From positions 496,001 through 560,000 of the forward strand of contig NZ_CP078078.1 in assembly GCF_023101205.1 (NCBI RefSeq): a stretch of DNA of 64,000 nt, read 5' to 3'. The notes under the pieces are model-generated. The model had not been told where the DNA came from and searched no databases. It worked only from the letters and a program-made list of their open reading frames with translations. Below are positions 1 to 64,000 of this stretch, piece by piece. This DNA comes from Microbacterium aurugineum (lineage in GTDB: Bacteria; Actinomycetota; Actinomycetes; Actinomycetales; Microbacteriaceae). Within the stretch, counting starts at the first letter, position 1, and each line of letters opens with the position of its first letter. The translations under genes and the position numbers were made by a program.

Positions 1-459
1 TGGTGGCCCGGTGATCCGTTCGACGGCCTCGTCGCGCGGCTGGCCGAACTGATCGACGCCGTGCCGGCAGGCGTGGAGGTCGGCGTGCACCTCTGCTATG
101 GCGACGCGGGAGAGAAGCACTTCATCGAGCCGATCGATTCCGCGAACCTGGTCCGCTACGCGAACGCGGTCCTGGCGGCGACGGCGCGTCCCCTCACCTG
201 GTTGCACCTGCCGGTGCCGATCGAGCGCGACGACGAAGGCTACTTCGCCCCTCTCGCCGACCTCGCACCCGTCGAAGAGCTGTACCTCGGACTCGTCCAC
301 CGCGAAGACGGCGCGGAAGGGGCCGCGCGCCGTGTCGCCGCCGCCCGCCCGTTCGCGGAGCGGTTCGGGGTCGCCACCGAGTGCGGCATCGGTCGTGCAC
401 CGGCCGGATCGACGGAAGGCATCCTGCGTACGCACGCAGAGGTCGCCGCCGCCTGGTGA
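1..459 (+). CDS. UROD/MetE-like superfamily protein, 3' part only
   Basis: The gene enters from outside the window; the frame is open from base 1 and stops at 457-459. The visible 152 residues read as the end of a TIM-barrel protein resembling the C-terminal half of cobalamin-independent methionine synthase. A strand carrying GVHLCYGD is followed by a segment with WLHLPVPI and then YLGLVHREDG, and the protein ends with an ECGIGR strand and a helix. Cobalamin-independent MetE itself has conserved Cys/His zinc ligands; here only the Cys in HLCYGD and the Cys in ECGIG are visible, so zinc-dependent methyl transfer cannot be asserted. Family placement is by pattern only, and the substrate is unknown. 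The next feature downstream is a tRNA gene on the same strand. Confidence 0.55.
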   Translation, partial: WWPGDPFDGLVARLAELIDAVPAGVEVGVHLCYGDAGEKHFIEPIDSANLVRYANAVLAATARPLTWLHLPVPIERDDEGYFAPLADLAPVEELYLGLVHREDGAEGAARRVAAARPFAERFGVATECGIGRAPAGSTEGILRTHAEVAAAW

Positions 460-513
460 ACGCTCCGAGCGCCCGATTCGCGCGCTCGCCCGCTCTCGCG
501 TAAGCTATTCCGC

Positions 514-604
514 GGTGACGTGTCCGAGCGGCCGAAGGTGCAACTCTCGAAAAGTTGTGTAGGGTAACCCCCTACCGTGGGTTCAAATCCCACCGTCACC
601 GCCA
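514..604 (+). tRNA. tRNA-Ser (CGA anticodon)
   Basis: The acceptor arms GGTGACG (514-520) and CGTCACC (594-600) pair perfectly. The anticodon stem CAACT/AGTTG encloses the loop CTCGAAA, giving anticodon CGA (serine, UCG codons). A long variable arm (about GTAGGGTAACCCCCTAC) and the T-arm GTGGGTTCAAATCCCAC are typical of type II tRNAs. The discriminator base is G601 and CCA is encoded at 602-604. A strong hairpin follows at once. Confidence 0.95.
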
Positions 605-608
605 CCGC

Positions 609-651
609 GAAGGCCCCGAATCCCTTGGAAACACTGGGAAGCGGGGCCTTC
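609..651 (+). terminator. Hairpin terminator behind tRNA-Ser
   Basis: GAAGGCCCCG (609-618) pairs with CGGGGCCTTC (642-651). The loop itself contains TCCC and GGGA. It lies 5 nt after the encoded CCA, so it probably ends the tRNA transcript. No clear U-tract follows, which is common in high-GC actinobacteria. Confidence 0.7.
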
Positions 652-674
652 GTCACACTCGGAGGGCTCGCTGC

Positions 675-858
675 GGTAACGCAGCAGAAACCAGCTCATG
701 ATCCGTTGGGCCCGGGTCGTCGGCCCAGAGACCAGGACGAACCGTGGGTCGCTTGCCTGCTTGGCGGCTTCGATCACGTTCAGGGCGCCGTCTCGATCCA
801 CGCGGATCGGATCTCCCGCGGCAGCGAAGACCACGGCGTCGACGCCGGTCAGGCTCAA
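675..858 (-). pseudogene. Fragment of an NAD(P)H-binding (NmrA/epimerase-like) protein
   Basis: A TTG at 856-858 overlaps the stop of the upstream SDR gene and opens a frame beginning SLTGVDAVVFAAAGD. It continues with VDRDGALNVIEAAK and RFVLVSG, the middle part of atypical short-chain dehydrogenases of the NAD(P)H-binding family. The N-terminal glycine-rich Rossmann segment, about 60 residues in intact relatives, is absent. After about 60 residues the frame runs into non-homologous sequence toward the tRNA terminator. Both ends are therefore lost and I read it as a remnant. Translational coupling to the SDR could still produce a short peptide. Confidence 0.6.
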
Positions 859-1613
859 AGGAGGACTCCACCGGAGACCTCGAGGCGCTCACCTGTGACC
901 CACCGCATGCCGGGCGCGACGAGCGTGACGACGGCGTCGGCGATCTCCGCCGGTTCACCGACCTTGCCGAGCGCGGTCTGCTGGCTCAGTCCGGCACGCA
1001 GTTCGGCGTCGTCGCGCATCGCGCCGCCGTTGAAGTCGGTGGCCGTCGGACCGGGGGCGATCGTGTTGATGCGGATGCCGCGTCGTCCGAGCTCGAGCGC
1101 GAGACTCCGCGACAGGGCTTCAACGGCCGCCTTGGATGCCGCATAGACGGCGGTGGCGGGGCTCACATGCCGACTCAGCGAACTCGACAGGGTGACCACC
1201 CGTCCGCCTTCGGCGAGGTGCGGTGCGAGTGCCTGGATCAAGAGGAACGGCCCGCGGACGTTGACGGCGAACGTGTCGTCGAAGTCGGCGGCGCTCACCT
1301 CGCCCAGAGGGGCGAAGTGCCCGATCCCCGCGTTGTTGACGAGCACCGAGAGGGGAGACGCCGGCCACTTCGCGGCGACCGCGGCGAGAAGCGTCGTCGT
1401 CGCGGAGCCGATGGACCGCGGGTCCCCGATGTCCAACTGGAGCGGCAGCGCCTCGCCGCCGGCTTCTCCGATACGGCTCACGACGGCGTCAGCCGACGCG
1501 GCGGAGCGGGTCGCCACGACGACGCGATATCCGTTCTCGGCGAGGGCCAGCGCGGTCGCTTGCCCCAGTCCTCGGCCTGCACCGGTCACGATGGCGATCT
1601 CTGGACGATCCAT
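855..1613 (-). CDS. SDR family NAD(P)-dependent oxidoreductase
   Basis: A 252-residue classical short-chain dehydrogenase/reductase. The cofactor motif TGAGRGLG sits at residues 10-17, NNAG at 93-96, the catalytic Tyr/Lys in YAASK at 157-161 with the Ser in SSSLS about 13 residues earlier, and PGPTATD follows the active site. This is the usual order and length for a soluble carbonyl or alcohol oxidoreductase; the substrate cannot be read from sequence. An Arg after the first Gly pair (GAGRG) would fit NADP(H) preference, but that is inference. It is divergent from a TetR gene, with a palindrome in the shared promoter, so it is probably repressed by that TetR. Confidence 0.88.
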   Translation of the reverse strand: MDRPEIAIVTGAGRGLGQATALALAENGYRVVVATRSAASADAVVSRIGEAGGEALPLQLDIGDPRSIGSATTTLLAAVAAKWPASPLSVLVNNAGIGHFAPLGEVSAADFDDTFAVNVRGPFLLIQALAPHLAEGGRVVTLSSSLSRHVSPATAVYAASKAAVEALSRSLALELGRRGIRINTIAPGPTATDFNGGAMRDDAELRAGLSQQTALGKVGEPAEIADAVVTLVAPGMRWVTGERLEVSGGVLL

Positions 1614-1627
1614 GCTGACTCCTAGAT

Positions 1628-1645
1628 AAGTAAATAACTACTTAC
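1628..1645. promoter_or_regulatory. Candidate TetR operator in the SDR/TetR divergent promoter
   Basis: TAAGTA-N6-TACTTA is an inverted repeat in the 80-bp gap between the two divergent starts. Its AT-rich composition contrasts with the surroundings. A site placed here could control both genes. Confidence 0.5.
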
Positions 1646-1693
1646 CGATAAACTAGAAGCGCAGTCGGAGATCGTCAAGTCGAAGGGCAGCGC

Positions 1694-2248
1694 ATGAGAG
1701 ACGCGGAAGCCACCCGGTCGCGGATCCTGGCTGCGGCCATCGAGGAGTTCGCCGGGCACGGTTTCGCCGGTGGCCGGGTCGATCGGATCGCACGGGGCGC
1801 CGGGAGTAACGTGCGGATGATCTACGCGTACTTCGGGGGCAAGAGTGGTCTTTTCGATGCTGCACTCGAGACCGCGTTGCGCACGCTCGCGAACGATGTG
1901 CCCCCGGATCCCGACGACCTGGCCGGATGGGCGGGGAGAGTGTTCGACCACCACCAGGAACGTCCTGACATTCTCCGCCTGAGCATGTGGGCACGGCTGG
2001 AGCGACCTTCCGCGCTGTCTGAGCCCAGCGACGTGTATTCCGCCAAGGTGGACGGGGTGCGGGTGGCGAGCCCGGGCGCTCTGTCGCCGGTCGATGTCCT
2101 CGTCTTCATCTACGCGATCGCGCAGGCCTGGCAGCTCTCTCCGACCGGCCTCACGGGGCTCGAGGGCGCGCACGACGACCCCCGCCGCATCGCGGCGCAT
2201 CGGCGCGCGGTCGTCGCAGCCGTCGAAGGCATGCTCCGCGACGTGTGA
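1694..2248 (+). CDS. TetR/AcrR family transcriptional regulator
   Basis: A 184-residue protein with an N-terminal TetR helix-turn-helix at about residues 8-55. It has the TRSRILAAA entry helix, a recognition helix around SNVRMIYAYF and the following GGKSGLF, a variant of the usual K-E-x-L linker. The C-terminal part is a helical ligand-binding domain of the TetR_C type with no recognisable ligand signature. It is transcribed away from the SDR gene, so it is most simply a local repressor of that gene and of itself. It is slightly shorter than the average TetR protein (about 200 residues) but complete. Confidence 0.88.
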   Translation: MRDAEATRSRILAAAIEEFAGHGFAGGRVDRIARGAGSNVRMIYAYFGGKSGLFDAALETALRTLANDVPPDPDDLAGWAGRVFDHHQERPDILRLSMWARLERPSALSEPSDVYSAKVDGVRVASPGALSPVDVLVFIYAIAQAWQLSPTGLTGLEGAHDDPRRIAAHRRAVVAAVEGMLRDV

Positions 2249-2285
2249 TGCCCTCGGGTGCGAGCGAGTCGCATCCGAGGGCATC
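2247..2285. terminator. Bidirectional terminator between convergent genes
   Basis: GATGCCCTCGG (2247-2257) and CCGAGGGCATC (2275-2285) form perfect 11-bp arms around a 17-nt loop. The hairpin lies between the stop of the TetR gene (plus) and the stop of the CPBP gene (minus) and can serve both. Confidence 0.75.
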
Positions 2286-2292
2286 GTGACGA

Positions 2293-3249
2293 TCACGACG
2301 GACGGTCGGCTGAGCTGTTCAGCGCAGGGGTGCGTGCAGGCCCGGTCCTCCGCGTGATCCACCAGACGACAGCAGTGATCAGGATCAGTACTGCGCCGGG
2401 GATGAGGGTGGTGACGGAGCCGGCGATCTCTCCCCGGCTGTTGAGTGCGCCGCCGCGATCGATGTGCAGCGTCGTGCTGAGCACGAGGGCGGCCACGTTG
2501 TAGACGACGTGGAGGACGATCGCGGTCTCGAGCCCGCCGGTACGCCAGGTGACGATCGCCAAGGATCCGAACAGCACCAGGTAGGAGGTGAGGATGTACG
2601 GGTCGAGCGAGCCGTGGAAGAGCGAGAAGAGGACCGTGGGGATGACGATGCCGATCACCGCGCCGAGGCGGGCGTCCCTCGTCCATCCGCCGATGATGCG
2701 GAACATGAAACCGCGGAAGCCGTACTCTTCGCCGGCCGCCGCGAGTGGCGTGAGCAGCATGCCGATCACGAAGTAGGCGACGAGGTCGAACGTCGACCAG
2801 GGCACCTGGTCGACGGGCCCCAGGAGGAAGCCGAAGGCGACGACGAGGAGCAGCACCGGGCCGAAGGCGAGCAGCGCTCGTCCGAGCACGCCGTATCGGA
2901 AGCGTCCGGCTACGGAGTGCATCGACCGGAAGGGGACTCCGTAGAGCAGGCGCTGCAACAGCATGCAGTAGGGGATGAGCAGAGCAAGCGACAGCGCGCC
3001 TGCGGCCTGCTGGAGCGGCGTGAAACCAGAGCGCCCCAGGAGCTCCGTATCGACAAGGCGCGCCCCCACCACGAACAGTTGTGCGAAGACGGCCATCCCG
3101 ACGACCAGCAGGATGATCGCGAGGATGCCGCGGAGGATGCGGCGCTTCTCGCCGGCATATACGCGGTGGTATTCGACGCCAGAGGGAACCCGAGGACTCG
3201 GGACGGGTTCGTCCGTCTGGAGGAGCCAGTTCGGCGCGGTGTTGGTCAT
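2293..3249 (-). CDS. CPBP family intramembrane endopeptidase (ABI/CAAX-protease-like)
   Basis: A 318-residue polytopic membrane protein. After a soluble N-terminus of about 40 residues there are about eight hydrophobic segments. The three CPBP signatures are present: EEYGFR near residue 178, FSLFH about 45 residues later, and HVVYN near 250, which carry the catalytic Glu/His set of glutamic-type intramembrane proteases. I chose the ATG at 3247-3249, preceded by GGAGATC, over longer frames. It overlaps the upstream flavoprotein stop by 4 nt (ATGA) and is thus translationally coupled to it. Members process prenylated or small hydrophobic peptides, or act in bacteriocin immunity; the role here is unknown. 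Confidence 0.85.
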   Translation of the reverse strand: MTNTAPNWLLQTDEPVPSPRVPSGVEYHRVYAGEKRRILRGILAIILLVVGMAVFAQLFVVGARLVDTELLGRSGFTPLQQAAGALSLALLIPYCMLLQRLLYGVPFRSMHSVAGRFRYGVLGRALLAFGPVLLLVVAFGFLLGPVDQVPWSTFDLVAYFVIGMLLTPLAAAGEEYGFRGFMFRIIGGWTRDARLGAVIGIVIPTVLFSLFHGSLDPYILTSYLVLFGSLAIVTWRTGGLETAIVLHVVYNVAALVLSTTLHIDRGGALNSRGEIAGSVTTLIPGAVLILITAVVWWITRRTGPARTPALNSSADRPS

Positions 3250-4637
3250 GGGTGATCTCCTTGGTTCGTCTGCTGGTGAGGATGAGGCAACCCGATGGGG
3301 ATGCCGGTGAACCTGCCTGTCGGGTCCCGGTCTCGTTTCACAGCGTCGAGGTGGGAGATGCTGCTGTCGTAGGTCGCGGCGGCGCGTGCGGTGTCGCCGG
3401 GTGGGAGAAGGTTCGGGTAGGCGGCAGGGAGGGCGAGGGGGCGGAGTGCGTCGAGAATCCGATCCGCCCAGGCGATCTGCTCGTCGTGACCTTCCGTGTC
3501 GGCGGTGGCTGCGATGATCTCGACCATGAGGTGCGGTTCCCGGAGCGCCCATGCGGAATGGTCGGCGCTGATGCGGGTGGCGGCGCCGTGGAAATGGTGG
3601 ATGTTGATCGCGCTCAGCGGAGACGTGCGGCGTCGCTCTCCGTCAGCCAGAACCTCGATGACCTCGGGGGTGAGGCCGGTTAAGGATGCCGTGCGGAGTG
3701 TGTAGTGACGCCCGGAGGGGAACACGCCGTCGAGCGCGTGGAGCGCCTGCTGTGGCGTGGCGGGTCCGATCGTAGATGCCAGAGGCGTTCCCAGACGTTC
3801 GATCGCTCGCACCCACCCCGCCCCCTCGTCAGCTTCGCCGCTCCAGTGCAGCGTCACGAGCAGCGCGGCGTGGCCGTCGGGGCCGCTGCCGATCGCGGGG
3901 CTGACGGCGAGCTGATCGGGGAAGGTGGGGAGGACCCGGTCGAGGGAGGTGAGCACTTCACTCATGTCGGCCGTCGGAAAGACGACGGTTCCGGCGAGCA
4001 TGGCCGGGACTTCCTCCAGGGAGATCTCCAGAGAGGTGACGACGCCGAAGTTCCCGCCCCCTCCGCGAAGTGCCCAGAGGAGGTCCGCGTTCTCCGCATC
4101 GGAGGCTGTCACGATCGACCCGTCGGCAAGAACGACTTCTGCCGAGATGATGGTGTCGGCTGCGAGGCCGAGAATCCCGAGATAGGGACCGTATCCGCCG
4201 CCGAGGGCGAGCCCGGTGAAGCCGACCTCATTGACCGTGCCCACTGCGGCGACGAGGCCGTGTTCCGCGGCGGCATCGATCACGTCCTCCAGCCGGGCCC
4301 CGCCCTGGACCATGGCGGTTCGTGCCGTCTTGTCGATCCGGACGCCGCGCAGCTGCGAGAGGTCGAGGGTGACGCCGCCCTCCGCCCGCGCTCGGCCGAC
4401 CCAGTCATGGCCGCCTCCCCGGACGGCGATCGGCACGTCGCCCGGGACCGATTCGAGCACGTATCGGACATCTGCAGTGCTCTCGACTCGGGCGATGATC
4501 TCCGGGCGATGCGTCGGGTGTGCGCTCCAGAGTGCGACGGCCGTCGCGAACGAATCACCTCCCGGCCGGAGCACGCGCTCTCCCATCGCATCGCGCAGAC
4601 GGCTTGCCAATGCGTCCCAATCGATGTCTCTCGTCAT
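3246..4637 (-). CDS. FAD-binding oxidoreductase, berberine-bridge-enzyme type
   Basis: A 463-residue flavoprotein of the PCMH/VAO fold. Residues about 50-220 form the FAD domain with RGGGHDW (the His normally bound covalently to FAD), GLALGGGYG and WALRGGGGNFG. The C-terminal BBE segment has the YDSSISHL...RDPTGRF signature. The second covalent-attachment Cys of bicovalent relatives is replaced (GTVNEVGFTG has no Cys), so monocovalent FAD is expected. Such enzymes oxidise sugars or natural-product alcohols with O2. It is first in a two-gene operon with the CPBP gene and has GAGGAG five bases before the ATG. Two 17-bp palindromes lie upstream at 4698-4743. Confidence 0.85.
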   Translation of the reverse strand: MTRDIDWDALASRLRDAMGERVLRPGGDSFATAVALWSAHPTHRPEIIARVESTADVRYVLESVPGDVPIAVRGGGHDWVGRARAEGGVTLDLSQLRGVRIDKTARTAMVQGGARLEDVIDAAAEHGLVAAVGTVNEVGFTGLALGGGYGPYLGILGLAADTIISAEVVLADGSIVTASDAENADLLWALRGGGGNFGVVTSLEISLEEVPAMLAGTVVFPTADMSEVLTSLDRVLPTFPDQLAVSPAIGSGPDGHAALLVTLHWSGEADEGAGWVRAIERLGTPLASTIGPATPQQALHALDGVFPSGRHYTLRTASLTGLTPEVIEVLADGERRRTSPLSAINIHHFHGAATRISADHSAWALREPHLMVEIIAATADTEGHDEQIAWADRILDALRPLALPAAYPNLLPPGDTARAAATYDSSISHLDAVKRDRDPTGRFTGIPIGLPHPHQQTNQGDHP

Positions 4638-4697
4638 CGTTTCTCCTCTTCGTTCAGGCGGGTGGGACCGAGTCGAGCGGCACGGCCTCCCCGCGAA

Positions 4698-4714
4698 CTA
4701 ACACACTGTGCTAG
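4698..4714. promoter_or_regulatory. Candidate operator O1 for the TetR at 7351-7965
   Basis: CTAACACACTGTGCTAG is a 17-bp near-palindrome (CTA-N-CACA-C-TGTG-N-TAG). The same pattern occurs at 4727-4743, 7989-8005 and 8022-8038, only in promoter gaps of this locus. Confidence 0.65.
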
Positions 4715-4726
4715 CTCCTGGATACG

Positions 4727-4743
4727 CTAGCACGCTGTAATAG
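4727..4743. promoter_or_regulatory. Candidate operator O2 for the TetR at 7351-7965
   Basis: CTAGCACGCTGTAATAG, 29 bp downstream of O1 centre to centre, lies between the flavoprotein start and the start of the acyltransferase pseudogene. Confidence 0.6.
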
Positions 4744-4755
4744 ACCGGAGCGCCA

Positions 4756-5694
4756 ATGAACATGCCCCTCACGTCGACCCTTCGTCCATTGGGGGGCTTC
4801 GAGCGGATCATCGACCTGTACATCTCCCGCAACCCGGTGCAGTTCTCACTCGCCGTCAAGCTGGCCTCGCCGGTATCAACGGAGCAGCGTGCGCCTCGGC
4901 GGTGGTGCTCACGTTCTCTCATCAGATCAGCGACGGACGCGGGGCCCTCCTCGCCGTTCACGATCTGGTCGCCCTGCTGGCAGGACGAACGCGGCGCGCG
5001 CGCACCGTCTCGGACGCGCAAGAGGATCACGTGCAGCTCTTGCCTTCCGCCGAAACGCCGTCGGACGGCCTGCCAGCCGACGAGGAGGCGCCGAGACCCG
5101 CTGCTGTCCGACCCGTCGATGCCGCATCGCCCATGATCGACGTCGCCGAGCTCGACGAGGTCACGACGGGACTCCTTCGTGCCGCCGCCCGAGCGAATGA
5201 TTCGACGGTTCAGGGGGTCCTGTGTGCTGCTGCGGCACTGGAGATGCTCGAGGGCTCACCGCAGGGGCAGGTCCTCATCAACGTGCCCCTCGATCTGCGT
5301 CCGCTCCTCGGGCTCGACGACGCCGTGGTCAATCGGTTCGTCGCGACCACCGTGATGCTGAGTGCGACGGCGGAAGGCGACCTGTGGTCGCTGGCGCGGC
5401 GTGCCTCCACGCAGCTGCGGTCGGCCCGGGCCCGCGCGGCGGAATCGGTCGCGATGCTCGCGTCGCTCCCGCCCGGCGGCCGCCGACCTGGAGATCAGCA
5501 ATCTCGGTGTCTCCGTCGACGAGGGCTCCGACGTGCCTGCGATCTGGGGGCCGACGATGACGACGCAGGTGAGGGGCGAGCGCATCCTCGGTGTTCTCAC
5601 GCATGGAGATCGTCTTCGGCTCACCCTCACGACGCACGAGCAGGTCGGAACGCTCGTCGCCGGCATCGTTCGCAGGCTGACGTCTGCCATCTAG
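4756..5694 (+). pseudogene. Condensation-domain-like acyltransferase, frameshifted and internally deleted
   Basis: The ATG at 4756 opens an N-terminus reading LGGFERIIDLYISRNPVQF, as in PapA/WS-DGAT/condensation-type acyltransferases. After about 45 residues the frame is lost. Homology resumes in another frame at about 4890 with VVLTFSHQISDGRG, which holds the HxxxDG catalytic motif. It runs through INVPLDLRPLLG and NRFVATTV and breaks again at about 5480. The last part, EISNLGVSVDEG to LTSAI, is in the first frame again and stops at 5692-5694. The roughly 80 residues normally between the N-terminus and HxxxDG are missing. The gene is therefore non-functional as one product. The HxxxDG-containing middle piece could only be made from an internal start. 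Confidence 0.7.
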
Positions 5695-5708
5695 TGCGAG
5701 CGCGCCTC

Positions 5709-6162
5709 CTACAGCGTGGGGATGATGCCGCCGTCGACGCGGTACTCGGCGCCGGTCAGCCAACCCGCCCGATCCGAGGCGAGGAAGGCGATGAGCTCGG
5801 CGGCGTCCTCCGGCCTGCCCGGCGTGCCGAGCGGAATCGAGAGGTGCTCGAACGATCCGCTGTTCCATCTCGCTCGCCGAAATGCCGTGGTTCGCGGCAG
5901 CGTCGCCGATCGATGCGGCCGCGCCCTCGGTCTTGATGAAGCCGGGGACGACCACGAGGACGCGCACCCCGCTCCTCCCGGTCTCCACCGCGAGGGTCCG
6001 ACTGTACGTGTTGAGCGCGGCTTTCGAGGCGGCGTAGGACGCCTGCCCCGGCTGCGGGTAGTGGCTCGATATCGACGAGACGTGCACGACGACACCGCTC
6101 CCGCGCTCGATCATGGTCGGCACGATCTCTCTGTCCAACCGGACGACACCGAGAAGAGTCCA
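5709..6162 (-). pseudogene. SDR oxidoreductase, 5'-truncated and frameshifted
   Basis: The readable part starts around 6160 with LLGVVRLDREIVP and includes [10 protein letters not shown], the catalytic YAASK and PGFIKTE. At about 5850 an extra base shifts the frame; the C-terminus [11 protein letters not shown]...[14 protein letters not shown] continues in the neighbouring frame to the stop at 5709-5711. The whole N-terminal Rossmann half (TGxxxGxG, NNAG), about 110 residues, is missing. Upstream of the break lies the broken ArsR gene in the opposite orientation, so both probably lost their 5' ends in one deletion. Confidence 0.75.
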
Positions 6163-6169
6163 TCAGGGG

Positions 6170-6361
6170 AGCGAGTTCGATGTGGGGGTGTCTCAATCCA
6201 CGTTGAGCCATCATGTAAAGATCCTTCGCGAGGCGGGCATCGTCCAGAACGATCCGGAGGGCACGAGATGCCTGCTCTCGTTGCGGACCGTGGACCTCGA
6301 GAAGCGGTTCCCGGGTCTCGTCGACTCCTTGGGCATGCTCGTGCAGGGGGCGAAGGCCTAG
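6170..6361 (+). pseudogene. ArsR-family regulator, 5'-truncated
   Basis: The readable part begins with GVSQSTLSHHVKILREAG, the recognition helix of an ArsR/SmtB winged helix. It continues with the wing (DPEGTRCLLSL) and a short C-terminal helix ending QGAKA, with the stop at 6359-6361. Intact relatives are about 100-110 residues, so roughly the first 40, including helices 1-2, are gone. The in-frame GTG at 6113 reads through SDR-derived antisense sequence and is not a genuine start. The remnant faces away from the truncated SDR gene. Confidence 0.7.
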
Positions 6362-6391
6362 ACACCACGATCTCCGCGGACGGACGTGCCG

Positions 6392-7114
6392 TCACCCGGC
6401 GATGATGTGGACGTAGACGACGGAGATGATCGATGAGGATGCGTTGTTGACGGCGTGCACGACGACTCCGGGCCAGACCGACTTCGTCTTGCGCATCAGC
6501 CAGGCGGCCGCGAGGCCGACGATGACGGCGACCGGCGTCGAGAGGTTGAGTCCGTGGCTGAGGGCGAAGACGATGCTGCTGAGGATCGCCGCGAGCCAGA
6601 CGCCATAGCGTGTGAGCAGGGTGAAGAGCACGCCGCGAAACAGTAGCTCCTCGCCGATCGGGGTGAGGACCGCTCCGAGGAGGATGGCGCCGAGGAACCC
6701 GCCGATGCCGCTGGTCGCGGCGGACTGGTAACCGCTCTGGAGATCGGCGGCGTCTGTGGTCATGCTCACCAGCGTCGTCACGGCCAGGTTGAGAGCGACG
6801 ACTCCGATGCCGATCATGAATGCAATCGCGAGCCATCTCGGTGCCACACACGTGATGCCGAAGAGCGCCGCCGGACGCCTGCGAAGGGCGATCATGACAA
6901 GTACTCCGCCTAATGGCGCGAATCCCGAGATCGCGAACAGCGCCAGACCCTTGGCGACCGCGTCATCGTCCGGCATCTGGAGGTAGAGCAGGATCCCGAC
7001 GGCGTAGAGCGCGATGGCGACGCCGGCGGCGAGCCAGAGGTCGGGCCAGGTGACCCGACCGTTCCTGGCGCTTTGATGCAGGCCGGCGGCAGTGGTCCGA
7101 TCGCTGTGCGACAT
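6392..7114 (-). CDS. CPBP family intramembrane endopeptidase
   Basis: A 240-residue membrane protein with a 25-residue cytoplasmic start and about six to seven hydrophobic helices. CPBP signatures are EELLFR (about residue 155), FALSH (about 188) and HAVNN (about 222). The start ATG at 7112-7114 is preceded by AGGAGAAG. The gene sits directly behind the beta-lactamase remnant (9 nt) and is codirectional with the TetR at 7351-7965, so it is probably transcribed from the promoter with the 7989-8038 operators. It is one of five CPBP genes in the window. Function beyond the family is unknown. Confidence 0.85.
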   Translation of the reverse strand: MSHSDRTTAAGLHQSARNGRVTWPDLWLAAGVAIALYAVGILLYLQMPDDDAVAKGLALFAISGFAPLGGVLVMIALRRRPAALFGITCVAPRWLAIAFMIGIGVVALNLAVTTLVSMTTDAADLQSGYQSAATSGIGGFLGAILLGAVLTPIGEELLFRGVLFTLLTRYGVWLAAILSSIVFALSHGLNLSTPVAVIVGLAAAWLMRKTKSVWPGVVVHAVNNASSSIISVVYVHIIAG

Positions 7115-7122
7115 TCTTCTCC

Positions 7123-7260
7123 TCAGTTACTGCGGTCGAGTGCGTGCAGGGCGATGGACGCGGCTCTCGCCACGAGTGTGTTGTCGAAGTTCGCATGCGG
7201 GTCGTTGCGCGACGTCAGCACTGTGACGATGACGGGGTCTTCTCCTGGCGGTGTGCACGT
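7123..7260 (-). pseudogene. C-terminal remnant of a class A beta-lactamase-like serine hydrolase
   Basis: Read on the minus strand from about 7260, the frame gives PPGEDPVIVTVLTSRNDPHA and then DNTLVARAASIALHAL before the stop at 7123-7125. This matches the last beta-strand and helix of class A beta-lactamases (typically ...PLVLAVLTTRDDPDAE...). The catalytic SxxK, SDN and KTG motifs would lie upstream and are absent. The upstream sequence instead belongs to a GDSL-like N-terminus in another frame, so two different genes are joined near 7262-7272. Confidence 0.5.
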
Positions 7261-7265
7261 GTGAG

Positions 7266-7354
7266 GGGAGCCTGTGCGGCCTCATCCCGCGTTCCACCTT
7301 CTCGAGTCGCGCCACGCCGTCGACGAGTTCGGGTGTGATGGGGGTGGTGATCAT
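7266..7354 (-). pseudogene. N-terminal remnant of an SGNH/GDSL hydrolase
   Basis: An ATG at 7352-7354 overlaps the TetR stop and begins PITPELVDGVARLEKVERG, then MRPHRLP. This resembles the N-terminus of actinobacterial SGNH/GDSL esterases (ELxRGAxELERTxxGLxPHRLPAWAR). The catalytic GDSL block that should follow is missing; after about 29 residues the sequence changes to the beta-lactamase fragment. Identification rests on a short segment, so it is tentative. Confidence 0.4.
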
Positions 7355-7965
7355 CGCGCGACGGGCCACTCGCTCATGACCGCGTGGACGGCGAGCCGCA
7401 GGCTTGCCATCTCGGCGTCGATGCCCACGGCATCGGAGGGCAGCGCACGTTCGGTCATGAGCCCCGCCAGCACGGTCGAGAGGAACCGCGCTCGCTCCTC
7501 GACCCGACCGCCTGGGATCGCGCCCTCGTCGATCAAGGCGGTCAGCCACTGCGAGATCCGATGTCGCCCCATGCGGTCCAGGGCGATGTAGGTGGCTGCT
7601 TCGTCCTCGGACGGAGCCGTGGCCACATACGCCTCGTAGAGCGCCCCCCACTGCTTCCGGGCGCTCTCGCCCACCCCGACCTGACGGAGGATCAGCTGCA
7701 AGCAGGCGATGAGTCGTTCCTCCACCGTCAAGGAATGCTCATTGATCGGATCGTCGGGGAGCTCCACGTCGTACATCGCGGCCACCACCGTGTCGATGAG
7801 TTCCCGCTGCGTCGGGAAGAAATGGCGCAGGGACCCCGTGCTCACCTGAGCGCGGGCGGCCACTGCTCTCACGCTCAGACGTGCAGTGGGGTTCTCGCCC
7901 AGCATGGTTGCCGCGGCGATCAGGATCTTTGCCCGTGTCCCGGATTCCTTCGATGCTTCGTCCAT
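7351..7965 (-). CDS. TetR/AcrR family regulator of the CPBP/flavoprotein locus
   Basis: A 204-residue TetR protein. The HTH spans residues about 10-55 (TRAKILIAAATML, then VAARAQVSTGSLRHFFPTQREL). A BetI/TetR_C_6-like helical domain follows (residues 75-195), including VEERARFLSTVLAGL. The start ATG at 7963-7965 has GAGGGA upstream. Its divergent promoter carries two 17-bp palindromes (7989-8038), and two more of the same pattern lie 3.3 kb away before the flavoprotein gene, which suggests autoregulation plus control of a small local regulon. Its own downstream partners are the GDSL/beta-lactamase remnants and the CPBP gene at 6392. Confidence 0.88.
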   Translation of the reverse strand: MDEASKESGTRAKILIAAATMLGENPTARLSVRAVAARAQVSTGSLRHFFPTQRELIDTVVAAMYDVELPDDPINEHSLTVEERLIACLQLILRQVGVGESARKQWGALYEAYVATAPSEDEAATYIALDRMGRHRISQWLTALIDEGAIPGGRVEERARFLSTVLAGLMTERALPSDAVGIDAEMASLRLAVHAVMSEWPVAR

Positions 7966-7988
7966 TTGTCCCTCATGAGCCGAACTGT

Positions 7989-8005
7989 CTATAACAGTGT
8001 GCTAG
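7989..8005. promoter_or_regulatory. Candidate operator O3 for the TetR at 7351-7965
   Basis: CTATAACAGTGTGCTAG fits CTA-N-(C/A)ACA-N-TGTG-N-TAG and lies 24 bp upstream of the TetR start. Confidence 0.65.
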
Positions 8006-8021
8006 TTTAGCCCGTCGATGC

Positions 8022-8038
8022 CTATCACACTGTATTAG
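8022..8038. promoter_or_regulatory. Candidate operator O4 for the TetR at 7351-7965
   Basis: CTATCACACTGTATTAG, 33 bp from O3 centre to centre, lies just before GGAGG (8045-8049) of the divergent membrane-protein gene. Confidence 0.65.
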
Positions 8039-8054
8039 ATTCCTGGAGGTTGCG

Positions 8055-8699
8055 ATGATGGCGGGGATGAATTGGCGCAACCGTCGAGTCCGCGTCGGCT
8101 CCGGCGAACCGCTGCGCCGCTATCGCTGGTGGCAGATGTTCGGCAGGTCTCTCCGATCGATCACGCTGCGCTCCGCCGCCGGCACGACGTCGACGTACAC
8201 GGTCGACGTCCGCCACGCCGGGGACATGACCGACGGCGAGATCCGCGCCCGTCTCTACGTCGACGGAGCCCTGCAGTCCTACGCGAAGATGCCCACACGC
8301 TTCGCAGTGCCAGGCGGACACATCGAAGTGGCGATCACCGGGTTCGGGCTCAAACGGTGCCACTATGTGCGGGCGGACGGCACCGAACAGCAGCTGTCGC
8401 CCGATCCTCGATCCGCCGAAGGGCGTCGCGCTCGTTTGCACGAGCGGCATCCCACGGCGAGCCGGGTGATCGGCGTCATCTCCATCGCGTTCGTCGTGGT
8501 CGGCCTCAGTGTCGAGGTCCCTCAGATCATCGAGGCCCTCTCGAAGATCCCCCTGATCGCCGACTCGATCGGCACCTTCACCTCTCCCTTCCGACTCCCG
8601 CTCGAGCTCAATCTGCTCGTCGGTCTCGCCGCTGTCCTCGGCAGCACGGAGCGAGCCCTGCGAATGCGTTCGAGTTGGATCGACGAGCTCGCCAGCTGA
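8055..8699 (+). CDS. Hypothetical membrane protein with soluble N-terminal domain
   Basis: A 214-residue protein I do not recognise. Residues 1-130 are soluble and rich in beta-type alternation (RSITLRSAAGTTSTYTVDV, RARLYVDGALQS, HIEVAITGFGLKRCHYV). Two or three hydrophobic helices follow in residues 137-200 (RVIGVISIAFVVVGLSVEV, then LELNLLVGLAAVLG). The basic start (MNWRNRRVRVGSGEPLRRYRW) is cytoplasmic. GGAGG five bases before the ATG supports this start. It is the first gene of an operon with a CPBP protease 20 bp downstream, under the O3/O4 palindromes. It could be a partner or substrate of the CPBP protein; that is inference from position only. Confidence 0.75.
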   Translation: MMAGMNWRNRRVRVGSGEPLRRYRWWQMFGRSLRSITLRSAAGTTSTYTVDVRHAGDMTDGEIRARLYVDGALQSYAKMPTRFAVPGGHIEVAITGFGLKRCHYVRADGTEQQLSPDPRSAEGRRARLHERHPTASRVIGVISIAFVVVGLSVEVPQIIEALSKIPLIADSIGTFTSPFRLPLELNLLVGLAAVLGSTERALRMRSSWIDELAS

Positions 8700-8719
8700 C
8701 CTCTCCGAAAGGAACAACC

Positions 8720-9646
8720 ATGCGCCAGAGCGACTCTGCCGCTACGCCCGCACCGCACGTCGCCGACAGCCCGGCCACAAGGGGAGGAGGCCGCCCGTTC
8801 GGTGTGCACTTCCGGATGGCGGGGTGGAAAGCGCTCATCGTGATCGCGGTGCTGCCAGCGACGCTCCTGGTGACTCAGCTCGGGCTTTACCTGCTCGCGG
8901 GGCTCGTCGAGAGCGGCGACCCGTTCGCGCCCGAGCTGACGCCCCTGAAGCTCCTGGCGGCGAACATCAGCACCGGCCTCACGGCCCTGTTGGCGCTCGC
9001 CCTGGCCGGGTGGTTCGCGAAGGTGCCGTGGCGCGTCGTCTTCAGTGCGCCGCGCAGTTTCGACCGCCGTCGGCTCGTGACGTACTTCTTGGGCTCGGTC
9101 GTGATCGTCGGCCTCGCGATGGGGGTGGTGGGGCTGACGGCGCCAGAACAGGTCGGCTGGACGGGATTGTCGATCACCGGCACGACGGCCGGACTGCTAG
9201 CCGTCATGCTCCTCTCGACACCGATGCAGACCGTCGGTGAAGAGATCATGTTCCGTGGCGTGCTTCTGCCCGCTGCCGGGTCATGGTTCCGGTCTGCGAA
9301 GCCGGCCTTCCTCACGGGCCTCACCCTTTCGAGTGTGATGTTCGCCCTCCTGCACGGTTCCAGTGACCCGCTGCTGTTCGCGTACTACCTCTTCTTCTCT
9401 GTGTGCACGGCGGTGATGGGACTGCTCACCCGCGGACTCGAAGCCGCGATCGCCTTCCACACAGCGAACAACCTCATGACGACCACCCTCAACGCTGTCT
9501 TGAGCGGGGGCGGTGCTGTCGCTGTCGAGCGATCAGAGGGTTCCACCGGCGGGCTCGCCCTTCTCCTGCCCGCAGCCGGGAGCCTCGCCGTGCTCGTCAT
9601 GGTCGGGGTTCGGGAGCGTTCGCGCCGCCGGGAGACGCAGCGCTAG
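8720..9646 (+). CDS. CPBP family intramembrane endopeptidase
   Basis: A 308-residue polytopic protein with a roughly 30-residue soluble N-terminus and about eight hydrophobic helices. Signatures are EEIMFR (about residue 175), FALLH (about 212) and HTANN (about 255). I start at the ATG 8720-8722, preceded by GAAAGGAAC; longer frames read through the upstream membrane-protein gene. The gap to that gene is 20 nt, which indicates one operon. The sequence pattern is close to the CPBP at 2293-3249 (same LFGSL-type helix and HGSxDP after the second motif), suggesting these two are paralogues duplicated within the locus. Confidence 0.85.
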   Translation: MRQSDSAATPAPHVADSPATRGGGRPFGVHFRMAGWKALIVIAVLPATLLVTQLGLYLLAGLVESGDPFAPELTPLKLLAANISTGLTALLALALAGWFAKVPWRVVFSAPRSFDRRRLVTYFLGSVVIVGLAMGVVGLTAPEQVGWTGLSITGTTAGLLAVMLLSTPMQTVGEEIMFRGVLLPAAGSWFRSAKPAFLTGLTLSSVMFALLHGSSDPLLFAYYLFFSVCTAVMGLLTRGLEAAIAFHTANNLMTTTLNAVLSGGGAVAVERSEGSTGGLALLLPAAGSLAVLVMVGVRERSRRRETQR

Positions 9647-9696
9647 GCGCCGGTGCCGCAGTTGACGTGTGATCCACGGACGCGCCCTTCCACGCG

Positions 9697-10296
9697 TCAG
9701 CGAGTTCGGGTGAGCAGACCTGAGAGGAGCAGCTGTACCGGAGTGGCCGCATCGTAGTCGGTGTCGCTCGCGGCACCGATGCAGAGGTTCCCGATGCCCT
9801 TGAGCACGCTGTAGGCGTCGATCGGCGCATATGCATCGGCAGGCCGACGTGCTGTCTCGAGCATTGATGCGCACACGGGGACGAGCCGGCTGACGAAATA
9901 GGTGTGCAGAGCGTCGCCGGACCGGGCGCTGTCCCCTTGCAGTACGTCGGCGAGTCCGTGCTTCGTGGTGAGAAAGTCGACGAACATGGCAACCCAGGCC
10001 CGAAGAGCTGCCTCTGGCGTCTCGCTTTCTGCGAGCAGTCGGGGGCCGGCGTCGGCGCAGGCCTCGACCTGATGTCGGTACACCGCGACGACGAGATCGG
10101 CGCGGGACGGAAAGTGTCGGTAGATCGTTCCTACGCCGACGCCGGCCTTCGCGGCGATCTCCCGCACCGGCGCGTCGACCCCGGACACCATGAACACCGC
10201 TGCCGCCGCGTCGAGGAGCGCTTGCTGGTCTCGGCGCGGACGGCCCACTGAGGGGGCGCCCGCATCGCTCGATCGGTCGCTCGGCATGTCGGACAT
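9697..10296 (-). CDS. TetR/AcrR family transcriptional regulator
   Basis: Starting at the ATG 10294-10296, preceded by GGGGAG, the product has 199 residues. The HTH covers about residues 18-65: LLDAAAAVFMVSG, VREIAAKAGVGVGTIYRHF, then PSRADLV. The C-terminal domain resembles that of SCO1712-type regulators (AWVAMFVDFL, LADVL, GIGNLCIG), where it binds small hydrophobic ligands. It is divergent from an alpha/beta hydrolase gene. Inverted repeats in the intergenic DNA could be its operator, which makes it the likely regulator of that hydrolase. Confidence 0.88.
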   Translation of the reverse strand: MSDMPSDRSSDAGAPSVGRPRRDQQALLDAAAAVFMVSGVDAPVREIAAKAGVGVGTIYRHFPSRADLVVAVYRHQVEACADAGPRLLAESETPEAALRAWVAMFVDFLTTKHGLADVLQGDSARSGDALHTYFVSRLVPVCASMLETARRPADAYAPIDAYSVLKGIGNLCIGAASDTDYDAATPVQLLLSGLLTRTR

Positions 10297-10344
10297 GTCT
10301 CTCCCCACGAGTGCGATCTATAGACGGTTGCATTTCGGATCAGC

Positions 10345-10386
10345 GTTCCGTATTGTTGCGGAACAATGCTCCGATAATCAGTATCG
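10345..10386. promoter_or_regulatory. Inverted repeats in the TetR/hydrolase divergent promoter
   Basis: GTTCCG (10345-10350) pairs with CGGAAC (10359-10364). The overlapping ATTGTT (10352-10357) pairs with AACAAT (10362-10367), and CGATA (10372-10376) pairs with TATCG (10382-10386). Any of these may be the TetR operator; the cluster lies between the two starts. Confidence 0.45.
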
Positions 10387-10414
10387 CAGAGCGCAGCCCA
10401 GGAAGGTCGATTAC

Positions 10415-11359
10415 ATGGCTTCAGCATTCGTTCACGCGGCGGACGACATCATCGGCGCCGGAGTCCCGGTCGTCTCCGTCGCTCCCATCCCTTTGCTCGC
10501 TCCGGATCGACCGGTCCCGCTGGAGGTGCGGGTGTCTGCCCCTGCCGTCGGGGCTGATCTGCCCGTTGTCGTGTTCTCGCACGGCAATGGGTGGAACCTC
10601 GACGGGTACGCGCCGCTTACCGCGTTCTGGGCATCGCGCGGGTTCGTCGTGATCCAGCCCACTCATCTGGACTCCCGTCGGAACGGTTTCGGGTTCGACC
10701 ACCCCGTGTTCCCGACGATCTGGACCGAGCGGATCTCGGATCTCACCCGCATCCTCGACCAGCTCGACGCTATCGAGCGCGCCGTGCCGGGTCTTGAGGG
10801 TCGCGTGGACCGGAGCCGCGTCGCCGCCACCGGTCACTCCTGGGGCGGACAGACCGCGCAGTCGCTCCTCGGGGCACGGATCGTCGACGAGGCGGGCCAA
10901 GTGGGGGAGGACGTTTCCGACAGTCGTGTCACTGCGGGCATCCTCTTCGCCGCTACCGGCATCGGCGGCGACGACCTGCACCCGTTCGCGCAGGCGAACT
11001 TCCCCTTCATGCGACCGTCCTTCCGGGAGCTGACGGTGCCGACGCTCGTCGTGGCCGGGGACCGCGACCAGTCCAGGATGTCCAGCCGTGGACCGGACTG
11101 GTTCACTGATGCGTACACCCACAGCCCCGGCGCCACCGACCTCCTCACGCTCTTCGGCGCCGAGCATTCCCTCGGCGGGATCGTCGGATACGAAGTCGCC
11201 GAGACTACCGACGAGAACCCGGAGCGGGTCGCGGTCGCCCAGCGGATGAGTACCGCGTACCTCCGCAGCGCCCTACGCGTCTCCGAGAGCGATTGGGGCG
11301 CTGTCCGCGCCGCATTCGCCGACAGCGTCGAATCGATCGGTCGCGTCGACAGCAGATGA
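10415..11359 (+). CDS. Alpha/beta hydrolase, PAF-acetylhydrolase/dienelactone-hydrolase-like
   Basis: A 314-residue serine hydrolase. The oxyanion segment VVVFSHGNGWNLDGY is at about residues 52-66. The nucleophile elbow is GHSWGG (about 140-145), the acid Asp probably in VVAGDRDQSR (about 215) and the His in GAEHSLGG (about 250). No signal peptide is seen, so it is probably cytoplasmic. The ATG at 10415 has GGAAGG 9 nt upstream; earlier in-frame starts overlap the divergent TetR. The layout resembles actinobacterial platelet-activating-factor acetylhydrolase-like esterases. The substrate is unknown, presumably the ligand class sensed by the neighbouring TetR. Confidence 0.8.
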   Translation: MASAFVHAADDIIGAGVPVVSVAPIPLLAPDRPVPLEVRVSAPAVGADLPVVVFSHGNGWNLDGYAPLTAFWASRGFVVIQPTHLDSRRNGFGFDHPVFPTIWTERISDLTRILDQLDAIERAVPGLEGRVDRSRVAATGHSWGGQTAQSLLGARIVDEAGQVGEDVSDSRVTAGILFAATGIGGDDLHPFAQANFPFMRPSFRELTVPTLVVAGDRDQSRMSSRGPDWFTDAYTHSPGATDLLTLFGAEHSLGGIVGYEVAETTDENPERVAVAQRMSTAYLRSALRVSESDWGAVRAAFADSVESIGRVDSR

Positions 11360-11483
11360 CCGGCGGGCTGCTGCAGGGGGGTTCGTGGGTTCGCATGCAG
11401 GTCTTGCACTTGAGCCGTTGTGACGGGAGGACCGAAGGCGACGCCCGCAGATCAGTGTCTCGTGCGGAGAAATGACTCTCGCT

Positions 11484-11666
11484 TCATGTCGATTGACTGT
11501 GCGAACCCGACTGCAGGCGGTCGTACAGACTCTGCGCCGACACGAAGGACGGGCTCTCACGGAGTGCCGCGAGGACGGCGTCACGCTGCACCGTCCGTCG
11601 CGCGGCGGCGGGCTCGTGTTCGCCGGAGACGCCCTTGATGTCGGCGGACGGTGCGCGGTCAGTCAT
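11484..11666 (-). pseudogene. Fur/Zur-family regulator, N-terminal fragment
   Basis: The frame begins [10 protein letters not shown] and reaches RRTVQRDAVLAALRESPSFV, then SAQSLYDRLQ. This is the first winged-helix segment of Fur/Zur proteins. It then ends in SGSHSQST and a stop at residue 60, whereas intact Fur proteins have about 130-150 residues with the second half of the HTH, the zinc-binding HxH and CxxC motifs and a dimerisation domain. None of these is found downstream in another frame. The start overlaps the stop of the CobW-like gene, as in a zinc-responsive operon. Confidence 0.65.
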
Positions 11667-12660
11667 CGGAGTGCACGTGTGTCGTCCACTGTGGGAAGGG
11701 GTCTGCGAAGCGCATCCAGGTACGCACGTCGGTCAGGAGTTCCTCGTCGTCGAGCAACGCGGCGTCGAGCGCGCGTGAGAGGGCGACGGCATCCATGTCG
11801 ATGCCGATGAACGCCAGATCCTGCCCGAGAGCGAGGGGAGGCGTGGGGGAGTCGTCGTCACGCGCGAGCGGCTCGAGCGAGATCATCTGGCCGACCTGAT
11901 CCCAGCGGCCGACCAGGCCGGGTCGCGTGGCGAGTCGACAGAATCCTGCCGAGCGGATGATCGCTCCGTGTCGACCGCTGCCGAACTCGTCGTTGAGAAG
12001 GCGGTGCAGTCGGCCGGGGTGGAAGGGGTGCAGCCTCTCGTAGCGGAACGCGGTCACGCGGGCGTCTCGCATGTGCGGGTCATGCTCCTCGTTGAGCACG
12101 TGGACCCAGCCTGGTTGGTGGACCTGCTCGGAGTGCGGTGCGGGTGTGGCCGTCGCAGCGGACCGCTCCAGGCTGATCCGCGCGGCGGGAGCCAGATGGC
12201 TCAGTGTCGTCAGAAGGATGGACAGGTCCCGCGTCTCGACCGAACCCCAGCCGGTCACCATGACGGTGCTCGCGTGCTCGACATGCTGCACGAGCCGCAG
12301 GGCGCGCGCGACGTAGAGAGTGCCGTCCGCATACGACGCCGCGACGTAGTCCTCCGCCATGAGGTCTTCGAAGAACGTGCCGGCGTCCACGACGCAGACG
12401 AGCTCGGCAAGTCGTACGCACTCGTCGTCCGTGAACGCGCCGATGGCCGCTTCGACGGCGGCATCGGCGGGGATCTCGACCACGAGACGACCCGTCGCGG
12501 GGATGTCGCGAACGAAAGCGGCGGCGTCGTTGACCGACGCGCGACGGAGCGCGGACGCGGTCACGTGCGCGCATCGCTGAGCACGCGCGTGGCGTCTCGC
12601 GACGGCGGTCCGGGCGCGTTCGCGGTGACCGGTGATGAGGGTGACTTCGGTGAACGACAA
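11659..12660 (-). CDS. CobW/COG0523 C-terminal-domain protein, putative zinc metallochaperone without P-loop
   Basis: A 333-residue protein that matches actinobacterial CobW-like proteins mainly in its second half. It has [31 protein letters not shown] as the G-domain remnants, and the CobW_C block [19 protein letters not shown] through [20 protein letters not shown]. The Walker A motif (GxxGxGKT) and the CxCC metal-binding motif of canonical COG0523 GTPases are absent. The frame offers a TTG start at 12658-12660; no in-frame ATG is nearer the promoter. It is divergent from a zinc-free bL36 gene with a Zur box between. A zinc-starvation role is well supported by context; GTPase activity is not. 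Confidence 0.7.
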
Positions 12661-12705
12661 GGGGGCTCATTTCCATCGGGGGCGCTCGATCGTCTATGTT
12701 GAACA

Positions 12706-12720
12706 TGATAACCGTTATCA
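12706..12720. promoter_or_regulatory. Zur box
   Basis: TGATAACCGTTATCA is a 15-bp palindrome (TGATAA-N3-TTATCA) lying 14 bp before the bL36 ATG and 45 bp from the CobW-like start. It shares the frame TGA-N-AA-N3-TTATCA with the site at 33761-33775 in the zinc-importer promoter. Confidence 0.8.
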
Positions 12721-12734
12721 ATAGGGAGGTGACA

Positions 12735-12857
12735 ATGAAGGTTCGCGCATCGATCAAGTCGCTCAAGAACCAGCCCGGCGCCCAGGTGGTGCGTCGTCGG
12801 GGCCGTGTGTATGTGATCAACAAACTCAACCCCCGCTTCAAGGGCCGACAGGGCTGA
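12735..12857 (+). CDS. rpmJ: Zinc-independent ribosomal protein bL36 (type B)
   Basis: A 40-residue basic protein starting [19 protein letters not shown] and ending [10 protein letters not shown]. It is a bL36 paralogue of the C-minus type: canonical bL36 (about 37 residues) binds zinc through three Cys and one His, and none of these is present. Such paralogues (also called ykgO or rpmJ2) replace the zinc form in 50S subunits under zinc starvation. GGGAGGTG lies 5 bases before the ATG and the Zur box directly upstream. A terminator hairpin follows. It is too short for standard length cut-offs. Confidence 0.95.
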
Positions 12858-12904
12858 ATCTCCCTCGACGGGCTGATCCGCCCCGCTTGCACTCAAGCAC
12901 CACA

Positions 12905-12937
12905 GAGCCGCCCGGGCAGCGTTGCCACGGGCGGCTC
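12905..12937 (+). terminator. Terminator of the bL36 gene
   Basis: GAGCCGCCCG (12905-12914) and CGGGCGGCTC (12928-12937) form 10-bp perfect arms around a 13-nt loop, 47 nt after the bL36 stop. Confidence 0.75.
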
Positions 12938-12972
12938 ATCTCGACGCGGTCTAGTCGGTGACCAGTTCCCAG

Positions 12973-13164
12973 CTAGAGGTTCTCACTTCTCATGGTCCTG
13001 TTCCTGCGCTGGACGAACTTGGCTCCCAAACCTGCACCGAGGACGACGATCGGAGTGCCGATGAGGAAGATGATCGATGATGCCGACGGAAATCCAGTCG
13101 CAAGCAGCGCGAGGACTACCAGGGTCGCGATGACGACTCCTGTGAAGATCAGCCAAGAACGCAT
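12973..13164 (-). CDS. Small hypothetical membrane protein
   Basis: A 63-residue product if it starts at the ATG 13162-13164 (MRSWLIF). It has two hydrophobic helices (LIFTGVVIATLVVLALLATG and SIIFLIGTPIVVLGAGLG) and a short basic C-terminus RRNRTMRSENL, giving a hairpin with both ends in the cytoplasm. A longer frame begins at 13197 and adds 11 residues. No family is recognised and there is no clear ribosome-binding site. It may be a real small protein of the actinobacterial two-TM type. Confidence 0.45.
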   Translation of the reverse strand: MRSWLIFTGVVIATLVVLALLATGFPSASSIIFLIGTPIVVLGAGLGAKFVQRRNRTMRSENL

Positions 13165-13337
13165 GGATCCCGATGACCGTGCAGGCAGCCCGGCCAACGG
13201 CCGGGATCAGACACAGAGCCGCGGCGACCGCAGCTCCACGCTTCTTCGAGTTCTGAGTCGCCCGCCCGCGAGTCGCCCATCGCGGATGCCGGCTTCACCA
13301 TGGAGTGGTCGTCGTGGAGCTCGTGGCCGAGCGTCCT

Positions 13338-13607
13338 TCAGGGCGTGGCGTCGTCCGTTGCCACGCCCACCCTCAGGGTCATTGGGCGCGCGTTGCTGGG
13401 CGCCAACTCGCGGCTTGTCACGTTGGCCTGCCCCTGATGCCGCTGGACGGCGATCGCCGTCGCGAGGGCGATGAGAAAGCTGGTCATCGCCACGCCCCAC
13501 GCGGCCGCGGCAAGCTGGACGGGGAGGAGCATCGATGCCAGCAAGAATGCGACCCCGATGAGCGGAAGGATGATCGTAAGACGCTGCGTGATGGTCCGAG
13601 TCATCAT
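13338..13607 (-). CDS. Small hypothetical membrane protein, possible target of the adjacent response regulator
   Basis: An 89-residue product from the ATG at 13605-13607, which has AGAGAGG just upstream. There are two hydrophobic helices, LTIILPLIGVAFLLASMLL and AAAAWGVAMTSFLIALATAI, then a polar C-terminal tail of about 35 residues. No family is recognised. Its promoter region contains the perfect 16-bp palindrome GTAGCCCTAGGGCTAC (13714-13729), a half of which recurs upstream of the response-regulator gene, so it may be a target of that regulator. Confidence 0.55.
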   Translation of the reverse strand: MMTRTITQRLTIILPLIGVAFLLASMLLPVQLAAAAWGVAMTSFLIALATAIAVQRHQGQANVTSRELAPSNARPMTLRVGVATDDATP

Positions 13608-13713
13608 CGCCTCTCTTCTGGAACCGGAGATGTGGCCAAGCAGTCGCCGACGGCGATGACCGTCTACATCGTGGGTGCCTGTGCTGTGCCGGATCAAGGG
13701 ATCTGGGTGTTTC

Positions 13714-13729
13714 GTAGCCCTAGGGCTAC
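13714..13729. promoter_or_regulatory. Perfect 16-bp palindrome, candidate response-regulator site
   Basis: GTAGCCCTAGGGCTAC lies 107 bp upstream of the small membrane-protein start and just behind the response-regulator stop. A related half, TAGCCCTGGGG, occurs at 14449-14459 in the response regulator's own promoter. Confidence 0.45.
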
Positions 13730-13762
13730 CGATCACTTCCGAGCCACGCAGGCGCAGGAAGG

Positions 13763-14413
13763 TCAGAGGGCGATGATCCCGAGTTCCGTCGCGCGGAGGA
13801 CGATCTGCAGTCTGTTCTCGACATCCCACAGCTGATTGATGTGGCGGATGTCCGCCTTCACGGTGCTCTCGGCGTAGTGGAGTTCGTCGGCGATCTCGGC
13901 GTTGGAGCGACCCTTTGCGATCAAGCCGATGATCTGCCGCTCGCGGTCACTGAGCGCAGGCACGTCGGAGACGTGATCGTCGCCGGCTTCGCTAGCCGCG
14001 CGGACGAACCTCTCCTGCACCTCGGGGGAGACCACCCGGTCACCGGCGTGGGCGGCGACGATGGCGTCGATGATCTGCGCAGGGGTGGAGTTCTTGACGA
14101 GGTACCCGCATGCACCGGCGCGCAGGACCTCGAGCGCCTGCCACTCCGTGGTGAACGTCGTCAGGGCGAGGACGCGGCAGCGAGGGTTCCACTCGCGAAT
14201 GCGGCGGGTCGCCTCGACGCCGCCGATCTCGGGCATCCTGATGTCCATCAAGACGACGTCGGGATCGGTGGCTCTCGCGGTGTCGACGACCTCGGATCCG
14301 TCGGTCGCTTCCCCGACCAGGATGACGCGATCGTCGTCAGAGAGGAATGCGCGCAGTGCGTGCCTGACCAGGGCTTCATCGTCGACGACGAGAACGCGTG
14401 CGGCTTCACTCAC
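13763..14413 (-). CDS. NarL/FixJ-type response regulator
   Basis: A 216-residue protein from the GTG at 14411-14413. The receiver domain (residues 5-122) has the acidic pair D11-D12, phospho-acceptor D57 in VLMDIRMPE, the Thr in ALTTF and the Lys in YLVKN. The LuxR-type HTH (about 150-212) contains LSDRERQIIGLIAKGRSNAE and STVKADIRHI. It is divergent from the sensor kinase, its probable cognate partner. The longer frame to 14485 has no support. The stimulus and targets are unknown; palindromes around the gene suggest autoregulation. Confidence 0.9.
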   Translation of the reverse strand: MSEAARVLVVDDEALVRHALRAFLSDDDRVILVGEATDGSEVVDTARATDPDVVLMDIRMPEIGGVEATRRIREWNPRCRVLALTTFTTEWQALEVLRAGACGYLVKNSTPAQIIDAIVAAHAGDRVVSPEVQERFVRAASEAGDDHVSDVPALSDRERQIIGLIAKGRSNAEIADELHYAESTVKADIRHINQLWDVENRLQIVLRATELGIIAL

Positions 14414-14574
14414 GTCTTCACGGTATCGCGGGCCTCGGGCTGCATCTCTAGCCCTGGGGTCATGATTTCTCGACCTGAAGAGCATCCCTCGTAGGGTGGA
14501 CGGAGCTGCCGCAGCGCCTGTCGATGCCGATCTGAGGCTCGGCGAGGGCGGTCGGCCGTATGAAGGAGACCAGC

Positions 14575-14682
14575 GTGGGACTCATCAGCGGATATGTCGT
14601 GAACGTCCTCGGGCGGGTGCTCACGGAGCAGAACGCCGACCTCGGCGACTGGCAATGCAAGGTGATGGGCCGCTGTGCCTGA
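14575..14682 (+). CDS. 35-codon small ORF overlapping the sensor-kinase start
   Basis: A GTG at 14575 preceded by AAGGAG with a 6-nt spacer opens a 35-codon frame, MGLISGYVVNVLGRVL then TEQNADLGDWQCKVMGRCA, ending at TGA 14680-14682. The stop lies 8 nt inside the kinase gene, whose GTG is at 14675, an arrangement typical of translational coupling. The first half is an amphipathic or hydrophobic helix, the second half is polar with two Cys five residues apart. An in-frame ATG at 14560 is a poorer start. It could be a signalling or leader peptide, or just a coupling ORF; I know no family. Confidence 0.5.
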   Translation: MGLISGYVVNVLGRVLTEQNADLGDWQCKVMGRCA

Positions 14683-15904
14683 CGACCTCGCACCGTCCGG
14701 TCGTCGCCGGGAACCGCTCCTCGCTGGGCGCGGATCGGTCGCGAGGATGCTGCGGTCGCCGAGGTTCTGGGAGCCTCGGACACTCCATCCTGTGGCGCGT
14801 CTACTTCTGATCGTCATCATCGGCGTCCTTCTGGCCGTCGCCATCGGGTTCGCCGTCGAGGGCGGTGAGTTCACCCGGTACGACCTTCTCGCCATCGTCT
14901 TCTACCTGGGGCTCGCGGCGTTCGCGTGGCATCCGATGACGGCGGCGTTCATCGTCATGCTGATCAGTAGCGTCGGCGTCGTCTTCACCGGGAGCGGCGG
15001 CGATCTCCTCGAGCTGGCGATCTCGCTCGGACTGGTCGCCGTGACATGCGCGCCGTGGGTGATCATCATCCACATCGTGGTGCTGGGAGCGCTGACCGCA
15101 TATGTGGCGGTCGAAACGACGACGCTCGCAGCCGGCGGCGTTTACGGCATCGCCGGCATCGCGACGATCGCGTTCCTCGTCGGCGTCGCCTTCAGGCTCG
15201 TGACCGCGAGAGAAACGATCCTTGTCGCTGAGCGTGCTCGTGTCGAGCGAGACCTGGAAGCCCTTGCCCGAGAAGACCAGGAACGCATCGCCGACCAGCT
15301 CCACGATGGAATCGCACACGATCTCACGCTCATCCTGTTCCATGCCCGCGCCCTGCCCCGCCAGCCCGACGATGCCGCACGACAGGTGTCACTCACCACG
15401 ATCGAAGACTCCGCCGAGCAGGCCCTGCAGAGCATCCAGTCGTTGCTCTCGCTCATGCGCGACACGACCACAGAGGCTCCGCCACCACAAGAGACCCGGT
15501 ACGAAGGAAACATCATCGTTGCGATCGCGGCTCTCAGCGAGCTTCTGCGTGATGCGGGGATCCCGGTCACGCTCGATGCGCCGAGCACAGCACTCGACGT
15601 GCCGCCGGTTGTGGAGCGTGTTCTGATCGAGATGGCGATCGAGGCCGTCATGAACATCATCAAGCACGCCCCGAAGTCGAGATCCGCGAGGATCCATATC
15701 GATCGTCAGCCCGACCAAGTCGAGTTGGTTGTCACGAACGTCGGCGCTCCGTCACACCGCTCGAATCTGCCGTCGGGTGGGCGCGGGTTGAGGCGCGCGC
15801 GTCAGCGCCTCAACCAGATTCACGGGCGCCTGCAGGCAGGGCCGACCGACGGCGCATGGGAGCTGCGAGCGATCATCGCGACGGAATCCGACCTCAACGC
15901 CTGA
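14675..15904 (+). CDS. Sensor histidine kinase (HisKA_3 type)
   Basis: A 409-residue membrane kinase. About six hydrophobic helices (residues 40-180) form an input domain of the short-loop intramembrane type with no large extracellular part. After a coiled linker (VERDLEALAREDQER) comes the phospho-acceptor His in DQLHDGIAHDL at about residue 210. The dimer helix and the HATPase domain follow: the N box around EAVMNIIKHA (about 327) and the G box GGRGLRRARQRL near the end. It pairs with the divergent NarL-type regulator at 13763. The GTG start overlaps the small ORF, whose translation probably drives it. Intramembrane kinases of this layout often sense envelope stress. Confidence 0.88.
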   Translation: MPDDLAPSGRRREPLLAGRGSVARMLRSPRFWEPRTLHPVARLLLIVIIGVLLAVAIGFAVEGGEFTRYDLLAIVFYLGLAAFAWHPMTAAFIVMLISSVGVVFTGSGGDLLELAISLGLVAVTCAPWVIIIHIVVLGALTAYVAVETTTLAAGGVYGIAGIATIAFLVGVAFRLVTARETILVAERARVERDLEALAREDQERIADQLHDGIAHDLTLILFHARALPRQPDDAARQVSLTTIEDSAEQALQSIQSLLSLMRDTTTEAPPPQETRYEGNIIVAIAALSELLRDAGIPVTLDAPSTALDVPPVVERVLIEMAIEAVMNIIKHAPKSRSARIHIDRQPDQVELVVTNVGAPSHRSNLPSGGRGLRRARQRLNQIHGRLQAGPTDGAWELRAIIATESDLNA

Positions 15905-15988
15905 GCCACGAGCGGCTTCGGCAGTGATGTGCGACGTGGGTGTGGGTTCATGGGTGCATCATCGCGATCGTGGTCTCCTCGGTGATCC

Positions 15989-17197
15989 TCACTCGGAGAG
16001 CGAACCGCGTCCAGGTGTCCCCTCGTGCGGCCAACCCGTGTACGCCTCGGCGAGGAACGTCTGCCCCGCCTCCGACTCGACGACCGATCGCAGCTCGCCG
16101 ATCTGGCGCCGATGGTCGAAGTCGCTCGCATCGCGTGCGGTGTGCAGCATGCTCGTCATCCACCAGGAGAAGTGCTGCGCTTTCCAGATGCGCCGCAGTG
16201 CCGTCTCGGCGAAGGCGTCGATGAGGCGGGCGTCGTTCTCGAGAAGAAGCGCCTGCAGAGCGCGGTCGAGCAGCACGACGTCGGCGACCGCGAGGTTCAT
16301 GCCCTTCGCCCCGGTCGGCGGCACCGTATGGGCCGCATCGCCGACGAGCACCGCGCGCCCGTGCCGAAGCTCGTGCGCCACGAAGCTGCGGAACCGGAGG
16401 ACGTCGCGCTGGATGACGGGTCCGGCCGCGAGGGCGGTGCCCGGCACCCGCGCCTGCAAGGTCTCCCAGATCTCCTCGTCCGACAGGGCGTCCGGGGCAG
16501 CGTCCGGATCGCATTGGAAGTACATGCGCTGCACGGTCGTGCTGCGCTGACTGATGAGTGCGAAACCCTCGGCGGAGTTGCTGTAGATCAGTTCGTCTGC
16601 GCTCGGCGGCGCCTCGCACAGGATGCCGAACCACGCGAACGGGTACTCCCGGAAATAGCCGCCGGTCGACGAACCGGTGACCGCGGGGCGGACGACGCTG
16701 CGCGAGCCGTCGGCACCGACCACGAAGTCGGCGTCGATCCGCACCGCGTCGCCGTCCGCAGTGGTCGCCGTCACCCACGGCCGATCGGTCTCGACGTCGC
16801 CGACACCGGTGACCTCGGTCTCGAATCGGAGGTCCTGACCAGCCGCGAGCCGCGCGGCGATCAGGTCCTTGAGCACCTCGTGCTGCGGGTACAACCAGAC
16901 GCTCCGCCCCGTCAGCGACGGGAAGTCGATGCGGTGTCCCTCGCCCTCGAAGCGCAGTTCGATACCGTCGTGGCGGGTGCCGACCGCGAGCACCCGCTCG
17001 CTCGCGCCGGACTCACTCAGCACCCGGACGGTCTCCTGTTCGAGGATGCCGGCGCGGATGGTCGACTCGATCTCCGCACGGCTCCGGCGGTCGAGCACGA
17101 TCGATTCGATTCCGGCCTCGGCGAGGAGGTGTGCCAGCAGAAGACCTGCGGGCCCTGCGCCGACGATCGCGACACGGGTGCGGACGGTGGTGGTCAT
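15989..17197 (-). CDS. pobA: 4-hydroxybenzoate 3-monooxygenase
   Basis: A 402-residue flavoprotein hydroxylase that converts 4-hydroxybenzoate plus O2 to protocatechuate. The dinucleotide motif GAGPAGLLLAHLLAEAG is at residues 12-28. The substrate and FAD Arg region IRAGILEQETV follows, then DG in VVGADGSRS and the second FAD motif GDAAHTVPPTGAKGMNLA (about 288-305), which contains the PTGAKG loop of PobA. Length and motifs match PobA (about 394 residues). AAGGAG precedes the ATG. It is codirectional with the regulator gene upstream and feeds the pca genes on the other side. The promoter carries GAATGGGATTC (17270-17280). Confidence 0.93.
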   Translation of the reverse strand: MTTTVRTRVAIVGAGPAGLLLAHLLAEAGIESIVLDRRSRAEIESTIRAGILEQETVRVLSESGASERVLAVGTRHDGIELRFEGEGHRIDFPSLTGRSVWLYPQHEVLKDLIAARLAAGQDLRFETEVTGVGDVETDRPWVTATTADGDAVRIDADFVVGADGSRSVVRPAVTGSSTGGYFREYPFAWFGILCEAPPSADELIYSNSAEGFALISQRSTTVQRMYFQCDPDAAPDALSDEEIWETLQARVPGTALAAGPVIQRDVLRFRSFVAHELRHGRAVLVGDAAHTVPPTGAKGMNLAVADVVLLDRALQALLLENDARLIDAFAETALRRIWKAQHFSWWMTSMLHTARDASDFDHRRQIGELRSVVESEAGQTFLAEAYTGWPHEGTPGRGSLSE

Positions 17198-17269
17198 GGC
17201 GTCTCCTTCGACGGATGTTCGCCAGTCAGTGTGGGCGACTCCGTGGAGCCGGACTCAAGCTCTACCGTT

Positions 17270-17280
17270 GAATGGGATTC
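17270..17280. promoter_or_regulatory. Candidate IclR-type site upstream of pobA
   Basis: GAATGGGATTC is a palindrome 73 bp before the pobA start. TGAATGGGA within it is repeated in the other pathway promoter on the minus strand (18071-18079). Confidence 0.4.
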
Positions 17281-17284
17281 TGCG

Positions 17285-18037
17285 TCATCGGCGTCCGCCG
17301 AGTGCGCGCTCGATCTCCCGTGCGGCGGCGAAGAGCTCCCGGAGCGCGGGTTCGGTCGGTGCATCCCTTCGGAGCACGACCGAGAGCGCGGCCGCCACAT
17401 CGCCGGTCTCGTCGTGGACAGGCACGGCCACGCCCGTGGATACCGCCTCGATGTAGCCGGGGGCGACGGCATGTCCGATCGTGCGCACCTCGGCGAGCTT
17501 GCGGCGGAGGAGCGACGGCTCCGTGATGGTCTCGCTCGTCACCGACATCAGCGGACCCGAGAGCACCCGCTCCTGCAGCGCGCGATCCGCGTAGGCGAGC
17601 AGCACGAGGCCGGAGGACGACGCGTGCAGCGGAAGGCGCCCGGCGATGCGTGTCACGTTCGATCCGGACTCGGGACTGCTCAACCGCTCGAGGAACAGCG
17701 CCTCGTCCTGTTCGAGGATCGCGAGCTGTGTGTGCTCGCGCACCCGCGACTGCACACGCTCCATCGACGGCATCGCGGCCTGTCGCAGCCGCAAGGCGTG
17801 CGACGACCGGGTGGCGAGCTCCCACAGCCGCATGCCGATGCGGATGCGCCGGTCATCATCGCGTTCCAGCATCCCCGCGTCCACCAGCTCGCCGACGATG
17901 CGATGCGCGCTGGAGGCGGGGAGGCCGGCGCGCCTGCCGATATCGGCTGCGGTCTGCACCGTGCGCGCCGGGGTGAAGGTCTCGAGGACGCGGATCAGAC
18001 GCTCCGTCACGGAATCGCCGGAGGGGGAGTTGGCCAT
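17285..18037 (-). CDS. IclR family regulator of the 4-hydroxybenzoate/protocatechuate genes
   Basis: A 250-residue protein from the ATG at 18035-18037 (a GTG six codons earlier is possible). The N-terminal winged HTH (about residues 12-75) has TAADIGRRAGLPASSAHRIV. The C-terminal IclR effector domain (about 90-245) has VREHTQLAILEQDEALFLE, PLHASSSGLVLLAY and EAVSTGVAVPVHDETG. IclR proteins of this kind (PcaR, PcaU, PobR) bind protocatechuate, adipate or 4-hydroxybenzoate and activate or repress the adjacent operons. It lies between pobA and the divergent pcaH, the classic position for such a regulator. Confidence 0.87.
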   Translation of the reverse strand: MANSPSGDSVTERLIRVLETFTPARTVQTAADIGRRAGLPASSAHRIVGELVDAGMLERDDDRRIRIGMRLWELATRSSHALRLRQAAMPSMERVQSRVREHTQLAILEQDEALFLERLSSPESGSNVTRIAGRLPLHASSSGLVLLAYADRALQERVLSGPLMSVTSETITEPSLLRRKLAEVRTIGHAVAPGYIEAVSTGVAVPVHDETGDVAAALSVVLRRDAPTEPALRELFAAAREIERALGGRR

Positions 18038-18067
18038 GCCGAGATCATGCCACACCCGAGAGTGTCG

Positions 18068-18086
18068 ACTCCCATTCAGTGGGAAT
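18068..18086. promoter_or_regulatory. Candidate IclR operator between the regulator and pcaH
   Basis: TCCCA-N5-TGGGA (18070-18084) forms an inverted repeat in the divergent gap. Read on the minus strand it contains TGAATGGGA, the word also found before pobA. Confidence 0.5.
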
Positions 18087-18154
18087 GCGTCACCGGCGCT
18101 GAGCGGGAGGCGTCAGGATGCTGTCATTGTCACCGCCGTGTCGAAGGAGACGCC

Positions 18155-18976
18155 ATGACCTCTGCAGCCGGAACCGCCGTCGCGGCCCCCGAGACGCTGC
18201 TGGCCTCACCGGACCAGGTGACGCAGGCCAGCATCACACAGGAGATCGCCGACGTGCACGCCTCGCTCGCCGACCGCGCGGCGACGGGGGAGCGGCTTCC
18301 CGCCACGATCCGTGATTTCCGTCCGTACCGGTCGAGCATCCTGAGGCATCCGACCAAGAACCCCCAGCTCGTCGACCCGGAGACCATCGAGCTGCTCTCG
18401 CCCGCGTTCGGACAGCGCGATGTCGCGGCGATCGAATCGGACCTCACGATCCAGCACTCCGGCGAGCCCCTCGGCGAACGGATGACGGTGCGCGGGCGAT
18501 TGCTCGACTCGTGGGGGCGCCCGATCGCGAACCAGCTCATCGAGATCTGGCAGGCGAACTCGGCCGGTCGATACATCCACCAGCGCGATCAGCACCCTGC
18601 TCCGCTCGATCCGAACTTCACGGGCGCGGGAAGAGCGGTGACGAACGACCACGGCGAATACCTCTTCACCACCATCAAGCCGGGCCCGTACCCGTGGAAG
18701 AACCACGTGAACGCCTGGCGCCCCGCGCACATCCACTTCTCTGTGTTCGGCTCTTCTTTCACCCAGCGCCTCGTGACGCAGATGTACTTCCCCGGCGACC
18801 CGCTCTTCGCGCTCGATCCGATCTACAACACCATCTGGCGGCAGAAGGACCGCGACGCCCTCGTCGGGGTGTACGACCACGACCTGACATCGCCGGAGTG
18901 GTCGACGGGCTACCGCTTCGACATCGTCGTCGACGGTCCCGATGCGACCTGGTTCGAACAGGAGGACGACGCATGA
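18155..18976 (+). CDS. pcaH: Protocatechuate 3,4-dioxygenase, beta subunit
   Basis: A 273-residue subunit carrying the Fe(III) site of the ring-cleaving intradiol dioxygenase. Iron ligands are visible as the Tyr in GPYPWKNHVNAW, the HIH in WRPAHIHFSVFG (two His), and another Tyr in SAGRYIHQRDQH. The N-terminal PCDO_beta domain with RDFRPYRSSILRHPTKNPQL precedes the catalytic core, which starts at GERMTVRGRLLDSWGRPI. AAGGAG lies 5 bases before the ATG. Longer frames read through antisense pobA and are rejected. The product is 3-carboxy-cis,cis-muconate. It overlaps pcaG by 4 nt. Confidence 0.95.
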   Translation: MTSAAGTAVAAPETLLASPDQVTQASITQEIADVHASLADRAATGERLPATIRDFRPYRSSILRHPTKNPQLVDPETIELLSPAFGQRDVAAIESDLTIQHSGEPLGERMTVRGRLLDSWGRPIANQLIEIWQANSAGRYIHQRDQHPAPLDPNFTGAGRAVTNDHGEYLFTTIKPGPYPWKNHVNAWRPAHIHFSVFGSSFTQRLVTQMYFPGDPLFALDPIYNTIWRQKDRDALVGVYDHDLTSPEWSTGYRFDIVVDGPDATWFEQEDDA

Positions 18977-19533
18977 CCGTGCCCGCGAGGACCCACCGGC
19001 CCACACCGGGCCAGACCGTCGGCCCGTTCTTCGCCTACGGCGTCGAGTATCCGAAGATGCACGAGGTCGCGTTCCCGCACGCGCCGGGAAGCATCCTGCT
19101 CGGCGGCACCGTGCGTGACGGAGCGGGGAACCCGATCCCCGATGCCTTCATCGAGATCTTCGGAGCGGACGCCGACGGCGCAGTGCCCCGTGTACGCGGA
19201 GCCTTCCGCCGCGACGACCACTCCTTCACCGGCTTCGGCCGGGCCTTCGCGAACGACGATGGTCACTACGAGTTCTGGACGAGGAACCCGGGTGCCTCCC
19301 CTGGGCGTGCCCCGTTCTTCGCCGCGATCATCTATGCGCGCGGTCTGCCCGACAAGCTGCACACCCGTATCTACCTGCCGGACGACGTCGCCGCGCTCGC
19401 CGCCGATCCGCTGCTCTCATCGCTGGCCCCCGAAGAGCGGAACACCCTGGTCGCGATCCGCACCGACGAGGGAGGGTTGCAGCACGACATCCGCCTGCAG
19501 GGCGAGGGGGAGACGGTGTTCCTTGTCTATTGA
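18973..19533 (+). CDS. pcaG: Protocatechuate 3,4-dioxygenase, alpha subunit
   Basis: A 186-residue subunit homologous to PcaH but lacking the metal ligands. The sequence starts PTPGQTVGPFFAYG and has the intradiol core GGTVRDGAGNPIPDAFIEIF, GFGRAFANDDGHYEFWT and ARGLPDKLHTRIYLPDD. In place of HIH there is ARGLPDKLHTR, as expected for the non-catalytic chain that shapes the substrate pocket. The ATG overlaps the pcaH TGA, which gives equal translation of both chains of the alpha-beta protomer. Confidence 0.95.
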   Translation: MTVPARTHRPTPGQTVGPFFAYGVEYPKMHEVAFPHAPGSILLGGTVRDGAGNPIPDAFIEIFGADADGAVPRVRGAFRRDDHSFTGFGRAFANDDGHYEFWTRNPGASPGRAPFFAAIIYARGLPDKLHTRIYLPDDVAALAADPLLSSLAPEERNTLVAIRTDEGGLQHDIRLQGEGETVFLVY

Positions 19534-19569
19534 ACGCATGAGCCGCGCCGTGCGGGAGAGGGGACACGG

Positions 19570-20853
19570 ATGACTTCCTTCGACCTCGGACTGCTCTCCC
19601 CGCTCACGGTCGGGCATGATCGCCTCGTCGGCGACAGGGCGGTGCTCGATGCGCTCCTCGCCGCCGAGCGGGCGCTGGTCGCGGCATACGCGGACATCGG
19701 GATGCTGGCGTCCGACGAGCACCCGATCATCGACGCGGTGTTCGACCACATGATCGACGCGGACGCGCTCGCGGCGGATGCCGTCGCGGGCGGCAACCCG
19801 GTGATCCCCCTGGTCGGTCAGCTCAGGGCCCTCGTCGCCGCCGATCAGCGGGTGTGGGTGCACCGCGGCGCCACCAGCCAGGACATCATCGACACCGCAC
19901 TCATGATCGCCGCCCGCGCCGCCGTCGACCGGCTGCGGGAGTCGCTGAGCAGAGTCACGGCGAACCTGGACGACGTCGTCACGCGACACGGCGACACCGT
20001 GGTGGCGGCACGGACGCTCACGCAGCACGCCGTGCCGATGACCCTCGGCGCCCGCATCGCCACCTGGCGGCGCGGCATCGATCGCGCCCTCGTGCGCCTG
20101 GACGCGCTCACCCTCCCCGCCCAACTCGCCGGTGCCGCGGGGACCCGCGCCTCGTTCCTCGAGATCACGGGATCCGCGGTCGACGCCCGGGCTCTCGTCA
20201 CCGCGTTCGCCGCGCGGGTCGGCCTCGACGACGCCCCGGAATCCTGGCAGGTCACCCGGTGGCCCGTCACCGAACTCGGCGATGCGCTCGTGCAGGCACT
20301 CGATGCGCTCGGCAAGATCGCCGGCGACGTCGCGACCCTCAGTCGCACCGAGATCGGAGAGCTCAGGGAAGGCACGCGTGGCGGATCGTCGGCCATGCCG
20401 CAGAAGCAGAATCCGGTCGCATCGACCCTCATCCGCTCGGCAGCGCTTCGTGCCCCGCAGCTCGGTGCCACGCTTCACCTCGCGGCCGCGCTCGCCGCGG
20501 ACGAGCGCCCGGCCGGTTCCTGGCATGCGGAATGGCCGACCCTGCGCGAACTCCTGCGCCTGGCGCTCGGCGCTTCGGCCCATGCCGTCTCACTGTCCGA
20601 GAACCTCCGGGTGGACGCCGGCGCCGCGGCGCACAACCTCGCGCTCACCGGTGGCCTGCTGGTCAGCGAACGTCTGGCGCTCGTGCTCGTTCCGCTGATC
20701 GGGCGGGACCGCTTCGACGCGCTCATCCGAGAGGCGGACGCGGGGGCGGACCTCGGTTCGCTGCTGCGCGCGCTCCCCGAGGCCGCCGACCTCGACATCG
20801 CCGACCTGATCGACCCCGCTGCCTACACCGGCGAGCACGGAGACCGCTCATGA
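19570..20853 (+). CDS. pcaB: 3-carboxy-cis,cis-muconate cycloisomerase
   Basis: A 427-residue member of the aspartase/fumarase superfamily that lactonises 3-carboxymuconate to 4-carboxymuconolactone. Conserved regions are VHRGATSQDIIDTAL (residues about 97-111), RTLTQHAVPMTLG with the catalytic His (about 145-157), and the signature loop GGSSAMPQKQNPV (about 274-286). It follows pcaG after 36 nt and overlaps pcaD by 4 nt. Bacterial PcaB proteins are about 350-450 residues, so it is complete. Confidence 0.94.
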   Translation: MTSFDLGLLSPLTVGHDRLVGDRAVLDALLAAERALVAAYADIGMLASDEHPIIDAVFDHMIDADALAADAVAGGNPVIPLVGQLRALVAADQRVWVHRGATSQDIIDTALMIAARAAVDRLRESLSRVTANLDDVVTRHGDTVVAARTLTQHAVPMTLGARIATWRRGIDRALVRLDALTLPAQLAGAAGTRASFLEITGSAVDARALVTAFAARVGLDDAPESWQVTRWPVTELGDALVQALDALGKIAGDVATLSRTEIGELREGTRGGSSAMPQKQNPVASTLIRSAALRAPQLGATLHLAAALAADERPAGSWHAEWPTLRELLRLALGASAHAVSLSENLRVDAGAAAHNLALTGGLLVSERLALVLVPLIGRDRFDALIREADAGADLGSLLRALPEAADLDIADLIDPAAYTGEHGDRS

Positions 20854-21638
20854 CCACGATCGCCGTCACCGACCCGGTCGGCCCCGCCGATGCCCCGCTC
20901 CTCGTGCTCGGCCCCTCGCTCGGCACGTCGGCGATCCTCTGGGAGGGCGTCGTCCCCGCACTGGCACGGACTCACCGCGTGGTCCTCTGGGATCTGCCGG
21001 GGCACGGTGCGGCGCCCCCGGCGGATGCGCCGTTCTCCGTCGCGGATCTCGCCGATGCCGTCGCCGATGCCGTCGCCGATGTCGGGGCGGATCTCGGGGC
21101 TGACCGCATCCGCTACGCCGGGGTGTCCCTCGGCGGCGCTGTCGGTCTGGAGATCATGCTCCGGCATCCTGAACTCGTCGAGAGTGCCGCGATCCTCTGC
21201 TCCGGCGCCGCGATCGGAACGCCGGAGGGCTGGCATGACCGGGCGGCCCAGGTGCGCGCGCAGTCGACGTCGTCGCTGATCATCGGGTCCGCGCAGCGCT
21301 GGTTCGCGCCCGGCTCGGTCGCCGCGCACCCCGACGTGACCGGACGGCTGCTGCACGTGCTGCAGGACACCGACGACGAGAGCTATGCCCTGTGCTGTGA
21401 GGCGCTCGCCGAATTCGACGTCCGGGACCGCCTCGGCGAGATCCGGACGCCGGTGCTCGCGGTCTGGGGCGCAAATGACGCGGTGACGCCGGAGACCTCA
21501 GCCCGCGAGATCGCCGACGGCGTGCGCCACGGCCGGGCTCGCGGCATCCCGGAGGCTTCGCACCTCGCGCCGGTCGACGATCCCGTCGCGGTCGAGCAGC
21601 TGTTGACCGAGTTCTTCACGAAGGAAGGCCGATCATGA
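20850..21638 (+). CDS. pcaD: 3-oxoadipate enol-lactonase
   Basis: A 262-residue alpha/beta hydrolase that opens 3-oxoadipate enol-lactone to 3-oxoadipate. The oxyanion region PLLVLGPSLGTSAILW is at residues 14-29. The nucleophile is in YAGVSLGGAVGLE (Ser near 91), the acid in AVWGANDAVTPE (about 210) and the His in PEASHLAPVDDP (about 238). The start overlaps pcaB. In many actinobacteria PcaD is fused to PcaC as PcaL; here the two are separate, overlapping genes. Confidence 0.92.
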   Translation: MTTIAVTDPVGPADAPLLVLGPSLGTSAILWEGVVPALARTHRVVLWDLPGHGAAPPADAPFSVADLADAVADAVADVGADLGADRIRYAGVSLGGAVGLEIMLRHPELVESAAILCSGAAIGTPEGWHDRAAQVRAQSTSSLIIGSAQRWFAPGSVAAHPDVTGRLLHVLQDTDDESYALCCEALAEFDVRDRLGEIRTPVLAVWGANDAVTPETSAREIADGVRHGRARGIPEASHLAPVDDPVAVEQLLTEFFTKEGRS

Positions 21639-22048
21639 CCGGACTCACCGATGACGAGCGCCGAGCGCAGGGGATGGCGGTGCGCCGCGAAGTGCTCTCC
21701 GATGCGCACGTCGACCGAGCGATCGCCGCGACCACGGACCTCACCGCGGACTTCCAGGACTTCATCACCCGGGTCGCCTGGGGAGATGTCTGGTCTCGTC
21801 CCGGACTCGACCGCCGGTCGCGATCGATCGCCGTGCTCTCCTCGCTCATCGCGCACGGGCACCACGAAGAGCTCGCGATGCATCTGCGCGCCGCACGGCG
21901 CAACGGTCTCACCATCGAGGAGATCCGCGAGGTGATCCTGCAGTCGGCCGTCTACTCCGGTGTCCCCGCCGCGAACACCGCGTTCCGGATCGCCGGCGAG
22001 GTCTTCTCGACACAGCCCGGTGACCACGACGGCGAGGGCCGCTCGTGA
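21635..22048 (+). CDS. pcaC: 4-carboxymuconolactone decarboxylase
   Basis: A 137-residue CMD/AhpD-fold protein. The line RRSRSIAVLSSLIAHGHHEELAMHLRAARRNGLTIEEI carries the His and Glu typical of true PcaC, and there is no CxxC as in AhpD peroxidases. It decarboxylates 4-carboxymuconolactone to the enol-lactone used by PcaD, its upstream neighbour with a 4-nt overlap. Length is standard (about 130). Confidence 0.93.
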   Translation: MTGLTDDERRAQGMAVRREVLSDAHVDRAIAATTDLTADFQDFITRVAWGDVWSRPGLDRRSRSIAVLSSLIAHGHHEELAMHLRAARRNGLTIEEIREVILQSAVYSGVPAANTAFRIAGEVFSTQPGDHDGEGRS

Positions 22049-22794
22049 TCGACAAGACGGTTCCGGATGCCGCGACGGCAGTGGCAGGGATCGCCGACGG
22101 CGCGACCGTGATGATCGGCGGTTTCGGCCGGGCAGGACAGCCCGTCGAGCTCATCGACGCGCTCATCGCCCAGGGAGCGCGGGACCTCACGATCGTCGCG
22201 AACAACGCGGGGAACGGGGACATCGGTCTGGCGGCTCTGCTCGCGGAACGCCGGGTGCGACGGATCGTCTGCTCCTTCCCGCGTCAGCACGACTCCTGGG
22301 TGTTCGACGGTCTGTACCGGGCGGGGGAGATCGAGCTCGAGATCGTCGCGCAGGGCAACCTGGCCGAGCGCATCCGCGCTGCGGGCGCGGGTATCGGGGC
22401 GTTCTTCTCTCCCACGGGCGTGGGCACGCAGCTCGCGGAGGGCAAGGAGGAGCGCACGATCGACGGCCGTCGCTTCGTGCTGGAGTACCCGATCTCCGCG
22501 GATGTCGCCCTCGTCAGCGCACGGGCCGCCGACCGCTGGGGCAACCTGGTCTATCGGGAGACCGCCCGCAACTTCGGACCCGTCATGGCCACCGCTGCGA
22601 CCACGACGATCGTGCAGGTCGACGAGATCGTGCCCCTCGGGTCCCTCGACCCTGAAACCGTCGTGACGCCGGGGCTGTTCGTGGATCGGGTCGTCGCGGT
22701 CGGACGACGCGCCTGGCTCGATGGCGACGGCTTCACCGGAGGCGTCGACATCGAAGGGCGCCCGCTGGCCACCGGAGCGGAGAGTGGACGATGA
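22045..22794 (+). CDS. pcaI: 3-oxoadipate CoA-transferase, subunit A
   Basis: A 249-residue alpha subunit of a class I CoA-transferase. It begins at a GTG overlapping the pcaC stop. Typical elements are GIADGATVMIGGFGRAGQP (residues 12-30), VANNAGNGD, GGGxG-like AGAGIGAFFSPTGVGT (about 113-128) and YRETARNFGPVMATAA. It works with PcaJ to move CoA from succinyl-CoA to 3-oxoadipate. Confidence 0.93.
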   Translation: MIDKTVPDAATAVAGIADGATVMIGGFGRAGQPVELIDALIAQGARDLTIVANNAGNGDIGLAALLAERRVRRIVCSFPRQHDSWVFDGLYRAGEIELEIVAQGNLAERIRAAGAGIGAFFSPTGVGTQLAEGKEERTIDGRRFVLEYPISADVALVSARAADRWGNLVYRETARNFGPVMATAATTTIVQVDEIVPLGSLDPETVVTPGLFVDRVVAVGRRAWLDGDGFTGGVDIEGRPLATGAESGR

Positions 22795-23426
22795 GTACCC
22801 GGATCACCCGCGACGAGCTGGCGGCGCGCATCGCTGCCGACATCCCCGAGGGTGCGATCGTCAACCTCGGTATCGGCGCCCCCACGCTGGTCGCGAACTT
22901 CCTGCCGGACGACCTCGAGATCGTCCTGCACACCGAGAACGGGCTGCTCGGGATGGGACCGGCGCCGGCATCCGATCGCATCGATCCCGACCTCATCAAC
23001 GCAGGGAAGCAACCGGTCACGGCCCTCGCCGGAGCCTCGTACTTCCACCACGCCGACTCCTTCGCGATGATGCGCGGCGGGCACCTCGACATCTGCGTGC
23101 TCGGAGCGTTCCAGGTGGCGCAGAACGGCGACCTGGCCAACTGGTCGACGGGGGCACCCGGAGCCATCCCGGCGGTCGGTGGAGCGATGGATCTGGCGAT
23201 CGGTGCGAAGCAGGTGTTCGTGATGACCGATCTGCTCGCCAAGGACGGCTCATCCAAGCTCGTGGACGACTGCACGTACCCGCTCACGGGCGTGGGGTGC
23301 GTCACACGCGTCTACACCGATCACGCGATCTTCGACGTCACGCCGGCAGGGTTCTCGGTGCGAGAGACGTTCGGCGAGAACACCCTCGAGACGCTCCGCG
23401 CTCTGACCGGATTGGAACTCTCATGA
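22791..23426 (+). CDS. pcaJ: 3-oxoadipate CoA-transferase, subunit B
   Basis: A 211-residue beta subunit. The class I signature around the catalytic Glu is LHTENGLLGMGPAP at about residues 45-58, and NLGIGAPTLVANFLP precedes it. FAMMRGGHLDICVLGAFQV and DDCTYPLTGVGCVTRVYTD complete the fold. It starts with an ATG overlapping the pcaI stop and overlaps pcaF by 4 nt. Confidence 0.94.
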   Translation: MSTRITRDELAARIAADIPEGAIVNLGIGAPTLVANFLPDDLEIVLHTENGLLGMGPAPASDRIDPDLINAGKQPVTALAGASYFHHADSFAMMRGGHLDICVLGAFQVAQNGDLANWSTGAPGAIPAVGGAMDLAIGAKQVFVMTDLLAKDGSSKLVDDCTYPLTGVGCVTRVYTDHAIFDVTPAGFSVRETFGENTLETLRALTGLELS

Positions 23427-24592
23427 CCGCCTCCTTCGTCTACGACGCCGTCCGCACCCCGTTCGGGCGCGCGGGCGGGGCGCTCGCCGGGATCCGCCCC
23501 GACGACCTCGCCGCCGTGACGCTCCGCGCCGTCGTCGAGCGGACGGGCATCGACCCCGCACGCATCGACGACGTGCTCCTGGGCGATGCGAACCAGGCCG
23601 GCGAGGACAACCGCGACGTCGCCCGGTTCGCCGCGCTCCTCGCAGGCTTCCCGACGACGGTGCCGGGCGCGACGGTGAACCGGCTCTGCGGGTCGAGCCT
23701 CGAGGCGGTGATCCAGGGGTCGCGGGCGATCGAGTCGGGCGATGCCGAGATCGTGCTCGCCGGGGGCGTCGAGTCGATGAGTCGCGCGCCGTTCGTCGTC
23801 GAGAAGTCGGCGAAGCCGTGGCCGGCGGTCGGCAACCAGCAGATGTGGAACACGGCGATCGGCTGGCGGATGACGAACCCCGCTCTGCCGAAGGAGTGGA
23901 CGATCTCCAACGGGGAGTCCGCCGAGAAGCTCGCGACGATGTTCGGGATCTCGAGGGACGAGCAGGATGCCTTCGCGTTGCGCAGCCACCAGCGTGCAGC
24001 GCAGGCCTGGAACCGCGGTGTCTTCGCGGACGAGATCGTCGAGGTGCCCGGCGCTGCGCTCACCCGCGACGAGGGCATCCGCGAGGACTCGACCCTCGAG
24101 AAGCTCGGCGGGCTGCGTGCGCTGTTCGCGACCGAGGGCACGGTCACCGCCGGCAACTCGTCACCCATCAGCGACGGTGCCTCCGCCGTGCTGCTCGGGA
24201 GCGAAGGGGCCGTCGGCCCCGAGCCGCTCGCGCGCATCGCGGGTCGCGGCGTGTTCGGCAACGACCCCGACGTGTTCGGCATCGCACCGGTCGAGGCCGC
24301 GAACTGTGCGCTCACCCGTGCGGGGCGCACCTGGTCCGAGGTTGACCTGGTCGAGCTGAATGAGGCGTTCGCGTCTCAGTCGCTGGCGTGCCTCGCGGGA
24401 TGGCCGGACGTCGATCCCGAGATCGTGAACGTGCACGGCGGTGCGATCGCGATCGGGCATCCGTTGGGTGCGTCTGGGGGGCGTGTCCTCGCGCGTGCCG
24501 CCCACGAACTCCGCCGACGGGGGAGCGGCGTGGCCGTCGTGGCGTTGTGCATCGGCGTCGGTCAGGGCATCGCGCTGGTGCTCGAACGCTGA
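23423..24592 (+). CDS. pcaF: 3-oxoadipyl-CoA thiolase
   Basis: A 389-residue thiolase II that splits 3-oxoadipyl-CoA to succinyl-CoA and acetyl-CoA, the last step of the pathway. The nucleophilic Cys is in VNRLCGSSLEA (about residue 90). The second active-site elements are NEAFASQSL, GGAIAIGHPLGASGGR (His about 345) and ALCIGVGQG (Cys about 376). Acetyl-CoA acetyltransferases share these motifs; the assignment to PcaF comes from its position at the end of the pca operon. Confidence 0.93.
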   Translation: MTASFVYDAVRTPFGRAGGALAGIRPDDLAAVTLRAVVERTGIDPARIDDVLLGDANQAGEDNRDVARFAALLAGFPTTVPGATVNRLCGSSLEAVIQGSRAIESGDAEIVLAGGVESMSRAPFVVEKSAKPWPAVGNQQMWNTAIGWRMTNPALPKEWTISNGESAEKLATMFGISRDEQDAFALRSHQRAAQAWNRGVFADEIVEVPGAALTRDEGIREDSTLEKLGGLRALFATEGTVTAGNSSPISDGASAVLLGSEGAVGPEPLARIAGRGVFGNDPDVFGIAPVEAANCALTRAGRTWSEVDLVELNEAFASQSLACLAGWPDVDPEIVNVHGGAIAIGHPLGASGGRVLARAAHELRRRGSGVAVVALCIGVGQGIALVLER

Positions 24593-24638
24593 TCGCGCGC
24601 TCTTCGATTCTGCTGCGGTTTCGTCGTCGGGAGTCGAC

Positions 24639-25283
24639 TCAGCCCGAGCGGGGGCCGGCACCACGGTCGGTCGTCGTGCGGATCGTCTGGAAGGCGGCCA
24701 TGGCCGTGTCGAGGTAGTCACCGAACGGAGCGCTCCGGTCCGAGGCGAACCAGGCACTGCGTGCGGCCTGCATGCAGGCGAAGGCGGCACCCACGAGTGC
24801 GGCGGCGGTGGGGTCTGCGGGGTCCGGATCCTGGCCGGTGAGCCTGGTGGCGACGCGCCCGATGAGGAGCTGCTGCACGCGCTGCATCCGCTCGAGGTAT
24901 CGAGCGTTCAGCTGCGGAGAGCTGCGCACGATCTCGTCCATCGCGTCGTTGCGTGCACGCTGCCGGTCGTCCTGGACGTAGTCGAGCGTGATGTCGAAGA
25001 CGCGACGCAGCGACACCCAGACCGGCTCCTCGGCGGGGCGATCGTCCAGCGCTTCCGCCATGCGATCGGCGAACAGGTCGTACTTGCCGATCACCAGGTC
25101 GTCCTTGGAAGGGAAGTAGCGGAAGAACGTGCGCTTGGACATCCCCGCCGCTGCGGCGATCTGATCGACGGTGGTCGCGTCGTACCCCTGGGCGACGAAC
25201 AGATCCTGCGCCACCGACGTCAGCTCGGTCTGCACGAGCCTCCGTGTGCGAGCGCGCATCGGCAGGGGTATGTCCTCGCTCAT
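24639..25283 (-). CDS. TetR/AcrR family transcriptional regulator
   Basis: A 214-residue protein with an HTH at about residues 15-62: LTSVAQDLFVAQGYDATTVD, IAAAAGMSKRTFFRYF, then PSKDDLV. This is the pattern of mycofactocin- and TetR-type regulators with a VxQIAAAAGxSxRTFFRYFxSKxD core. The C-terminal domain is helical with no identified ligand. It is convergent with pcaF and divergent from an SDR gene, with a perfect 17-bp palindrome (25311-25327) between, so it is the probable repressor of that SDR. Confidence 0.88.
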   Translation of the reverse strand: MSEDIPLPMRARTRRLVQTELTSVAQDLFVAQGYDATTVDQIAAAAGMSKRTFFRYFPSKDDLVIGKYDLFADRMAEALDDRPAEEPVWVSLRRVFDITLDYVQDDRQRARNDAMDEIVRSSPQLNARYLERMQRVQQLLIGRVATRLTGQDPDPADPTAAALVGAAFACMQAARSAWFASDRSAPFGDYLDTAMAAFQTIRTTTDRGAGPRSG

Positions 25284-25310
25284 GTCTCCATACTAGCACC
25301 GAGAGCGTAC

Positions 25311-25327
25311 TTGACACTCGGTGTCAA
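25311..25327. promoter_or_regulatory. TetR operator overlapping the SDR promoter
   Basis: TTGACAC-TCG-GTGTCAA is a perfect palindrome. Its left arm contains a consensus -35 TTGACA (25311-25316), and TATAGT at 25336-25341 fits a -10 for the SDR gene with a 19-bp spacer. Bound repressor would cover the -35. Confidence 0.65.
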
Positions 25328-25385
25328 AACAGGCATATAGTTGCACCATGGCGTCACGAGACGTCGAAGAGCATCGAGGAGCATC

Positions 25386-26204
25386 ATGAGCAAGGTCTGG
25401 TTCGTCACCGGTTCGTCGAAGGGCTTCGGCCGCGAGTTCGTCGTCGCAGCGCTGCAGAGAGGGGACAAGGTGGCTGCGACGGCGCGCAACACGGACACAC
25501 TGCAGGACCTCGTCGACGAGTACGGCGATGCCGTCCTTCCGCTTCAGCTGGATGTCACCGATCGGGACCAGGTCTTCGCCGCAGTCCGGGCCGCTCAGGA
25601 ATCGTTCGGTCGGCTCGACGTCGTGATCAACAATGCAGGGTACGGGCTCTTCGGCACGGTCGAGGAGATCACCGCGCAGCAGCTGCGCGACCAGCTGGAG
25701 ACGAACCTCTTCGGCGTCTTCCATGTCACGCAGGCCGTTCTCCCGCTTCTCCGCGAGCAGGGATCGGGACACATCATCCAGATCTCCACGATCGGCGGCG
25801 TCGCCGCGTTCCCGTCTCTCGGCGGCTACCACGCATCGAAATGGGCGCTCGAAGGTCTCACGGAGTCCCTCGCCCAAGAGGTCGCCGGCTTCGGAATCAA
25901 GGTCACCCTCGTCGAGCCTGGTGGGTTCGCCACGGATTGGGCAGGATCCTCCGCTGTGTCTGCCGAGGCGCTTCCTGCGTACGCACCGCTCCACGAGGCG
26001 ATGGCGGCGCGGATGGCTGGCACCGTGAGCCCCGAGCCCGTCGGATTCGGATCGGCGATCCTCAAGGTGGTCGATGCCGAGAAGGCGCCGCTGCGTGTGT
26101 TCTTCGGTGAACAGCCCACCCAGATCGCCCCGCACATCTATCAGCAGCGCCTCGACGAGTGGGCCGAGTGGGCCCCGGTCTCGCGCGAGGCCGAAGGCAA
26201 ATAG
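25386..26204 (+). CDS. SDR family oxidoreductase
   Basis: A 272-residue classical SDR: TGSSKGFG at residues 8-15, VINNAGYG (about 81-88), the Ser in QISTIGG, YHASK catalytic Tyr/Lys (about 156-160) and VEPGGFATDW. The Lys in SSKG and the RN pair after the second strand (TARNTDTL) suggest NADP(H). The extended C-terminus (FGEQPTQIAPHIYQQRLDEW) is typical of SDRs annotated as oxidoreductases of the 17-beta-HSD-like group. The ATG at 25386 has GAGGAG upstream. A TetR-controlled promoter suggests induction by its substrate or a related compound. Confidence 0.87.
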   Translation: MSKVWFVTGSSKGFGREFVVAALQRGDKVAATARNTDTLQDLVDEYGDAVLPLQLDVTDRDQVFAAVRAAQESFGRLDVVINNAGYGLFGTVEEITAQQLRDQLETNLFGVFHVTQAVLPLLREQGSGHIIQISTIGGVAAFPSLGGYHASKWALEGLTESLAQEVAGFGIKVTLVEPGGFATDWAGSSAVSAEALPAYAPLHEAMAARMAGTVSPEPVGFGSAILKVVDAEKAPLRVFFGEQPTQIAPHIYQQRLDEWAEWAPVSREAEGK

Positions 26205-26222
26205 CGGTCGGTCGCGCGCGCC

Positions 26223-26675
26223 CTACCGGTCGAACCGGGCGCCGGCGGGGCGCGCGCTCAACACGGTGAAGACGAACAACACGATGGCGCCGATGATCGG
26301 GACGAAGACGATGAAGAACCACGCACCGCTGCGATCCGTGTCGTGAAGTCGTCGCCAGGTGAGCGCGAGAGCGGGAATGAGGATCGCCGTCGCATAGATG
26401 AGGAACGCCACGCCGACGGGGCTCGCCAACGGGAAGGAACCTCCCGCTGCGAACGGTGACAGCAGGTTGACGGGTCGAGAGTCCCACTGCGGGTCGGCCA
26501 CGGGTCCGAGGGCATTGAACGCCACGGCGACAAGCGTGTTCGCCAGCACCCACCACCAATACTCGCTTCGGCTGGCCCTCCCGCTGAACGTTGCGTACTT
26601 GCGAAAGAAGCGCGAGACCGCCTGCGGGAACGAGGCGCCGTAGAGGGGCGCGCTGAGGGCGGTCTGCGTCGTCAC
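26223..26675 (-). CDS. DUF805 membrane protein
   Basis: A 150-residue protein if started at the GTG 26673-26675; a longer frame to 26783 overlaps the upstream CPBP gene and is less likely. The DUF805 signature FSGRASRSEYWWWVLANTLV is at about residues 27-46. Two or three further helices follow, with LTWRRLHDTDRSGAWFFIVF, the second conserved block. The function is unknown. It is the last gene of a three-gene operon behind two CPBP proteases. Confidence 0.8.
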   Translation of the reverse strand: MTTQTALSAPLYGASFPQAVSRFFRKYATFSGRASRSEYWWWVLANTLVAVAFNALGPVADPQWDSRPVNLLSPFAAGGSFPLASPVGVAFLIYATAILIPALALTWRRLHDTDRSGAWFFIVFVPIIGAIVLFVFTVLSARPAGARFDR

Positions 26676-26685
26676 ACCGAGAACC

Positions 26686-27513
26686 TTATCGAACGGCGTC
26701 CGGGTGAACTCTGCGACGACCGGACCGCTTTTGACGCATGCGCTTCTCGGGGTCGGGTGCGAAGCGCAGCGTGGCGAGATCACCTTCGGGCCAGCGCTTT
26801 TTCACAGAAAGCAGTACCAGGGTGATGATGAGGACGCGGGCGAGCATGCCCGGAATACCCGCCTCCGGACCGTAGTCGCCACCGCTGAGAAGCGGGTTCC
26901 CCGAGGGGGACGTGGTGAACCATCCGGCGACGAGCGTCTCGCCGCTGATGGGGAGCCCCCAGAGGCCCTGGGAGAGGTTCCAACTCACGTGCAGGGCGAA
27001 TGGCAGCCAGACGCTGCGGGTGGCGAGGAACGCGACCGCGTAGATGACGCCGCCCAGTCCCGTGCCGAATGCCGTGATCGCGGACGCCCCGGGGTTGCTG
27101 AGATGGATGGCGCCGAAGAGGATCGCGGTTGCGGCCACGGCGATCCAGCGACCGTACCGCAGTCGCGAGAGGAGGATGGCCACTCCGCTGAGAAGCATGA
27201 CGCGGAAGAGGAATTCCTCGAGCGCGGCACCGAAGAGCAACAGGCCGAGCCCGTTCATGAACTCCGTCAGCGTCAGCGTTGCGGGAGTCACGGTGATGGC
27301 GCCGAGAAGGAGTTCTGCGACGAACGCGAGGCTGATCGCCACGAACGGGATGACGAGACCGATCCCGAGGTCGACGGGGAGCCATCGGTTGAGTGTGATC
27401 CCCATGCTGCGCATGACGGGCTTGCGTTTCACCGCGAACCAGATGATCGCGAAGATCCCCAGCGCCAGGGCCAGGGCATAGGTCGAGTAGTTGAGGAGAG
27501 TGGCGGTGCTCAT
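26686..27513 (-). CDS. CPBP family intramembrane endopeptidase
   Basis: A 275-residue polytopic protein with about eight helices. CPBP motifs are EEFLFR (about residue 99-104), FGAIH (about 137-141) and HVSWN (about 179-183). The tail of about 45 residues after the last helix is basic (RMRQKRSGRRRVHPD). It follows the next CPBP gene by 4 nt and is therefore cotranscribed with it. The presence of two different CPBP genes plus DUF805 resembles membrane-remodelling or bacteriocin-related operons, but no peptide gene is visible here. Confidence 0.85.
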   Translation of the reverse strand: MSTATLLNYSTYALALALGIFAIIWFAVKRKPVMRSMGITLNRWLPVDLGIGLVIPFVAISLAFVAELLLGAITVTPATLTLTEFMNGLGLLLFGAALEEFLFRVMLLSGVAILLSRLRYGRWIAVAATAILFGAIHLSNPGASAITAFGTGLGGVIYAVAFLATRSVWLPFALHVSWNLSQGLWGLPISGETLVAGWFTTSPSGNPLLSGGDYGPEAGIPGMLARVLIITLVLLSVKKRWPEGDLATLRFAPDPEKRMRQKRSGRRRVHPDAVR

Positions 27514-27517
27514 CAGC

Positions 27518-28294
27518 TCAGACGGTTGCGTCTGCGTCAGCGGTGCGGGTGCTGCGGAACGTGAACCAGACGACGGCGATGGCGAGGATTCCGATCGTCA
27601 TCTGCAGCACGCCGAGCGCATTCGCCAGAGGTCCGGGGTTGCCGTGGCCCACGGCGAAGACGGAGAAGTCCCACACGGCGTGCAGCACCATCGCCCAGAT
27701 GAGGGTCCCGGTCGTGCGACGCAGGATGTAGAACACGGTCCCGATGGCGAAGGCGCTGCCGACCTGGATGAGGGTGGGGACCAGATCCTGACCGAGGAAG
27801 AAGTTCATGAAGTGCATCAGGCCGAAGGCCGCGGAGCTGAGGAACCACACCCATACCTCGGAGAGGCGGCTCCGCAGAGCGACGATCATGAGACCGCGGG
27901 AGGTCATCTCCTCGGTGAAGCCGACGAGCAGCAGCACGAGTGACGCCGCGAAGAATGCGCCGTCGTAGGACGCCCAGTCGGTGACGGCGAGGGTGAGGAT
28001 CGCGGTGAGCGCGAGGAGGATGGGCACGAAGACGGGCCACCGGTGATGGCTCCGGGTATCCTCGAACAGCGCCGGTCGCCACCATCCGAGCACCGATGTC
28101 GTGATGGCGAGGAGGATGGTGGCGACGATCAGAGAGAGACCGCCTCCGAGGAACAGATTGCTCCCGCTGTCACCCCACTCGTCATAAGGGATCCCGCTCG
28201 CGACCTGCACGCCGAAGACGACGAGGACGTAGGCGATCCAGATCGCGAAACCGATCCAGACGCGGGGACGGACGCGAAGCACGGGGGAGCTCAT
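27518..28294 (-). CDS. CPBP family intramembrane endopeptidase
   Basis: A 258-residue membrane protein from the ATG 28292-28294; the longer frame extends antisense to nothing useful. Motifs are EEMTSRG (about residue 131-137), FGLMHFMNFF (about 165) and HAVWDFSVF (about 210), with Asp in the third motif where others have Asn. It is the first gene of the operon 28294-26223. Confidence 0.83.
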   Translation of the reverse strand: MSSPVLRVRPRVWIGFAIWIAYVLVVFGVQVASGIPYDEWGDSGSNLFLGGGLSLIVATILLAITTSVLGWWRPALFEDTRSHHRWPVFVPILLALTAILTLAVTDWASYDGAFFAASLVLLLVGFTEEMTSRGLMIVALRSRLSEVWVWFLSSAAFGLMHFMNFFLGQDLVPTLIQVGSAFAIGTVFYILRRTTGTLIWAMVLHAVWDFSVFAVGHGNPGPLANALGVLQMTIGILAIAVVWFTFRSTRTADADATV

Positions 28295-28374
28295 GTGGTG
28301 ATTATGGCAGACGCGATATTTCGGAATTGCGTCGTGGTGACCGAGGCTCTCGTCGATCCTCGCGGACCGCTCTT

Positions 28375-28403
28375 CCGGCCGGGCCGCATGCTGACCCGGC
28401 CGG
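28375..28403 (-). terminator. Hairpin near the end of the GNAT gene
   Basis: CCGGCCGGG (28375-28383) pairs with CCCGGCCGG (28395-28403), an 11-nt loop between them. It lies 15 nt beyond the GNAT stop on the minus strand and before the CPBP operon promoter. Confidence 0.6.
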
Positions 28404-28417
28404 AGCCGCTGGCTCAA

Positions 28418-29323
28418 TCAGAGTCGATCTCGACGCCAGCCGCGCGAGGTCGACGTGACCTCGACGAATCCGAGCTTCGTCAATGTCGCCCGCTCTTCTG
28501 CGTCATCGGAGTCAATCGCGGCGATCACTCGATCGACGTCACTCAGTGTGAGCCACTCGCGAAGTTCGCTGACCAGCAGACCCAGCGCCTCTGAGTCGGC
28601 TGCCTCCCAATCGGAGAGCTCAGCGAGCCGCGCTCCGGCCGAGTGTCGCTCTGCGCGATTCACGGTCAGATCCACTTCAACGTGGCCGACCTTCTCCGAA
28701 CCCTGCGTTGCAACGAAGCGCAGACCCTGCGAGCCGAGTTCCCGCACGAGTGTCAACTCCGGCGAGACGGGACTCGTCACTCCGGGAGCGAGCCCGGCTG
28801 TGGTCGCCATGAGTACAGACTCCGTTGCCCCGCCGGGCGAGAACCCTCCCCGCTCGAGCGCCTCACGCACGTGCGGCCACGTGGCCGGAATCCCGTAGAC
28901 CCCGGGGAAGGGGAGCTGTCCGTCGGCATATGCCGCCAGCACGGTCCACGCCCGCAATTGTGCGAGGCAGGCCTGCATCAGGACGTCGGCTCCCCGCTCG
29001 TCAGCGTCTTGCTGTGGCAGGGACAGAAACCACTGCACCAGCCCGGTGCCTCGGTAGTCGTGACCCACACGAGGATAGTCGGCGAACCGGTGCAGATGCG
29101 CAGCCGCGACGAGACGATCGTCCTGCTCCACGACGATCGTCGTCCTCTCCACCACCCAGGGGTCCACGACGTACTCGTCGGGCTGGCGTTCCAAACTGCT
29201 CAGGACGGCGTTCACCGAGACGCGAGCTCCCGGGATCACCGCCGAAAGGTGGGCGTTCACCAGATCGGTGAGTTGATCGCGGTCATCACGCCGGAAGAGT
29301 CGGGCGCGGAAAGTGGCATTCAT
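28418..29323 (-). CDS. GNAT-fold acetyltransferase
   Basis: A 301-residue protein with a GNAT domain in the first half: FRRDDRDQLTDLVNAHLSAV at the start, a strand RTTIVVEQDDRLVAAAHLHR, then the DYRGTGLVQWFLSLP region and LMQACLAQLRAWTVL. The second half also has a GNAT-like pattern (VGHVEVDL, EWLTLSDVDRVIAAIDSD and the final TKLGFVEV), so it may be a tandem GNAT protein. The acetyl acceptor is unknown. It stands alone between terminators. Confidence 0.7.
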   Translation of the reverse strand: MNATFRARLFRRDDRDQLTDLVNAHLSAVIPGARVSVNAVLSSLERQPDEYVVDPWVVERTTIVVEQDDRLVAAAHLHRFADYPRVGHDYRGTGLVQWFLSLPQQDADERGADVLMQACLAQLRAWTVLAAYADGQLPFPGVYGIPATWPHVREALERGGFSPGGATESVLMATTAGLAPGVTSPVSPELTLVRELGSQGLRFVATQGSEKVGHVEVDLTVNRAERHSAGARLAELSDWEAADSEALGLLVSELREWLTLSDVDRVIAAIDSDDAEERATLTKLGFVEVTSTSRGWRRDRL

Positions 29324-29408
29324 GATCGGCCTCCGAATATCAAAGGGAAAGGCCGCCACCGGATGCGGTACGCCAGTTAACGTAGCACGACGGATGCGCT
29401 CGACGAGG

Positions 29409-29441
29409 CGGGCAGGGCGTCCGATGAGGACGCCCTGCCCG
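29409..29441 (-). terminator. Terminator of the zinc-importer operon
   Basis: CGGGCAGGGCGTCC (29409-29422) and GGACGCCCTGCCCG (29428-29441) form perfect 14-bp arms around a 5-nt loop, 23 nt after the stop of the last operon gene. Confidence 0.85.
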
Positions 29442-29463
29442 CCGGTGCGCGCGAACGCGGGGG

Positions 29464-30672
29464 TCAGCCGATGGCCACCGCGATCTCGTTCGGGGTGTGG
29501 TCGAGCTCGACCGAGGCGATGATCTCCCCGGTCGTGAGGTCCACGGCGTGCACACTGTTCGCGGCGGGCTCGGTGATGTACGCGATGTCGCCGTCGACCT
29601 TGATCGCCGGGTGCGCGTCCTGCCACTGGGCCGGACCCTCCCACGCCTCGATCACGGGGTAGGACTCGGTGAGCTCGCCCGTCTCGGGGTCGAGGACGTA
29701 GATCTGCCCGTCGGTCGACAGGATGTAGGCGAGGTCGCCGGGGCCGCGTGCGATGTCGCGGAAGGTGTACTGCACCTCGGCGGGCAGCTCGACGACATCG
29801 AGGGTCTCGGCGGCGGTGTCGATCAGCGTGACGGCATTCAGCAGGTAGCCCTCCGCGTCCGGGTCGTTCTTGTAGTCGCCGACGACGATCGGGCTGGTCT
29901 CCGAGACGAATGCGTTGCCCATGCGGCCGTACGCGTCCGGTGCCGCGAGCTTCGTGAAGGCCTCGTCCTTGAACAGCAGCGCACCGTTCTCGCAACCGAA
30001 GATCACGGCTTCCTCGGCCGCGGTGCCTTCGCCGTGGATGCCGGGGCACTCGGCGTTGACGGCGGCCTCGTCCCAGTGGTCGTCGTGTGCGTGCAAGGAT
30101 TTGGCCCCGGTGCGCGACGTCTCGTCGCCGACCGTGGTGAGCAGCGAACCGTCCTCGAGCACGATCGAGACACCGTGGTGCGGGGCATCGGCGGTGTACG
30201 TCGTGGTCTCGGGAAGAGCGTCGTAGTCGTCGGCGAAGCCGTCGGTCGGCACGATCGTGGTCGTTCCGGTGCCGTCGTCGAAGAGCACGGTGTTCTCGCC
30301 GTGGATGACGACGTGCCCGGCCGCGGTCGCCTCGAACAGTGCGTCGGTCAGGGCGGGCTCGGCGGTGTCGAGCATCTGGAACCCTGCGGAGGTGGTGACG
30401 GCGATGGTGCGGCCGTCGCCGAACGGGTTCAGGCGGGTGAACTCCTCGGTCTCGAACTCGTCGACGACCTCGAGCGTCTCGGGGTCGAGCACCGCGATCC
30501 CTCCGGGGTACGAGATCGCGACGCGTCCCGTCTCGCCCGCGGTGGTGCCTGACTTCTCGTCCGTGGGCGCGGTGTCGCCTGCTCCGCCCGCACCGCCGGC
30601 GCAGGCGGTGGCGAGCAGCGAGACGCCTGCCAGCGCCGCGACAGCGGCACTCATCCTCATGTGTCGCTTCAT
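29464..30672 (-). CDS. aztD: AztD-like zinc metallochaperone, propeller lipoprotein
   Basis: A 402-residue secreted protein. The signal peptide ends in the lipobox LLATACAGG (Cys at about 24), so it is probably membrane-anchored. The rest forms repeats of a beta-propeller (ISYPGGIAVLDPETLEVVDE, DLAYILSTDGQIYVLDPETG, SVHAVDLTTGEIIASV). His-rich stretches AHDDHW and ATAAGHVVIHGE are plausible zinc ligands. The ATG at 30670-30672 was chosen because it starts the signal peptide. AztD proteins bind zinc in the cell envelope and hand it to AztC; the AztC-like gene lies 38 nt upstream. Confidence 0.8.
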   Translation of the reverse strand: MKRHMRMSAAVAALAGVSLLATACAGGAGGAGDTAPTDEKSGTTAGETGRVAISYPGGIAVLDPETLEVVDEFETEEFTRLNPFGDGRTIAVTTSAGFQMLDTAEPALTDALFEATAAGHVVIHGENTVLFDDGTGTTTIVPTDGFADDYDALPETTTYTADAPHHGVSIVLEDGSLLTTVGDETSRTGAKSLHAHDDHWDEAAVNAECPGIHGEGTAAEEAVIFGCENGALLFKDEAFTKLAAPDAYGRMGNAFVSETSPIVVGDYKNDPDAEGYLLNAVTLIDTAAETLDVVELPAEVQYTFRDIARGPGDLAYILSTDGQIYVLDPETGELTESYPVIEAWEGPAQWQDAHPAIKVDGDIAYITEPAANSVHAVDLTTGEIIASVELDHTPNEIAVAIG

Positions 30673-30710
30673 TGTGTTTCCTCTCGTATCGGGCCCCGGT
30701 CGGGGTCCAT

Positions 30711-31631
30711 TCATGGGGTCAGTCCGTCGGCGATGCGGTCCGTGTTGGCGCGCATCATCGTCAGGTAGGTGTCGGCGCCCTCGCCGGGCTCGGTGAGAGA
30801 CTCGGTGAACAGCTCGATGACCTCGACCTGGACGTCGGCCTCGGAGGCCAGCACCTGGATGAGTCGGTCCGGCTGCGAGGATTCGGCGAAGATCGTGCGC
30901 ACTCCTGCCTCGTCGATCGCGTCGGTGAGATCGCGCAGGTCGGCAGCGCTCGGCGCGGCGAGGGTCGTGCCGCCGGGGATCACGGCGCCGATGAGGCGGA
31001 AGTGGAAGCGGTCCGCGAGGTAGCCGAAGACGTGGTGGTTCGTCACGAGTGCTCGTCGTTCCACGGGGATCGCGGCGAAGGCGGCCGACATCTCCTCGTC
31101 GAGCTCGGCGAGTTCGCCGCGATACGTCTCGGCATTGCTGCGGACCTGCGCGACGTCGATCCCGTCCACTTCGGCCAGCGCTTCCTCCACCGTGTCCACG
31201 ACATCGACCATGCGCGCCGGATCGGTCCAGAAATGCGGATCGTCCGCACCGTTCGCGTCGTCGGAGCTGTAGGGCAGCACGTCGATCACGTCGCCGGCCA
31301 CGACCGTCGGGACTCCCGCGGCTGCGGTGCGATCGAAGTGCTGCTGGAGCCCCTCCTCGAGGCCCAGTCCGTTCGTCACGAGCAGGTCGGCGCCATCCAT
31401 CCGTGCGGCCTCCTGGGCGGAGATCTCGAACGAGTGCGGGTCCGCGTTCGGTTTCATCAGGATGGTGACCTCGGCCGCATCGCCGGTGAGGTTCTCGACG
31501 ACGTCGCCGAGGATGTTCGTGGTGACCACGATCTGCGGTCGATCCGATGCCGCCGTGCCGGTGCACCCCGCGAGGCCGGCAAGGACCACGGTCGTCGCGA
31601 TCAGCAGGGAGGACGCACGCAGCGGCCTCAT
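30711..31631 (-). CDS. aztC: Zinc ABC transporter substrate-binding lipoprotein (cluster A-I)
   Basis: A 306-residue protein with a signal peptide and lipobox LAGLAGC (Cys about 23). The metal ligands expected for the family are in NADPHSFEIS (His about 67), DPHFWTDP (His about 133), TNHHVFGYLADRF (His about 198) and the acidic AESSQPDR region. The His/Asp-rich loop typical of ZnuA is reduced to SDDANGADDPH, which fits the AztC subgroup that receives zinc from AztD. It overlaps the upstream lipoprotein gene by 4 nt. Confidence 0.85.
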   Translation of the reverse strand: MRPLRASSLLIATTVVLAGLAGCTGTAASDRPQIVVTTNILGDVVENLTGDAAEVTILMKPNADPHSFEISAQEAARMDGADLLVTNGLGLEEGLQQHFDRTAAAGVPTVVAGDVIDVLPYSSDDANGADDPHFWTDPARMVDVVDTVEEALAEVDGIDVAQVRSNAETYRGELAELDEEMSAAFAAIPVERRALVTNHHVFGYLADRFHFRLIGAVIPGGTTLAAPSAADLRDLTDAIDEAGVRTIFAESSQPDRLIQVLASEADVQVEVIELFTESLTEPGEGADTYLTMMRANTDRIADGLTP

Positions 31632-32827
31632 CGCCCGACCTCCGCGACGAATGCGGGAGCCGTGGGCGTCTCGAGGGAACGAGCGACGCGGGCGGCATCG
31701 GCGTAGTCGACCTCGTATACGACGCCGGCGGCCGGGTCGCTGACGTAGGCCCGCTGCTCGTCGAGGGTGAGCGAGGAAGCGGCGCCGCCGTCGGCGAGCA
31801 GAGGATCAGTGGCGCCGACGAGTGCGCCGTCGTCGGCGAGATGCACGACGATCCGCCCGTCGATGTCGATGGCGACCACATGCCCCTCGGCGTCGTCCAC
31901 GGCGACCACGTGCGTCAGCGGACGTTCGGTGGGCACCAGGGTCCAGGTGCGCTCCCGGGAATCGAGCAGCCAGAAGCCGGTCGTGCCCGCGACGGCGGCG
32001 ACCGTCGGACGACCCTTCCGGCCGTCGAACGACAGGGCGCGCTCGACGGCGCCTGACGGGTAGGGGATGCGCTCGACGGTGAGGCCCGCATCCTGCCAGG
32101 CCGCCAGGACCGCACCGTCTGCGCACCCGACGACGAGTCCCACGCGGGTGGTGATCGCTCCCGAGGCGTCGGCGCAGTCGATAGGGGAATCCGCGGGCTC
32201 ACCGTCGCTGTCGTGATAGATGAGCGTGTCGTCGACGGCCACGAGTGCGCCCTCTCCGATCGGGGCGACCAGGCCGGTGTCCGCGTTCACCTCGATGCGG
32301 AACAGCTCATCGAGCCGTCCTTCGGAGAGTGCCTTGTTGTCGAGCAGCACCGCCTCGCGGCTGCCGCCGAAGAACACGCCGGTGGCCCCGGCGGTAGACA
32401 GCGGGCCCGTCACGACGGTGGCGATGCCCTCGCCGGCGACCGTGCCCAGAAGCGCGGGCTCGGCGAGGTAGTAGTGGAAGTGGTCGCCGTGATCCCAGCT
32501 CCATCGGCCCGAGTCGATCACCTCCACGCCCTCTTCCGTGGTCACGAACCCGTAGCGTCCATCGCTCGCGAGCGCCGACGGGGCTGCCGTGCGGTCGAGG
32601 GTGGTCGCTTCCTCGGTCCGCAGGTCGAGCACGGCGGCGTTCCCCGCGGCATCGATGGACAGCAGACCCAGAGGCGGCTCGGCGACCTCCTCGGCGCCGG
32701 CGATCGCGCCGTGGCCGTCTCCGGACGCCGGGGTCGCGGGCGGTGAGCTCTCCGGAGCAGAGGCGCACGCACTGAGCGCGACGATCGTCAGGGCGGCGGG
32801 GAGGAGCCGGAGGGGGCGGGGAATCAT
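31628..32827 (-). CDS. Second propeller lipoprotein of the zinc operon, AztD-like
   Basis: A 399-residue lipoprotein: the signal peptide ends in IVALSACASA. The mature chain has propeller-like repeats (LGLLSIDAAGNAAVLDLRT, GRIVVHLADDGALVGATDPL, RAYVSDPAAGVVYEVDYAD) and a striking His/aromatic cluster WSWDHGDHFHYYLAEP, a probable metal site. It is only distantly similar to the AztD-like protein at 29464. The ATG overlaps the permease stop by 4 nt and the gene overlaps the substrate-binding gene likewise. Two propellers in one zinc operon suggest a division of labour, which is inference. Confidence 0.75.
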   Translation of the reverse strand: MIPRPLRLLPAALTIVALSACASAPESSPPATPASGDGHGAIAGAEEVAEPPLGLLSIDAAGNAAVLDLRTEEATTLDRTAAPSALASDGRYGFVTTEEGVEVIDSGRWSWDHGDHFHYYLAEPALLGTVAGEGIATVVTGPLSTAGATGVFFGGSREAVLLDNKALSEGRLDELFRIEVNADTGLVAPIGEGALVAVDDTLIYHDSDGEPADSPIDCADASGAITTRVGLVVGCADGAVLAAWQDAGLTVERIPYPSGAVERALSFDGRKGRPTVAAVAGTTGFWLLDSRERTWTLVPTERPLTHVVAVDDAEGHVVAIDIDGRIVVHLADDGALVGATDPLLADGGAASSLTLDEQRAYVSDPAAGVVYEVDYADAARVARSLETPTAPAFVAEVGR

Positions 32828-33738
32828 CGGGTCCTTTCGGGGAGCGCGACGGCAGGAGCATCGGGCGATGCGGGTCGCGGGGATGTGGATTCGGGGTGCT
32901 CGACGGGATGGTGCCGACGAACGGCGCGGGTCAGAAGCGAACGTGCGGTTGCGGAGAGAGCGGCCAGCAGCACGGCCGCGGTGGCGATCGAGGCCCCCGC
33001 GGCCACCGCGAAGTGCCAGGAGGCGAAGAGCCCGATCAGGACGGCTGCGGCGCCCACGAGGGAGGCCCCGAGCATGGTCGTGGGGATCCGCGTCGTCCAC
33101 GCCCGGGCGGCGACGGCGGGGGCGAGGAGCAGACCGACGACGAGGAGCGTGCCCACGGCCTGGAATGACGCGACGACGGCGAGCGTCACGAGGGCGACGA
33201 GCACCACGTGCGCGAGCTGGGGGCGCAACCCGAGCGTGCGGGCGATGCGCGGATCGAAGGCCGTCGCCACGAAGGAGCGATGGAATGCGGACGCGACGCC
33301 GACCGTGACGACGGCGGCGACGAGGAGCATCGCGATGTCGTCGGGGCGGATGGCGAGGATGTCGCCGAACAGCAGAGCGGTCGCGTCCGTGGCGAAACTG
33401 CGGGAGTGGGAGACGATGATCACGCCGAGCGAGAGCATGGCGACGAACAGCAGACCGATGCTCGTGTCGTACGAGAGCCGGCCCCGTCGCTGAAGGAGGC
33501 CGATCGCAGCGCTCATGGCGGCAGCGCTCAGAGCCGCGCCGAGCAGGACCGGGGCGCCGACCACGGTGGCGAGCGCGACGCCGGGCAGCATTCCGTGGCC
33601 GATCGCCTCGCCGAGGAAAGCCATGCTGCGGATCACGACCCACGTGCCCACGACCCCGCAGATCACGGCGACGAGCATTCCGCCGCACAGGGCACGGACG
33701 AAGAACTCCACGGCGAACGGTTCGAGCAGGAAGGGCAC
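32824..33738 (-). CDS. aztB: Zinc ABC transporter permease (AztB/ZnuB type)
   Basis: A 304-residue ABC-3 family permease with about eight helices: AVEFFVRALCGGMLVAVICG at the start, VIRSMAFLGEAIGHGMLPGVA with the conserved ATPase-contact segment, FGDILAIRPDD and VGTLLVVGLLLAPAVAARAW. I choose the GTG at 33736-33738. It has no Shine-Dalgarno but lies about 10 nt after TATAGA (33754-33749, minus), so translation may be leaderless. Longer frames cross the Zur box. A roughly 35-residue polar tail follows the last helix. Confidence 0.85.
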   Translation of the reverse strand: MPFLLEPFAVEFFVRALCGGMLVAVICGVVGTWVVIRSMAFLGEAIGHGMLPGVALATVVGAPVLLGAALSAAAMSAAIGLLQRRGRLSYDTSIGLLFVAMLSLGVIIVSHSRSFATDATALLFGDILAIRPDDIAMLLVAAVVTVGVASAFHRSFVATAFDPRIARTLGLRPQLAHVVLVALVTLAVVASFQAVGTLLVVGLLLAPAVAARAWTTRIPTTMLGASLVGAAAVLIGLFASWHFAVAAGASIATAAVLLAALSATARSLLTRAVRRHHPVEHPESTSPRPASPDAPAVALPERTR

Positions 33739-33760
33739 GAGAGGAGACTCTATATGAGAA

Positions 33761-33775
33761 TGAGAATGATTATCA
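33761..33775. promoter_or_regulatory. Zur box of the zinc importer
   Basis: TGAGAATGATTATCA lies between the divergent permease and ATPase genes, 17 bp before the ATPase ATG. It matches TGA-N-AA-N3-TTATCA of the bL36/CobW site. A further TGAGAA occurs 6 bp upstream (33755-33760). Confidence 0.78.
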
Positions 33776-33792
33776 ATTGCTAGGCTGAGGCT

Positions 33793-34416
33793 ATGGATGA
33801 GAGCTCTGCGCTGTCCGCGCGTGACGTGTGCTTCGGGTACTCCGACGATGACGTGCTGCACTCCGTCACGGTCGATGTCCGTTCCGGGGAGATCGTCGCT
33901 CTGGCCGGGCACAACGGGTCGGGCAAGTCGACACTGGTCGAAATCCTCGCCGGTGTGAAGGTCCCCCGGCGGGGTGCGGTGCGCCGCCGAGGGACTCTCG
34001 CGCTCGTCGTGCAGCGTCCTGCCGTGCCGGATGCGTTGCCCGTGTCAGCGGCGGATGTGGTGCGCATCGGGACGTGGAAGCGCGGGCGACGCCTCTCCCG
34101 CTCCACCGCGCGTCGAGCGGTGGAGCGGGCCCTGGACCGCGTCGGCATGTCGGAGCTCGCGGGCCGCCCGTTGGCGGAGCTGTCCGGCGGGCAGCGGCAG
34201 AGGGTGTTCCTCGCGCAGGGGATCGTGTGTGAGCCCGATGTCCTGCTGCTGGATGAAGCGGCTGCCGGTCTCGATCGCGAGAGTGCTGCCCGGATGCAGG
34301 AGATCCTTCGGGAAGAGGCCGCTCGCGGCGTCGCGGTGTGCACCGTCACCCACGACGACGCTGCCGTACTCGCCGCCGACCGTGTCATCCGGCTGGAGCG
34401 CGGGCGAGTGATCTGA
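33793..34416 (+). CDS. aztA: Zinc ABC transporter ATP-binding protein
   Basis: A 207-residue ATPase: Walker A GHNGSGKST (about residues 39-47), Q-loop VVQRPAVPD, signature LSGGQRQRVFLAQG (about 129-142), Walker B DVLLLDEAAAGLD (about 148-160) and the switch His in VTHDDAAV. It is short for the family (about 220-250) but all motifs are present. It is divergent from the permease and shares its Zur box, so the importer is completed by both transcripts. Confidence 0.88.
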   Translation: MDESSALSARDVCFGYSDDDVLHSVTVDVRSGEIVALAGHNGSGKSTLVEILAGVKVPRRGAVRRRGTLALVVQRPAVPDALPVSAADVVRIGTWKRGRRLSRSTARRAVERALDRVGMSELAGRPLAELSGGQRQRVFLAQGIVCEPDVLLLDEAAAGLDRESAARMQEILREEAARGVAVCTVTHDDAAVLAADRVIRLERGRVI

Positions 34417-34421
34417 GCGAC

Positions 34422-35129
34422 CTAATCCGTCTCCGCCCGCAGGCGCCTCTCGAGGTCCGCGAGGCTGGTGGCGTGGATGTCGAACCGCTCGCCCGGGGAA
34501 GGGGGTTCGGCGTCGGGCCGAGGCACGTAGGCCGTGCGCAGGCCCGCATCCCGCGCCGCTCTGAGGTCCCACGCATGGGCCGCGACCATGAACGGGGGAC
34601 GACCGCTCGCCGGGACGCTCGCCATCGCCAACTCGTACATCTCCGCGGCCGGCTTGTAGGTGCCGGCGTCCTCCGCCGAGAGCACCTGGTGCCAGCGGAA
34701 ACCTGCATGGACGCTCAAGCCGGTCAGTACCCGACGACTCGCGTTCGACAATCCCACGACGGTGGCGACCTCGGCGAGGGAGCGCAGACCCGCGGCGGAG
34801 TCCTCCCAGGGCGGGCTGAAAGCGGAGGCGCCGACGAGCGCGGGGACGGCTGTGACGGGAAGGACGCTTCGGGAGGCGAGCCGCTCCAGCACTTCGGCGT
34901 CGAGCTGGTCGCTGGTCGCAAAAACGCGTTCACCACGGACGATGGCCTGCTCCTGTTCGGCCACTCCGCTCAGCCACTCGTCGACGATCGCGGTCGTCTC
35001 TTCGCGGTCGAGGCCTGTCGTCGCCTCCACTCGGCGTCGGAGACCTTCCGCCTGATTCACCAGAGTGCCCAACACGTCGAACACGGCCACGACGCGCTCC
35101 GGCGCCACTTCACGGGATCCGTCGGTCAT
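34422..35129 (-). CDS. HAD-superfamily hydrolase, haloacid-dehalogenase-like
   Basis: A 235-residue protein. Motif I is AVFDVLGTLV with the nucleophile Asp (about 18), motif II is VGLSNASRR (about 130), motif III the Lys in AGTYKPAAEMYE (about 160), and motif IV is the weakly conserved AAHAWDLRAARDAGL (about 193). A helical cap lies between I and II. This pattern is that of type II 2-haloacid dehalogenase-like proteins; whether it dehalogenates or acts on a phosphate is unknown. The ATG 35127-35129 is the first in frame with a complete motif I. Confidence 0.8.
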   Translation of the reverse strand: MTDGSREVAPERVVAVFDVLGTLVNQAEGLRRRVEATTGLDREETTAIVDEWLSGVAEQEQAIVRGERVFATSDQLDAEVLERLASRSVLPVTAVPALVGASAFSPPWEDSAAGLRSLAEVATVVGLSNASRRVLTGLSVHAGFRWHQVLSAEDAGTYKPAAEMYELAMASVPASGRPPFMVAAHAWDLRAARDAGLRTAYVPRPDAEPPSPGERFDIHATSLADLERRLRAETD

Positions 35130-35151
35130 GCAGAAGAGAACACGTCCGGAG

Positions 35152-35421
35152 CGCGGACTGTTCCGCCGCGCTCCAGCGGAGCTGCGCCGCGACATGGAGG
35201 GGTTGCTTCCCGCATGGGAGCATCCCGCCGAGCAGGATGTCCTCGATATCCAGCAGGCACTGTGGAAGAGGGGGCTCGTGCGCGCCGCAGCAGTGTTCGA
35301 CTGTCTCATCGCCGCGTACGCCGTCGCCAACGACGCCGTCATCCTCAACTCCGACCATGACTTCGGATACATCGAGCTGGCGACCGAAGGCAAAGTCCGC
35401 CAGGTGTACCTGGAGGGCTGA
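35152..35421 (+). pseudogene. PIN-domain (VapC-like) toxin, 5'-truncated
   Basis: The readable part covers about 90 residues: AELRRDMEGLLPAWEHPAEQ, DIQQALWKRGLVRAAAVFD, CLIAAYAVANDAVILNSDHD and FGYIEL. This matches the last two thirds of PIN toxins, including the third acidic residue (Asp before CLIAAYA) and the fourth in SDHDF. The first about 45 residues with the initiating DTS and catalytic Asp are missing, and the upstream bases belong to the HAD gene on the other strand. No antitoxin gene is present. An ATG at 35128 leads into the fragment but cannot restore the active site. Confidence 0.65.
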
Positions 35422-35504
35422 CCCCGCGGCGGACGCCGGGGCGGGGTGCATGATCCGCCCGCGGGTTGCCTTCGTCAGACGCTTCGTGGCGTCCCCCGGA
35501 CGGA

Positions 35505-37610
35505 TCAGCGGTCGCCGACGGACCGGGTGTGCGCGTCGGGGGCGAGGTCGATCCGACGCAGCAACTGGGCGTTCAGCGCGACGACGACCGTCGACAACGA
35601 CATCAGGATCGCCCCGACCGACATCGGCAGGACGAATCCGATCGGCGCCAGGATTCCGGCGGCGAGGGGCACCGACACGAGGTTGTAGCCCGCCGCCCAC
35701 CACAGGTTCTGCTTCATCTTGCGGTACGTGGCGCGCGACAGCTCGATCACGGAGATCACCGAGCGGGGGTCGGAGCTCGCGAGGATCACGCCGGCCGAGG
35801 CGATGGCGACGTCGGTCCCCGCCCCGATCGCGATGCCCACGTCGGCCTGCGAAAGTGCGGGCGCATCGTTCACGCCGTCGCCGACCATCGCCACCTTCTT
35901 GCCCTCGCGTTGCAGCTCCGCGACTTTGGCGGACTTGTCCTCGGGGCGCACCCCGGCGAAGACCCGGTCGATGCCGAGCTCGGCAGCCACCGATTCGGCC
36001 ACAGCCTGCGCATCCCCGGTGATCATGACGACCTCGACGCCCCGACGGTGGAGGGCGTCCACGGCCTCGCGGGATTCGGGGCGGATCTCGTCGGCGAGTC
36101 GCAGTCCGCCGACCACGCGGCCGTCGAGCACGACATGGAGGATGATGGCTCCCTCTTCGCGCCACACGTCCGCGGCGGCGATCTCCTGCGCGCCGATCTC
36201 ATCGAGGAGCTTCGGGCCGCCGACACGCACCTCTGCACCGTCGACGGACGCCGTGACACCCACCGCCGGGGACGAGGTGAATCCGGATGCAGGAACGAGC
36301 GCGAGGCTCTTCTCCTCGGCTGCCCGTACGATCGCCCGGGCCAGGGGGTGCTCGCTGTCCGCTTCGGCGGAGGCGGCGAGGACGAGCAGCCGATCGGCGT
36401 CCATCTCACCGGTCGGCTCGATCGCCGTGACCGTCGGAGCACCCTTGGTCAGAGTGCCCGTCTTGTCGAACAGGACGGCGTCGACCGTGCGCATGCTCTC
36501 CAACGCGAGTCGGTCCTTGATCAGCACGCCGCCACGTGCGGCCCGCTCGGTGGCGATCGACACCACCAGCGGGATCGCGAGCCCGAGGGCGTGGGGGCAG
36601 GCGATGACCAGCACGGTGATGCTGCGGACCACGGCGGCGTCCGGATTCCCCACCACCGTCCACACCACGGCGGTGAGCGCGGCGGACAGCAGCGCGAACC
36701 AGAACAGCAGCGCGGCGGCGCGGTCGGCGATGCGCTGCGCACGGGACGAGGAGTTCTGTGCCTCCGTCACCAGCCGTTGGATGCCGGCGAGGGCGGTGTC
36801 GTCGCCCGTGGCGGTGATCTCCACCCGAAGGCCCGAGTCGGTGGCGACGGTGCCTGCGGTGACGGTGTCGCCGGTGGACCGCGTGACGGGACGTGATTCG
36901 CCGGTCACCATCGACTCGTCCATCGCGGCGGTCCCGTCGATGATGCGGCCGTCGGCCGGGACGCTCCCGCCGGGACGGACGACGACGACATCGCCGACGG
37001 CGAGTTCCGCGGGGGAGACCGTGACGGTCGTGTCGCCCTCGACCCGCTCGGCCTCGTCGGGCAGAAGGGCGGCGAGCGAGTCGAGGGCCGACGTCGTCTG
37101 CGCGAGCGACCGCATCTCGATCCAGTGTCCGAGGAGCATGATGACGATCAGGAGCGCCAGCTCCCACCAGAACTCGAGCTCGTGGTGGAGCAGTCCGAGC
37201 GTCGCGCCCCAGGATGCGAAGAAGGCCACGGTGATGGCGAGTCCGATGAGCAGCATCATCCCCGGCGTGCGGGTCCGGAGCTCGCTGACGGCGCCGGTCA
37301 GGAACGGCCAGCCGCCCCACACGTACATGACGGTGCCCAGCACCGGGGCGACGAACTGCGCCCAGCCCGGGACGTCGTACCCGAAGAGCATCGCGAACAT
37401 CGGAGAGAACGCCACCACGGGCACCGCGATGACGAGGTTGATCCAGAACAGGCGCCGGAACTGCCCGACGTGATCACCGTGCCCCGCATGCCCGCCGTGC
37501 CCTCCGTGTCCGCTGTGCCCTCCGTGTCCCTCGGGCGCCTCGTGCCCCGTGTGCCCGGAGTCGGCAGCGGTGGGGGCCAATGCATGCTGGTGCGCGTGCG
37601 GCTCGTTCAT
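35505..37610 (-). CDS. copB: Copper-translocating P-type ATPase, CPH type
   Basis: A 701-residue P1B-ATPase. The N-terminus (residues 5-48) is a His/Gly-rich metal-binding tail with [19 protein letters not shown] instead of an HMA domain. Eight membrane helices surround the CPH metal site ([13 protein letters not shown], about 337). The phosphorylation motif DKTGTLTK is at about 382, TGES in the actuator domain at about 237, and [12 protein letters not shown] near 580. CPH plus a His-rich tail marks the CopB subgroup, which exports Cu(II)/Cu(I). The ATG overlaps the copA stop by 4 nt. Confidence 0.9.
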
Positions 37611-39925
37611 GCGTGATCCTTCCTCAGAGCGGGGCGGGTGGCTCGACGGGAGCGTCCTCGTCGCGTGACGCTCGTGAACCCGCGCAGGCGCAGGCTGTTG
37701 CCGACCACGAACACGCTCGACAGCGCCATCGCTGCACCGGCGAGCATGGGGTTGAGCATGCCGAGCGCCGCGACCGGGATGGCGGCGACGTTGTAGGCGA
37801 AGGCCCAGAACAGGTTGGTCTTGATCGTTCCGAGCGTCTTGCGCGACAGGCGGATCGCGTCGACCGCGCTGCGCAGGTCACCGCGTACCAGCGTGATGTC
37901 CGATGCCTCGATCGCCACGTCCGCGCCGGTGCCCATCGCGAGTCCGAGGTCGGCCTGGGCGAGGGCGGGGGCGTCGTTGACACCGTCGCCGATCATCGCC
38001 ACCGTCTTGCCCTCGCGCTGGAGCCGGACGACCACGTCGACCTTGTCCTTCGGGAGGACCTCCGCGACCACCTCAGCGATCCCCACTTCCGCCGCGATCT
38101 GCCGTGCCACGGTCTCGTTGTCCCCGGTGAGCAGGATGGGGGTCAGTCCCATCGCCTGGAAGTGGCCGATCGCCTCGGCGCTGCTCGGCTTGATCGTGTC
38201 CGCGACGACGAGGATGCCGCGTGCGTGTCCGTCCCAGCCGACCGCGACGACGGTCTTGCCCTCGCCCTCGGCCTTGACCTTCGCCGAGGAGAGGCCCGGA
38301 CTCAGTGTCTGCGACCACTCGGCGAGGAGCGACTCGCGTCCCACGAGCACGGCATGGCCTTCGACGACGCCCTGCACGCCCCTTCCCTCGAGGTTCGTGA
38401 ACTCCTCCGGAGTGGGCAGTGCGCCGACCTCCCTGGTCGCACCCGCGGCGATCGCCTGCGCGATGGGATGCTCCGAGGCATCTTCCACCGCCCCGGCCAG
38501 CCGCAGCAGCGTCGCGCGGTCGGTGCCGGGCTCCACGATGACGTCGACCAGGGTCATCCTGCCGGTGGTGACCGTTCCGGTCTTGTCGAGCAGCACGGTG
38601 TCGACCCGGCGGGTGGATTCCAGGACTTCCGGGCCCTTGATGAGCACGCCCATCTGCGCCCCTCGACCGGTCCCGACCAGCAGGGCCGTGGGCGTGGCGA
38701 GCCCGAGCGCGCACGGGCACGCGATCACGAGGACGGCCACCGCCGCCGTGAATGCCGCGGCGACGGGGAACCCCGCGACGAGCCAGCCACCGAGCGTCAC
38801 GAGGGCGATCACGATCACGATCGGGACGAACACCCCGGAGATCCTGTCGGCGAGACGCTGCACCTCCGCCTTCCCGGTCTGCGCGTCCTCGACGAGTCTG
38901 GCCATCTGTGCCAACTGGGTATCCGCGCCGATCCGGGTCGCGCGGATCACGAGCCGCCCCCCGACGTTCGTGGTCGCGCCGGTGACGCTGTCGCCCGGGG
39001 CCACCTCGACCGGCACGGATTCACCGGTCAGCATCGAGGCGTCGACGGCCGACGTCCCGGAGACCACGAGGCCGTCGGTCGCGATCTTCTCGCCCGGTCG
39101 CACGACGAACTCGTCGCCCACCTGGAGGTCTTCGACCGGGATCCTCGTCTCTGCACCGCCGCGCAGCACGGCGACCTCTTTCGCACCGAGTTCGAGGAGC
39201 GCGCGCAGAGCCGCGCCGGCCTGCTTCTTCGACCGCTTCTCGAAGTAGCGCCCCGCGAGGACGAACATCGTCACGCCGGCACCCACCTCGAGGTAGATGT
39301 TCGCCGCCCCATCGGAGGGAGCCAGTGCGAACTCGAACGGGTGCGTCATCCCCGGCATGCCTGCGGTGCCGAAGAAGAGCGCGTACAGCGACCAGAGGAA
39401 GGCGGCCGAGGTTCCCATCGAGATGAGCGTGTCCATCGTGGCCGTTCCGTGGCGCAGGTTCGTCCACGCGGCCTTGTGGAACGGCCAGCCCGCCCATGTG
39501 ATCACCGGGGCGGCCAGCGCGAGCGAGGCCCACTGCCAGTACGTGAACTGCAGCGCGGGGATCATGGCCATCGCGATCACGGGCACCGTCAGCACGATCG
39601 CGCCGATCAGTCGGTTGCGCAGCGAGAGCAGCTCAGGATCGGTGTCGTCGGTGTCGCCGCCTGTGGCCGCGTCCTTCCTCTTCCCCCGTGGGGCAGCGAC
39701 GACCGCGGAATACCCGGTCTTCTCCACCTCGGCGATCAGGAGCGCTGCGTCGTAGTCGTCCGGGACCGAGACGCTCGCCTTCTCCGTCGCGTAGTTGACG
39801 GTCGCCACGACGCCGTCGAGCTTGTTCAGCTTCTTCTCGATGCGCATGGCGCAAGAGGCGCAGGTCATCCCGCCGATCTCGAGCTCGACGCCCGATCCCA
39901 TGCTCGGAAGTGCTGATGTGCTCAT
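37607..39925 (-). CDS. copA: Copper-exporting P-type ATPase, CPC type
   Basis: A 772-residue P1B-1 ATPase. It has one N-terminal HMA domain with GGMTCASC (Cys 22 and 25), the TGESVPV actuator loop, CPC in [15 protein letters not shown] (about 402-404), DKTGTVTTG (about 445), HP in [10 protein letters not shown], and [16 protein letters not shown]. All core motifs are intact, and the length is normal. It exports cytosolic Cu(I) delivered by the CopZ chaperone encoded 66 nt upstream. Confidence 0.93.
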
Positions 39926-39991
39926 GGTCCTATCCTTCTCCTGATCGTCGTCGGTGGGCTCAGCGAGAGGCTGTGCCCGTGGTGTCGGCCT

Positions 39992-40204
39992 TCACGCCGT
40001 GCGCACGGCCGCGTACCCCGCCTCCGTCACAGCGGCGAGGATCTGAGCGTCGTCCACGCCGTCGGTGCTCGTGACGACGAGCTTGCCCGTCTGTGCGCTG
40101 ACCTGGATCCCGTCGACGCCGGGAACCTCGGCGACTTCTTCGCGGACCGACATCTCGCAGTGCCCGCACGTCATCCCGGTGACCTGGTACTCGTTGGTCG
40201 TCAT
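39992..40204 (-). CDS. copZ: Copper chaperone, HMA domain
   Basis: A 70-residue protein consisting of one HMA ferredoxin-like domain with the Cu(I) motif GMTCGHCEMSV (Cys 13 and 16). The ATG at 40202-40204 is preceded by GGGAGAGGC. It is first in the copZ-copA-copB operon, and two CsoR-type palindromes precede it. Confidence 0.9.
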   Translation of the reverse strand: MTTNEYQVTGMTCGHCEMSVREEVAEVPGVDGIQVSAQTGKLVVTSTDGVDDAQILAAVTEAGYAAVRTA

Positions 40205-40225
40205 TGCCTCTCCCATTCTCTCGCG

Positions 40226-40240
40226 TACCCCTATGGGGTA
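40226..40240. promoter_or_regulatory. CsoR-type copper operator 1
   Basis: TACCCC-TAT-GGGGTA is a perfect palindrome of the TACCCC/GGGGTA class bound by CsoR copper repressors, 22 bp before copZ. Confidence 0.75.
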
Positions 40241-40259
40241 TTGGATCACCACAACCATA

Positions 40260-40274
40260 TACCCATCCGGGGTA
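40260..40274. promoter_or_regulatory. CsoR-type copper operator 2
   Basis: TACCC-ATCCG-GGGTA, a second site 34 bp farther upstream of copZ. The csoR gene itself is not in the window. Confidence 0.7.
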
Positions 40275-40374
40275 TTCCGCATCCCTGGATCCGGCTTGCC
40301 CTCCGAGTAAATTCGCTCATTCTTTATCGGGAAGACCTCATGATGAAGGCGGCTACTTTCCTAGGCTCGGGAAC

Positions 40375-41253
40375 GTGTCCGACCCTTCGACCCGCCAGCC
40401 CTCATCGCCCGTGCTTCCGGCCGGCGTGCTCAGAGATGACTCCGGTGCCGAGGTCCGGGACGCCTACTTCGTCTCGGACAGCACCGGTATCACCGCCGAG
40501 ACCCTGGGGAACGCCCTTCTGGCGAACTTCCCCGGCGCGCGCTTCCGCCGCCACACCGTGCCCTTCGTCGACTCGGTGGACGGCGCCCGCGCCGTGATCG
40601 GCGATCTCCGGGTCAGCCCGGCGGGCGCTGCTCCGATCGTCTTCACGACCGTCAAGTCCGCGCAGATCCTCGCGGAGTTCCATGCGTCGGGCGCGGTCGT
40701 GATCGACCTCCTCGGCGGGCATCTGCGGGAGCTCGAAGCCTCCCTCGGCAGTGCGGCCTCCGAGCAACTGGGCCAGTATCACGGCGTCGGCGACATGGAG
40801 CGCTACTTCGCCCGGATGCGGGCGGTCGAGTACGCGATCGAGCACGACGACGGCCAGAGCATGCGGGCGCTCGACATCGCCGACGTGATCATCATCGCGC
40901 CCTCTCGGTGCGGGAAGACCCCGACGACCATGTACCTGGCCCTGCAGTACGGACTGCTGGTGGCGAACTACCCGCTCACCGACGACGACTTCCCGTCCGA
41001 CGGGCTGCCCGCGACGGTCGAACGGTTCGCGAGCAAGTGCTTCGGGCTGACGACGACCCCGCTCCGGCTGAGTCAGGTGCGTCACGAGCGGCGGCCGGAC
41101 ACGGTGTACTCCAGCCTCGCTCAATGCACGCTCGAGATCCGCCGCGCGGAAGACCTCTATCGGCGCAACCGCGTCCCCTTCCTCAACTCCTCCACGAAAT
41201 CCGTGGAGGAGATGTCCGCCGTGATCATGCAGTCCATGCGACTGCGCAGCTGA
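40375..41253 (+). CDS. ppsR: PEP synthase regulatory protein (kinase/pyrophosphorylase, DUF299)
   Basis: A 292-residue bifunctional regulator that inactivates PEP synthase by ADP-dependent phosphorylation of a Thr and reactivates it with Pi. Family motifs are YFVSDSTGITAETLG (about residues 31-45), FTTVKSAQI and the P-loop-like IIAPSRCGKTPTTMYLA (about 175-191), with NYPLTDDDFP and SSTKSVEEMSA near the end. I choose the GTG at 40375, about 11 nt after TAGGCT and without a Shine-Dalgarno, so it may be leaderless. It lies 48 nt before its target enzyme gene ppsA. Confidence 0.88.
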   Translation: MSDPSTRQPSSPVLPAGVLRDDSGAEVRDAYFVSDSTGITAETLGNALLANFPGARFRRHTVPFVDSVDGARAVIGDLRVSPAGAAPIVFTTVKSAQILAEFHASGAVVIDLLGGHLRELEASLGSAASEQLGQYHGVGDMERYFARMRAVEYAIEHDDGQSMRALDIADVIIIAPSRCGKTPTTMYLALQYGLLVANYPLTDDDFPSDGLPATVERFASKCFGLTTTPLRLSQVRHERRPDTVYSSLAQCTLEIRRAEDLYRRNRVPFLNSSTKSVEEMSAVIMQSMRLRS

Positions 41254-41301
41254 TCGCGGTCTCCACCCCTCGCACACGACGCCCCACTCTCTGGAGATCA
41301 C

Positions 41302-43686
<2,385 letters not shown>

Positions 43687-43731
43687 CCGCGCCGGGGCGT
43701 CCGTGTCGGTCGACACGAGTAGTCTCAGGTC

Positions 43732-44028
43732 ATGGGAACCCTCGAGTACAACAGCTCTCGTCCTCCGATCGAGGTCGATGACGAGACGCTGGCGCATCTG
43801 AAGATCGTCATCGGGACGAAGCTTCGCCGTCATGAGAGCTTCATGATGACCTGGTTGCCGGAGGAGAAGAACCCGGCCGGCCGGCTCACGATCTGGATGC
43901 ACCCCAGCATCCCGCTGAGCCTCGCGTTCGACCACGCGGAGATGCCGGCGATCGACTCGAAGCGGATCGAACGCATGATGGAGAACCTGAACGCCCGAGG
44001 CGAGCTCGTCCTCGATCAGCTCGGCTAG
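43732..44028 (+). CDS. Small DUF7882-like protein
   Basis: A 98-residue acidic/basic mixed protein starting MGTLEYNSSRPPIEVDDETL with IGTKLRRHESFMM in the middle and RLTIWMHPSIPLSLAFDHAE. It belongs to a small conserved Microbacteriaceae family usually about 95-100 residues long (placement from memory of the family pattern). There are no membrane helices or catalytic motifs. Relatives have been mislabelled as ATP-dependent DNA ligase; nothing here supports that. It is a single gene convergent with the exporter. Confidence 0.7.
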   Translation: MGTLEYNSSRPPIEVDDETLAHLKIVIGTKLRRHESFMMTWLPEEKNPAGRLTIWMHPSIPLSLAFDHAEMPAIDSKRIERMMENLNARGELVLDQLG

Positions 44029-44033
44029 GAGGA

Positions 44034-45434
44034 TCAGCGGCGGACGCGGGCGCGCGTCTTCGCGACGCTGGCGAGGGTCGCGCGCAACGGAGTGCCCAGG
44101 TACAACCCGAGGGAGGCTCCGGAGGCGAGACCGATGCCGATCACCGCAGCATCGATGAGCGAACCTCCGGCGTACAGCATCCCGGTCGAGGTGCCGGCCG
44201 CGTGGACCATCTCGAGCAGACCCTGGAACACGGCCACACCGGGGACGAGGGGGACGATCGCCGCGGTCGTCACCGCGACGGACGGCACGTGCAGGTTGCG
44301 GGCGATCAGCATGCCGAGGAAACTCGCCAGCAGTGCGCCGACCGCGCTCGCCGCCGCGGGATGCAGGTTCAGGGCGATGGATGCCGAATACCCCGCGAGC
44401 GTGACGGCACTGAGCAGTGCGCTCACCAGGATGATCCGGATCCCGGCGCCGTTGAACACGGCGACCGCGATGGCGACGATGATCGCACCGGCGAACTGGT
44501 TCAGCAGCGGGCCGAACGGCGCGGGGTCGTCGGGGAGGTCCATCGTGAAGCCCAGGACACTGCCCAGCTCGAGGCCCACGAGGATCCCGATCACGACCCC
44601 GAGCGTCTGCATCGTGAGGTCGAGGATGCGTCCGCCGGCGGTGAGCGCGAAGCCGTCGATCGCGTCCTGCGCCGCCCCGACCACGGTGAGTCCGGCGAGC
44701 ATCAGCACGATACCGGAGGCCACGATGATGGACGGGCGGATGCCGACGAAGGGTTCGACCCCCGCGGCGCCGAGAGCCGACACGGCGACCGCCACCCCGG
44801 TCGTCACGAAGCCACCGGCGATCTGGCTGAAGAACAACGGGACCCGGATCCTGGCGAGAGCCGCCTGGGTCAGCGCCGCGCAGAGCGCCGCGACGAAGGT
44901 GAGAGCGACGATGATCGGGGAGGCGCCGAGCATGATGCTCACCCCGACGGCGAGCAGAGCCCGCGCGACGATGACCACCGGCTGCTGATAGCGGAAGGGC
45001 ACCCGTCGGATCGCCCGGAACGTCGCGCGCGCGGATTCGAGGTCGAGTCCGTCGTCGATGTCCGCCACCAGGGCCTGCACCCGCTGGAGCTTCGCGTGGT
45101 CCGGAGCCGTCACCCGCACCACGCGGACCAGTGTCTCCGGCCAGACCTCGCCGCTCAGGTGGAACGAGACCGTGATCGAGTTGTAGGTGACGTCGACCTG
45201 GACGCCCTTCATCCCATAGGCGTCGCACACGCGGATGATCGCGAGCGTCACCTCGTGCGCGGAGGCCCCGACCGCGAACATCGACTCGCCGATACGGGTC
45301 GCAAGGTCCAGCACCCGCGGTACCGTGCGTTCGTCGATGACGGGCATCGCCTCGGTGGCCGCGACGGCCGAGGGATCGGTGTGCAGCAGGCGGCGCACCG
45401 ACGTGAGCAGCGGCCGGCGGGATCTCGCGGACAT
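44034..45434 (-). CDS. thrE: Threonine/serine exporter family protein (ThrE-type)
   Basis: A 466-residue protein. The N-terminal cytoplasmic part (residues 30-180) is the ThrE/DUF1212 domain: LATRIGESMFAVGASAHEVT, VDVTYNSITVSFH and RVVRVTAPDHAKL. About ten membrane helices follow, the last part being ThrE_2-like (VPSVAVTTAAIVPLVPGVAVF). It exports Thr/Ser in Corynebacterium; the substrate here is inferred. The ATG 45432-45434 is in frame with the basic N-terminus MSARSRRPLL. Confidence 0.85.
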   Translation of the reverse strand: MSARSRRPLLTSVRRLLHTDPSAVAATEAMPVIDERTVPRVLDLATRIGESMFAVGASAHEVTLAIIRVCDAYGMKGVQVDVTYNSITVSFHLSGEVWPETLVRVVRVTAPDHAKLQRVQALVADIDDGLDLESARATFRAIRRVPFRYQQPVVIVARALLAVGVSIMLGASPIIVALTFVAALCAALTQAALARIRVPLFFSQIAGGFVTTGVAVAVSALGAAGVEPFVGIRPSIIVASGIVLMLAGLTVVGAAQDAIDGFALTAGGRILDLTMQTLGVVIGILVGLELGSVLGFTMDLPDDPAPFGPLLNQFAGAIIVAIAVAVFNGAGIRIILVSALLSAVTLAGYSASIALNLHPAAASAVGALLASFLGMLIARNLHVPSVAVTTAAIVPLVPGVAVFQGLLEMVHAAGTSTGMLYAGGSLIDAAVIGIGLASGASLGLYLGTPLRATLASVAKTRARVRR

Positions 45435-45498
45435 GTCTCCATTCTCCCGTCCGGGAGGCGATCCGTCACGGGCGCGCCGCGATCGGACCGCCCGCCCG

Positions 45499-47853
45499 TC
45501 AGGGAGCAGGGGTGATGTCGATCGTGGCGGAGGTCTCGACGTCGTCGCAGGCCGACCCGACCCAGAGTCGGATGCGCCCCGGCTCCACGCGTCGCACGCC
45601 GTCCAGGCCGGTGAAGGCGAGGCGCTCGGTGGGGACCGCGAACTCGATGACCTGTTCCGCACCCGGTGCCAGGGACACCCGGCGGAAGTCGACCAGCTGC
45701 GCGACGGGGCGGGCCACGCTTGCGACCTCGTCGTGCGCGTAGAGCTGCACGACGTCGGTGCCCTCGCGGGAGCCCACGTTGCGCACGCGCACGGTGACCT
45801 GGAACGTCTGCCCCGCGGTCACGGTCTCGTCAGCCCTCAGGTCCCGGTGCTCGAACGTCGTGTAGGCGAGCCCGAATCCGAAGGGACGCACGGGCGTCGG
45901 ATCGACGCTCGTCACATCGGTGCGTCCTCCGAGGGCGGCGTGCAGGTAAGAGTACGGTTGCGCGCCGGCGGATCTCGGCAGGGACACCGGCAGGCGACCG
46001 GACGGGGACACGCGTCCGCTCAGCACGGCGGCGATCGCCGAGCCTCCTTCCTCCCCGGGGAAGAACCCGTACAGGACGGCGGCCGGCAGGGGAGGCTGCT
46101 CCGTCGGCGATGTCCGGCCGGCCGGCGCGGGGGAATTGACCGATCCGAGACCCGCGTTCGTCCCGGCAGCGGTCGCCCGTGGCGGGAGCGCCCAGCCCAG
46201 GGCATAGGGGCGGCCGGTGAGAGCGACGACCACCACCGGGGTGCCGGTGGCGACGATCGACTCGACGAGCGCGCGCTGCACGCCGGGGAGGTCGAGGGAG
46301 TCGACGTCGTTACCCTCGCCGACGGTGCCGCGTCCGAACAGCCCGGCACGGTCGCCGATCACGACGATCGCGACGTCGGCCTCGGTGGCCTGCGCGATCG
46401 CCGAGGGGAAACCGCTGCGGTCCTCGCCGTCGACCTCGCAGCCGACGGCGTGGGTGATCGTCGCCGAGGGGAGCTCCGCGCGGAGCGCGTCGAGCACGCT
46501 CGGCAGCGCGATGCCGGCGGGTACGTCGGGGTGGTGGGCGAGCACGTGGTTGACGAAGGAGTAGCACCCCATCAACGCCTCGGCGCTGTCGGCATTCGGT
46601 CCGATGACCGCGATACGTGGCGACGCGGACGGATCGAGCGGGAGGATGTCGTCGTTGCTCAGGAGGACGAGCGACTCCTCGGCCAGACGGCGGGCGAGTC
46701 CACGATGCTCGGGCGAATCCAGGTCGACCTCGCGCGGCGGATCGGTGAAGTCCGCGTCCAGCAAGCCCAGCTCCTCCTTCTGCGTGAGCACGCGCCCGAC
46801 GGCCCGATCCAGGATGCTCTCCGGCAGAGACCCGTCGCGCACCTGTGCGGCGAGCGTCGTGTACGCGTCGGGGGAGGGCAGCTCCACATCGATTCCCGCG
46901 GTGAGCGCGAGCGCGGCCGCCTGGGCGGAGTCGGCGGCGACATGATGCATGGTGCGCAGGAAATCGACGGCGAAGTAGTCGGACACCACGACTCCGTCGA
47001 ACCCCCAGCGTCCGCGCAGCACCTCATCGAGGTAGTACGGATCCGCGGCGACCGGCACGCCGTCGATATCGCTGTAGGAGTTCATGACGCTGCGCACGCC
47101 GCCGTCCCGCACCGCCATCTCGAACGGCGGAAGGAGCACGTCCTCCACCTCGCGACGACCGGCGGACACCGGAGCGTGGTTGCGGCCGGCGCGAGAGGCG
47201 GAGTACCCCACGAAATGCTTGAGCGTGGCGTGCACGCCTTCCGCCTGCATGCCGCGCACATAGGCGGTTCCGACGGTTCCGACCAGCAGCGGGTCCTCGG
47301 CGATGCACTCGTCGACGCGTCCCCACCGCGGGTCGCGGATCACATCCAGCACCGGCGCGAGACCCTGATGGATCCCGAGGGTACGCATCGACGATCCGAT
47401 CGCTCGCCCGACCTGTTCGACCAGATCCGGGTCGAAGGACGCTCCCCACGCGAGCGGCGTCGGGAAGGTCGCGGCCTTCCACGCGGCGAGCCCGGTCAGG
47501 CACTCCTCGTGCACGAGAGCGGGGATCCCCAACCGGGTCTCCCGCTGCAGCCGCGCCTGCTCACCCCACAACCAGCTCGCCCGCTCGATGGGCTCGACGG
47601 GGCGCGTGCCGTAGACGCGGGTCAGGTGACCGATCCCGTGAGCCGTCGCCTCCTCGTAGCGGGTGGACGTCCGCTTCTCGCCGGCCATCGGGGCGACGAG
47701 TTCGTTGCCCTGGTCGACCCAGAAGCCGACGAGTTGCGCCTGCTTCTCCTCCAGCGTCATCTGGTCCAGGAGGCTCGCCACGCGTGCGGAGAGCTGAGGG
47801 TGGGGGGTGGGGGAGAGCACATCCATCTCTTTCTGTGGAACTTCGGTCGACAT
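45499..47853 (-). CDS. Glycoside hydrolase family 3 protein (beta-glycosidase)
   Basis: A 784-residue cytoplasmic enzyme without a signal peptide. The N-terminal GH3 barrel begins LLDQMTLEEKQAQLVGF and has AWGASFDPDLV, PVLDVIRDPRWGR and KHFVGYS. The nucleophile Asp is in VVVSDYFAV (about residue 291). The second domain (about 380-610) includes AVIGPNADSAEALMG and FFPGEEGG. A fibronectin-III-like C-terminal domain starts near VTVRVRNVGSREGTDVVQLY. Its position at the end of a sugar-import operon next to an arabinofuranosidase suggests activity on imported xylo- or arabino-oligosaccharides; beta-glucosidase is also possible. Confidence 0.87.
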   Translation of the reverse strand: MSTEVPQKEMDVLSPTPHPQLSARVASLLDQMTLEEKQAQLVGFWVDQGNELVAPMAGEKRTSTRYEEATAHGIGHLTRVYGTRPVEPIERASWLWGEQARLQRETRLGIPALVHEECLTGLAAWKAATFPTPLAWGASFDPDLVEQVGRAIGSSMRTLGIHQGLAPVLDVIRDPRWGRVDECIAEDPLLVGTVGTAYVRGMQAEGVHATLKHFVGYSASRAGRNHAPVSAGRREVEDVLLPPFEMAVRDGGVRSVMNSYSDIDGVPVAADPYYLDEVLRGRWGFDGVVVSDYFAVDFLRTMHHVAADSAQAAALALTAGIDVELPSPDAYTTLAAQVRDGSLPESILDRAVGRVLTQKEELGLLDADFTDPPREVDLDSPEHRGLARRLAEESLVLLSNDDILPLDPSASPRIAVIGPNADSAEALMGCYSFVNHVLAHHPDVPAGIALPSVLDALRAELPSATITHAVGCEVDGEDRSGFPSAIAQATEADVAIVVIGDRAGLFGRGTVGEGNDVDSLDLPGVQRALVESIVATGTPVVVVALTGRPYALGWALPPRATAAGTNAGLGSVNSPAPAGRTSPTEQPPLPAAVLYGFFPGEEGGSAIAAVLSGRVSPSGRLPVSLPRSAGAQPYSYLHAALGGRTDVTSVDPTPVRPFGFGLAYTTFEHRDLRADETVTAGQTFQVTVRVRNVGSREGTDVVQLYAHDEVASVARPVAQLVDFRRVSLAPGAEQVIEFAVPTERLAFTGLDGVRRVEPGRIRLWVGSACDDVETSATIDITPAP

Positions 47854-47855
47854 CG

Positions 47856-48728
47856 TCAACCCTTGACGGCGCCGGTCAGTCCGCCCACGATCCGACGCTC
47901 GAACAAGCTGAAGAAGATCAGGGCGGGGATCATCGACAGCGAGGTGAACGCCAGCACCTTCGCGGTGTCGACGGAGTACTGGGAGGCGAACGACTGCACG
48001 CCGAGGGGGAGCGTGAACGAGGCCGCATCGTTGAGGATGAACAACGGGAGGAGGTACCCGTTCCAGCTGCCGATGAACGCGAGGATGCCGGTGGTGATCA
48101 CGCCGGGGATCGACAGCGGCAGCACCATGCGCCAGAAGAAGCCGATCCTGCTGCATCCGTCGATGAACGCGGCTTCCTGGATCTCGTCGGGGATCGCCCG
48201 GAGGAACGGCACCAGGATGATGATCGTCGTCGGCAGGGCGAAGGCGATCTGCGGCAGGATGACCCCACCGAGGGAGTTCATCAGGCCGAGGTTCCGCACC
48301 ACGATGTACAGCGGCGTGATGGCCACGGTCAGTGGGAACATGAGGCCGGCGGCGAAGAACGCGTAGAGCACTCCGCGTCCGGCGAACCGGTAGCGGGCGA
48401 GCACGTAGGCCGCCATCAGTCCCAGGGCGACCACGCCGATGGTGGTGGCGAGGGCGACGATGGTCGAGTTGAGCACCTGGCGCCAGAAGATGCCGCCCGT
48501 GATCACGTCGAGGTAGTTCTGGATGAGCCATGGGCTCGGCAGCCCTGACGGGTCCGTCGTGATCTGGGCGTTCGTGCGGAAACCGCCGATGATGATGTAC
48601 GCGATCGGAGCGAGCATCAATCCGACGACGATCAGTGCGACGAAGTAGACGGTCGGGTTGGCCCACGGCAGCCGCGCGCGCGGGGCGCGCCCCGGCCGCT
48701 GGGTGACGAGTAGCGAGGTGGCGGTCAT
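47856..48728 (-). CDS. Carbohydrate ABC transporter permease, MalG type
   Basis: A 290-residue permease with six helices. The EAA loop EEIQ-EAAFIDGCSRIGFFWRM lies in the middle, and the N-terminal PTVYFVALIVVGLMLAPIAY is the first helix. The C-terminus SLFERRIVGGLTGAVKG is typical of the MalG group. It overlaps the second permease by 4 nt and precedes the GH3 gene by 2 nt, so all are cotranslated. Confidence 0.9.
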   Translation of the reverse strand: MTATSLLVTQRPGRAPRARLPWANPTVYFVALIVVGLMLAPIAYIIIGGFRTNAQITTDPSGLPSPWLIQNYLDVITGGIFWRQVLNSTIVALATTIGVVALGLMAAYVLARYRFAGRGVLYAFFAAGLMFPLTVAITPLYIVVRNLGLMNSLGGVILPQIAFALPTTIIILVPFLRAIPDEIQEAAFIDGCSRIGFFWRMVLPLSIPGVITTGILAFIGSWNGYLLPLFILNDAASFTLPLGVQSFASQYSVDTAKVLAFTSLSMIPALIFFSLFERRIVGGLTGAVKG

Positions 48729-49663
48729 CGCGTCGTCCTCTTCTTCCGTGCAGGGGCGCCGGTCAGGGCGCCGTCGGTGTCGCGTCGTAGCACCGCGCGC
48801 TGGTAGACGAGCGCCACGACGAGCGAGATCAGGAACAGCACGACCGCGACGGCGTTGCCGTACCCGAAGTTGCCGGCGTTGCGTCCTTCGGAGACCATGT
48901 AGGTCGCCATCGTCGAGGTCCCGGCGGTGGAGGCGATGTACTGCCCCCAGATGATGTAGACCAGGTCGAACAGCTGCAGCGAGCCGATGATCGACAGGAA
49001 TGCCCAGATGCGCAGCGTCGGAGCCAGCAGGGGCAGCGTGATGCGCCACTGGATCTGCCAGTACGAGGCGCCGTCGATCGCGGCGGCTTCGTGCAGCTCC
49101 TCGGGAATGCCCTGGAGTCCGGCGAGGAACAGGATCACCGCGAATCCGACGTACTTCCAGGTGATGATCACCATCAGCGTCCAGATCGCGATGTCCGGAT
49201 TCGAGAGCCAGTCGTTCGCGAGGAATCCGAGGCCCATCTTCTCCAGCAGGTCGTTGAACGCACCGCTGGTCTGCAGCATCAGGCTCCATCCCGTTCCCAC
49301 GACGACCTCGGAGATCACGTAGGGGATGAAGATGAGGACGCGGATCAGCGACTGACCGCGCATCCGCCGGTTGAGCAGGAGGGCGAGCAGGATCGCCGCC
49401 GGCCCCTGGAAGACGAGCGAGAAGACCAGGATGAACCCGTTGTGCGCGAGCGCGTCGTGGAACAGCGGATCCTGCAGGATCGTGAGGTAGTTCTTGAGGC
49501 CGACGAAGTCGGTCGGAGGGCCGTAGCCCTGCCAGCTGAAGAACCCGTAGTAGCCCGCCATCAGCACCGGGAAGATGACGAAGGCGAGGAAGACGAGGAG
49601 GGCCGGCCCGGCCAGAAGGATCACTTCCAGCCGGGCGGAGACCCTATGCCTTTGCTGCGGCAT
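48725..49663 (-). CDS. Carbohydrate ABC transporter permease, MalF/UgpA type
   Basis: A 312-residue permease. The first helix LLAGPALLVFLAFVIFPVLM is preceded by a basic N-terminus (RHRVSARLEV). The EAA loop reads LHEAAAIDGASYWQIQWRI at about residue 195. Six helices are visible. Its start lies 20 nt inside the end of the substrate-binding gene, a tight coupling. No ATPase gene accompanies the two permeases. Confidence 0.9.
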   Translation of the reverse strand: MPQQRHRVSARLEVILLAGPALLVFLAFVIFPVLMAGYYGFFSWQGYGPPTDFVGLKNYLTILQDPLFHDALAHNGFILVFSLVFQGPAAILLALLLNRRMRGQSLIRVLIFIPYVISEVVVGTGWSLMLQTSGAFNDLLEKMGLGFLANDWLSNPDIAIWTLMVIITWKYVGFAVILFLAGLQGIPEELHEAAAIDGASYWQIQWRITLPLLAPTLRIWAFLSIIGSLQLFDLVYIIWGQYIASTAGTSTMATYMVSEGRNAGNFGYGNAVAVVLFLISLVVALVYQRAVLRRDTDGALTGAPARKKRTTR

Positions 49664-50933
49664 CCTGGACGGCCTTGACGATGTCCTCCGGGGTTCCCTG
49701 ACCGGCGAGCATGTTGACGACGGCGACGTTGAGGGCGTTGCCGACGTTCTGTCCGTAGACGGTGTCCAGCCACTGCGTGGCGTACGGTGCGGCGTTGTAG
49801 GCCTCGAGGATGGCCTGCAGGTACGGCTCGGTCACGGCCTCCTGCGCGACGGTGTTCACCGGCGGAGCGTTGAACGCCTTGTAGTAGGCGGTCTGCACCT
49901 CGGAGGTGCCCAGGTAGTTGAGGAAGTCGACGCAGGCATCCGGCGCATCGACCGAGCACGAGTACCCGTCGACGCCACCCATCATCGAGCCCGGCTCGCC
50001 TTCGCCGCCCTCCACCTCGGGGAAGGGGAACCACGAGAGGTCGGGAAGCGGCTTCTGGTCGGGCGTCAGGGAGCCGATCACGCCCGGGTTCCAGGCGCCC
50101 ATGAGCTCCATGGCCGCCTTGTGGTTGGCGATCAGTCCGGCCGAGCTGGCGGCGCCCTGCTGCGCGGTCGTGGTCAGGAAGCCGGAGTTGAACGGTTCGG
50201 TGGCTGCGAAGGCCTGCAGGTCTTCACCGGCGCGCACCCAGCAGTCGTCGTCGAAGTTCATCTCATCGGCAGCCTGGGCGAGCGTGTCCGAGCTGCATTC
50301 GCGCAGGGCCAGCCAGTAGTACCAGTGCGCTGCGGGCCAGGCATCCTTCGCGCCGAGGGCGACGGGATCGATCCCCGCACTCTTGAGCTTCTCGGTCGCG
50401 GCCTCGAGCTCGTCGAGCGTGGTCGGGTTCTCGGCGATGCCCGCCTCGTCGAACAGGTCCTGGCTGTAGAAGAGTCCTCCGGGGAGGACGGCCACGGGAA
50501 GGGCGTAGATCTTGCCGTCGAGGCTGCTCGCCGAGTAGGCGGCATCGGAGATCTCCTCCGCAGCGGCACCCGTGATCGAGTCGGTCAGGTCCTTGAGCTG
50601 TCCTGCTTTGACCATCGCGGCCATCTTGCCGCCGCCGCGCTGCAGGAAGATGTCGGGGGCATCGCCGGAGTTCAGAGCGGTCTGGAGCTTGCCGTCGAGA
50701 TCCTCGTTCTGGATCGACTGGATGTCGATGGTGACGCCGGGATTCGCCTCTTCGAAGTCGGCGACGGTCTGCTCCCAGAATTCCACCCCCGGTCCCGTCG
50801 TGGAGTTGTGCCAGAGGGTCATCGCCGAGTCTCCGCCGTCATCGGTCGAGCCGGCCGTGCACCCGCTGAGCGCGAGAGCTCCGACCGTGGCGATCGTGGC
50901 GAGGGACACGAGGGAGCGCCGTGTGCTGTTCAT
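49644..50933 (-). CDS. Sugar ABC transporter substrate-binding lipoprotein
   Basis: A 429-residue solute-binding protein of the MalE-like type 1 family. The signal peptide (RRSLVSLATIATVGALALSGC) has its lipobox Cys at about residue 25. The ligand-binding lobes include MTLWHNSTTGPGVEFWEQTV, GDAPDIFLQRGGGKM and GLIANHKAAMELMGAWNPG. The ATG at 50931-50933 starts the signal. It is the first gene of the operon 50933-45499 and sits divergent from a LacI gene with the operator GTTTTCGAAAAC between. Confidence 0.9.
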   Translation of the reverse strand: MNSTRRSLVSLATIATVGALALSGCTAGSTDDGGDSAMTLWHNSTTGPGVEFWEQTVADFEEANPGVTIDIQSIQNEDLDGKLQTALNSGDAPDIFLQRGGGKMAAMVKAGQLKDLTDSITGAAAEEISDAAYSASSLDGKIYALPVAVLPGGLFYSQDLFDEAGIAENPTTLDELEAATEKLKSAGIDPVALGAKDAWPAAHWYYWLALRECSSDTLAQAADEMNFDDDCWVRAGEDLQAFAATEPFNSGFLTTTAQQGAASSAGLIANHKAAMELMGAWNPGVIGSLTPDQKPLPDLSWFPFPEVEGGEGEPGSMMGGVDGYSCSVDAPDACVDFLNYLGTSEVQTAYYKAFNAPPVNTVAQEAVTEPYLQAILEAYNAAPYATQWLDTVYGQNVGNALNVAVVNMLAGQGTPEDIVKAVQDAAAKA

Positions 50934-51046
50934 GTGATCGTTCTCCTCATCGAGAGTTGCGCCGCGCGTCTCTGCGGGCGCCGCGGTGGCAGGAGGTGCG
51001 ACCGCGTCGCGTTGCAGTCTGCTGTCGTCGAGAACTTTCGTCAAAC

Positions 51047-51058
51047 GTTTTCGAAAAC
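51047..51058. promoter_or_regulatory. LacI-type operator of the first importer operon
   Basis: GTTTTCGAAAAC is a perfect CG-centred palindrome in the 166-bp divergent gap between the importer and LacI genes. Confidence 0.7.
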
Positions 51059-51099
51059 AGTTTCCATGGTGGGCGCGCAGCCGGATACGCTGGGCGATC

Positions 51100-52104
51100 A
51101 TGAGCGGGAGAACGACGATCCACGATGTCGCGAAGGCGGCGGGCGTCTCGGTGTCGACGGTGTCGAAGGCCGTCAACGGACGCTACGGGATCGCGGATGA
51201 GACGGTCCGACGTGTGCTCGACGTCGTGCAGGAGCTCGGCTACGAATCGAGCCTGGTGGCCAGCAGCATGCGCGCCAGACGCACCGGCGTGATCGGGGTG
51301 CTCCTCGCCGACTTCGAGCCGTTCAGTGCCGAGATACTCAAGGGCGTCGGCGCAGCGGTGCACGGCACCGGTTTCGATCTGCTCGCGTACAGCGGGTCGC
51401 GGCACGGACAGGGCGAGGGGTGGGAGCGCCGATCTCTCAGCCGCCTCTCCGGAACGCTCATCGATGCCGCGATCATGGTCACGCCCACCGTCGTGGGGGC
51501 CTCGGCCGAGATTCCCGTGGTCGCGATCGACCCGCACACGGGCCGGGCCGACCTGCCGACGGTCGAGTCGGACAGCTTCGGCGGGGCTCTCACCGCGACC
51601 CGCCACCTCATCGAGCTCGGCCATCGCCGGATCAGCTTCCTGGGCGGTCGCCCCGACCTCCGCTCCGCGGGACTGCGTGACGCCGGCTATCGGCGTGCGC
51701 TCGCCGACGCCGGCATCCCGGTGGATCCCGACCTGATCCGCGCGGGGCGCTACGAGCTGGAGACGACGCGGGATTCGGCGAGGATCCTCCTGGCGGGTCC
51801 GGAGAGGCCGACGGCCGTGTTCGCCGCGAACGACCTCTCCGCCATCGCCGTGATCGAGGTCGCGCACGAGCTCGGGCTCCGGGTGCCGCAGGACCTCTCG
51901 GTGGTCGGGTTCGACGATGTGCCGGAGGCCACCCGACGAGCCCTGCCGCTCACCACCATCCAGCAGCCGATGCGTCGACTCGGGGCGGTGGCCGCGGAGA
52001 TGGTCTTCGCGCTGCTCGCCGGCGAGCCCATCGAGGAGATGAACGTGACCCTGCCGACGAGGCTGGTCGTGCGGGCGACCACGGCGGCGATCGCCCGCAC
52101 GTAG
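51100..52104 (+). CDS. LacI family regulator
   Basis: A 334-residue repressor. The HTH TIHDVAKAAGVSVSTVSKAV is at residues 6-25, with the hinge ending LVASSMRARRTGVIGVLL. The periplasmic-binding-like effector domain (about 65-330) has FLGGRPDLRSAGLRDAGYRR, TAVFAANDLSAIAV and SVVGFDDVPEATR. It presumably represses the divergent ABC/GH3 operon through the palindrome at 51047-51058 and is released by an arabino- or xylo-oligosaccharide; the ligand is inferred from the operon content. Confidence 0.9.
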   Translation: MSGRTTIHDVAKAAGVSVSTVSKAVNGRYGIADETVRRVLDVVQELGYESSLVASSMRARRTGVIGVLLADFEPFSAEILKGVGAAVHGTGFDLLAYSGSRHGQGEGWERRSLSRLSGTLIDAAIMVTPTVVGASAEIPVVAIDPHTGRADLPTVESDSFGGALTATRHLIELGHRRISFLGGRPDLRSAGLRDAGYRRALADAGIPVDPDLIRAGRYELETTRDSARILLAGPERPTAVFAANDLSAIAVIEVAHELGLRVPQDLSVVGFDDVPEATRRALPLTTIQQPMRRLGAVAAEMVFALLAGEPIEEMNVTLPTRLVVRATTAAIART

Positions 52105-52111
52105 GCCGGGG

Positions 52112-53647
52112 TCAGGCGCGAGCGACCTCGAGCTGGATGACCGACCAGGACAGCGGGGGCAGGGTCGCGCGCACCGCACCGTCCACGACCTCGACCGCAC
52201 CCAGCGGCACCATGTGGACGCTGTCGGGAGCGGTCTCGAGGTTCGACGTGTGGCGGTCGCCGCCCTCGGGGATCGTGAGGGTCTCGGCCTCCGCCACGCG
52301 CAGGTCGTCGAGTCCGTGCAGGTCGATCGTCAGGTCGCTCGATTCGTCCAGCGAGCGGTTCGCGACGAACACGGCCACCCGACCGGTCGCCTCGTCCCAC
52401 GTGGCGGCGGCGTCCACCGCGTCGACGCCGCCGTAGCGCTTCGTCTCGATCTGCGCCGCCGAGACGGCGAGTCGGAGGATGCGGCCCTTCGCGAGACGCG
52501 CCATGCGCTCGAAAGGCCAGAAGCTCGTCTGGCGCCAGGCCGCTCCGCCCTCTTCGGATCGGATCGGTGCGATCACGTTCACGAGCTGCGCCTGGTTGGC
52601 GATCTTCACACGGTCGCCGTGCCGCAGCAGGCTGTTGAGCAGCGTCCCGACGACGACGGCATCCGTCACGTTGTAGGTGTCCTCGATCAGCCGAGGGTGC
52701 TGCCTCCACCCGGCCTTCTCGATCTCCTTCGCCTCGACGTCGTTGTACTTCACCTGATCCCACACGTTCCACTCGTCGAACGAGATGTCGATCTGCTTCG
52801 TGTGCTTGCCCGCGGCCTTCACCGCGTCCACCGTCGCGATGACGCCCTCGATGAAGGCGTCCATGTCGGTGGATTCGGCGAGGAACGACTCGGCGTCTCC
52901 GTCGTGCTCCTGGTAGTAGGCGTGCATCGAGACGAAGTCGACCTCGTCGTAGGCGTGCGAGAGCACCGTGTGCTCCCAGGTGCCGAACGTCGGCATCGAG
53001 CGGCCGGACGACCCGACCGCGACGAGCTCGATGGAAGGATCGACCAGTCGCATCGCCTTGGCGGACTCCTGCGCGAGACGCCCGTATTCGGCCGCGGTCT
53101 TGCCCCCGATCTGCCAGGGGCCGTCGAGCTCGTTGCCGAGGCACCACAGCCTGATGTCGAACGGCTGCTCCGCCCCGTTCCTGCGACGCAGATCGGACCA
53201 GTACGTGCCGCCGGGGTGGTTCGCGTACTCGACGAGGGCGCGGGCCTCCTCGACACCGCGGGTGCCGAGGTTCACGGCCTCCATGACCTCGACGTCGGCC
53301 TCTTTCGCCCAGGCCATGAACTCGTGCAGGCCGAACGCGTTCGTCTCGACGGTGTGCCAGGCGCCGTCGAGACGCACCGGCCGGTCCTCTGCGGGGCCGA
53401 CACCGTCTTCCCAGCGGTATCCGGACACGAAGTTGCCGCCGGGGTAGCGGACCACGGTCGGTCCCATCTCCTTCACCAGAGCCAGGACGTCGCGGCGGAA
53501 GCCGCGCTCATCGGCCTGAGGATGACCGGGCTCGTAGATGCCGGTGTAGACGCAGCGACCCATGTGCTCGACGAACGAACCGAAGAGTCTCCGGGGGACG
53601 TCGGCGATCGTGAAGTCGCGGTCGATGGTGATGCGGGCCTGAGACAT
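52112..53647 (-). CDS. abfA: Alpha-N-arabinofuranosidase, GH51
   Basis: A 511-residue cytoplasmic enzyme. The TIM barrel begins RLFGSFVEHMGRCVYTGIYEP. The acid/base Glu is in LWCLGNELDGPW (about residue 172) and the nucleophile Glu in ISFDEWNVW (about 291). FGSFVEH and VRYPGGNFVSGYRWEDG are further GH51 marks. The C-terminal beta-domain (from about 390) has AVSAAQIETKRYGGVDAVDA. It releases terminal L-arabinose from arabinoxylan or arabinan fragments. It is the last gene of the operon 56906-52112. Confidence 0.94.
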   Translation of the reverse strand: MSQARITIDRDFTIADVPRRLFGSFVEHMGRCVYTGIYEPGHPQADERGFRRDVLALVKEMGPTVVRYPGGNFVSGYRWEDGVGPAEDRPVRLDGAWHTVETNAFGLHEFMAWAKEADVEVMEAVNLGTRGVEEARALVEYANHPGGTYWSDLRRRNGAEQPFDIRLWCLGNELDGPWQIGGKTAAEYGRLAQESAKAMRLVDPSIELVAVGSSGRSMPTFGTWEHTVLSHAYDEVDFVSMHAYYQEHDGDAESFLAESTDMDAFIEGVIATVDAVKAAGKHTKQIDISFDEWNVWDQVKYNDVEAKEIEKAGWRQHPRLIEDTYNVTDAVVVGTLLNSLLRHGDRVKIANQAQLVNVIAPIRSEEGGAAWRQTSFWPFERMARLAKGRILRLAVSAAQIETKRYGGVDAVDAAATWDEATGRVAVFVANRSLDESSDLTIDLHGLDDLRVAEAETLTIPEGGDRHTSNLETAPDSVHMVPLGAVEVVDGAVRATLPPLSWSVIQLEVARA

Positions 53648-53698
53648 TGTTCTCCTCGGGTCTGGCTCTGCGGGTGGGGTGGTGCGGGAGGGCAGGGA

Positions 53699-54625
53699 TC
53701 ACTGACCGCCGAAGCCGCTGGTCGCGACTCCCTTGACGATCTGCTTCTGGAAGATGATGAAGACGACGATCAGGGGCAGCGCCGCGAGCACGGCTTGCGC
53801 CATGACCTGTGCGTACTGCACGCCGTAGGCGCTGATCACGGTCTGCAGGCCGACCGGCAGCGTCATGAGCGTCGTGTCGTTGATGACCAGGAACGGCCAG
53901 AGGAAGTTGTTCCAGGCGCTGATGAACACGAAGATCGCCACCGACGCCATGATCGGACGGGACAGCGGGAGCACGATCGACCAGAAGATCCGGAACCGTC
54001 CGGCGCCGTCGACCCGTGCCGCATCTTCGAGCTCGATCGGGATGGCGTCGAAGAACCGCTTCAGGATGAACACCATCGCGGGAGCCACGACCTGCGGCAG
54101 GATCAGCCCCGCGTAGGTGTCGACCAGGTTGAACGCGAGCATCTCGTAGAACAGCGGGATGATCAGCACCTGGGGCGGGACGACGATGGAGGCGATGATC
54201 GCCACGAACAACCACTTGCGGCCGGTGAAGTCCAGGCGGGAGAAGGCATAGGCCGCGAGTGCGGAGATGGCCAGCGTGATCACCGTGATCGCGACGGACG
54301 TGAGCAGGCTGTTGAGAGCCCACACGTAGACGTTGCCCTGCGAGAGGATCGCCGTGAACGCCTCGATCGTGGGTCCGCTGGCGCCGATCCAGCCCGGATC
54401 GCCGGAGGCGGCATCCGTCTCGGTCTTGAACGCGGTCGCGACCGCCCAGAGGAAGGGCAGCAGCCAGCCGACCGCGAGGAGCAGCAGCACGACGAAAGCG
54501 GCGATGCGGAGTGGGCCGAAGGGGTTCTGGCCGGGAAGACGCGGCCGCCGAGGACGACGGCTCGATGCCGTCGTGATCGTCTCGGTGGCAGTGGGGACGA
54601 CGGGGGATGCGGTGGCGGTGGACAT
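53699..54625 (-). CDS. Carbohydrate ABC transporter permease, MalG type
   Basis: A 308-residue permease with a roughly 40-residue polar N-terminus (SRRPRRPRLPGQNPFGPLR) and six helices. The EAA loop is ELEDAARVDGAGRFRIFWSI (about residue 218). The C-terminus QKQIVKGVATSGFGGQ is characteristic. It ends 51 nt before the arabinofuranosidase gene and starts 1 nt into the preceding permease's stop region. Confidence 0.9.
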   Translation of the reverse strand: MSTATASPVVPTATETITTASSRRPRRPRLPGQNPFGPLRIAAFVVLLLLAVGWLLPFLWAVATAFKTETDAASGDPGWIGASGPTIEAFTAILSQGNVYVWALNSLLTSVAITVITLAISALAAYAFSRLDFTGRKWLFVAIIASIVVPPQVLIIPLFYEMLAFNLVDTYAGLILPQVVAPAMVFILKRFFDAIPIELEDAARVDGAGRFRIFWSIVLPLSRPIMASVAIFVFISAWNNFLWPFLVINDTTLMTLPVGLQTVISAYGVQYAQVMAQAVLAALPLIVVFIIFQKQIVKGVATSGFGGQ

Positions 54626-55572
54626 CAGAGCTGCTCCTTCCGGCGGCGCGTGATCAGGGCCTGCGCGACGCCGAGGATGACGATGAGGGCGAAGAACACG
54701 TAGGAGATGGCGGCCGAGTAGCCGAACCGGTAGCTGACGAAACCGGCCTCGTAGATGTACTGCACGATGGAGCGGGTGGTGTCGCTCGCGACCCCGCCGA
54801 GCATCTGATACGCCTGGTCGAACAGCTTGAGCGAGGCGAGGATCTGCAGGATCAGGATGAGGACGGTCGCCGGGCCGAGCTGGGGGAGGGTGATCGACCA
54901 GAACTGTCGCCAGGCGCCGGCGCCGTCGAGGGAAGCGGCCTCGTACTGCTGCGGCGGGATGTTCTGCATCGCGGCGAGGTACAGCAGGAAGTTGAAGCCC
55001 ACCGTCCACCACACGGTGGCGATCACGATCGACAGCATGTTCGTGTCGGGATTCTGCAGCCAGGCGAGCGGTTCGAGACCGAAGAACTCGAGGATGTTGT
55101 TGGCCGCGCCCACCTGGGGGTTGAAGATCCAGACCCAGATCTGCGAGATCACGGTCGAGGCGAGCAGGAACGGCATGAAGAACGAGAGGCGCCACAGCCA
55201 TTGTCCCGGGATGCCGCGGTCGACGAGAGCCGCCATCGCGAGGGCGACCACGACGAGAGGCACCGTGGAGAGCAGCGTGAACCAGACGGTGTTGCCCATC
55301 GACTGCCACATCTTCGGGTCGCCGAACGCCTCGGCGTAGTTGGCGAAGCCGATGAACGCGCCGCCGGCCCCGGTGAGGGACTGGTCGGTGAAGCTGAGGA
55401 TGATGCCGTGGATGATGGGCCAGACGAGGAACAGGACGAAGGCCACGAGGAACGGCGCGAGGAAGGCCCAGCTGATGAGCTGTTCGCGGTTGCGCGAGCC
55501 GGCGCGGCGACCCCGCGGGGTGGTGCGGGACCCGGTGACGATGGTGCGCGTGGAATCGGTGAGCGCGGTCAT
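54625..55572 (-). CDS. Carbohydrate ABC transporter permease, MalF type
   Basis: A 315-residue permease: first helix SWAFLAPFLVAFVLFLVWPI, EAA loop QQYEAASLDGAGAWRQFWSI, six helices overall and a C-terminus ending ALITRRRKEQL. It overlaps the substrate-binding gene upstream by 4 nt and abuts the second permease. As in the first importer, no ATPase gene is present. Confidence 0.9.
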   Translation of the reverse strand: MTALTDSTRTIVTGSRTTPRGRRAGSRNREQLISWAFLAPFLVAFVLFLVWPIIHGIILSFTDQSLTGAGGAFIGFANYAEAFGDPKMWQSMGNTVWFTLLSTVPLVVVALAMAALVDRGIPGQWLWRLSFFMPFLLASTVISQIWVWIFNPQVGAANNILEFFGLEPLAWLQNPDTNMLSIVIATVWWTVGFNFLLYLAAMQNIPPQQYEAASLDGAGAWRQFWSITLPQLGPATVLILILQILASLKLFDQAYQMLGGVASDTTRSIVQYIYEAGFVSYRFGYSAAISYVFFALIVILGVAQALITRRRKEQL

Positions 55573-56906
55573 GATCCGAACGTCCCCTCGGGGTCTGCCG
55601 GGTTCGGCTGTCGGAGCAGGGTGTTGACCCGCGCCTCGAAGCGGTCGATCGCGGTCGCCGGGTCGTCGCCCGAGAGCAGCACACCCTGGACGGCCGCGCC
55701 GAACTCGGACTGGAAGTTCGAACCGGACCCGGTGAACCATGCGGTCGGGTCGTACACGACGTGCTGGGCCGCGTCGGCGTAGTTCGCCTGGGGGATCAGG
55801 TCCGCGTACTCCGGGGATTCGGTCACGGGGAGGAATGCGGGGATGTGCCCGGCCTCGGCCCACCCGAAGGAGTTCTTGAGCATGTCGGCCACGAACTCGT
55901 AGGTGAGATCGCGTCGGACCGGGTCGGCGTGGGACTGATGCGGGAGCACGAACGAGTGGGAGTCGGCGTAGACCGCCGGTGTGCCGAACAGCGTGGGGAT
56001 CATCGTCGCGTCGAACGGGATCCCGGCGGCCTGCATGGTGCGGAGTTCCCAGACACCGGTGAACAGCATGCCGCTCTTGCCGGTGGCGAACTCGGCGATG
56101 GCGCTGCCGTAGTCGGCCTGTGCCAGGGCGATCTCCCCGTCGAGCAGGGTGCGCATCAGAGACAGTGATTCGACGGCGACGTCCTTGTCGATCGTCGCGG
56201 GCCCGCCCGGAGGGAGTTCCATGGCCGCGCCGTGCTGCGAGTAGAAGGTGTAGAACAGGCGCCACATCTGGGCGCCGTCGCCGAGGTAGCCGTAGGACAG
56301 CGCATGCCCCTCGGCAGAGCCCCCGATTGCGCGCAACTGGTCGAGGAACTCCTCGGGAGAAGACGTCTCTGCCAATGCCCCGTCGCTGTCCAGGACGCCT
56401 GCGGCGTCACAGATGTCGGTGTTGAACATCATCACGAAGGGGTGGGCGTCGAGGGCGACGCTGTACATGTCCCTCCCCACGAAGCCCTTCTCCCAGATCG
56501 GAGCGGGGAAGGTCGAGCTGTCGACGCCGAGCTCGGCGAGGCGGTCGAGGTCCCAGGGGTCGAGGAGACCACCCGGGGCCCAGCCGACGGTGCGGGTCGC
56601 ATGCATGATGGCGACATCGGGGGCGCGACCACCGGCACCCGCCATCGCGAGTTTCGTGTAGTACGGAGTGCCCCACGCAAGCACGGTCGGGCGGATGCGG
56701 AAGGCGCTCTGTGCACCGTTCACCTCATCCAACAGCTGCGACATGGTGACACCGTCGCCTCCGCTGAGCAGGTGCCAGAACTGCAGGGTCTGCGGGCCGG
56801 TGGCGGATGCCGCACCGGGAGCGCACCCGCTGAGCAGGGCCGCGCCGGCGGCGAGGGAGGTGGCAGCGAGGAACTGCCTTCTGGACAGATCGAGCGGGGG
56901 CGTCAT
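55569..56906 (-). CDS. Sugar ABC transporter substrate-binding protein, Tat-type lipoprotein
   Basis: A 445-residue binding protein starting at the ATG 56904-56906, which has AAGGAG with a 5-nt spacer (the GTG two codons earlier is worse). The signal LSRRQFLAATSLAAGAALLS has a twin-arginine and ends in a lipobox with Cys about 28. The mature chain has LQFWHLLSGGDGVTMSQLLD, LFTGVWELRTM and SHSFVLPHQSH. It is the first gene of an operon with two permeases and the GH51 enzyme. The palindrome at 56943-56958 precedes it. Confidence 0.88.
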   Translation of the reverse strand: MTPPLDLSRRQFLAATSLAAGAALLSGCAPGAASATGPQTLQFWHLLSGGDGVTMSQLLDEVNGAQSAFRIRPTVLAWGTPYYTKLAMAGAGGRAPDVAIMHATRTVGWAPGGLLDPWDLDRLAELGVDSSTFPAPIWEKGFVGRDMYSVALDAHPFVMMFNTDICDAAGVLDSDGALAETSSPEEFLDQLRAIGGSAEGHALSYGYLGDGAQMWRLFYTFYSQHGAAMELPPGGPATIDKDVAVESLSLMRTLLDGEIALAQADYGSAIAEFATGKSGMLFTGVWELRTMQAAGIPFDATMIPTLFGTPAVYADSHSFVLPHQSHADPVRRDLTYEFVADMLKNSFGWAEAGHIPAFLPVTESPEYADLIPQANYADAAQHVVYDPTAWFTGSGSNFQSEFGAAVQGVLLSGDDPATAIDRFEARVNTLLRQPNPADPEGTFGS

Positions 56907-56942
56907 CGTCACTCCTTCGTGACAGGGCTGGTGGACGACTCA

Positions 56943-56958
56943 TCATTACATCGATGTA
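56943..56958. promoter_or_regulatory. LacI-type operator of the second importer operon
   Basis: ATTACATCGATGTAAT is a perfect 16-bp CG-centred palindrome 37 bp before the binding-protein start. Confidence 0.75.
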
Positions 56959-57001
56959 ATCGGATGTGCAAGCATCGATCGCGCTCCGATGCCGGCGGAG
57001 G

Positions 57002-58048
57002 TCAGGGGCGGTAGCCGGCCGGGCGGCCCTCCGTGCTCGCGCGTTCCAGGAGGTGGTGCGAGAGGGTGAGTGCCCGCGGCGGAGCCGTGCGGTCGTCCAT
57101 GCGGGACTCCAGCAGGCCGAGTGCCGCGATCGCGAACGCCTGTCGATCGAACGCGATCGAGGTCAGTGCCGGGGAGGTGAACCGCGAGAACTCGACATCG
57201 TCGAAGCCGGTCACGATGACGTCGTGCGGCACTCGGATGCCGTTGTCGTGCAGGGTGTGCAGAGCCCCGAGCGCGAGCGAATCCGTGAATGCCACGATCG
57301 CGTCGAAGGGCACACGGCGATCGAGCAGGACACGCACCGCCTCCGCGCCACCGGCCATCGACCAGGGCAGACGATTGATCTCGAGGGCAGTATCCCGGGC
57401 GATGCCCGCTTCGCGGAGCGCATCGTGCACGCCCTCGAGGCGCAGCCGGCTCGTGGCCGTCGCGATCGACGGATCGTCGTCGGCGCCGACCACCGCGACC
57501 CGTGTCGCGCCGCGGGCCAGCACATGCCGCGTCGCGTCGGCGGCAGCCTGTCGGCTGTCGATGCGCACATGGTCGGCACGGTTCTGCTCCACCTCGCCGA
57601 TCACCACCAGCGGCGGAAGGCGGTCGGCGTACTTCAGCACGCTGTCCTCGAGGCGGATGGGGTTGAGGATGAGGCCGTCGACCAGGTGCGCGCGGGCGCG
57701 GGAGACCAACTCCTTCTCACGCTCGGGCTCTGATGCCGTCTCCTCGATCTGTACGGCGAGGCCTTTGCCGTGCGCAGCCTCGACGATGCGATGCACGAGC
57801 TCTGCCGAGAATGCGGTCGCGAGATCGGGGAGGGCGACGGCGATGATCCCGGAGCGCCCCTTGCGCAGTCCCCGCGCGCTGAGGTTGGGAACGAAGTCGA
57901 GCTGCGCCATCGCGGACTCGACCTTGGCCCGAGTGCTCTCATTGACGGGAACCGTGCCGGTCACGACGTTCGACACCGTCTTGGGGGAGACCCCGGCGAG
58001 GGCCGCGACGTCCTTCATGGTGGCGCGGGGCGGCGGCAGCGCTGTCAT
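57002..58048 (-). CDS. LacI family regulator
   Basis: A 348-residue repressor with HTH TMKDVAALAGVSPKTVSNVV at about residues 10-29 and the hinge LSARGLRKGRSGIIAVALPD. The effector domain includes VVGADDDPSIATATSRLRLEG and VTGFDDVEFSRFTSPALTSI. It lies just upstream of the second importer operon (codirectional) and divergent from the alditol-oxidase gene. Operators with the core TACATCGATGTA are found before both, so it likely controls the importer/arabinofuranosidase operon and its own divergent promoter. Confidence 0.9.
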   Translation of the reverse strand: MTALPPPRATMKDVAALAGVSPKTVSNVVTGTVPVNESTRAKVESAMAQLDFVPNLSARGLRKGRSGIIAVALPDLATAFSAELVHRIVEAAHGKGLAVQIEETASEPEREKELVSRARAHLVDGLILNPIRLEDSVLKYADRLPPLVVIGEVEQNRADHVRIDSRQAAADATRHVLARGATRVAVVGADDDPSIATATSRLRLEGVHDALREAGIARDTALEINRLPWSMAGGAEAVRVLLDRRVPFDAIVAFTDSLALGALHTLHDNGIRVPHDVIVTGFDDVEFSRFTSPALTSIAFDRQAFAIAALGLLESRMDDRTAPPRALTLSHHLLERASTEGRPAGYRP

Positions 58049-58084
58049 CCGGTCAGCCTAGCGCCGAGACTGGCATACGCGGAG

Positions 58085-58096
58085 TACATCGATGTA
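58085..58096. promoter_or_regulatory. LacI-type operator in the LacI/flavoprotein gap
   Basis: TACATCGATGTA has the same core as the site at 56943-56958. It lies 37 bp from the LacI start and 30 bp from the flavoprotein start. Confidence 0.7.
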
Positions 58097-58125
58097 GTCG
58101 ATCGATGGGTGGCTATCATGGCGCA

Positions 58126-59385
58126 ATGAGCAGCGAGCGCAACTGGGCAGGCAACCTGACGTACCGGGCCTCGGCGGTCGCGCACCCCGAGTCCGTCGAC
58201 GAACTCGGCGCCCTGCTCGCGCAGGGCGGGCCGGTGCGCGTGCTCGGCTCACGACACTGCTTCAACGACATCGCCGACACCGAAGGCGTGCTCCTCGCGC
58301 TCGACCGTCTGCCCTCGGTGTTCGAGGTGAACGCCGACCGGACGGCCGTGCGGGTCTCCGGTGCCGCGCGCTACGGCGACATCGCGCCCCTGCTCGACGC
58401 GGAGGGGCTCGCGCTCGCCAATCTGGCCTCACTCCCGCACATCTCCGTCGCCGGAGCGGTGGCCACCGGCACGCACGGTTCCGGCGACGCCATCGGTTCG
58501 CTCGCGAGCGCGGTCCGAGGCCTCACGATCCTCACGCCCTCCGGCGAGACCCGCAGGCTGGAGCGGGGCGACGCCGACTTCGACGGCGCGGTCGTGAGCC
58601 TCGGGGCTCTCGGTGCGGTCCTCGATGTGACGCTCGACGTCGAGCCGACCTACGAGATCGCTCAGCACGTCTTCGAGCATCCGGACTGGGACGCGGTGCT
58701 CGCCGACTTCGACGAGGTCACCTCGATCGGCACCAGTGTGAGCCTGTTCTCGACGTGGGAGCGCACCGATGTGATCGACCAGATCTGGGTCAAGCAGCGT
58801 CTGCCCGAAGCGCGCGAGGCCGCCCGGGTGTCCCTGTTCGAACGGCTCGGAGCCGTCGCTGCCGTGAGCAAGCGGCATCCCATCCTGGGCGTCGACCCCA
58901 TCGCCTGCACCGAACAGCTCGGGGTCGCCGGGCCGTGGTTCGAGCGGCTGCCGCATTTCCGCCTCGACTTCACCCCCTCGGCCGGCGCCGAGATCCAGAG
59001 CGAGTACCTCGTGCCGCGTGAGGATGCGGTGGCCGCGATCCAGGCCGTGCGGACCCTCGCGGGGCAGATCGCGCCCCTGCTGCTGGTGAACGAGATCCGC
59101 ACCGTGCGCGCGGACAGTCTGTGGCTCAGCCCGTCGTCCGGGACGGATGTGGTCGGTCTCCACTTCACCTGGAAGCCGGACGAGGCGGCCGTGCGCGCTC
59201 TGCTGCCGACGATCGAGGCTGCGCTTCCCGCCACGGCGCGTCCGCACTGGGGCAAGGTGTTCACCCTCGACGGCGCCGAGACGCGCTCGCGATACACGCG
59301 CGGAGACGACTTCGCCGCGCTCGCCGCCCGCTACGACACGGACCGCCGCCTGGTGAACCCCTACCTGGAGCGGCTCGGCCTCTAG
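58126..59385 (+). CDS. FAD-dependent alditol oxidase / aldonolactone oxidase-like protein
   Basis: A 419-residue VAO-family flavoprotein close in length and layout to Streptomyces AldO. Residue His44 in VLGSRHCFNDIADT is the expected covalent FAD site. The FAD domain continues with LANLASLPHISVAGAVATGT and LGALGAVLDVTLDV, and the C-terminal ALO region has HWGKVF and LAARYDTDRRLVNPYLERLGL. It probably oxidises a sugar alcohol (xylitol, arabinitol) to the aldose with H2O2 release; a lactone substrate is also possible. The preceding operator ties it to the second LacI regulator. Confidence 0.85.
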   Translation: MSSERNWAGNLTYRASAVAHPESVDELGALLAQGGPVRVLGSRHCFNDIADTEGVLLALDRLPSVFEVNADRTAVRVSGAARYGDIAPLLDAEGLALANLASLPHISVAGAVATGTHGSGDAIGSLASAVRGLTILTPSGETRRLERGDADFDGAVVSLGALGAVLDVTLDVEPTYEIAQHVFEHPDWDAVLADFDEVTSIGTSVSLFSTWERTDVIDQIWVKQRLPEAREAARVSLFERLGAVAAVSKRHPILGVDPIACTEQLGVAGPWFERLPHFRLDFTPSAGAEIQSEYLVPREDAVAAIQAVRTLAGQIAPLLLVNEIRTVRADSLWLSPSSGTDVVGLHFTWKPDEAAVRALLPTIEAALPATARPHWGKVFTLDGAETRSRYTRGDDFAALAARYDTDRRLVNPYLERLGL

Positions 59386-59450
59386 TCCGCTCGCGTCCCG
59401 CCCCTGCGCGCTCCGGTCCGTCCGGTCCCAGCACGGTCCCCGTGGCTTCC

Positions 59451-59500
59451 GGTCGCGATATGGCAGCCGAAACAGCGTTTCTCGCTGCCATATCGCGACC
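59451..59500. repeat. Long inverted repeat between convergent genes
   Basis: GGTCGCGATATGGCAGC (59451-59467) and GCTGCCATATCGCGACC (59484-59500) are perfect 17-bp arms. The 16-nt loop holds GAAAC/GTTTC, which can extend the stem. It may act as a bidirectional terminator, but it is unusually long and AT-punctuated, so it may be a dispersed REP-like element. Confidence 0.8.
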
Positions 59501-59509
59501 GCAGCACCG

Positions 59510-59576
59510 GGCGTCGATCGGAGCACAGGCGTCGGGCGGAGCACAGGCGTCGGCCGGAGCACAGGCGTCGGCCGGA
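59510..59576. repeat. Tandem repeat of an 18-bp unit
   Basis: GGCGTCGNNCGGAGCACA occurs three times in a row from 59510, with a partial fourth copy. Units differ only at two positions. It lies in the 200-bp noncoding gap before the epimerase stop. Confidence 0.8.
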
Positions 59577-59587
59577 CGGCCGTCCGC

Positions 59588-60433
59588 TCACACGTGGTCG
59601 CGCCAGGAGTGCTGCGGGGCGTAGCCCAGGACGCGGCGGGCCTTGTCGATCGACAGCAGGGTCTCGTTCGGAGCCACCGCGCGGGTGACGGGCACGTCGG
59701 GGAAGACCTCGGCGAGCAGCTCGGCGTTGGGCCGCGACATCACGGTATCGGCCGCCGCGATGATGAACCGATCGAAGCCCACCGGCGCGTTCTCGAGCGC
59801 CCGCTCGATCGCCTGGGCCCCGTCGCGGGCATCGATGTAGCCCCACAGGTTCCACTTGCGGCGCAGCGCGTCGGTGTCGAAGTCGGGGAACTCCGCGTAG
59901 TCCTCCGGCACCATCACGTTGGAGAACCGCAGGGCCGTGATCGACAGCTCCGGCTGCCACCGCACCAGCTCGGTCGCCAGCTGCTCCTCGAGCGTCTTCA
60001 CGAGCGAGTACACGGATTCCGGACGCGGCGGATACTCCTCGTCGACCGGCACGTAGGGAGGCGGCGCATCGAACGGCAGCCCCAGGACCGTCTCGCTCGA
60101 GGCGTAGACGATGCGACGGATCCCGAGCCGCACGGCGGCCCAGAACACGTTGAACGTCGCCGGCATGTTGTTGTGGAACGTGGCGACGTCGGTGCGGATG
60201 CCGGGGGCCGGGATCGCTCCGAGGTGCACCACCGCGTCGATGCCGTCGTGCGTGTCGTTCACTCCCGCGAAGGCGTCGACGACCTGGCCGTAGTCCGTCA
60301 GATCGACCTGTACGAAGTCGGGCTCTCGGGCCCCCACCACGTCCATGCCGATGACCTCGTGGCCGCGCGCACGGAGTTCCCGTGCCACGACGCGTCCGAG
60401 CTTGCCCGTTGAACCGGTGAGAGCGATGCGCAT
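59588..60433 (-). CDS. NAD-dependent epimerase/dehydratase family protein
   Basis: A 281-residue extended SDR. The NAD motif GSTGKLG is at residues 7-13, an Asp at the end of the second strand (MDVV) indicates NAD, and VVHLGAIPAPG and IVYASSETVLG hold the Ser. The catalytic pair is YSLVK (about 151-155). FSNVMVPEDY and YIDARDGAQAIERAL are typical of the family acting on sugar or uronate substrates (for example uronate dehydrogenase-like proteins). Divergent from a LacI gene, it belongs to the plant-sugar locus. The exact substrate is unknown. Confidence 0.85.
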   Translation of the reverse strand: MRIALTGSTGKLGRVVARELRARGHEVIGMDVVGAREPDFVQVDLTDYGQVVDAFAGVNDTHDGIDAVVHLGAIPAPGIRTDVATFHNNMPATFNVFWAAVRLGIRRIVYASSETVLGLPFDAPPPYVPVDEEYPPRPESVYSLVKTLEEQLATELVRWQPELSITALRFSNVMVPEDYAEFPDFDTDALRRKWNLWGYIDARDGAQAIERALENAPVGFDRFIIAAADTVMSRPNAELLAEVFPDVPVTRAVAPNETLLSIDKARRVLGYAPQHSWRDHV

Positions 60434-60490
60434 GTCACCAGGGTGCCATGCCGACGGAGTGGCGGACGCCCACGCCGTACACTCGTCGGC

Positions 60491-61501
60491 GTGAGTGACA
60501 CGAGCAACGGCCGCGGCCGATCCATCGGCGTCCGTGACGTCGCCGCCCGGGCCGGGGTGTCTCGTCAGACCGTGTCGCGCGTCTTGAACGACCACCCGGA
60601 CGTCGCTCCCGAGACGCAGGAGCGCGTGCGCGCGGCCATGGCGGAGCTCGGGTACCGCATGAACAACGCCGCCCGGGCGCTGGGCACCCGACGGTCCCGG
60701 ACTCTCGGGGTGTTGGCGTCGGACGCCTTGCAGTACGGTCCGTCGCGGAGTCTTGCCGCGCTCGAGGCGTCGGCGCGGGAGGCCGGCTACTGGGTGAGTG
60801 CCGCGTTCGCCGACGCGGCGGATGCGGAGGCCGTGGTCGCCGCGGTCGATCACCTCGTCGTGCAGGGTGTGGAGGGGATCGTCGTCGTCGCCCCGCACGC
60901 GCAGACACTCGAGGCGCTCGCCGCGCTCCGGATCGGGGTGCCCGTCGTGACCCTGCACTCGGCCGGGCTCGGTGAGACGGGGCTGTCGGTGGATCAGGTC
61001 GCGGGTGCGCGGCTGGCGGTGGCCGCGCTCGCGGACGCCGGGCACACGCGGATCGCGCACCTCGCCGGGCCGACCGACTGGCTGGAGGCGGAGTCGCGCG
61101 CCGACGGATTCGCCGCGGAGCTCGCCGCCCGTGGCCTGACGCCCGGCCCCGTGATCGCGGGGGACTGGTCGGCCGGGTCGGGGCACGCCGCGGTCGAAGC
61201 GGTGCGACGGTCCGGCGTGACCGCGGTGTTCGCCGCGAACGACCAGATGGCGCTGGGGTTGCTGAGCGCCTTGCACGAGGCGGGGCTCGACGTCCCGGAT
61301 GACGTGAGTGTCGTCGGGTTCGACGACACTCCTGACGCCGCCTACTACTGGCCCGCTCTCACGACCGTGCGCCAGGACTTCGACGAGTTGGCCCGGAGGG
61401 CTGTCGCTGCGGTGATCGGGGACGGAGCCGCGGCCCCCTCCGATCTCGCCGCCGTGGCGCCGGTGCTGGTCTCGCGCGCCTCCATCGCTCCTCCGCGCTG
61501 A
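60491..61501 (+). CDS. LacI family regulator
   Basis: A 336-residue protein from the GTG 60491. HTH GVRDVAARAGVSRQTVSRVL is at about residues 13-32, followed by MNNAARALGTRRSRTLGVLA. Effector-domain marks are HLAGPTDWLEAESRADGF, VFAANDQMALGLL and SVVGFDDTPDAAYYWPALTT. It lies between the divergent epimerase gene and the codirectional araDBA operon. Two copies of GTGACCGGTCAC before araD are good candidates for its operator, so it may be the L-arabinose repressor. Confidence 0.9.
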   Translation: MSDTSNGRGRSIGVRDVAARAGVSRQTVSRVLNDHPDVAPETQERVRAAMAELGYRMNNAARALGTRRSRTLGVLASDALQYGPSRSLAALEASAREAGYWVSAAFADAADAEAVVAAVDHLVVQGVEGIVVVAPHAQTLEALAALRIGVPVVTLHSAGLGETGLSVDQVAGARLAVAALADAGHTRIAHLAGPTDWLEAESRADGFAAELAARGLTPGPVIAGDWSAGSGHAAVEAVRRSGVTAVFAANDQMALGLLSALHEAGLDVPDDVSVVGFDDTPDAAYYWPALTTVRQDFDELARRAVAAVIGDGAAAPSDLAAVAPVLVSRASIAPPR

Positions 61502-61559
61502 GAGCTGCGCTCGCCGGGGCGGCGGGTTGACGGGTGCCGAGCAGCCGTGACAGACTTCC

Positions 61560-61584
61560 GTGACCGGTCACAGTGACCGGTCAC
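61560..61584. promoter_or_regulatory. Tandem operator upstream of araD
   Basis: GTGACCGGTCAC occurs twice (61560-61571 and 61573-61584) with one base between. A possible -35 TTGACG lies at 61527-61532, and the operators cover the transcription-start region and leader of araDBA. Confidence 0.75.
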
Positions 61585-61600
61585 GACAATCGAGGTAGCC

Positions 61601-62320
61601 GTGAGCGACGACGCCCCCACCTTCGCCCCCGACATCGAGAGGGCGATCGCCACCGTCCGCGCGGATGTGTCCCGCCTGCACGGCGAACTGGTCCGTTACG
61701 GGCTGGTCGTCTGGACCGGAGGCAACGTCTCCGGGCGTGTCCCCGGTGCCGATCTCTTCGTGATCAAGCCGTCCGGGGTGAGCTACGACGACCTCGCGCC
61801 CGAGAACATGATCCTGTGCGATCTCGACGGGAACGTGATCCCCGGTACCGAGGGCAGTGAACGCTCGCCCTCGAGCGACACCGCCGCGCACGCCTACGTC
61901 TATCGGCACATGCCGGAGGTCGGCGGAGTCGTGCACACGCACTCGCCCTATGCGGTCGCCTGGGCGGCGCGCGGCGAGGAGATCCCCTGCGTCATCACCG
62001 CCATGGCCGATGAGTTCGGCGGTCCGGTGCCGCTCGGGCCGTTCGCGATCATCGGCGACGACTCGATCGGTCGTGGCATCGTCGAGACCCTCAGCGGCCA
62101 TCGGTCGCGGGCGGTGCTCATGCAGAACCATGGGCCGTTCACCATCGGCGCCGACGCGAAGGATGCGGTGAAGGCGGCGGTCATGGTGGAAGACGTCGCT
62201 CGCACCGTGCATCTCGCCCGGGAGGCGGGGCCCCTGATCCCGATTCCGCAGGCAGCGATCGACAGCCTCTACGAGCGCTACCAGCACGTCTACGGCCAGA
62301 GCACGGACTCCCGGCGATGA
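61601..62320 (+). CDS. araD: L-ribulose-5-phosphate 4-epimerase
   Basis: A 239-residue class II aldolase-fold enzyme. The phosphate/substrate loop WTGGNVSGRV is at about residues 44-53, KPSGVSYDDL at about 64-73 and ERSPSSDTAAHAY at about 87-99. Zinc ligands are in VVHTHSPYAVAW (His about 112 and 114) and QNHGPFTIG (His about 177). It converts L-ribulose 5-phosphate to D-xylulose 5-phosphate. The GTG 61601 is preceded by GAGGTAG. The gene overlaps araB by 4 nt. Confidence 0.92.
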   Translation: MSDDAPTFAPDIERAIATVRADVSRLHGELVRYGLVVWTGGNVSGRVPGADLFVIKPSGVSYDDLAPENMILCDLDGNVIPGTEGSERSPSSDTAAHAYVYRHMPEVGGVVHTHSPYAVAWAARGEEIPCVITAMADEFGGPVPLGPFAIIGDDSIGRGIVETLSGHRSRAVLMQNHGPFTIGADAKDAVKAAVMVEDVARTVHLAREAGPLIPIPQAAIDSLYERYQHVYGQSTDSRR

Positions 62321-63900
62321 GCGCGCGCGACGACATCGCCGCCGGCCGCACGAGTCTCGGCATCGAATTGGGGTCGACGCGGATCAAAGCCTGCCTGGTC
62401 GGCTCGGACCCGGCCGAGGTGCTCGCCACCGGAACCTTCTCCTGGGAGAACCGCCTCGAAGACGGCCTGTGGACCTACGCGCTCGACGACGTCTGGACCG
62501 GCCTGCGAGCCGCATATGCCGGGCTCGTGGACGACGTCGAGCGGCGGCACGGCCTCCGCCCCGAGACGTTCGGGGCGATCGGCATCTCGGCGATGATGCA
62601 CGGCTACCTCGCCCTCGACACCGACGGTGAGCTGCTCGTCCCGTTCCGCACCTGGCGCAACACGAACACGGGGCCCGCCGCCGCCGAGCTCCGCGCGGCT
62701 CTCGGGGTGAACATCCCGCTGCGCTGGTCGATCGCGCACCTGCATCAGGCCGTGATCGATGCGGAACCGCACCTGCCCCGCCTCGACTTCGTCACGACGC
62801 TCGCGGGGTACGTGCACCACGCACTGACCGGCGAGCGCGTCCTGGGGGTGGGCGACGCCTCGGGCATGTTCCCGATCGACGCGGCCACGGCCGACTACGA
62901 CGCGGGGATGCTGCGGTCCTACACCGAGCTCGCGGGCGATCGGCTTCCCGCCTCGCTGACCGCGCTGCTCCCGGCGGTGCGGGTGGCGGGAGCAGCGGCA
63001 GGGACGCTCACCGACGACGGTGCCGCCCTCCTCGACCCCACCGGAGCGCTGCGGCCGGGCATCCCCCTGTGCCCGCCCGAGGGGGACGCTGGAACCGGGA
63101 TGGTGGCGACGAACGCCGTGGCTCCGCGCACCGGAAACGTGAGTGCCGGCACGAGCATCTTCGCGATGGTCGTGCTGGAGCGGCCGCTGGCGGAGCAGCA
63201 CGACGAACTCGACCTCGTCACCACCCCGGCGGGAGACGCCGTGGCGATGGTGCACTGCAACAACGGGGCCAGTGAGCTCGCCGCGTGGGCGGGGCTGTTC
63301 GGACGCTTCGCCGCAGCGGCGGGGCAGCCTCTCGACGAGGACGCCGTGTTCGACGTGCTGTTCCGCGAGGCACTGGCAGGAGAAGCCGACGCCGGCGGGC
63401 TGCTCGCCTACAACCACCTGGCCGGAGAGCCGATCGCCGGGCTCGCCGCCGGGCGACCGCTGTTCGTCCGCACGCCCGACAGCGACTTCCACCTCGCCAA
63501 CTTCGTGCGTGCGCAGGTGTACGGCGTGTTCGGCACCCTCGCCCTGGGCATGCAGATGCTGACCGCGGAGGGCGTGGAGCTGGACAGGATGCTCGCCCAC
63601 GGAGGCATGTTCCGCACCGCCGGGGTCGCCCAGCGGTTCCTCGCCGGGGCGCTCGCGGCTCCGGTCGCGGTCGGCGACCTGGCCTCGGAAGGCGGGGCAT
63701 GGGGCATCGCGGTGCTCGCTTCCTACCTCGCCGCGGCCGACGAGTTCACGCTGGGGGACTACCTCGACCAGCGGGTCTTCGCCTCGGCATCCGTCGCTGT
63801 CGTCGACCCTGATCCGGCGGACGTCGCCGGCTTCTCGTCCTACCTCGATCGCTACCGCGCGGGTCTGGCCGTCGAGGCTGCGGCCGTCGCATCCCTCTGA
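62317..63900 (+). CDS. araB: FGGY-family carbohydrate kinase, probable L-ribulokinase
   Basis: A 527-residue kinase. The phosphate-binding start LGIELGSTRIKACLVGSD is at about residues 14-31. FGGY_N carries FGAIGISAMMHGYLALDTDG and the domain boundary AGTGMVATNAVAPRTGNVSAGT. FGGY_C has MVHCNNGASELAAWAGLFGR and AHGGMFRTAGVAQRFLAGAL. Canonical AraB motifs are diverged, and xylulokinase-like relatives exist; its position between araD and araA makes ribulokinase the best call. It overlaps araD (ATGA). Confidence 0.85.
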   Translation: MSARDDIAAGRTSLGIELGSTRIKACLVGSDPAEVLATGTFSWENRLEDGLWTYALDDVWTGLRAAYAGLVDDVERRHGLRPETFGAIGISAMMHGYLALDTDGELLVPFRTWRNTNTGPAAAELRAALGVNIPLRWSIAHLHQAVIDAEPHLPRLDFVTTLAGYVHHALTGERVLGVGDASGMFPIDAATADYDAGMLRSYTELAGDRLPASLTALLPAVRVAGAAAGTLTDDGAALLDPTGALRPGIPLCPPEGDAGTGMVATNAVAPRTGNVSAGTSIFAMVVLERPLAEQHDELDLVTTPAGDAVAMVHCNNGASELAAWAGLFGRFAAAAGQPLDEDAVFDVLFREALAGEADAGGLLAYNHLAGEPIAGLAAGRPLFVRTPDSDFHLANFVRAQVYGVFGTLALGMQMLTAEGVELDRMLAHGGMFRTAGVAQRFLAGALAAPVAVGDLASEGGAWGIAVLASYLAAADEFTLGDYLDQRVFASASVAVVDPDPADVAGFSSYLDRYRAGLAVEAAAVASL

Positions 63901-63932
63901 CGCATCTGCGCTTCACTCGAAAGGCACGCCCC

Positions 63933-64000
63933 ATGGCTCTCACCACCTCGCTCGACGGCTACGAAGTCTGGTTCCTCACCGGCAGCCAGCATCTCTACGG
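63933..64000 (+). CDS. araA: L-arabinose isomerase, 5' end only
   Basis: Only the first 22 codons are inside the window: after ATG at 63933 the frame reads YEVWFLTGSQHLYG, the highly conserved N-terminus of AraA. The gap from araB is 32 nt, and GAAAGG (63919-63924) precedes the start. It isomerises L-arabinose to L-ribulose and completes the araDBA operon. Confidence 0.9.
   Translation, partial: MALTTSLDGYEVWFLTGSQHLY

Follow-up and report, generated by a model that had tools for sequence, protein, structure and literature searches.

The window, by which we mean the whole 64 kb stretch of DNA that was analysed, contains a strain-specific segment of 15.4 kb (605-16022) that a second genome of the species lacks. 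This segment holds a TetR-family regulator, four putative operators and the genes that they may control, listed below with the bordering tRNA gene. Beyond them lies the next operon, a TetR/hydrolase unit at 9697-11359.

514..604, plus strand: tRNA-Ser (CGA), left border of the strain-specific segment
2293..3249, minus strand: CPBP protease, 318 aa (PF02517, E = 1.8e-13; EEYGFR, FSLFH, HVVYN)
3246..4637, minus strand: FAD-linked oxidase of the EncM / 6-hydroxy-D-nicotine oxidase type, 463 aa, behind the distal pair (PF01565, E = 3.7e-24)
4698..4714: putative operator 1 of the distal pair, CTAACACACTGTGCTAG, 0 mismatches to the quoted consensus, matrix score 24.4
4727..4743: putative operator 2 of the distal pair, CTAGCACGCTGTAATAG, 2 mismatches, score 21.5, starts 29 bp apart
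4756..5694, plus strand: broken PapA/condensation-type acyltransferase, an internal stretch missing and a frame change further on
6392..7114, minus strand: third CPBP protease, 240 aa (PF02517, E = 6.1e-22; EELLFR, FALSH, HAVNN)
7127..7350, minus strand: remnant made of the start of a GDSL-type hydrolase and the end of a class A beta-lactamase, the middle deleted; both are open frames in the related locus L038
7351..7965, minus strand: TetR-family regulator, 204 aa, presumed autorepressor (PF00440, E = 1.4e-7)
7989..8005: putative operator 1 of the TetR/membrane-protein pair, CTATAACAGTGTGCTAG, 1 mismatch, score 23.0
8022..8038: putative operator 2 of the TetR/membrane-protein pair, CTATCACACTGTATTAG, 1 mismatch, score 23.3, 33 bp spacing
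8055..8699, plus strand: membrane protein MP, 214 aa, of no family, with a beta domain predicted at the N-terminus (31-113) and helices at the C-terminus
8720..9646, plus strand: CPBP (Rce1-like) intramembrane protease, 308 aa, after MP (PF02517, E = 2.4e-15; EEIMFR, FALLH, HTANN)

The regulator carries a TetR_N helix-turn-helix at its N-terminus (31.6 bits against a cut-off of 24), and this region is nearly invariant in 21 aligned relatives. Its structural model has nine predicted helices (mean pLDDT 76), including the all-helical C-terminal fold of a ligand-binding domain, and its Foldseek matches, which span about 190-200 columns, include KstR and further chains of the TetR family (best E = 5.8e-5, with a TM of about 0.5).

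The window was scanned for the palindrome CTANCACANTGTGNTAG, allowing up to three mismatches. Exactly four matches were obtained, at the four places named in the original prediction; shuffled sequences gave a mean of 0.44, and none of 100 shuffles reached four. All four sites are near-copies of the 17 bp consensus quoted there, which is exact in the first only. When a matrix built from the four sites was run over the window, the best score outside them was 8.5. The sites were also said to be always paired in divergent promoters, which holds for both pairs: the distal pair lies inside the intergenic region of about 118 bp (4638-4755) between the flavoprotein and acyltransferase genes, and the second inside that of about 89 bp (7966-8054) between tetR and the MP gene, where it would provide two operators within the regulator's own promoter. 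The two promoters are 3.3 kb apart. A search for sigma-70-like promoters was negative in both intergenic regions, which leaves any overlap of the sites with promoter elements hypothetical.

The own genome (3,626,995 bases) was scanned with the widened pattern CTANMACANTGTRNTAG at up to two mismatches, such a scan having been proposed with the original prediction. The motif proved not to be frequent elsewhere: the window sites matched with 0, 1, 0 and 0 mismatches in order of position, and no other match with 0-1 mismatches exists in the 3.63 Mb. Two further matches (160861 and 2008441) have two mismatches each; this class carries no weight in the own genome, since a backwards control pattern gave 18 strand-hits at up to two mismatches against 11 for the real one, its mismatch split not being reported. 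The control gave as many or more matches at this threshold in most genomes scanned, so that weak sites are meaningless.

All 0-1-mismatch matches in 12 TetR-bearing genomes lie at the TetR loci, one genome (G138) being represented there by two-mismatch sites only, and no such match was present in 12 sampled same-genus genomes lacking the TetR. Oxidase relatives (E <= 1e-90) occur in four of 366 same-genus genomes, and each of the four is one of the 12 genomes whose TetR is at least 70% identical; CPBP relatives of 43-47% identity are present in eight same-genus genomes without such a TetR. Two CPBP loci from genomes without it carry a site scoring 11.7, and MP loci whose fetched stretch contains no such TetR reached a matrix score of 8.9 at best (12 of 12 loci).

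The matrix, trained on the window's four sites alone, was tested on 58 TetR loci in named actinobacterial records. Exact peptide words served to retrieve the loci, and because one word (LRHFFPTQ) falls within the DNA-recognition region the set is biased to TetRs that recognize such operators; some loci duplicate genomes that are included elsewhere in the counts. In the 200 bp upstream of TetR, at least two sites were present in 53 loci and a single site in four, and the upstream sites number 114 in all; the one locus with none (L164, from Nocardiopsis) has its pair at the oxidase/acyltransferase genes. A site occurred in four of 2755 control 200 bp stretches, and unpaired strays at a score of 12 numbered four in 1.10 Mb. 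Sites with up to four mismatches precede the regulator gene at each of 22 loci scanned by pattern, 20 of which belong to TetR relatives of 27-50% identity. The family consensus from the matrix scan is CTAG-Y-AC-R-S-Y-GT-R-CTAG. The commonest spacing in relatives is 33 bp. Second pairs were found ten times among the 58 loci: eight precede genes of the recurring set described below (CPBP, three; oxidase/acyltransferase, two, one of them in Nocardiopsis; MP, two, one shared with a class A beta-lactamase gene; second membrane protein, one) and two precede class C beta-lactamase genes.

Judged from the DNA, the four palindromes are very probably binding sites of the neighbouring repressor, through which it would switch two separate promoters. 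The wiring of one TetR to two divergent promoters, as originally proposed, draws support from the specificity in the own genome, the conservation of the pairs in relatives and the lack of sites where the TetR is missing, and we regard it with high confidence. It is very unlikely that the TetR governs its own divergent promoter only, with the distal pair an evolutionary leftover or the target of a paralogous TetR. The broken acyltransferase behind the distal pair and the two further TetR genes in the 15.4 kb segment would suit such a history, but the promoters of these two genes score at best -1.4 and 2.1, and the distal scores resemble the proximal ones. The distal pair has moreover been kept, with its 29 bp spacing in L038 and L119 and before the same two genes in Nocardiopsis L164, and second pairs recur across the 58 loci.

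In the two-promoter arrangement, the TetR autorepressor would bind the 17 bp pair in its own promoter, common to the divergent MP/CPBP operon, and likewise the second pair in the promoter common to the flavoprotein/CPBP operon and the now broken acyltransferase gene. A small molecule on the TetR should free both pairs at once, so that membrane proteins and intramembrane proteases, joined in some relatives by secreted hydrolases, would be induced together as a single set. What can be read from sequence is the sites, how they are paired, how specific and conserved they are, and which genes recur with them; repression, autoregulation and ligand release are expected from what is known of the TetR family. 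PMC3511530 describes tests of five TetR-type regulators with a divergently oriented neighbour no more than 200 bp away, and all five repressed it.

MP had been described as a membrane protein of no known kind, and family searches gave no match. It has 550 relatives in total, 120 of them among the matches listed; the model has a mean pLDDT of 67, and the strongest hydrophobic stretch starts at residues 132-145. Glutamic intramembrane proteases of the CPBP type carry the motifs EExxxR, FxxxH and HxxxN, and all three window CPBP proteins have an Rce1-like domain with these motifs complete. Several such proteases were placed under one TetR by the original prediction: two do stand behind operator pairs, one of them starting within the end of the oxidase gene (2293..3249), and the third, 3' of tetR on the same strand in an order kept in L038 and L119, may belong to the tetR transcript.

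The oxidase is closest to EncM and 6-hydroxy-D-nicotine oxidase and resembles this group over its full length, the alignment to EncM chains covering residues 19-443 (best E = 8.1e-55). Its assignment as BBE-type was not supported by the domain search: FAD_binding_4 is the only domain match at E <= 0.001, and no BBE domain was matched at this threshold. Flavin links through His and Cys mark the bicovalent flavoproteins of the BBE type; by eye, without alignment, RGGGH is present in the oxidase and no Cys occurs in the stretch where it is expected. The condensation-type acyltransferase pseudogene was correctly recognized. Its intact relative in L038 (402 aa) has Condensation and PapA_C matches and an HxxxDG motif, and pieces of it match the window at 4780-4887, 4857-5582 and 5479-5691 in two frames; against the NCBIfam PapA5 model it scores 36.1, far under the cut-off of 396.

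The gene combination had been taken as undescribed. It is not peculiar to this locus, where a widespread module whose genes can be exchanged is seen in one of its forms. The recurring set comprises MP, CPBP proteases, a second membrane protein and TAP-like hydrolases, with beta-lactamases in a minority and an EncM-like flavoprotein facing a PapA-like acyltransferase as rare members. A divergent MP, CPBP, TAP-like hydrolase or second membrane protein is found in 54 of the 58 loci (MP in 46, CPBP in 24), and the cargo varies so much that no single function is established. A natural-product or lipid catabolism regulon, in which the inducer would be a lipophilic compound and also the substrate of oxidase and acyltransferase, with the membrane proteins in an accessory part, is improbable; the kinship of the oxidase to EncM and 6-hydroxy-D-nicotine oxidase, a mitomycin radical oxidase among its matches, and the PapA-like acyltransferase and GDSL hydrolase of L038 point that way, but the oxidase occurs in two, the acyltransferase in three and a GDSL hydrolase beside TetR in one of the 58 loci, against the common divergent MP and CPBP genes.

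Class A beta-lactamases carry the motifs SxxK, SDN, ExxLN and KSG/KTG. L038 has an intact enzyme with these motifs; in the window its last about 42 residues are left, as part of the fused remnant between tetR and the third CPBP gene (residues 1-43 of the hydrolase map to 7354-7226, and residues 268-309 of the beta-lactamase to 7254-7129). There is perhaps one chance in a few that the TetR senses a beta-lactam or other envelope antibiotic, or a cell-wall fragment, with beta-lactamases and hydrolases as key outputs and the window having lost its beta-lactamase. Such a resistance switch would agree with the class A gene 3' of tetR on the same strand in six loci (L157-L160, L172, L177), with that divergent from MP across an operator pair in L175 or following MP on its strand in L203, and with the class C gene behind the second pair in L185 and L188; the two enzymes scanned pass their NCBIfam cut-offs (class A of L038, 246.9 against 200; class C of L185, 524.8 against 415). 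However, a beta-lactamase or remnant (L195) belongs to such a unit in 11 of 58 loci only, lies nearby but outside in three (L173, L174, L187) and is missing from the fetched stretch of the other 44.

We consider it probable that the locus is a mobile TetR autorepressor over an inducible cell-envelope kit, one local version of an envelope-response module that would spread horizontally in actinobacteria. Its role may be to protect the envelope from some external compound or to remodel it in defence; this function, suggested by the gene set, is put forward tentatively. More speculative is a mobile pan-actinobacterial envelope-defence regulon of one TetR, conserved paired operators and an exchangeable kit including class A and C beta-lactamases and an EncM-like oxidase. 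If true, it would offer an inducible beta-lactamase route apart from BlaI/BlaR and AmpR and make MP and the CPBP protease partners in sensing or repair. In some of the 38 actinobacterial genera, the shared operators tie CPBP and MP to secreted hydrolases, beta-lactamases among them, and they provide a testable regulon for poorly understood proteins, namely CPBP proteases and a conserved membrane family without a Pfam model. The ligand, once known, would reveal what these proteins respond to, and the operator is specific enough to seek further members by sequence alone.

In Tn10 TetR-tetO, regulator and target are divergent and the promoter between them has two palindromic operators with a spacing of about 30 bp, the target being an efflux pump. 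The window TetR is likewise divergent from its target with two palindromes between, but the 17 bp operator differs in sequence, a second pair lies at a separate promoter and the targets are proteases, hydrolases and membrane proteins rather than a pump. CPBP immunity proteins adjoin bacteriocin genes; the window proteases share their complete motifs but have a TetR as regulator. Unlike EncM and 6-hydroxy-D-nicotine oxidase, the window oxidase is encoded in overlap with a CPBP gene behind a TetR-type operator pair; PapA5-type acyltransferases resemble the L038 relative in domains and motif, with the model score under its cut-off and the window copy broken. Streptomycete and mycobacterial TetRs (PMC3511530, PMC4482099) are similar in being divergent from enzyme genes, mostly less than 200 bp from the neighbour, with palindromic operators and non-efflux targets; the words 'CAAX' and 'beta-lactamase' are absent from the main texts of both papers.

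Six window proteins were compared with the PADLOC models of known anti-phage defence, and none matched at E <= 0.001. Among the hydrolases of the relatives, the TAP-like hydrolase of L100 matches PADLOC model PDLC01094.

The window was scanned with the 17-bp operator motif, allowing up to 3 mismatches; exactly four matches were recovered (0, 2, 1 and 1 mismatches), at all four predicted coordinates, and a count of four was reached in 0 of 100 shuffles of the window. As originally predicted, the copies are paired within divergent promoters, pair 1 between flavoprotein and acyltransferase and pair 2 between tetR and MP (a membrane protein without a family):

2293-3249, gene for a CPBP intramembrane protease, its start overlapped by the end of the flavoprotein gene
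3246-4637, minus strand, flavoprotein gene (FAD-linked oxidase, EncM-like), its end overlapping the CPBP gene start
4698 and 4727, putative operator pair 1, 29 bp start to start, between the flavoprotein gene and the broken acyltransferase
from 4756, PapA/condensation-type acyltransferase, broken by loss of an internal stretch and a frame change
6392-7114, third CPBP gene, same strand as tetR and downstream of it
7351-7965, minus strand, tetR
7989 and 8022, putative operator pair 2, 33 bp start to start, between tetR and MP
8055-8699, MP, then a CPBP gene (8720-9646)

With a matrix built from the four sites, these scored 21.5-24.4; elsewhere in the window the highest score was 8.5. When the pattern was relaxed slightly, only these four sites in the whole genome matched it with one mismatch or none. 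Two further places appeared at 2 mismatches, a class without weight since the backwards control gave 18 strand-hits at this level versus 11 for the real pattern. The motif is real and specific.

The EExxxR, FxxxH and HxxxN motifs are kept in all three CPBP proteins of the window. In the related locus L038 the acyltransferase is one open 402-codon frame. A remnant between tetR and the third CPBP gene joins the start of a GDSL hydrolase to the end of a class A beta-lactamase; its L038 equivalent consists of both genes as open frames. Remnants of an SDR gene and an ArsR-type regulator gene lie between the two promoters (5709-6361).

Of 366 same-genus genomes, 28 have relatives of the TetR (E<=1e-20). 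Copies of at least 70% identity are carried by 12 of the 28, the own genome among them, and two of these 12 have two such copies each. Relatives of 92-93% identity occur in records named Microbacterium oxydans, Microbacterium algeriense and Agromyces mediolanus. Each orthologous locus read (L037-L040, L099-L105, L119, L120) has two sites per TetR promoter. A second pair, at a promoter other than that of the TetR, precedes CPBP1 (one CPBP group) in L037 and L039 and lies between oxidase and acyltransferase in L038 and L119; the CPBP1 promoter of L099 has one site at this cut-off and that of its named copy L157 has two. In 12 TetR-bearing genomes 0-1-mismatch matches were found only at TetR loci; the locus of genome G138 has two 2-mismatch sites only. 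Twelve genomes picked among those listed without a TetR match had no 0-1-mismatch site, every match being at 2 mismatches. Twelve MP loci (part of a 60-genome set) with no such TetR in the fetched stretch had no site scoring above 8.9; one, L108, belongs to G270, a genome with a TetR locus elsewhere.

Oxidase relatives (E<=1e-90) occur in four of the 366 genomes, all TetR-bearing (one with an internal stop); the chance of this co-occurrence is 7e-7 if independent, a calculation that ignores the relatedness of the genomes. CPBP1 relatives of at least 50% identity occur in five genomes, all TetR-bearing, and those of 43-47% in eight genomes without such a TetR. Two of the latter loci (L244, L245) have one weak site each, scoring 11.7, which may be an operator that has diverged and belongs to a different TetR.

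Scanning with the TetR alignment yielded 58 loci; they represent 38 named genera plus one MAG that lacks a genus name. Part of the DNA-recognition region is among the scan words, which biases the loci towards TetRs of the same specificity. Using the window-trained matrix (threshold 12) on the 200 bp upstream of TetR, at least two sites were found in 53 of the 58 named loci, one in four and none in one, compared with 4 of 2755 control stretches with a site and 4 unpaired stray sites in 1.10 Mb. Spacings were mostly 24-35 bp, 33 bp being the commonest (11). A second pair is present in ten loci, in the first eight listed ahead of genes of the set described below and in the last two ahead of a class C beta-lactamase gene:

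L157-L159, ahead of CPBP1, 18-19 bp
L160 and L164, oxidase/acyltransferase (in L164 at 212 and 378 bp, measured to the matched parts of the genes)
L175, MP facing a class A beta-lactamase
L195, second membrane protein
L208, MP
L185 and L188, class C beta-lactamase

In a set of 22 loci, 20 of them with TetRs of 27-50% identity, a site was found ahead of every TetR with up to 4 mismatches allowed, stray 4-mismatch matches occurring elsewhere in the same 22 loci; 13 of these loci have overlapping sites 13 bp apart with CTAG-like halves in common. This arrayed operator version, with overlapping 13-bp-spaced sites, accompanies the distant relatives at L042, L043, L044, L123, L125, L127-L132, L016 and L017.

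Genes were counted up to 4.2 kb upstream of TetR on the opposite strand. MP was present in 46 of the 58 loci and CPBP in 24; a TAP-like hydrolase and a second membrane protein were each present in six. At least one of the four was present in 54 (exceptions L164, L176, L190 and L199). Across the loci, oxidase (2/58), acyltransferase (3/58) and GDSL hydrolase (3/58, adjoining TetR in one) were rare. The TAP-like hydrolase adjoining MP at L100:6880-8472 matches PADLOC model PDLC01094 (E 3e-84). A class A beta-lactamase lies downstream of tetR on the same strand in six loci (L157-L160, L172, L177), behind an operator pair in L175, after MP on its strand in L203 and outside such units in three further loci; L185 and L188 each have a class C gene behind the second pair, and L195 has a remnant. 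One class A and one class C protein were scanned and both exceeded the NCBIfam cut-offs. The Mycolicibacterium class C genes directly behind the pair are L185:10720-11994, whose product was scanned, and L188:10646-11926, 92% identical to it. Of the 12 TetR-less loci, 5 have MP adjoining a GDSL hydrolase, and several have the second membrane protein apparently ending just ahead of MP (upstream DNA, by eye); these genes thus associate without the regulator too. Five TetR-less loci (L107, L108, L110, L111, L113) also have relatives of a window TetR gene and its divergent alpha/beta hydrolase (9697-11359) near MP and GDSL hydrolase.

Two operators at a divergent promoter are a textbook arrangement for a TetR. 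No description of the regulon was found in the literature searched, which included the main text of PMC4482099. From knowledge of the family, the TetR would repress at both pairs and a small ligand would release it from both; sequence and fold matches do not decide the ligand. In PMC3511530, five of five tested TetR-type regulators within 200 bp of a divergent neighbour repressed that neighbour. The gene set suggests a role in envelope protection or remodelling. Gene position makes control of a beta-lactamase by the TetR likely in a minority of loci; such control is absent in the window.

The window matches G111, a genome of the same species, at 98.5% as far as base 604, where a tRNA-Ser gene ends; the match resumes at 16023. 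The intervening 15.4 kb (605-16022), whole regulon included, has no match above 150 bases in G111, which has ~4.4 kb of other DNA in its place. A second exact copy of at least the last 14 bases of the tRNA gene was not found in 104 kb. Among the 120 matches listed for each, both TetR and MP have relatives in other genera and families at 70-80% identity, and genome G379 has two different TetR loci. The distribution is consistent with horizontal spread. Genome G022 has two TetR/MP copies at two places (L039 and L040), 71-72% identical to the window TetR. An SDR oxidoreductase gene and a divergent TetR gene (855-2248), without an operator of the 17-bp type, travel with the cluster in L158 (record named Agromyces mediolanus; 82-98% identical) and L119 (93-98%).
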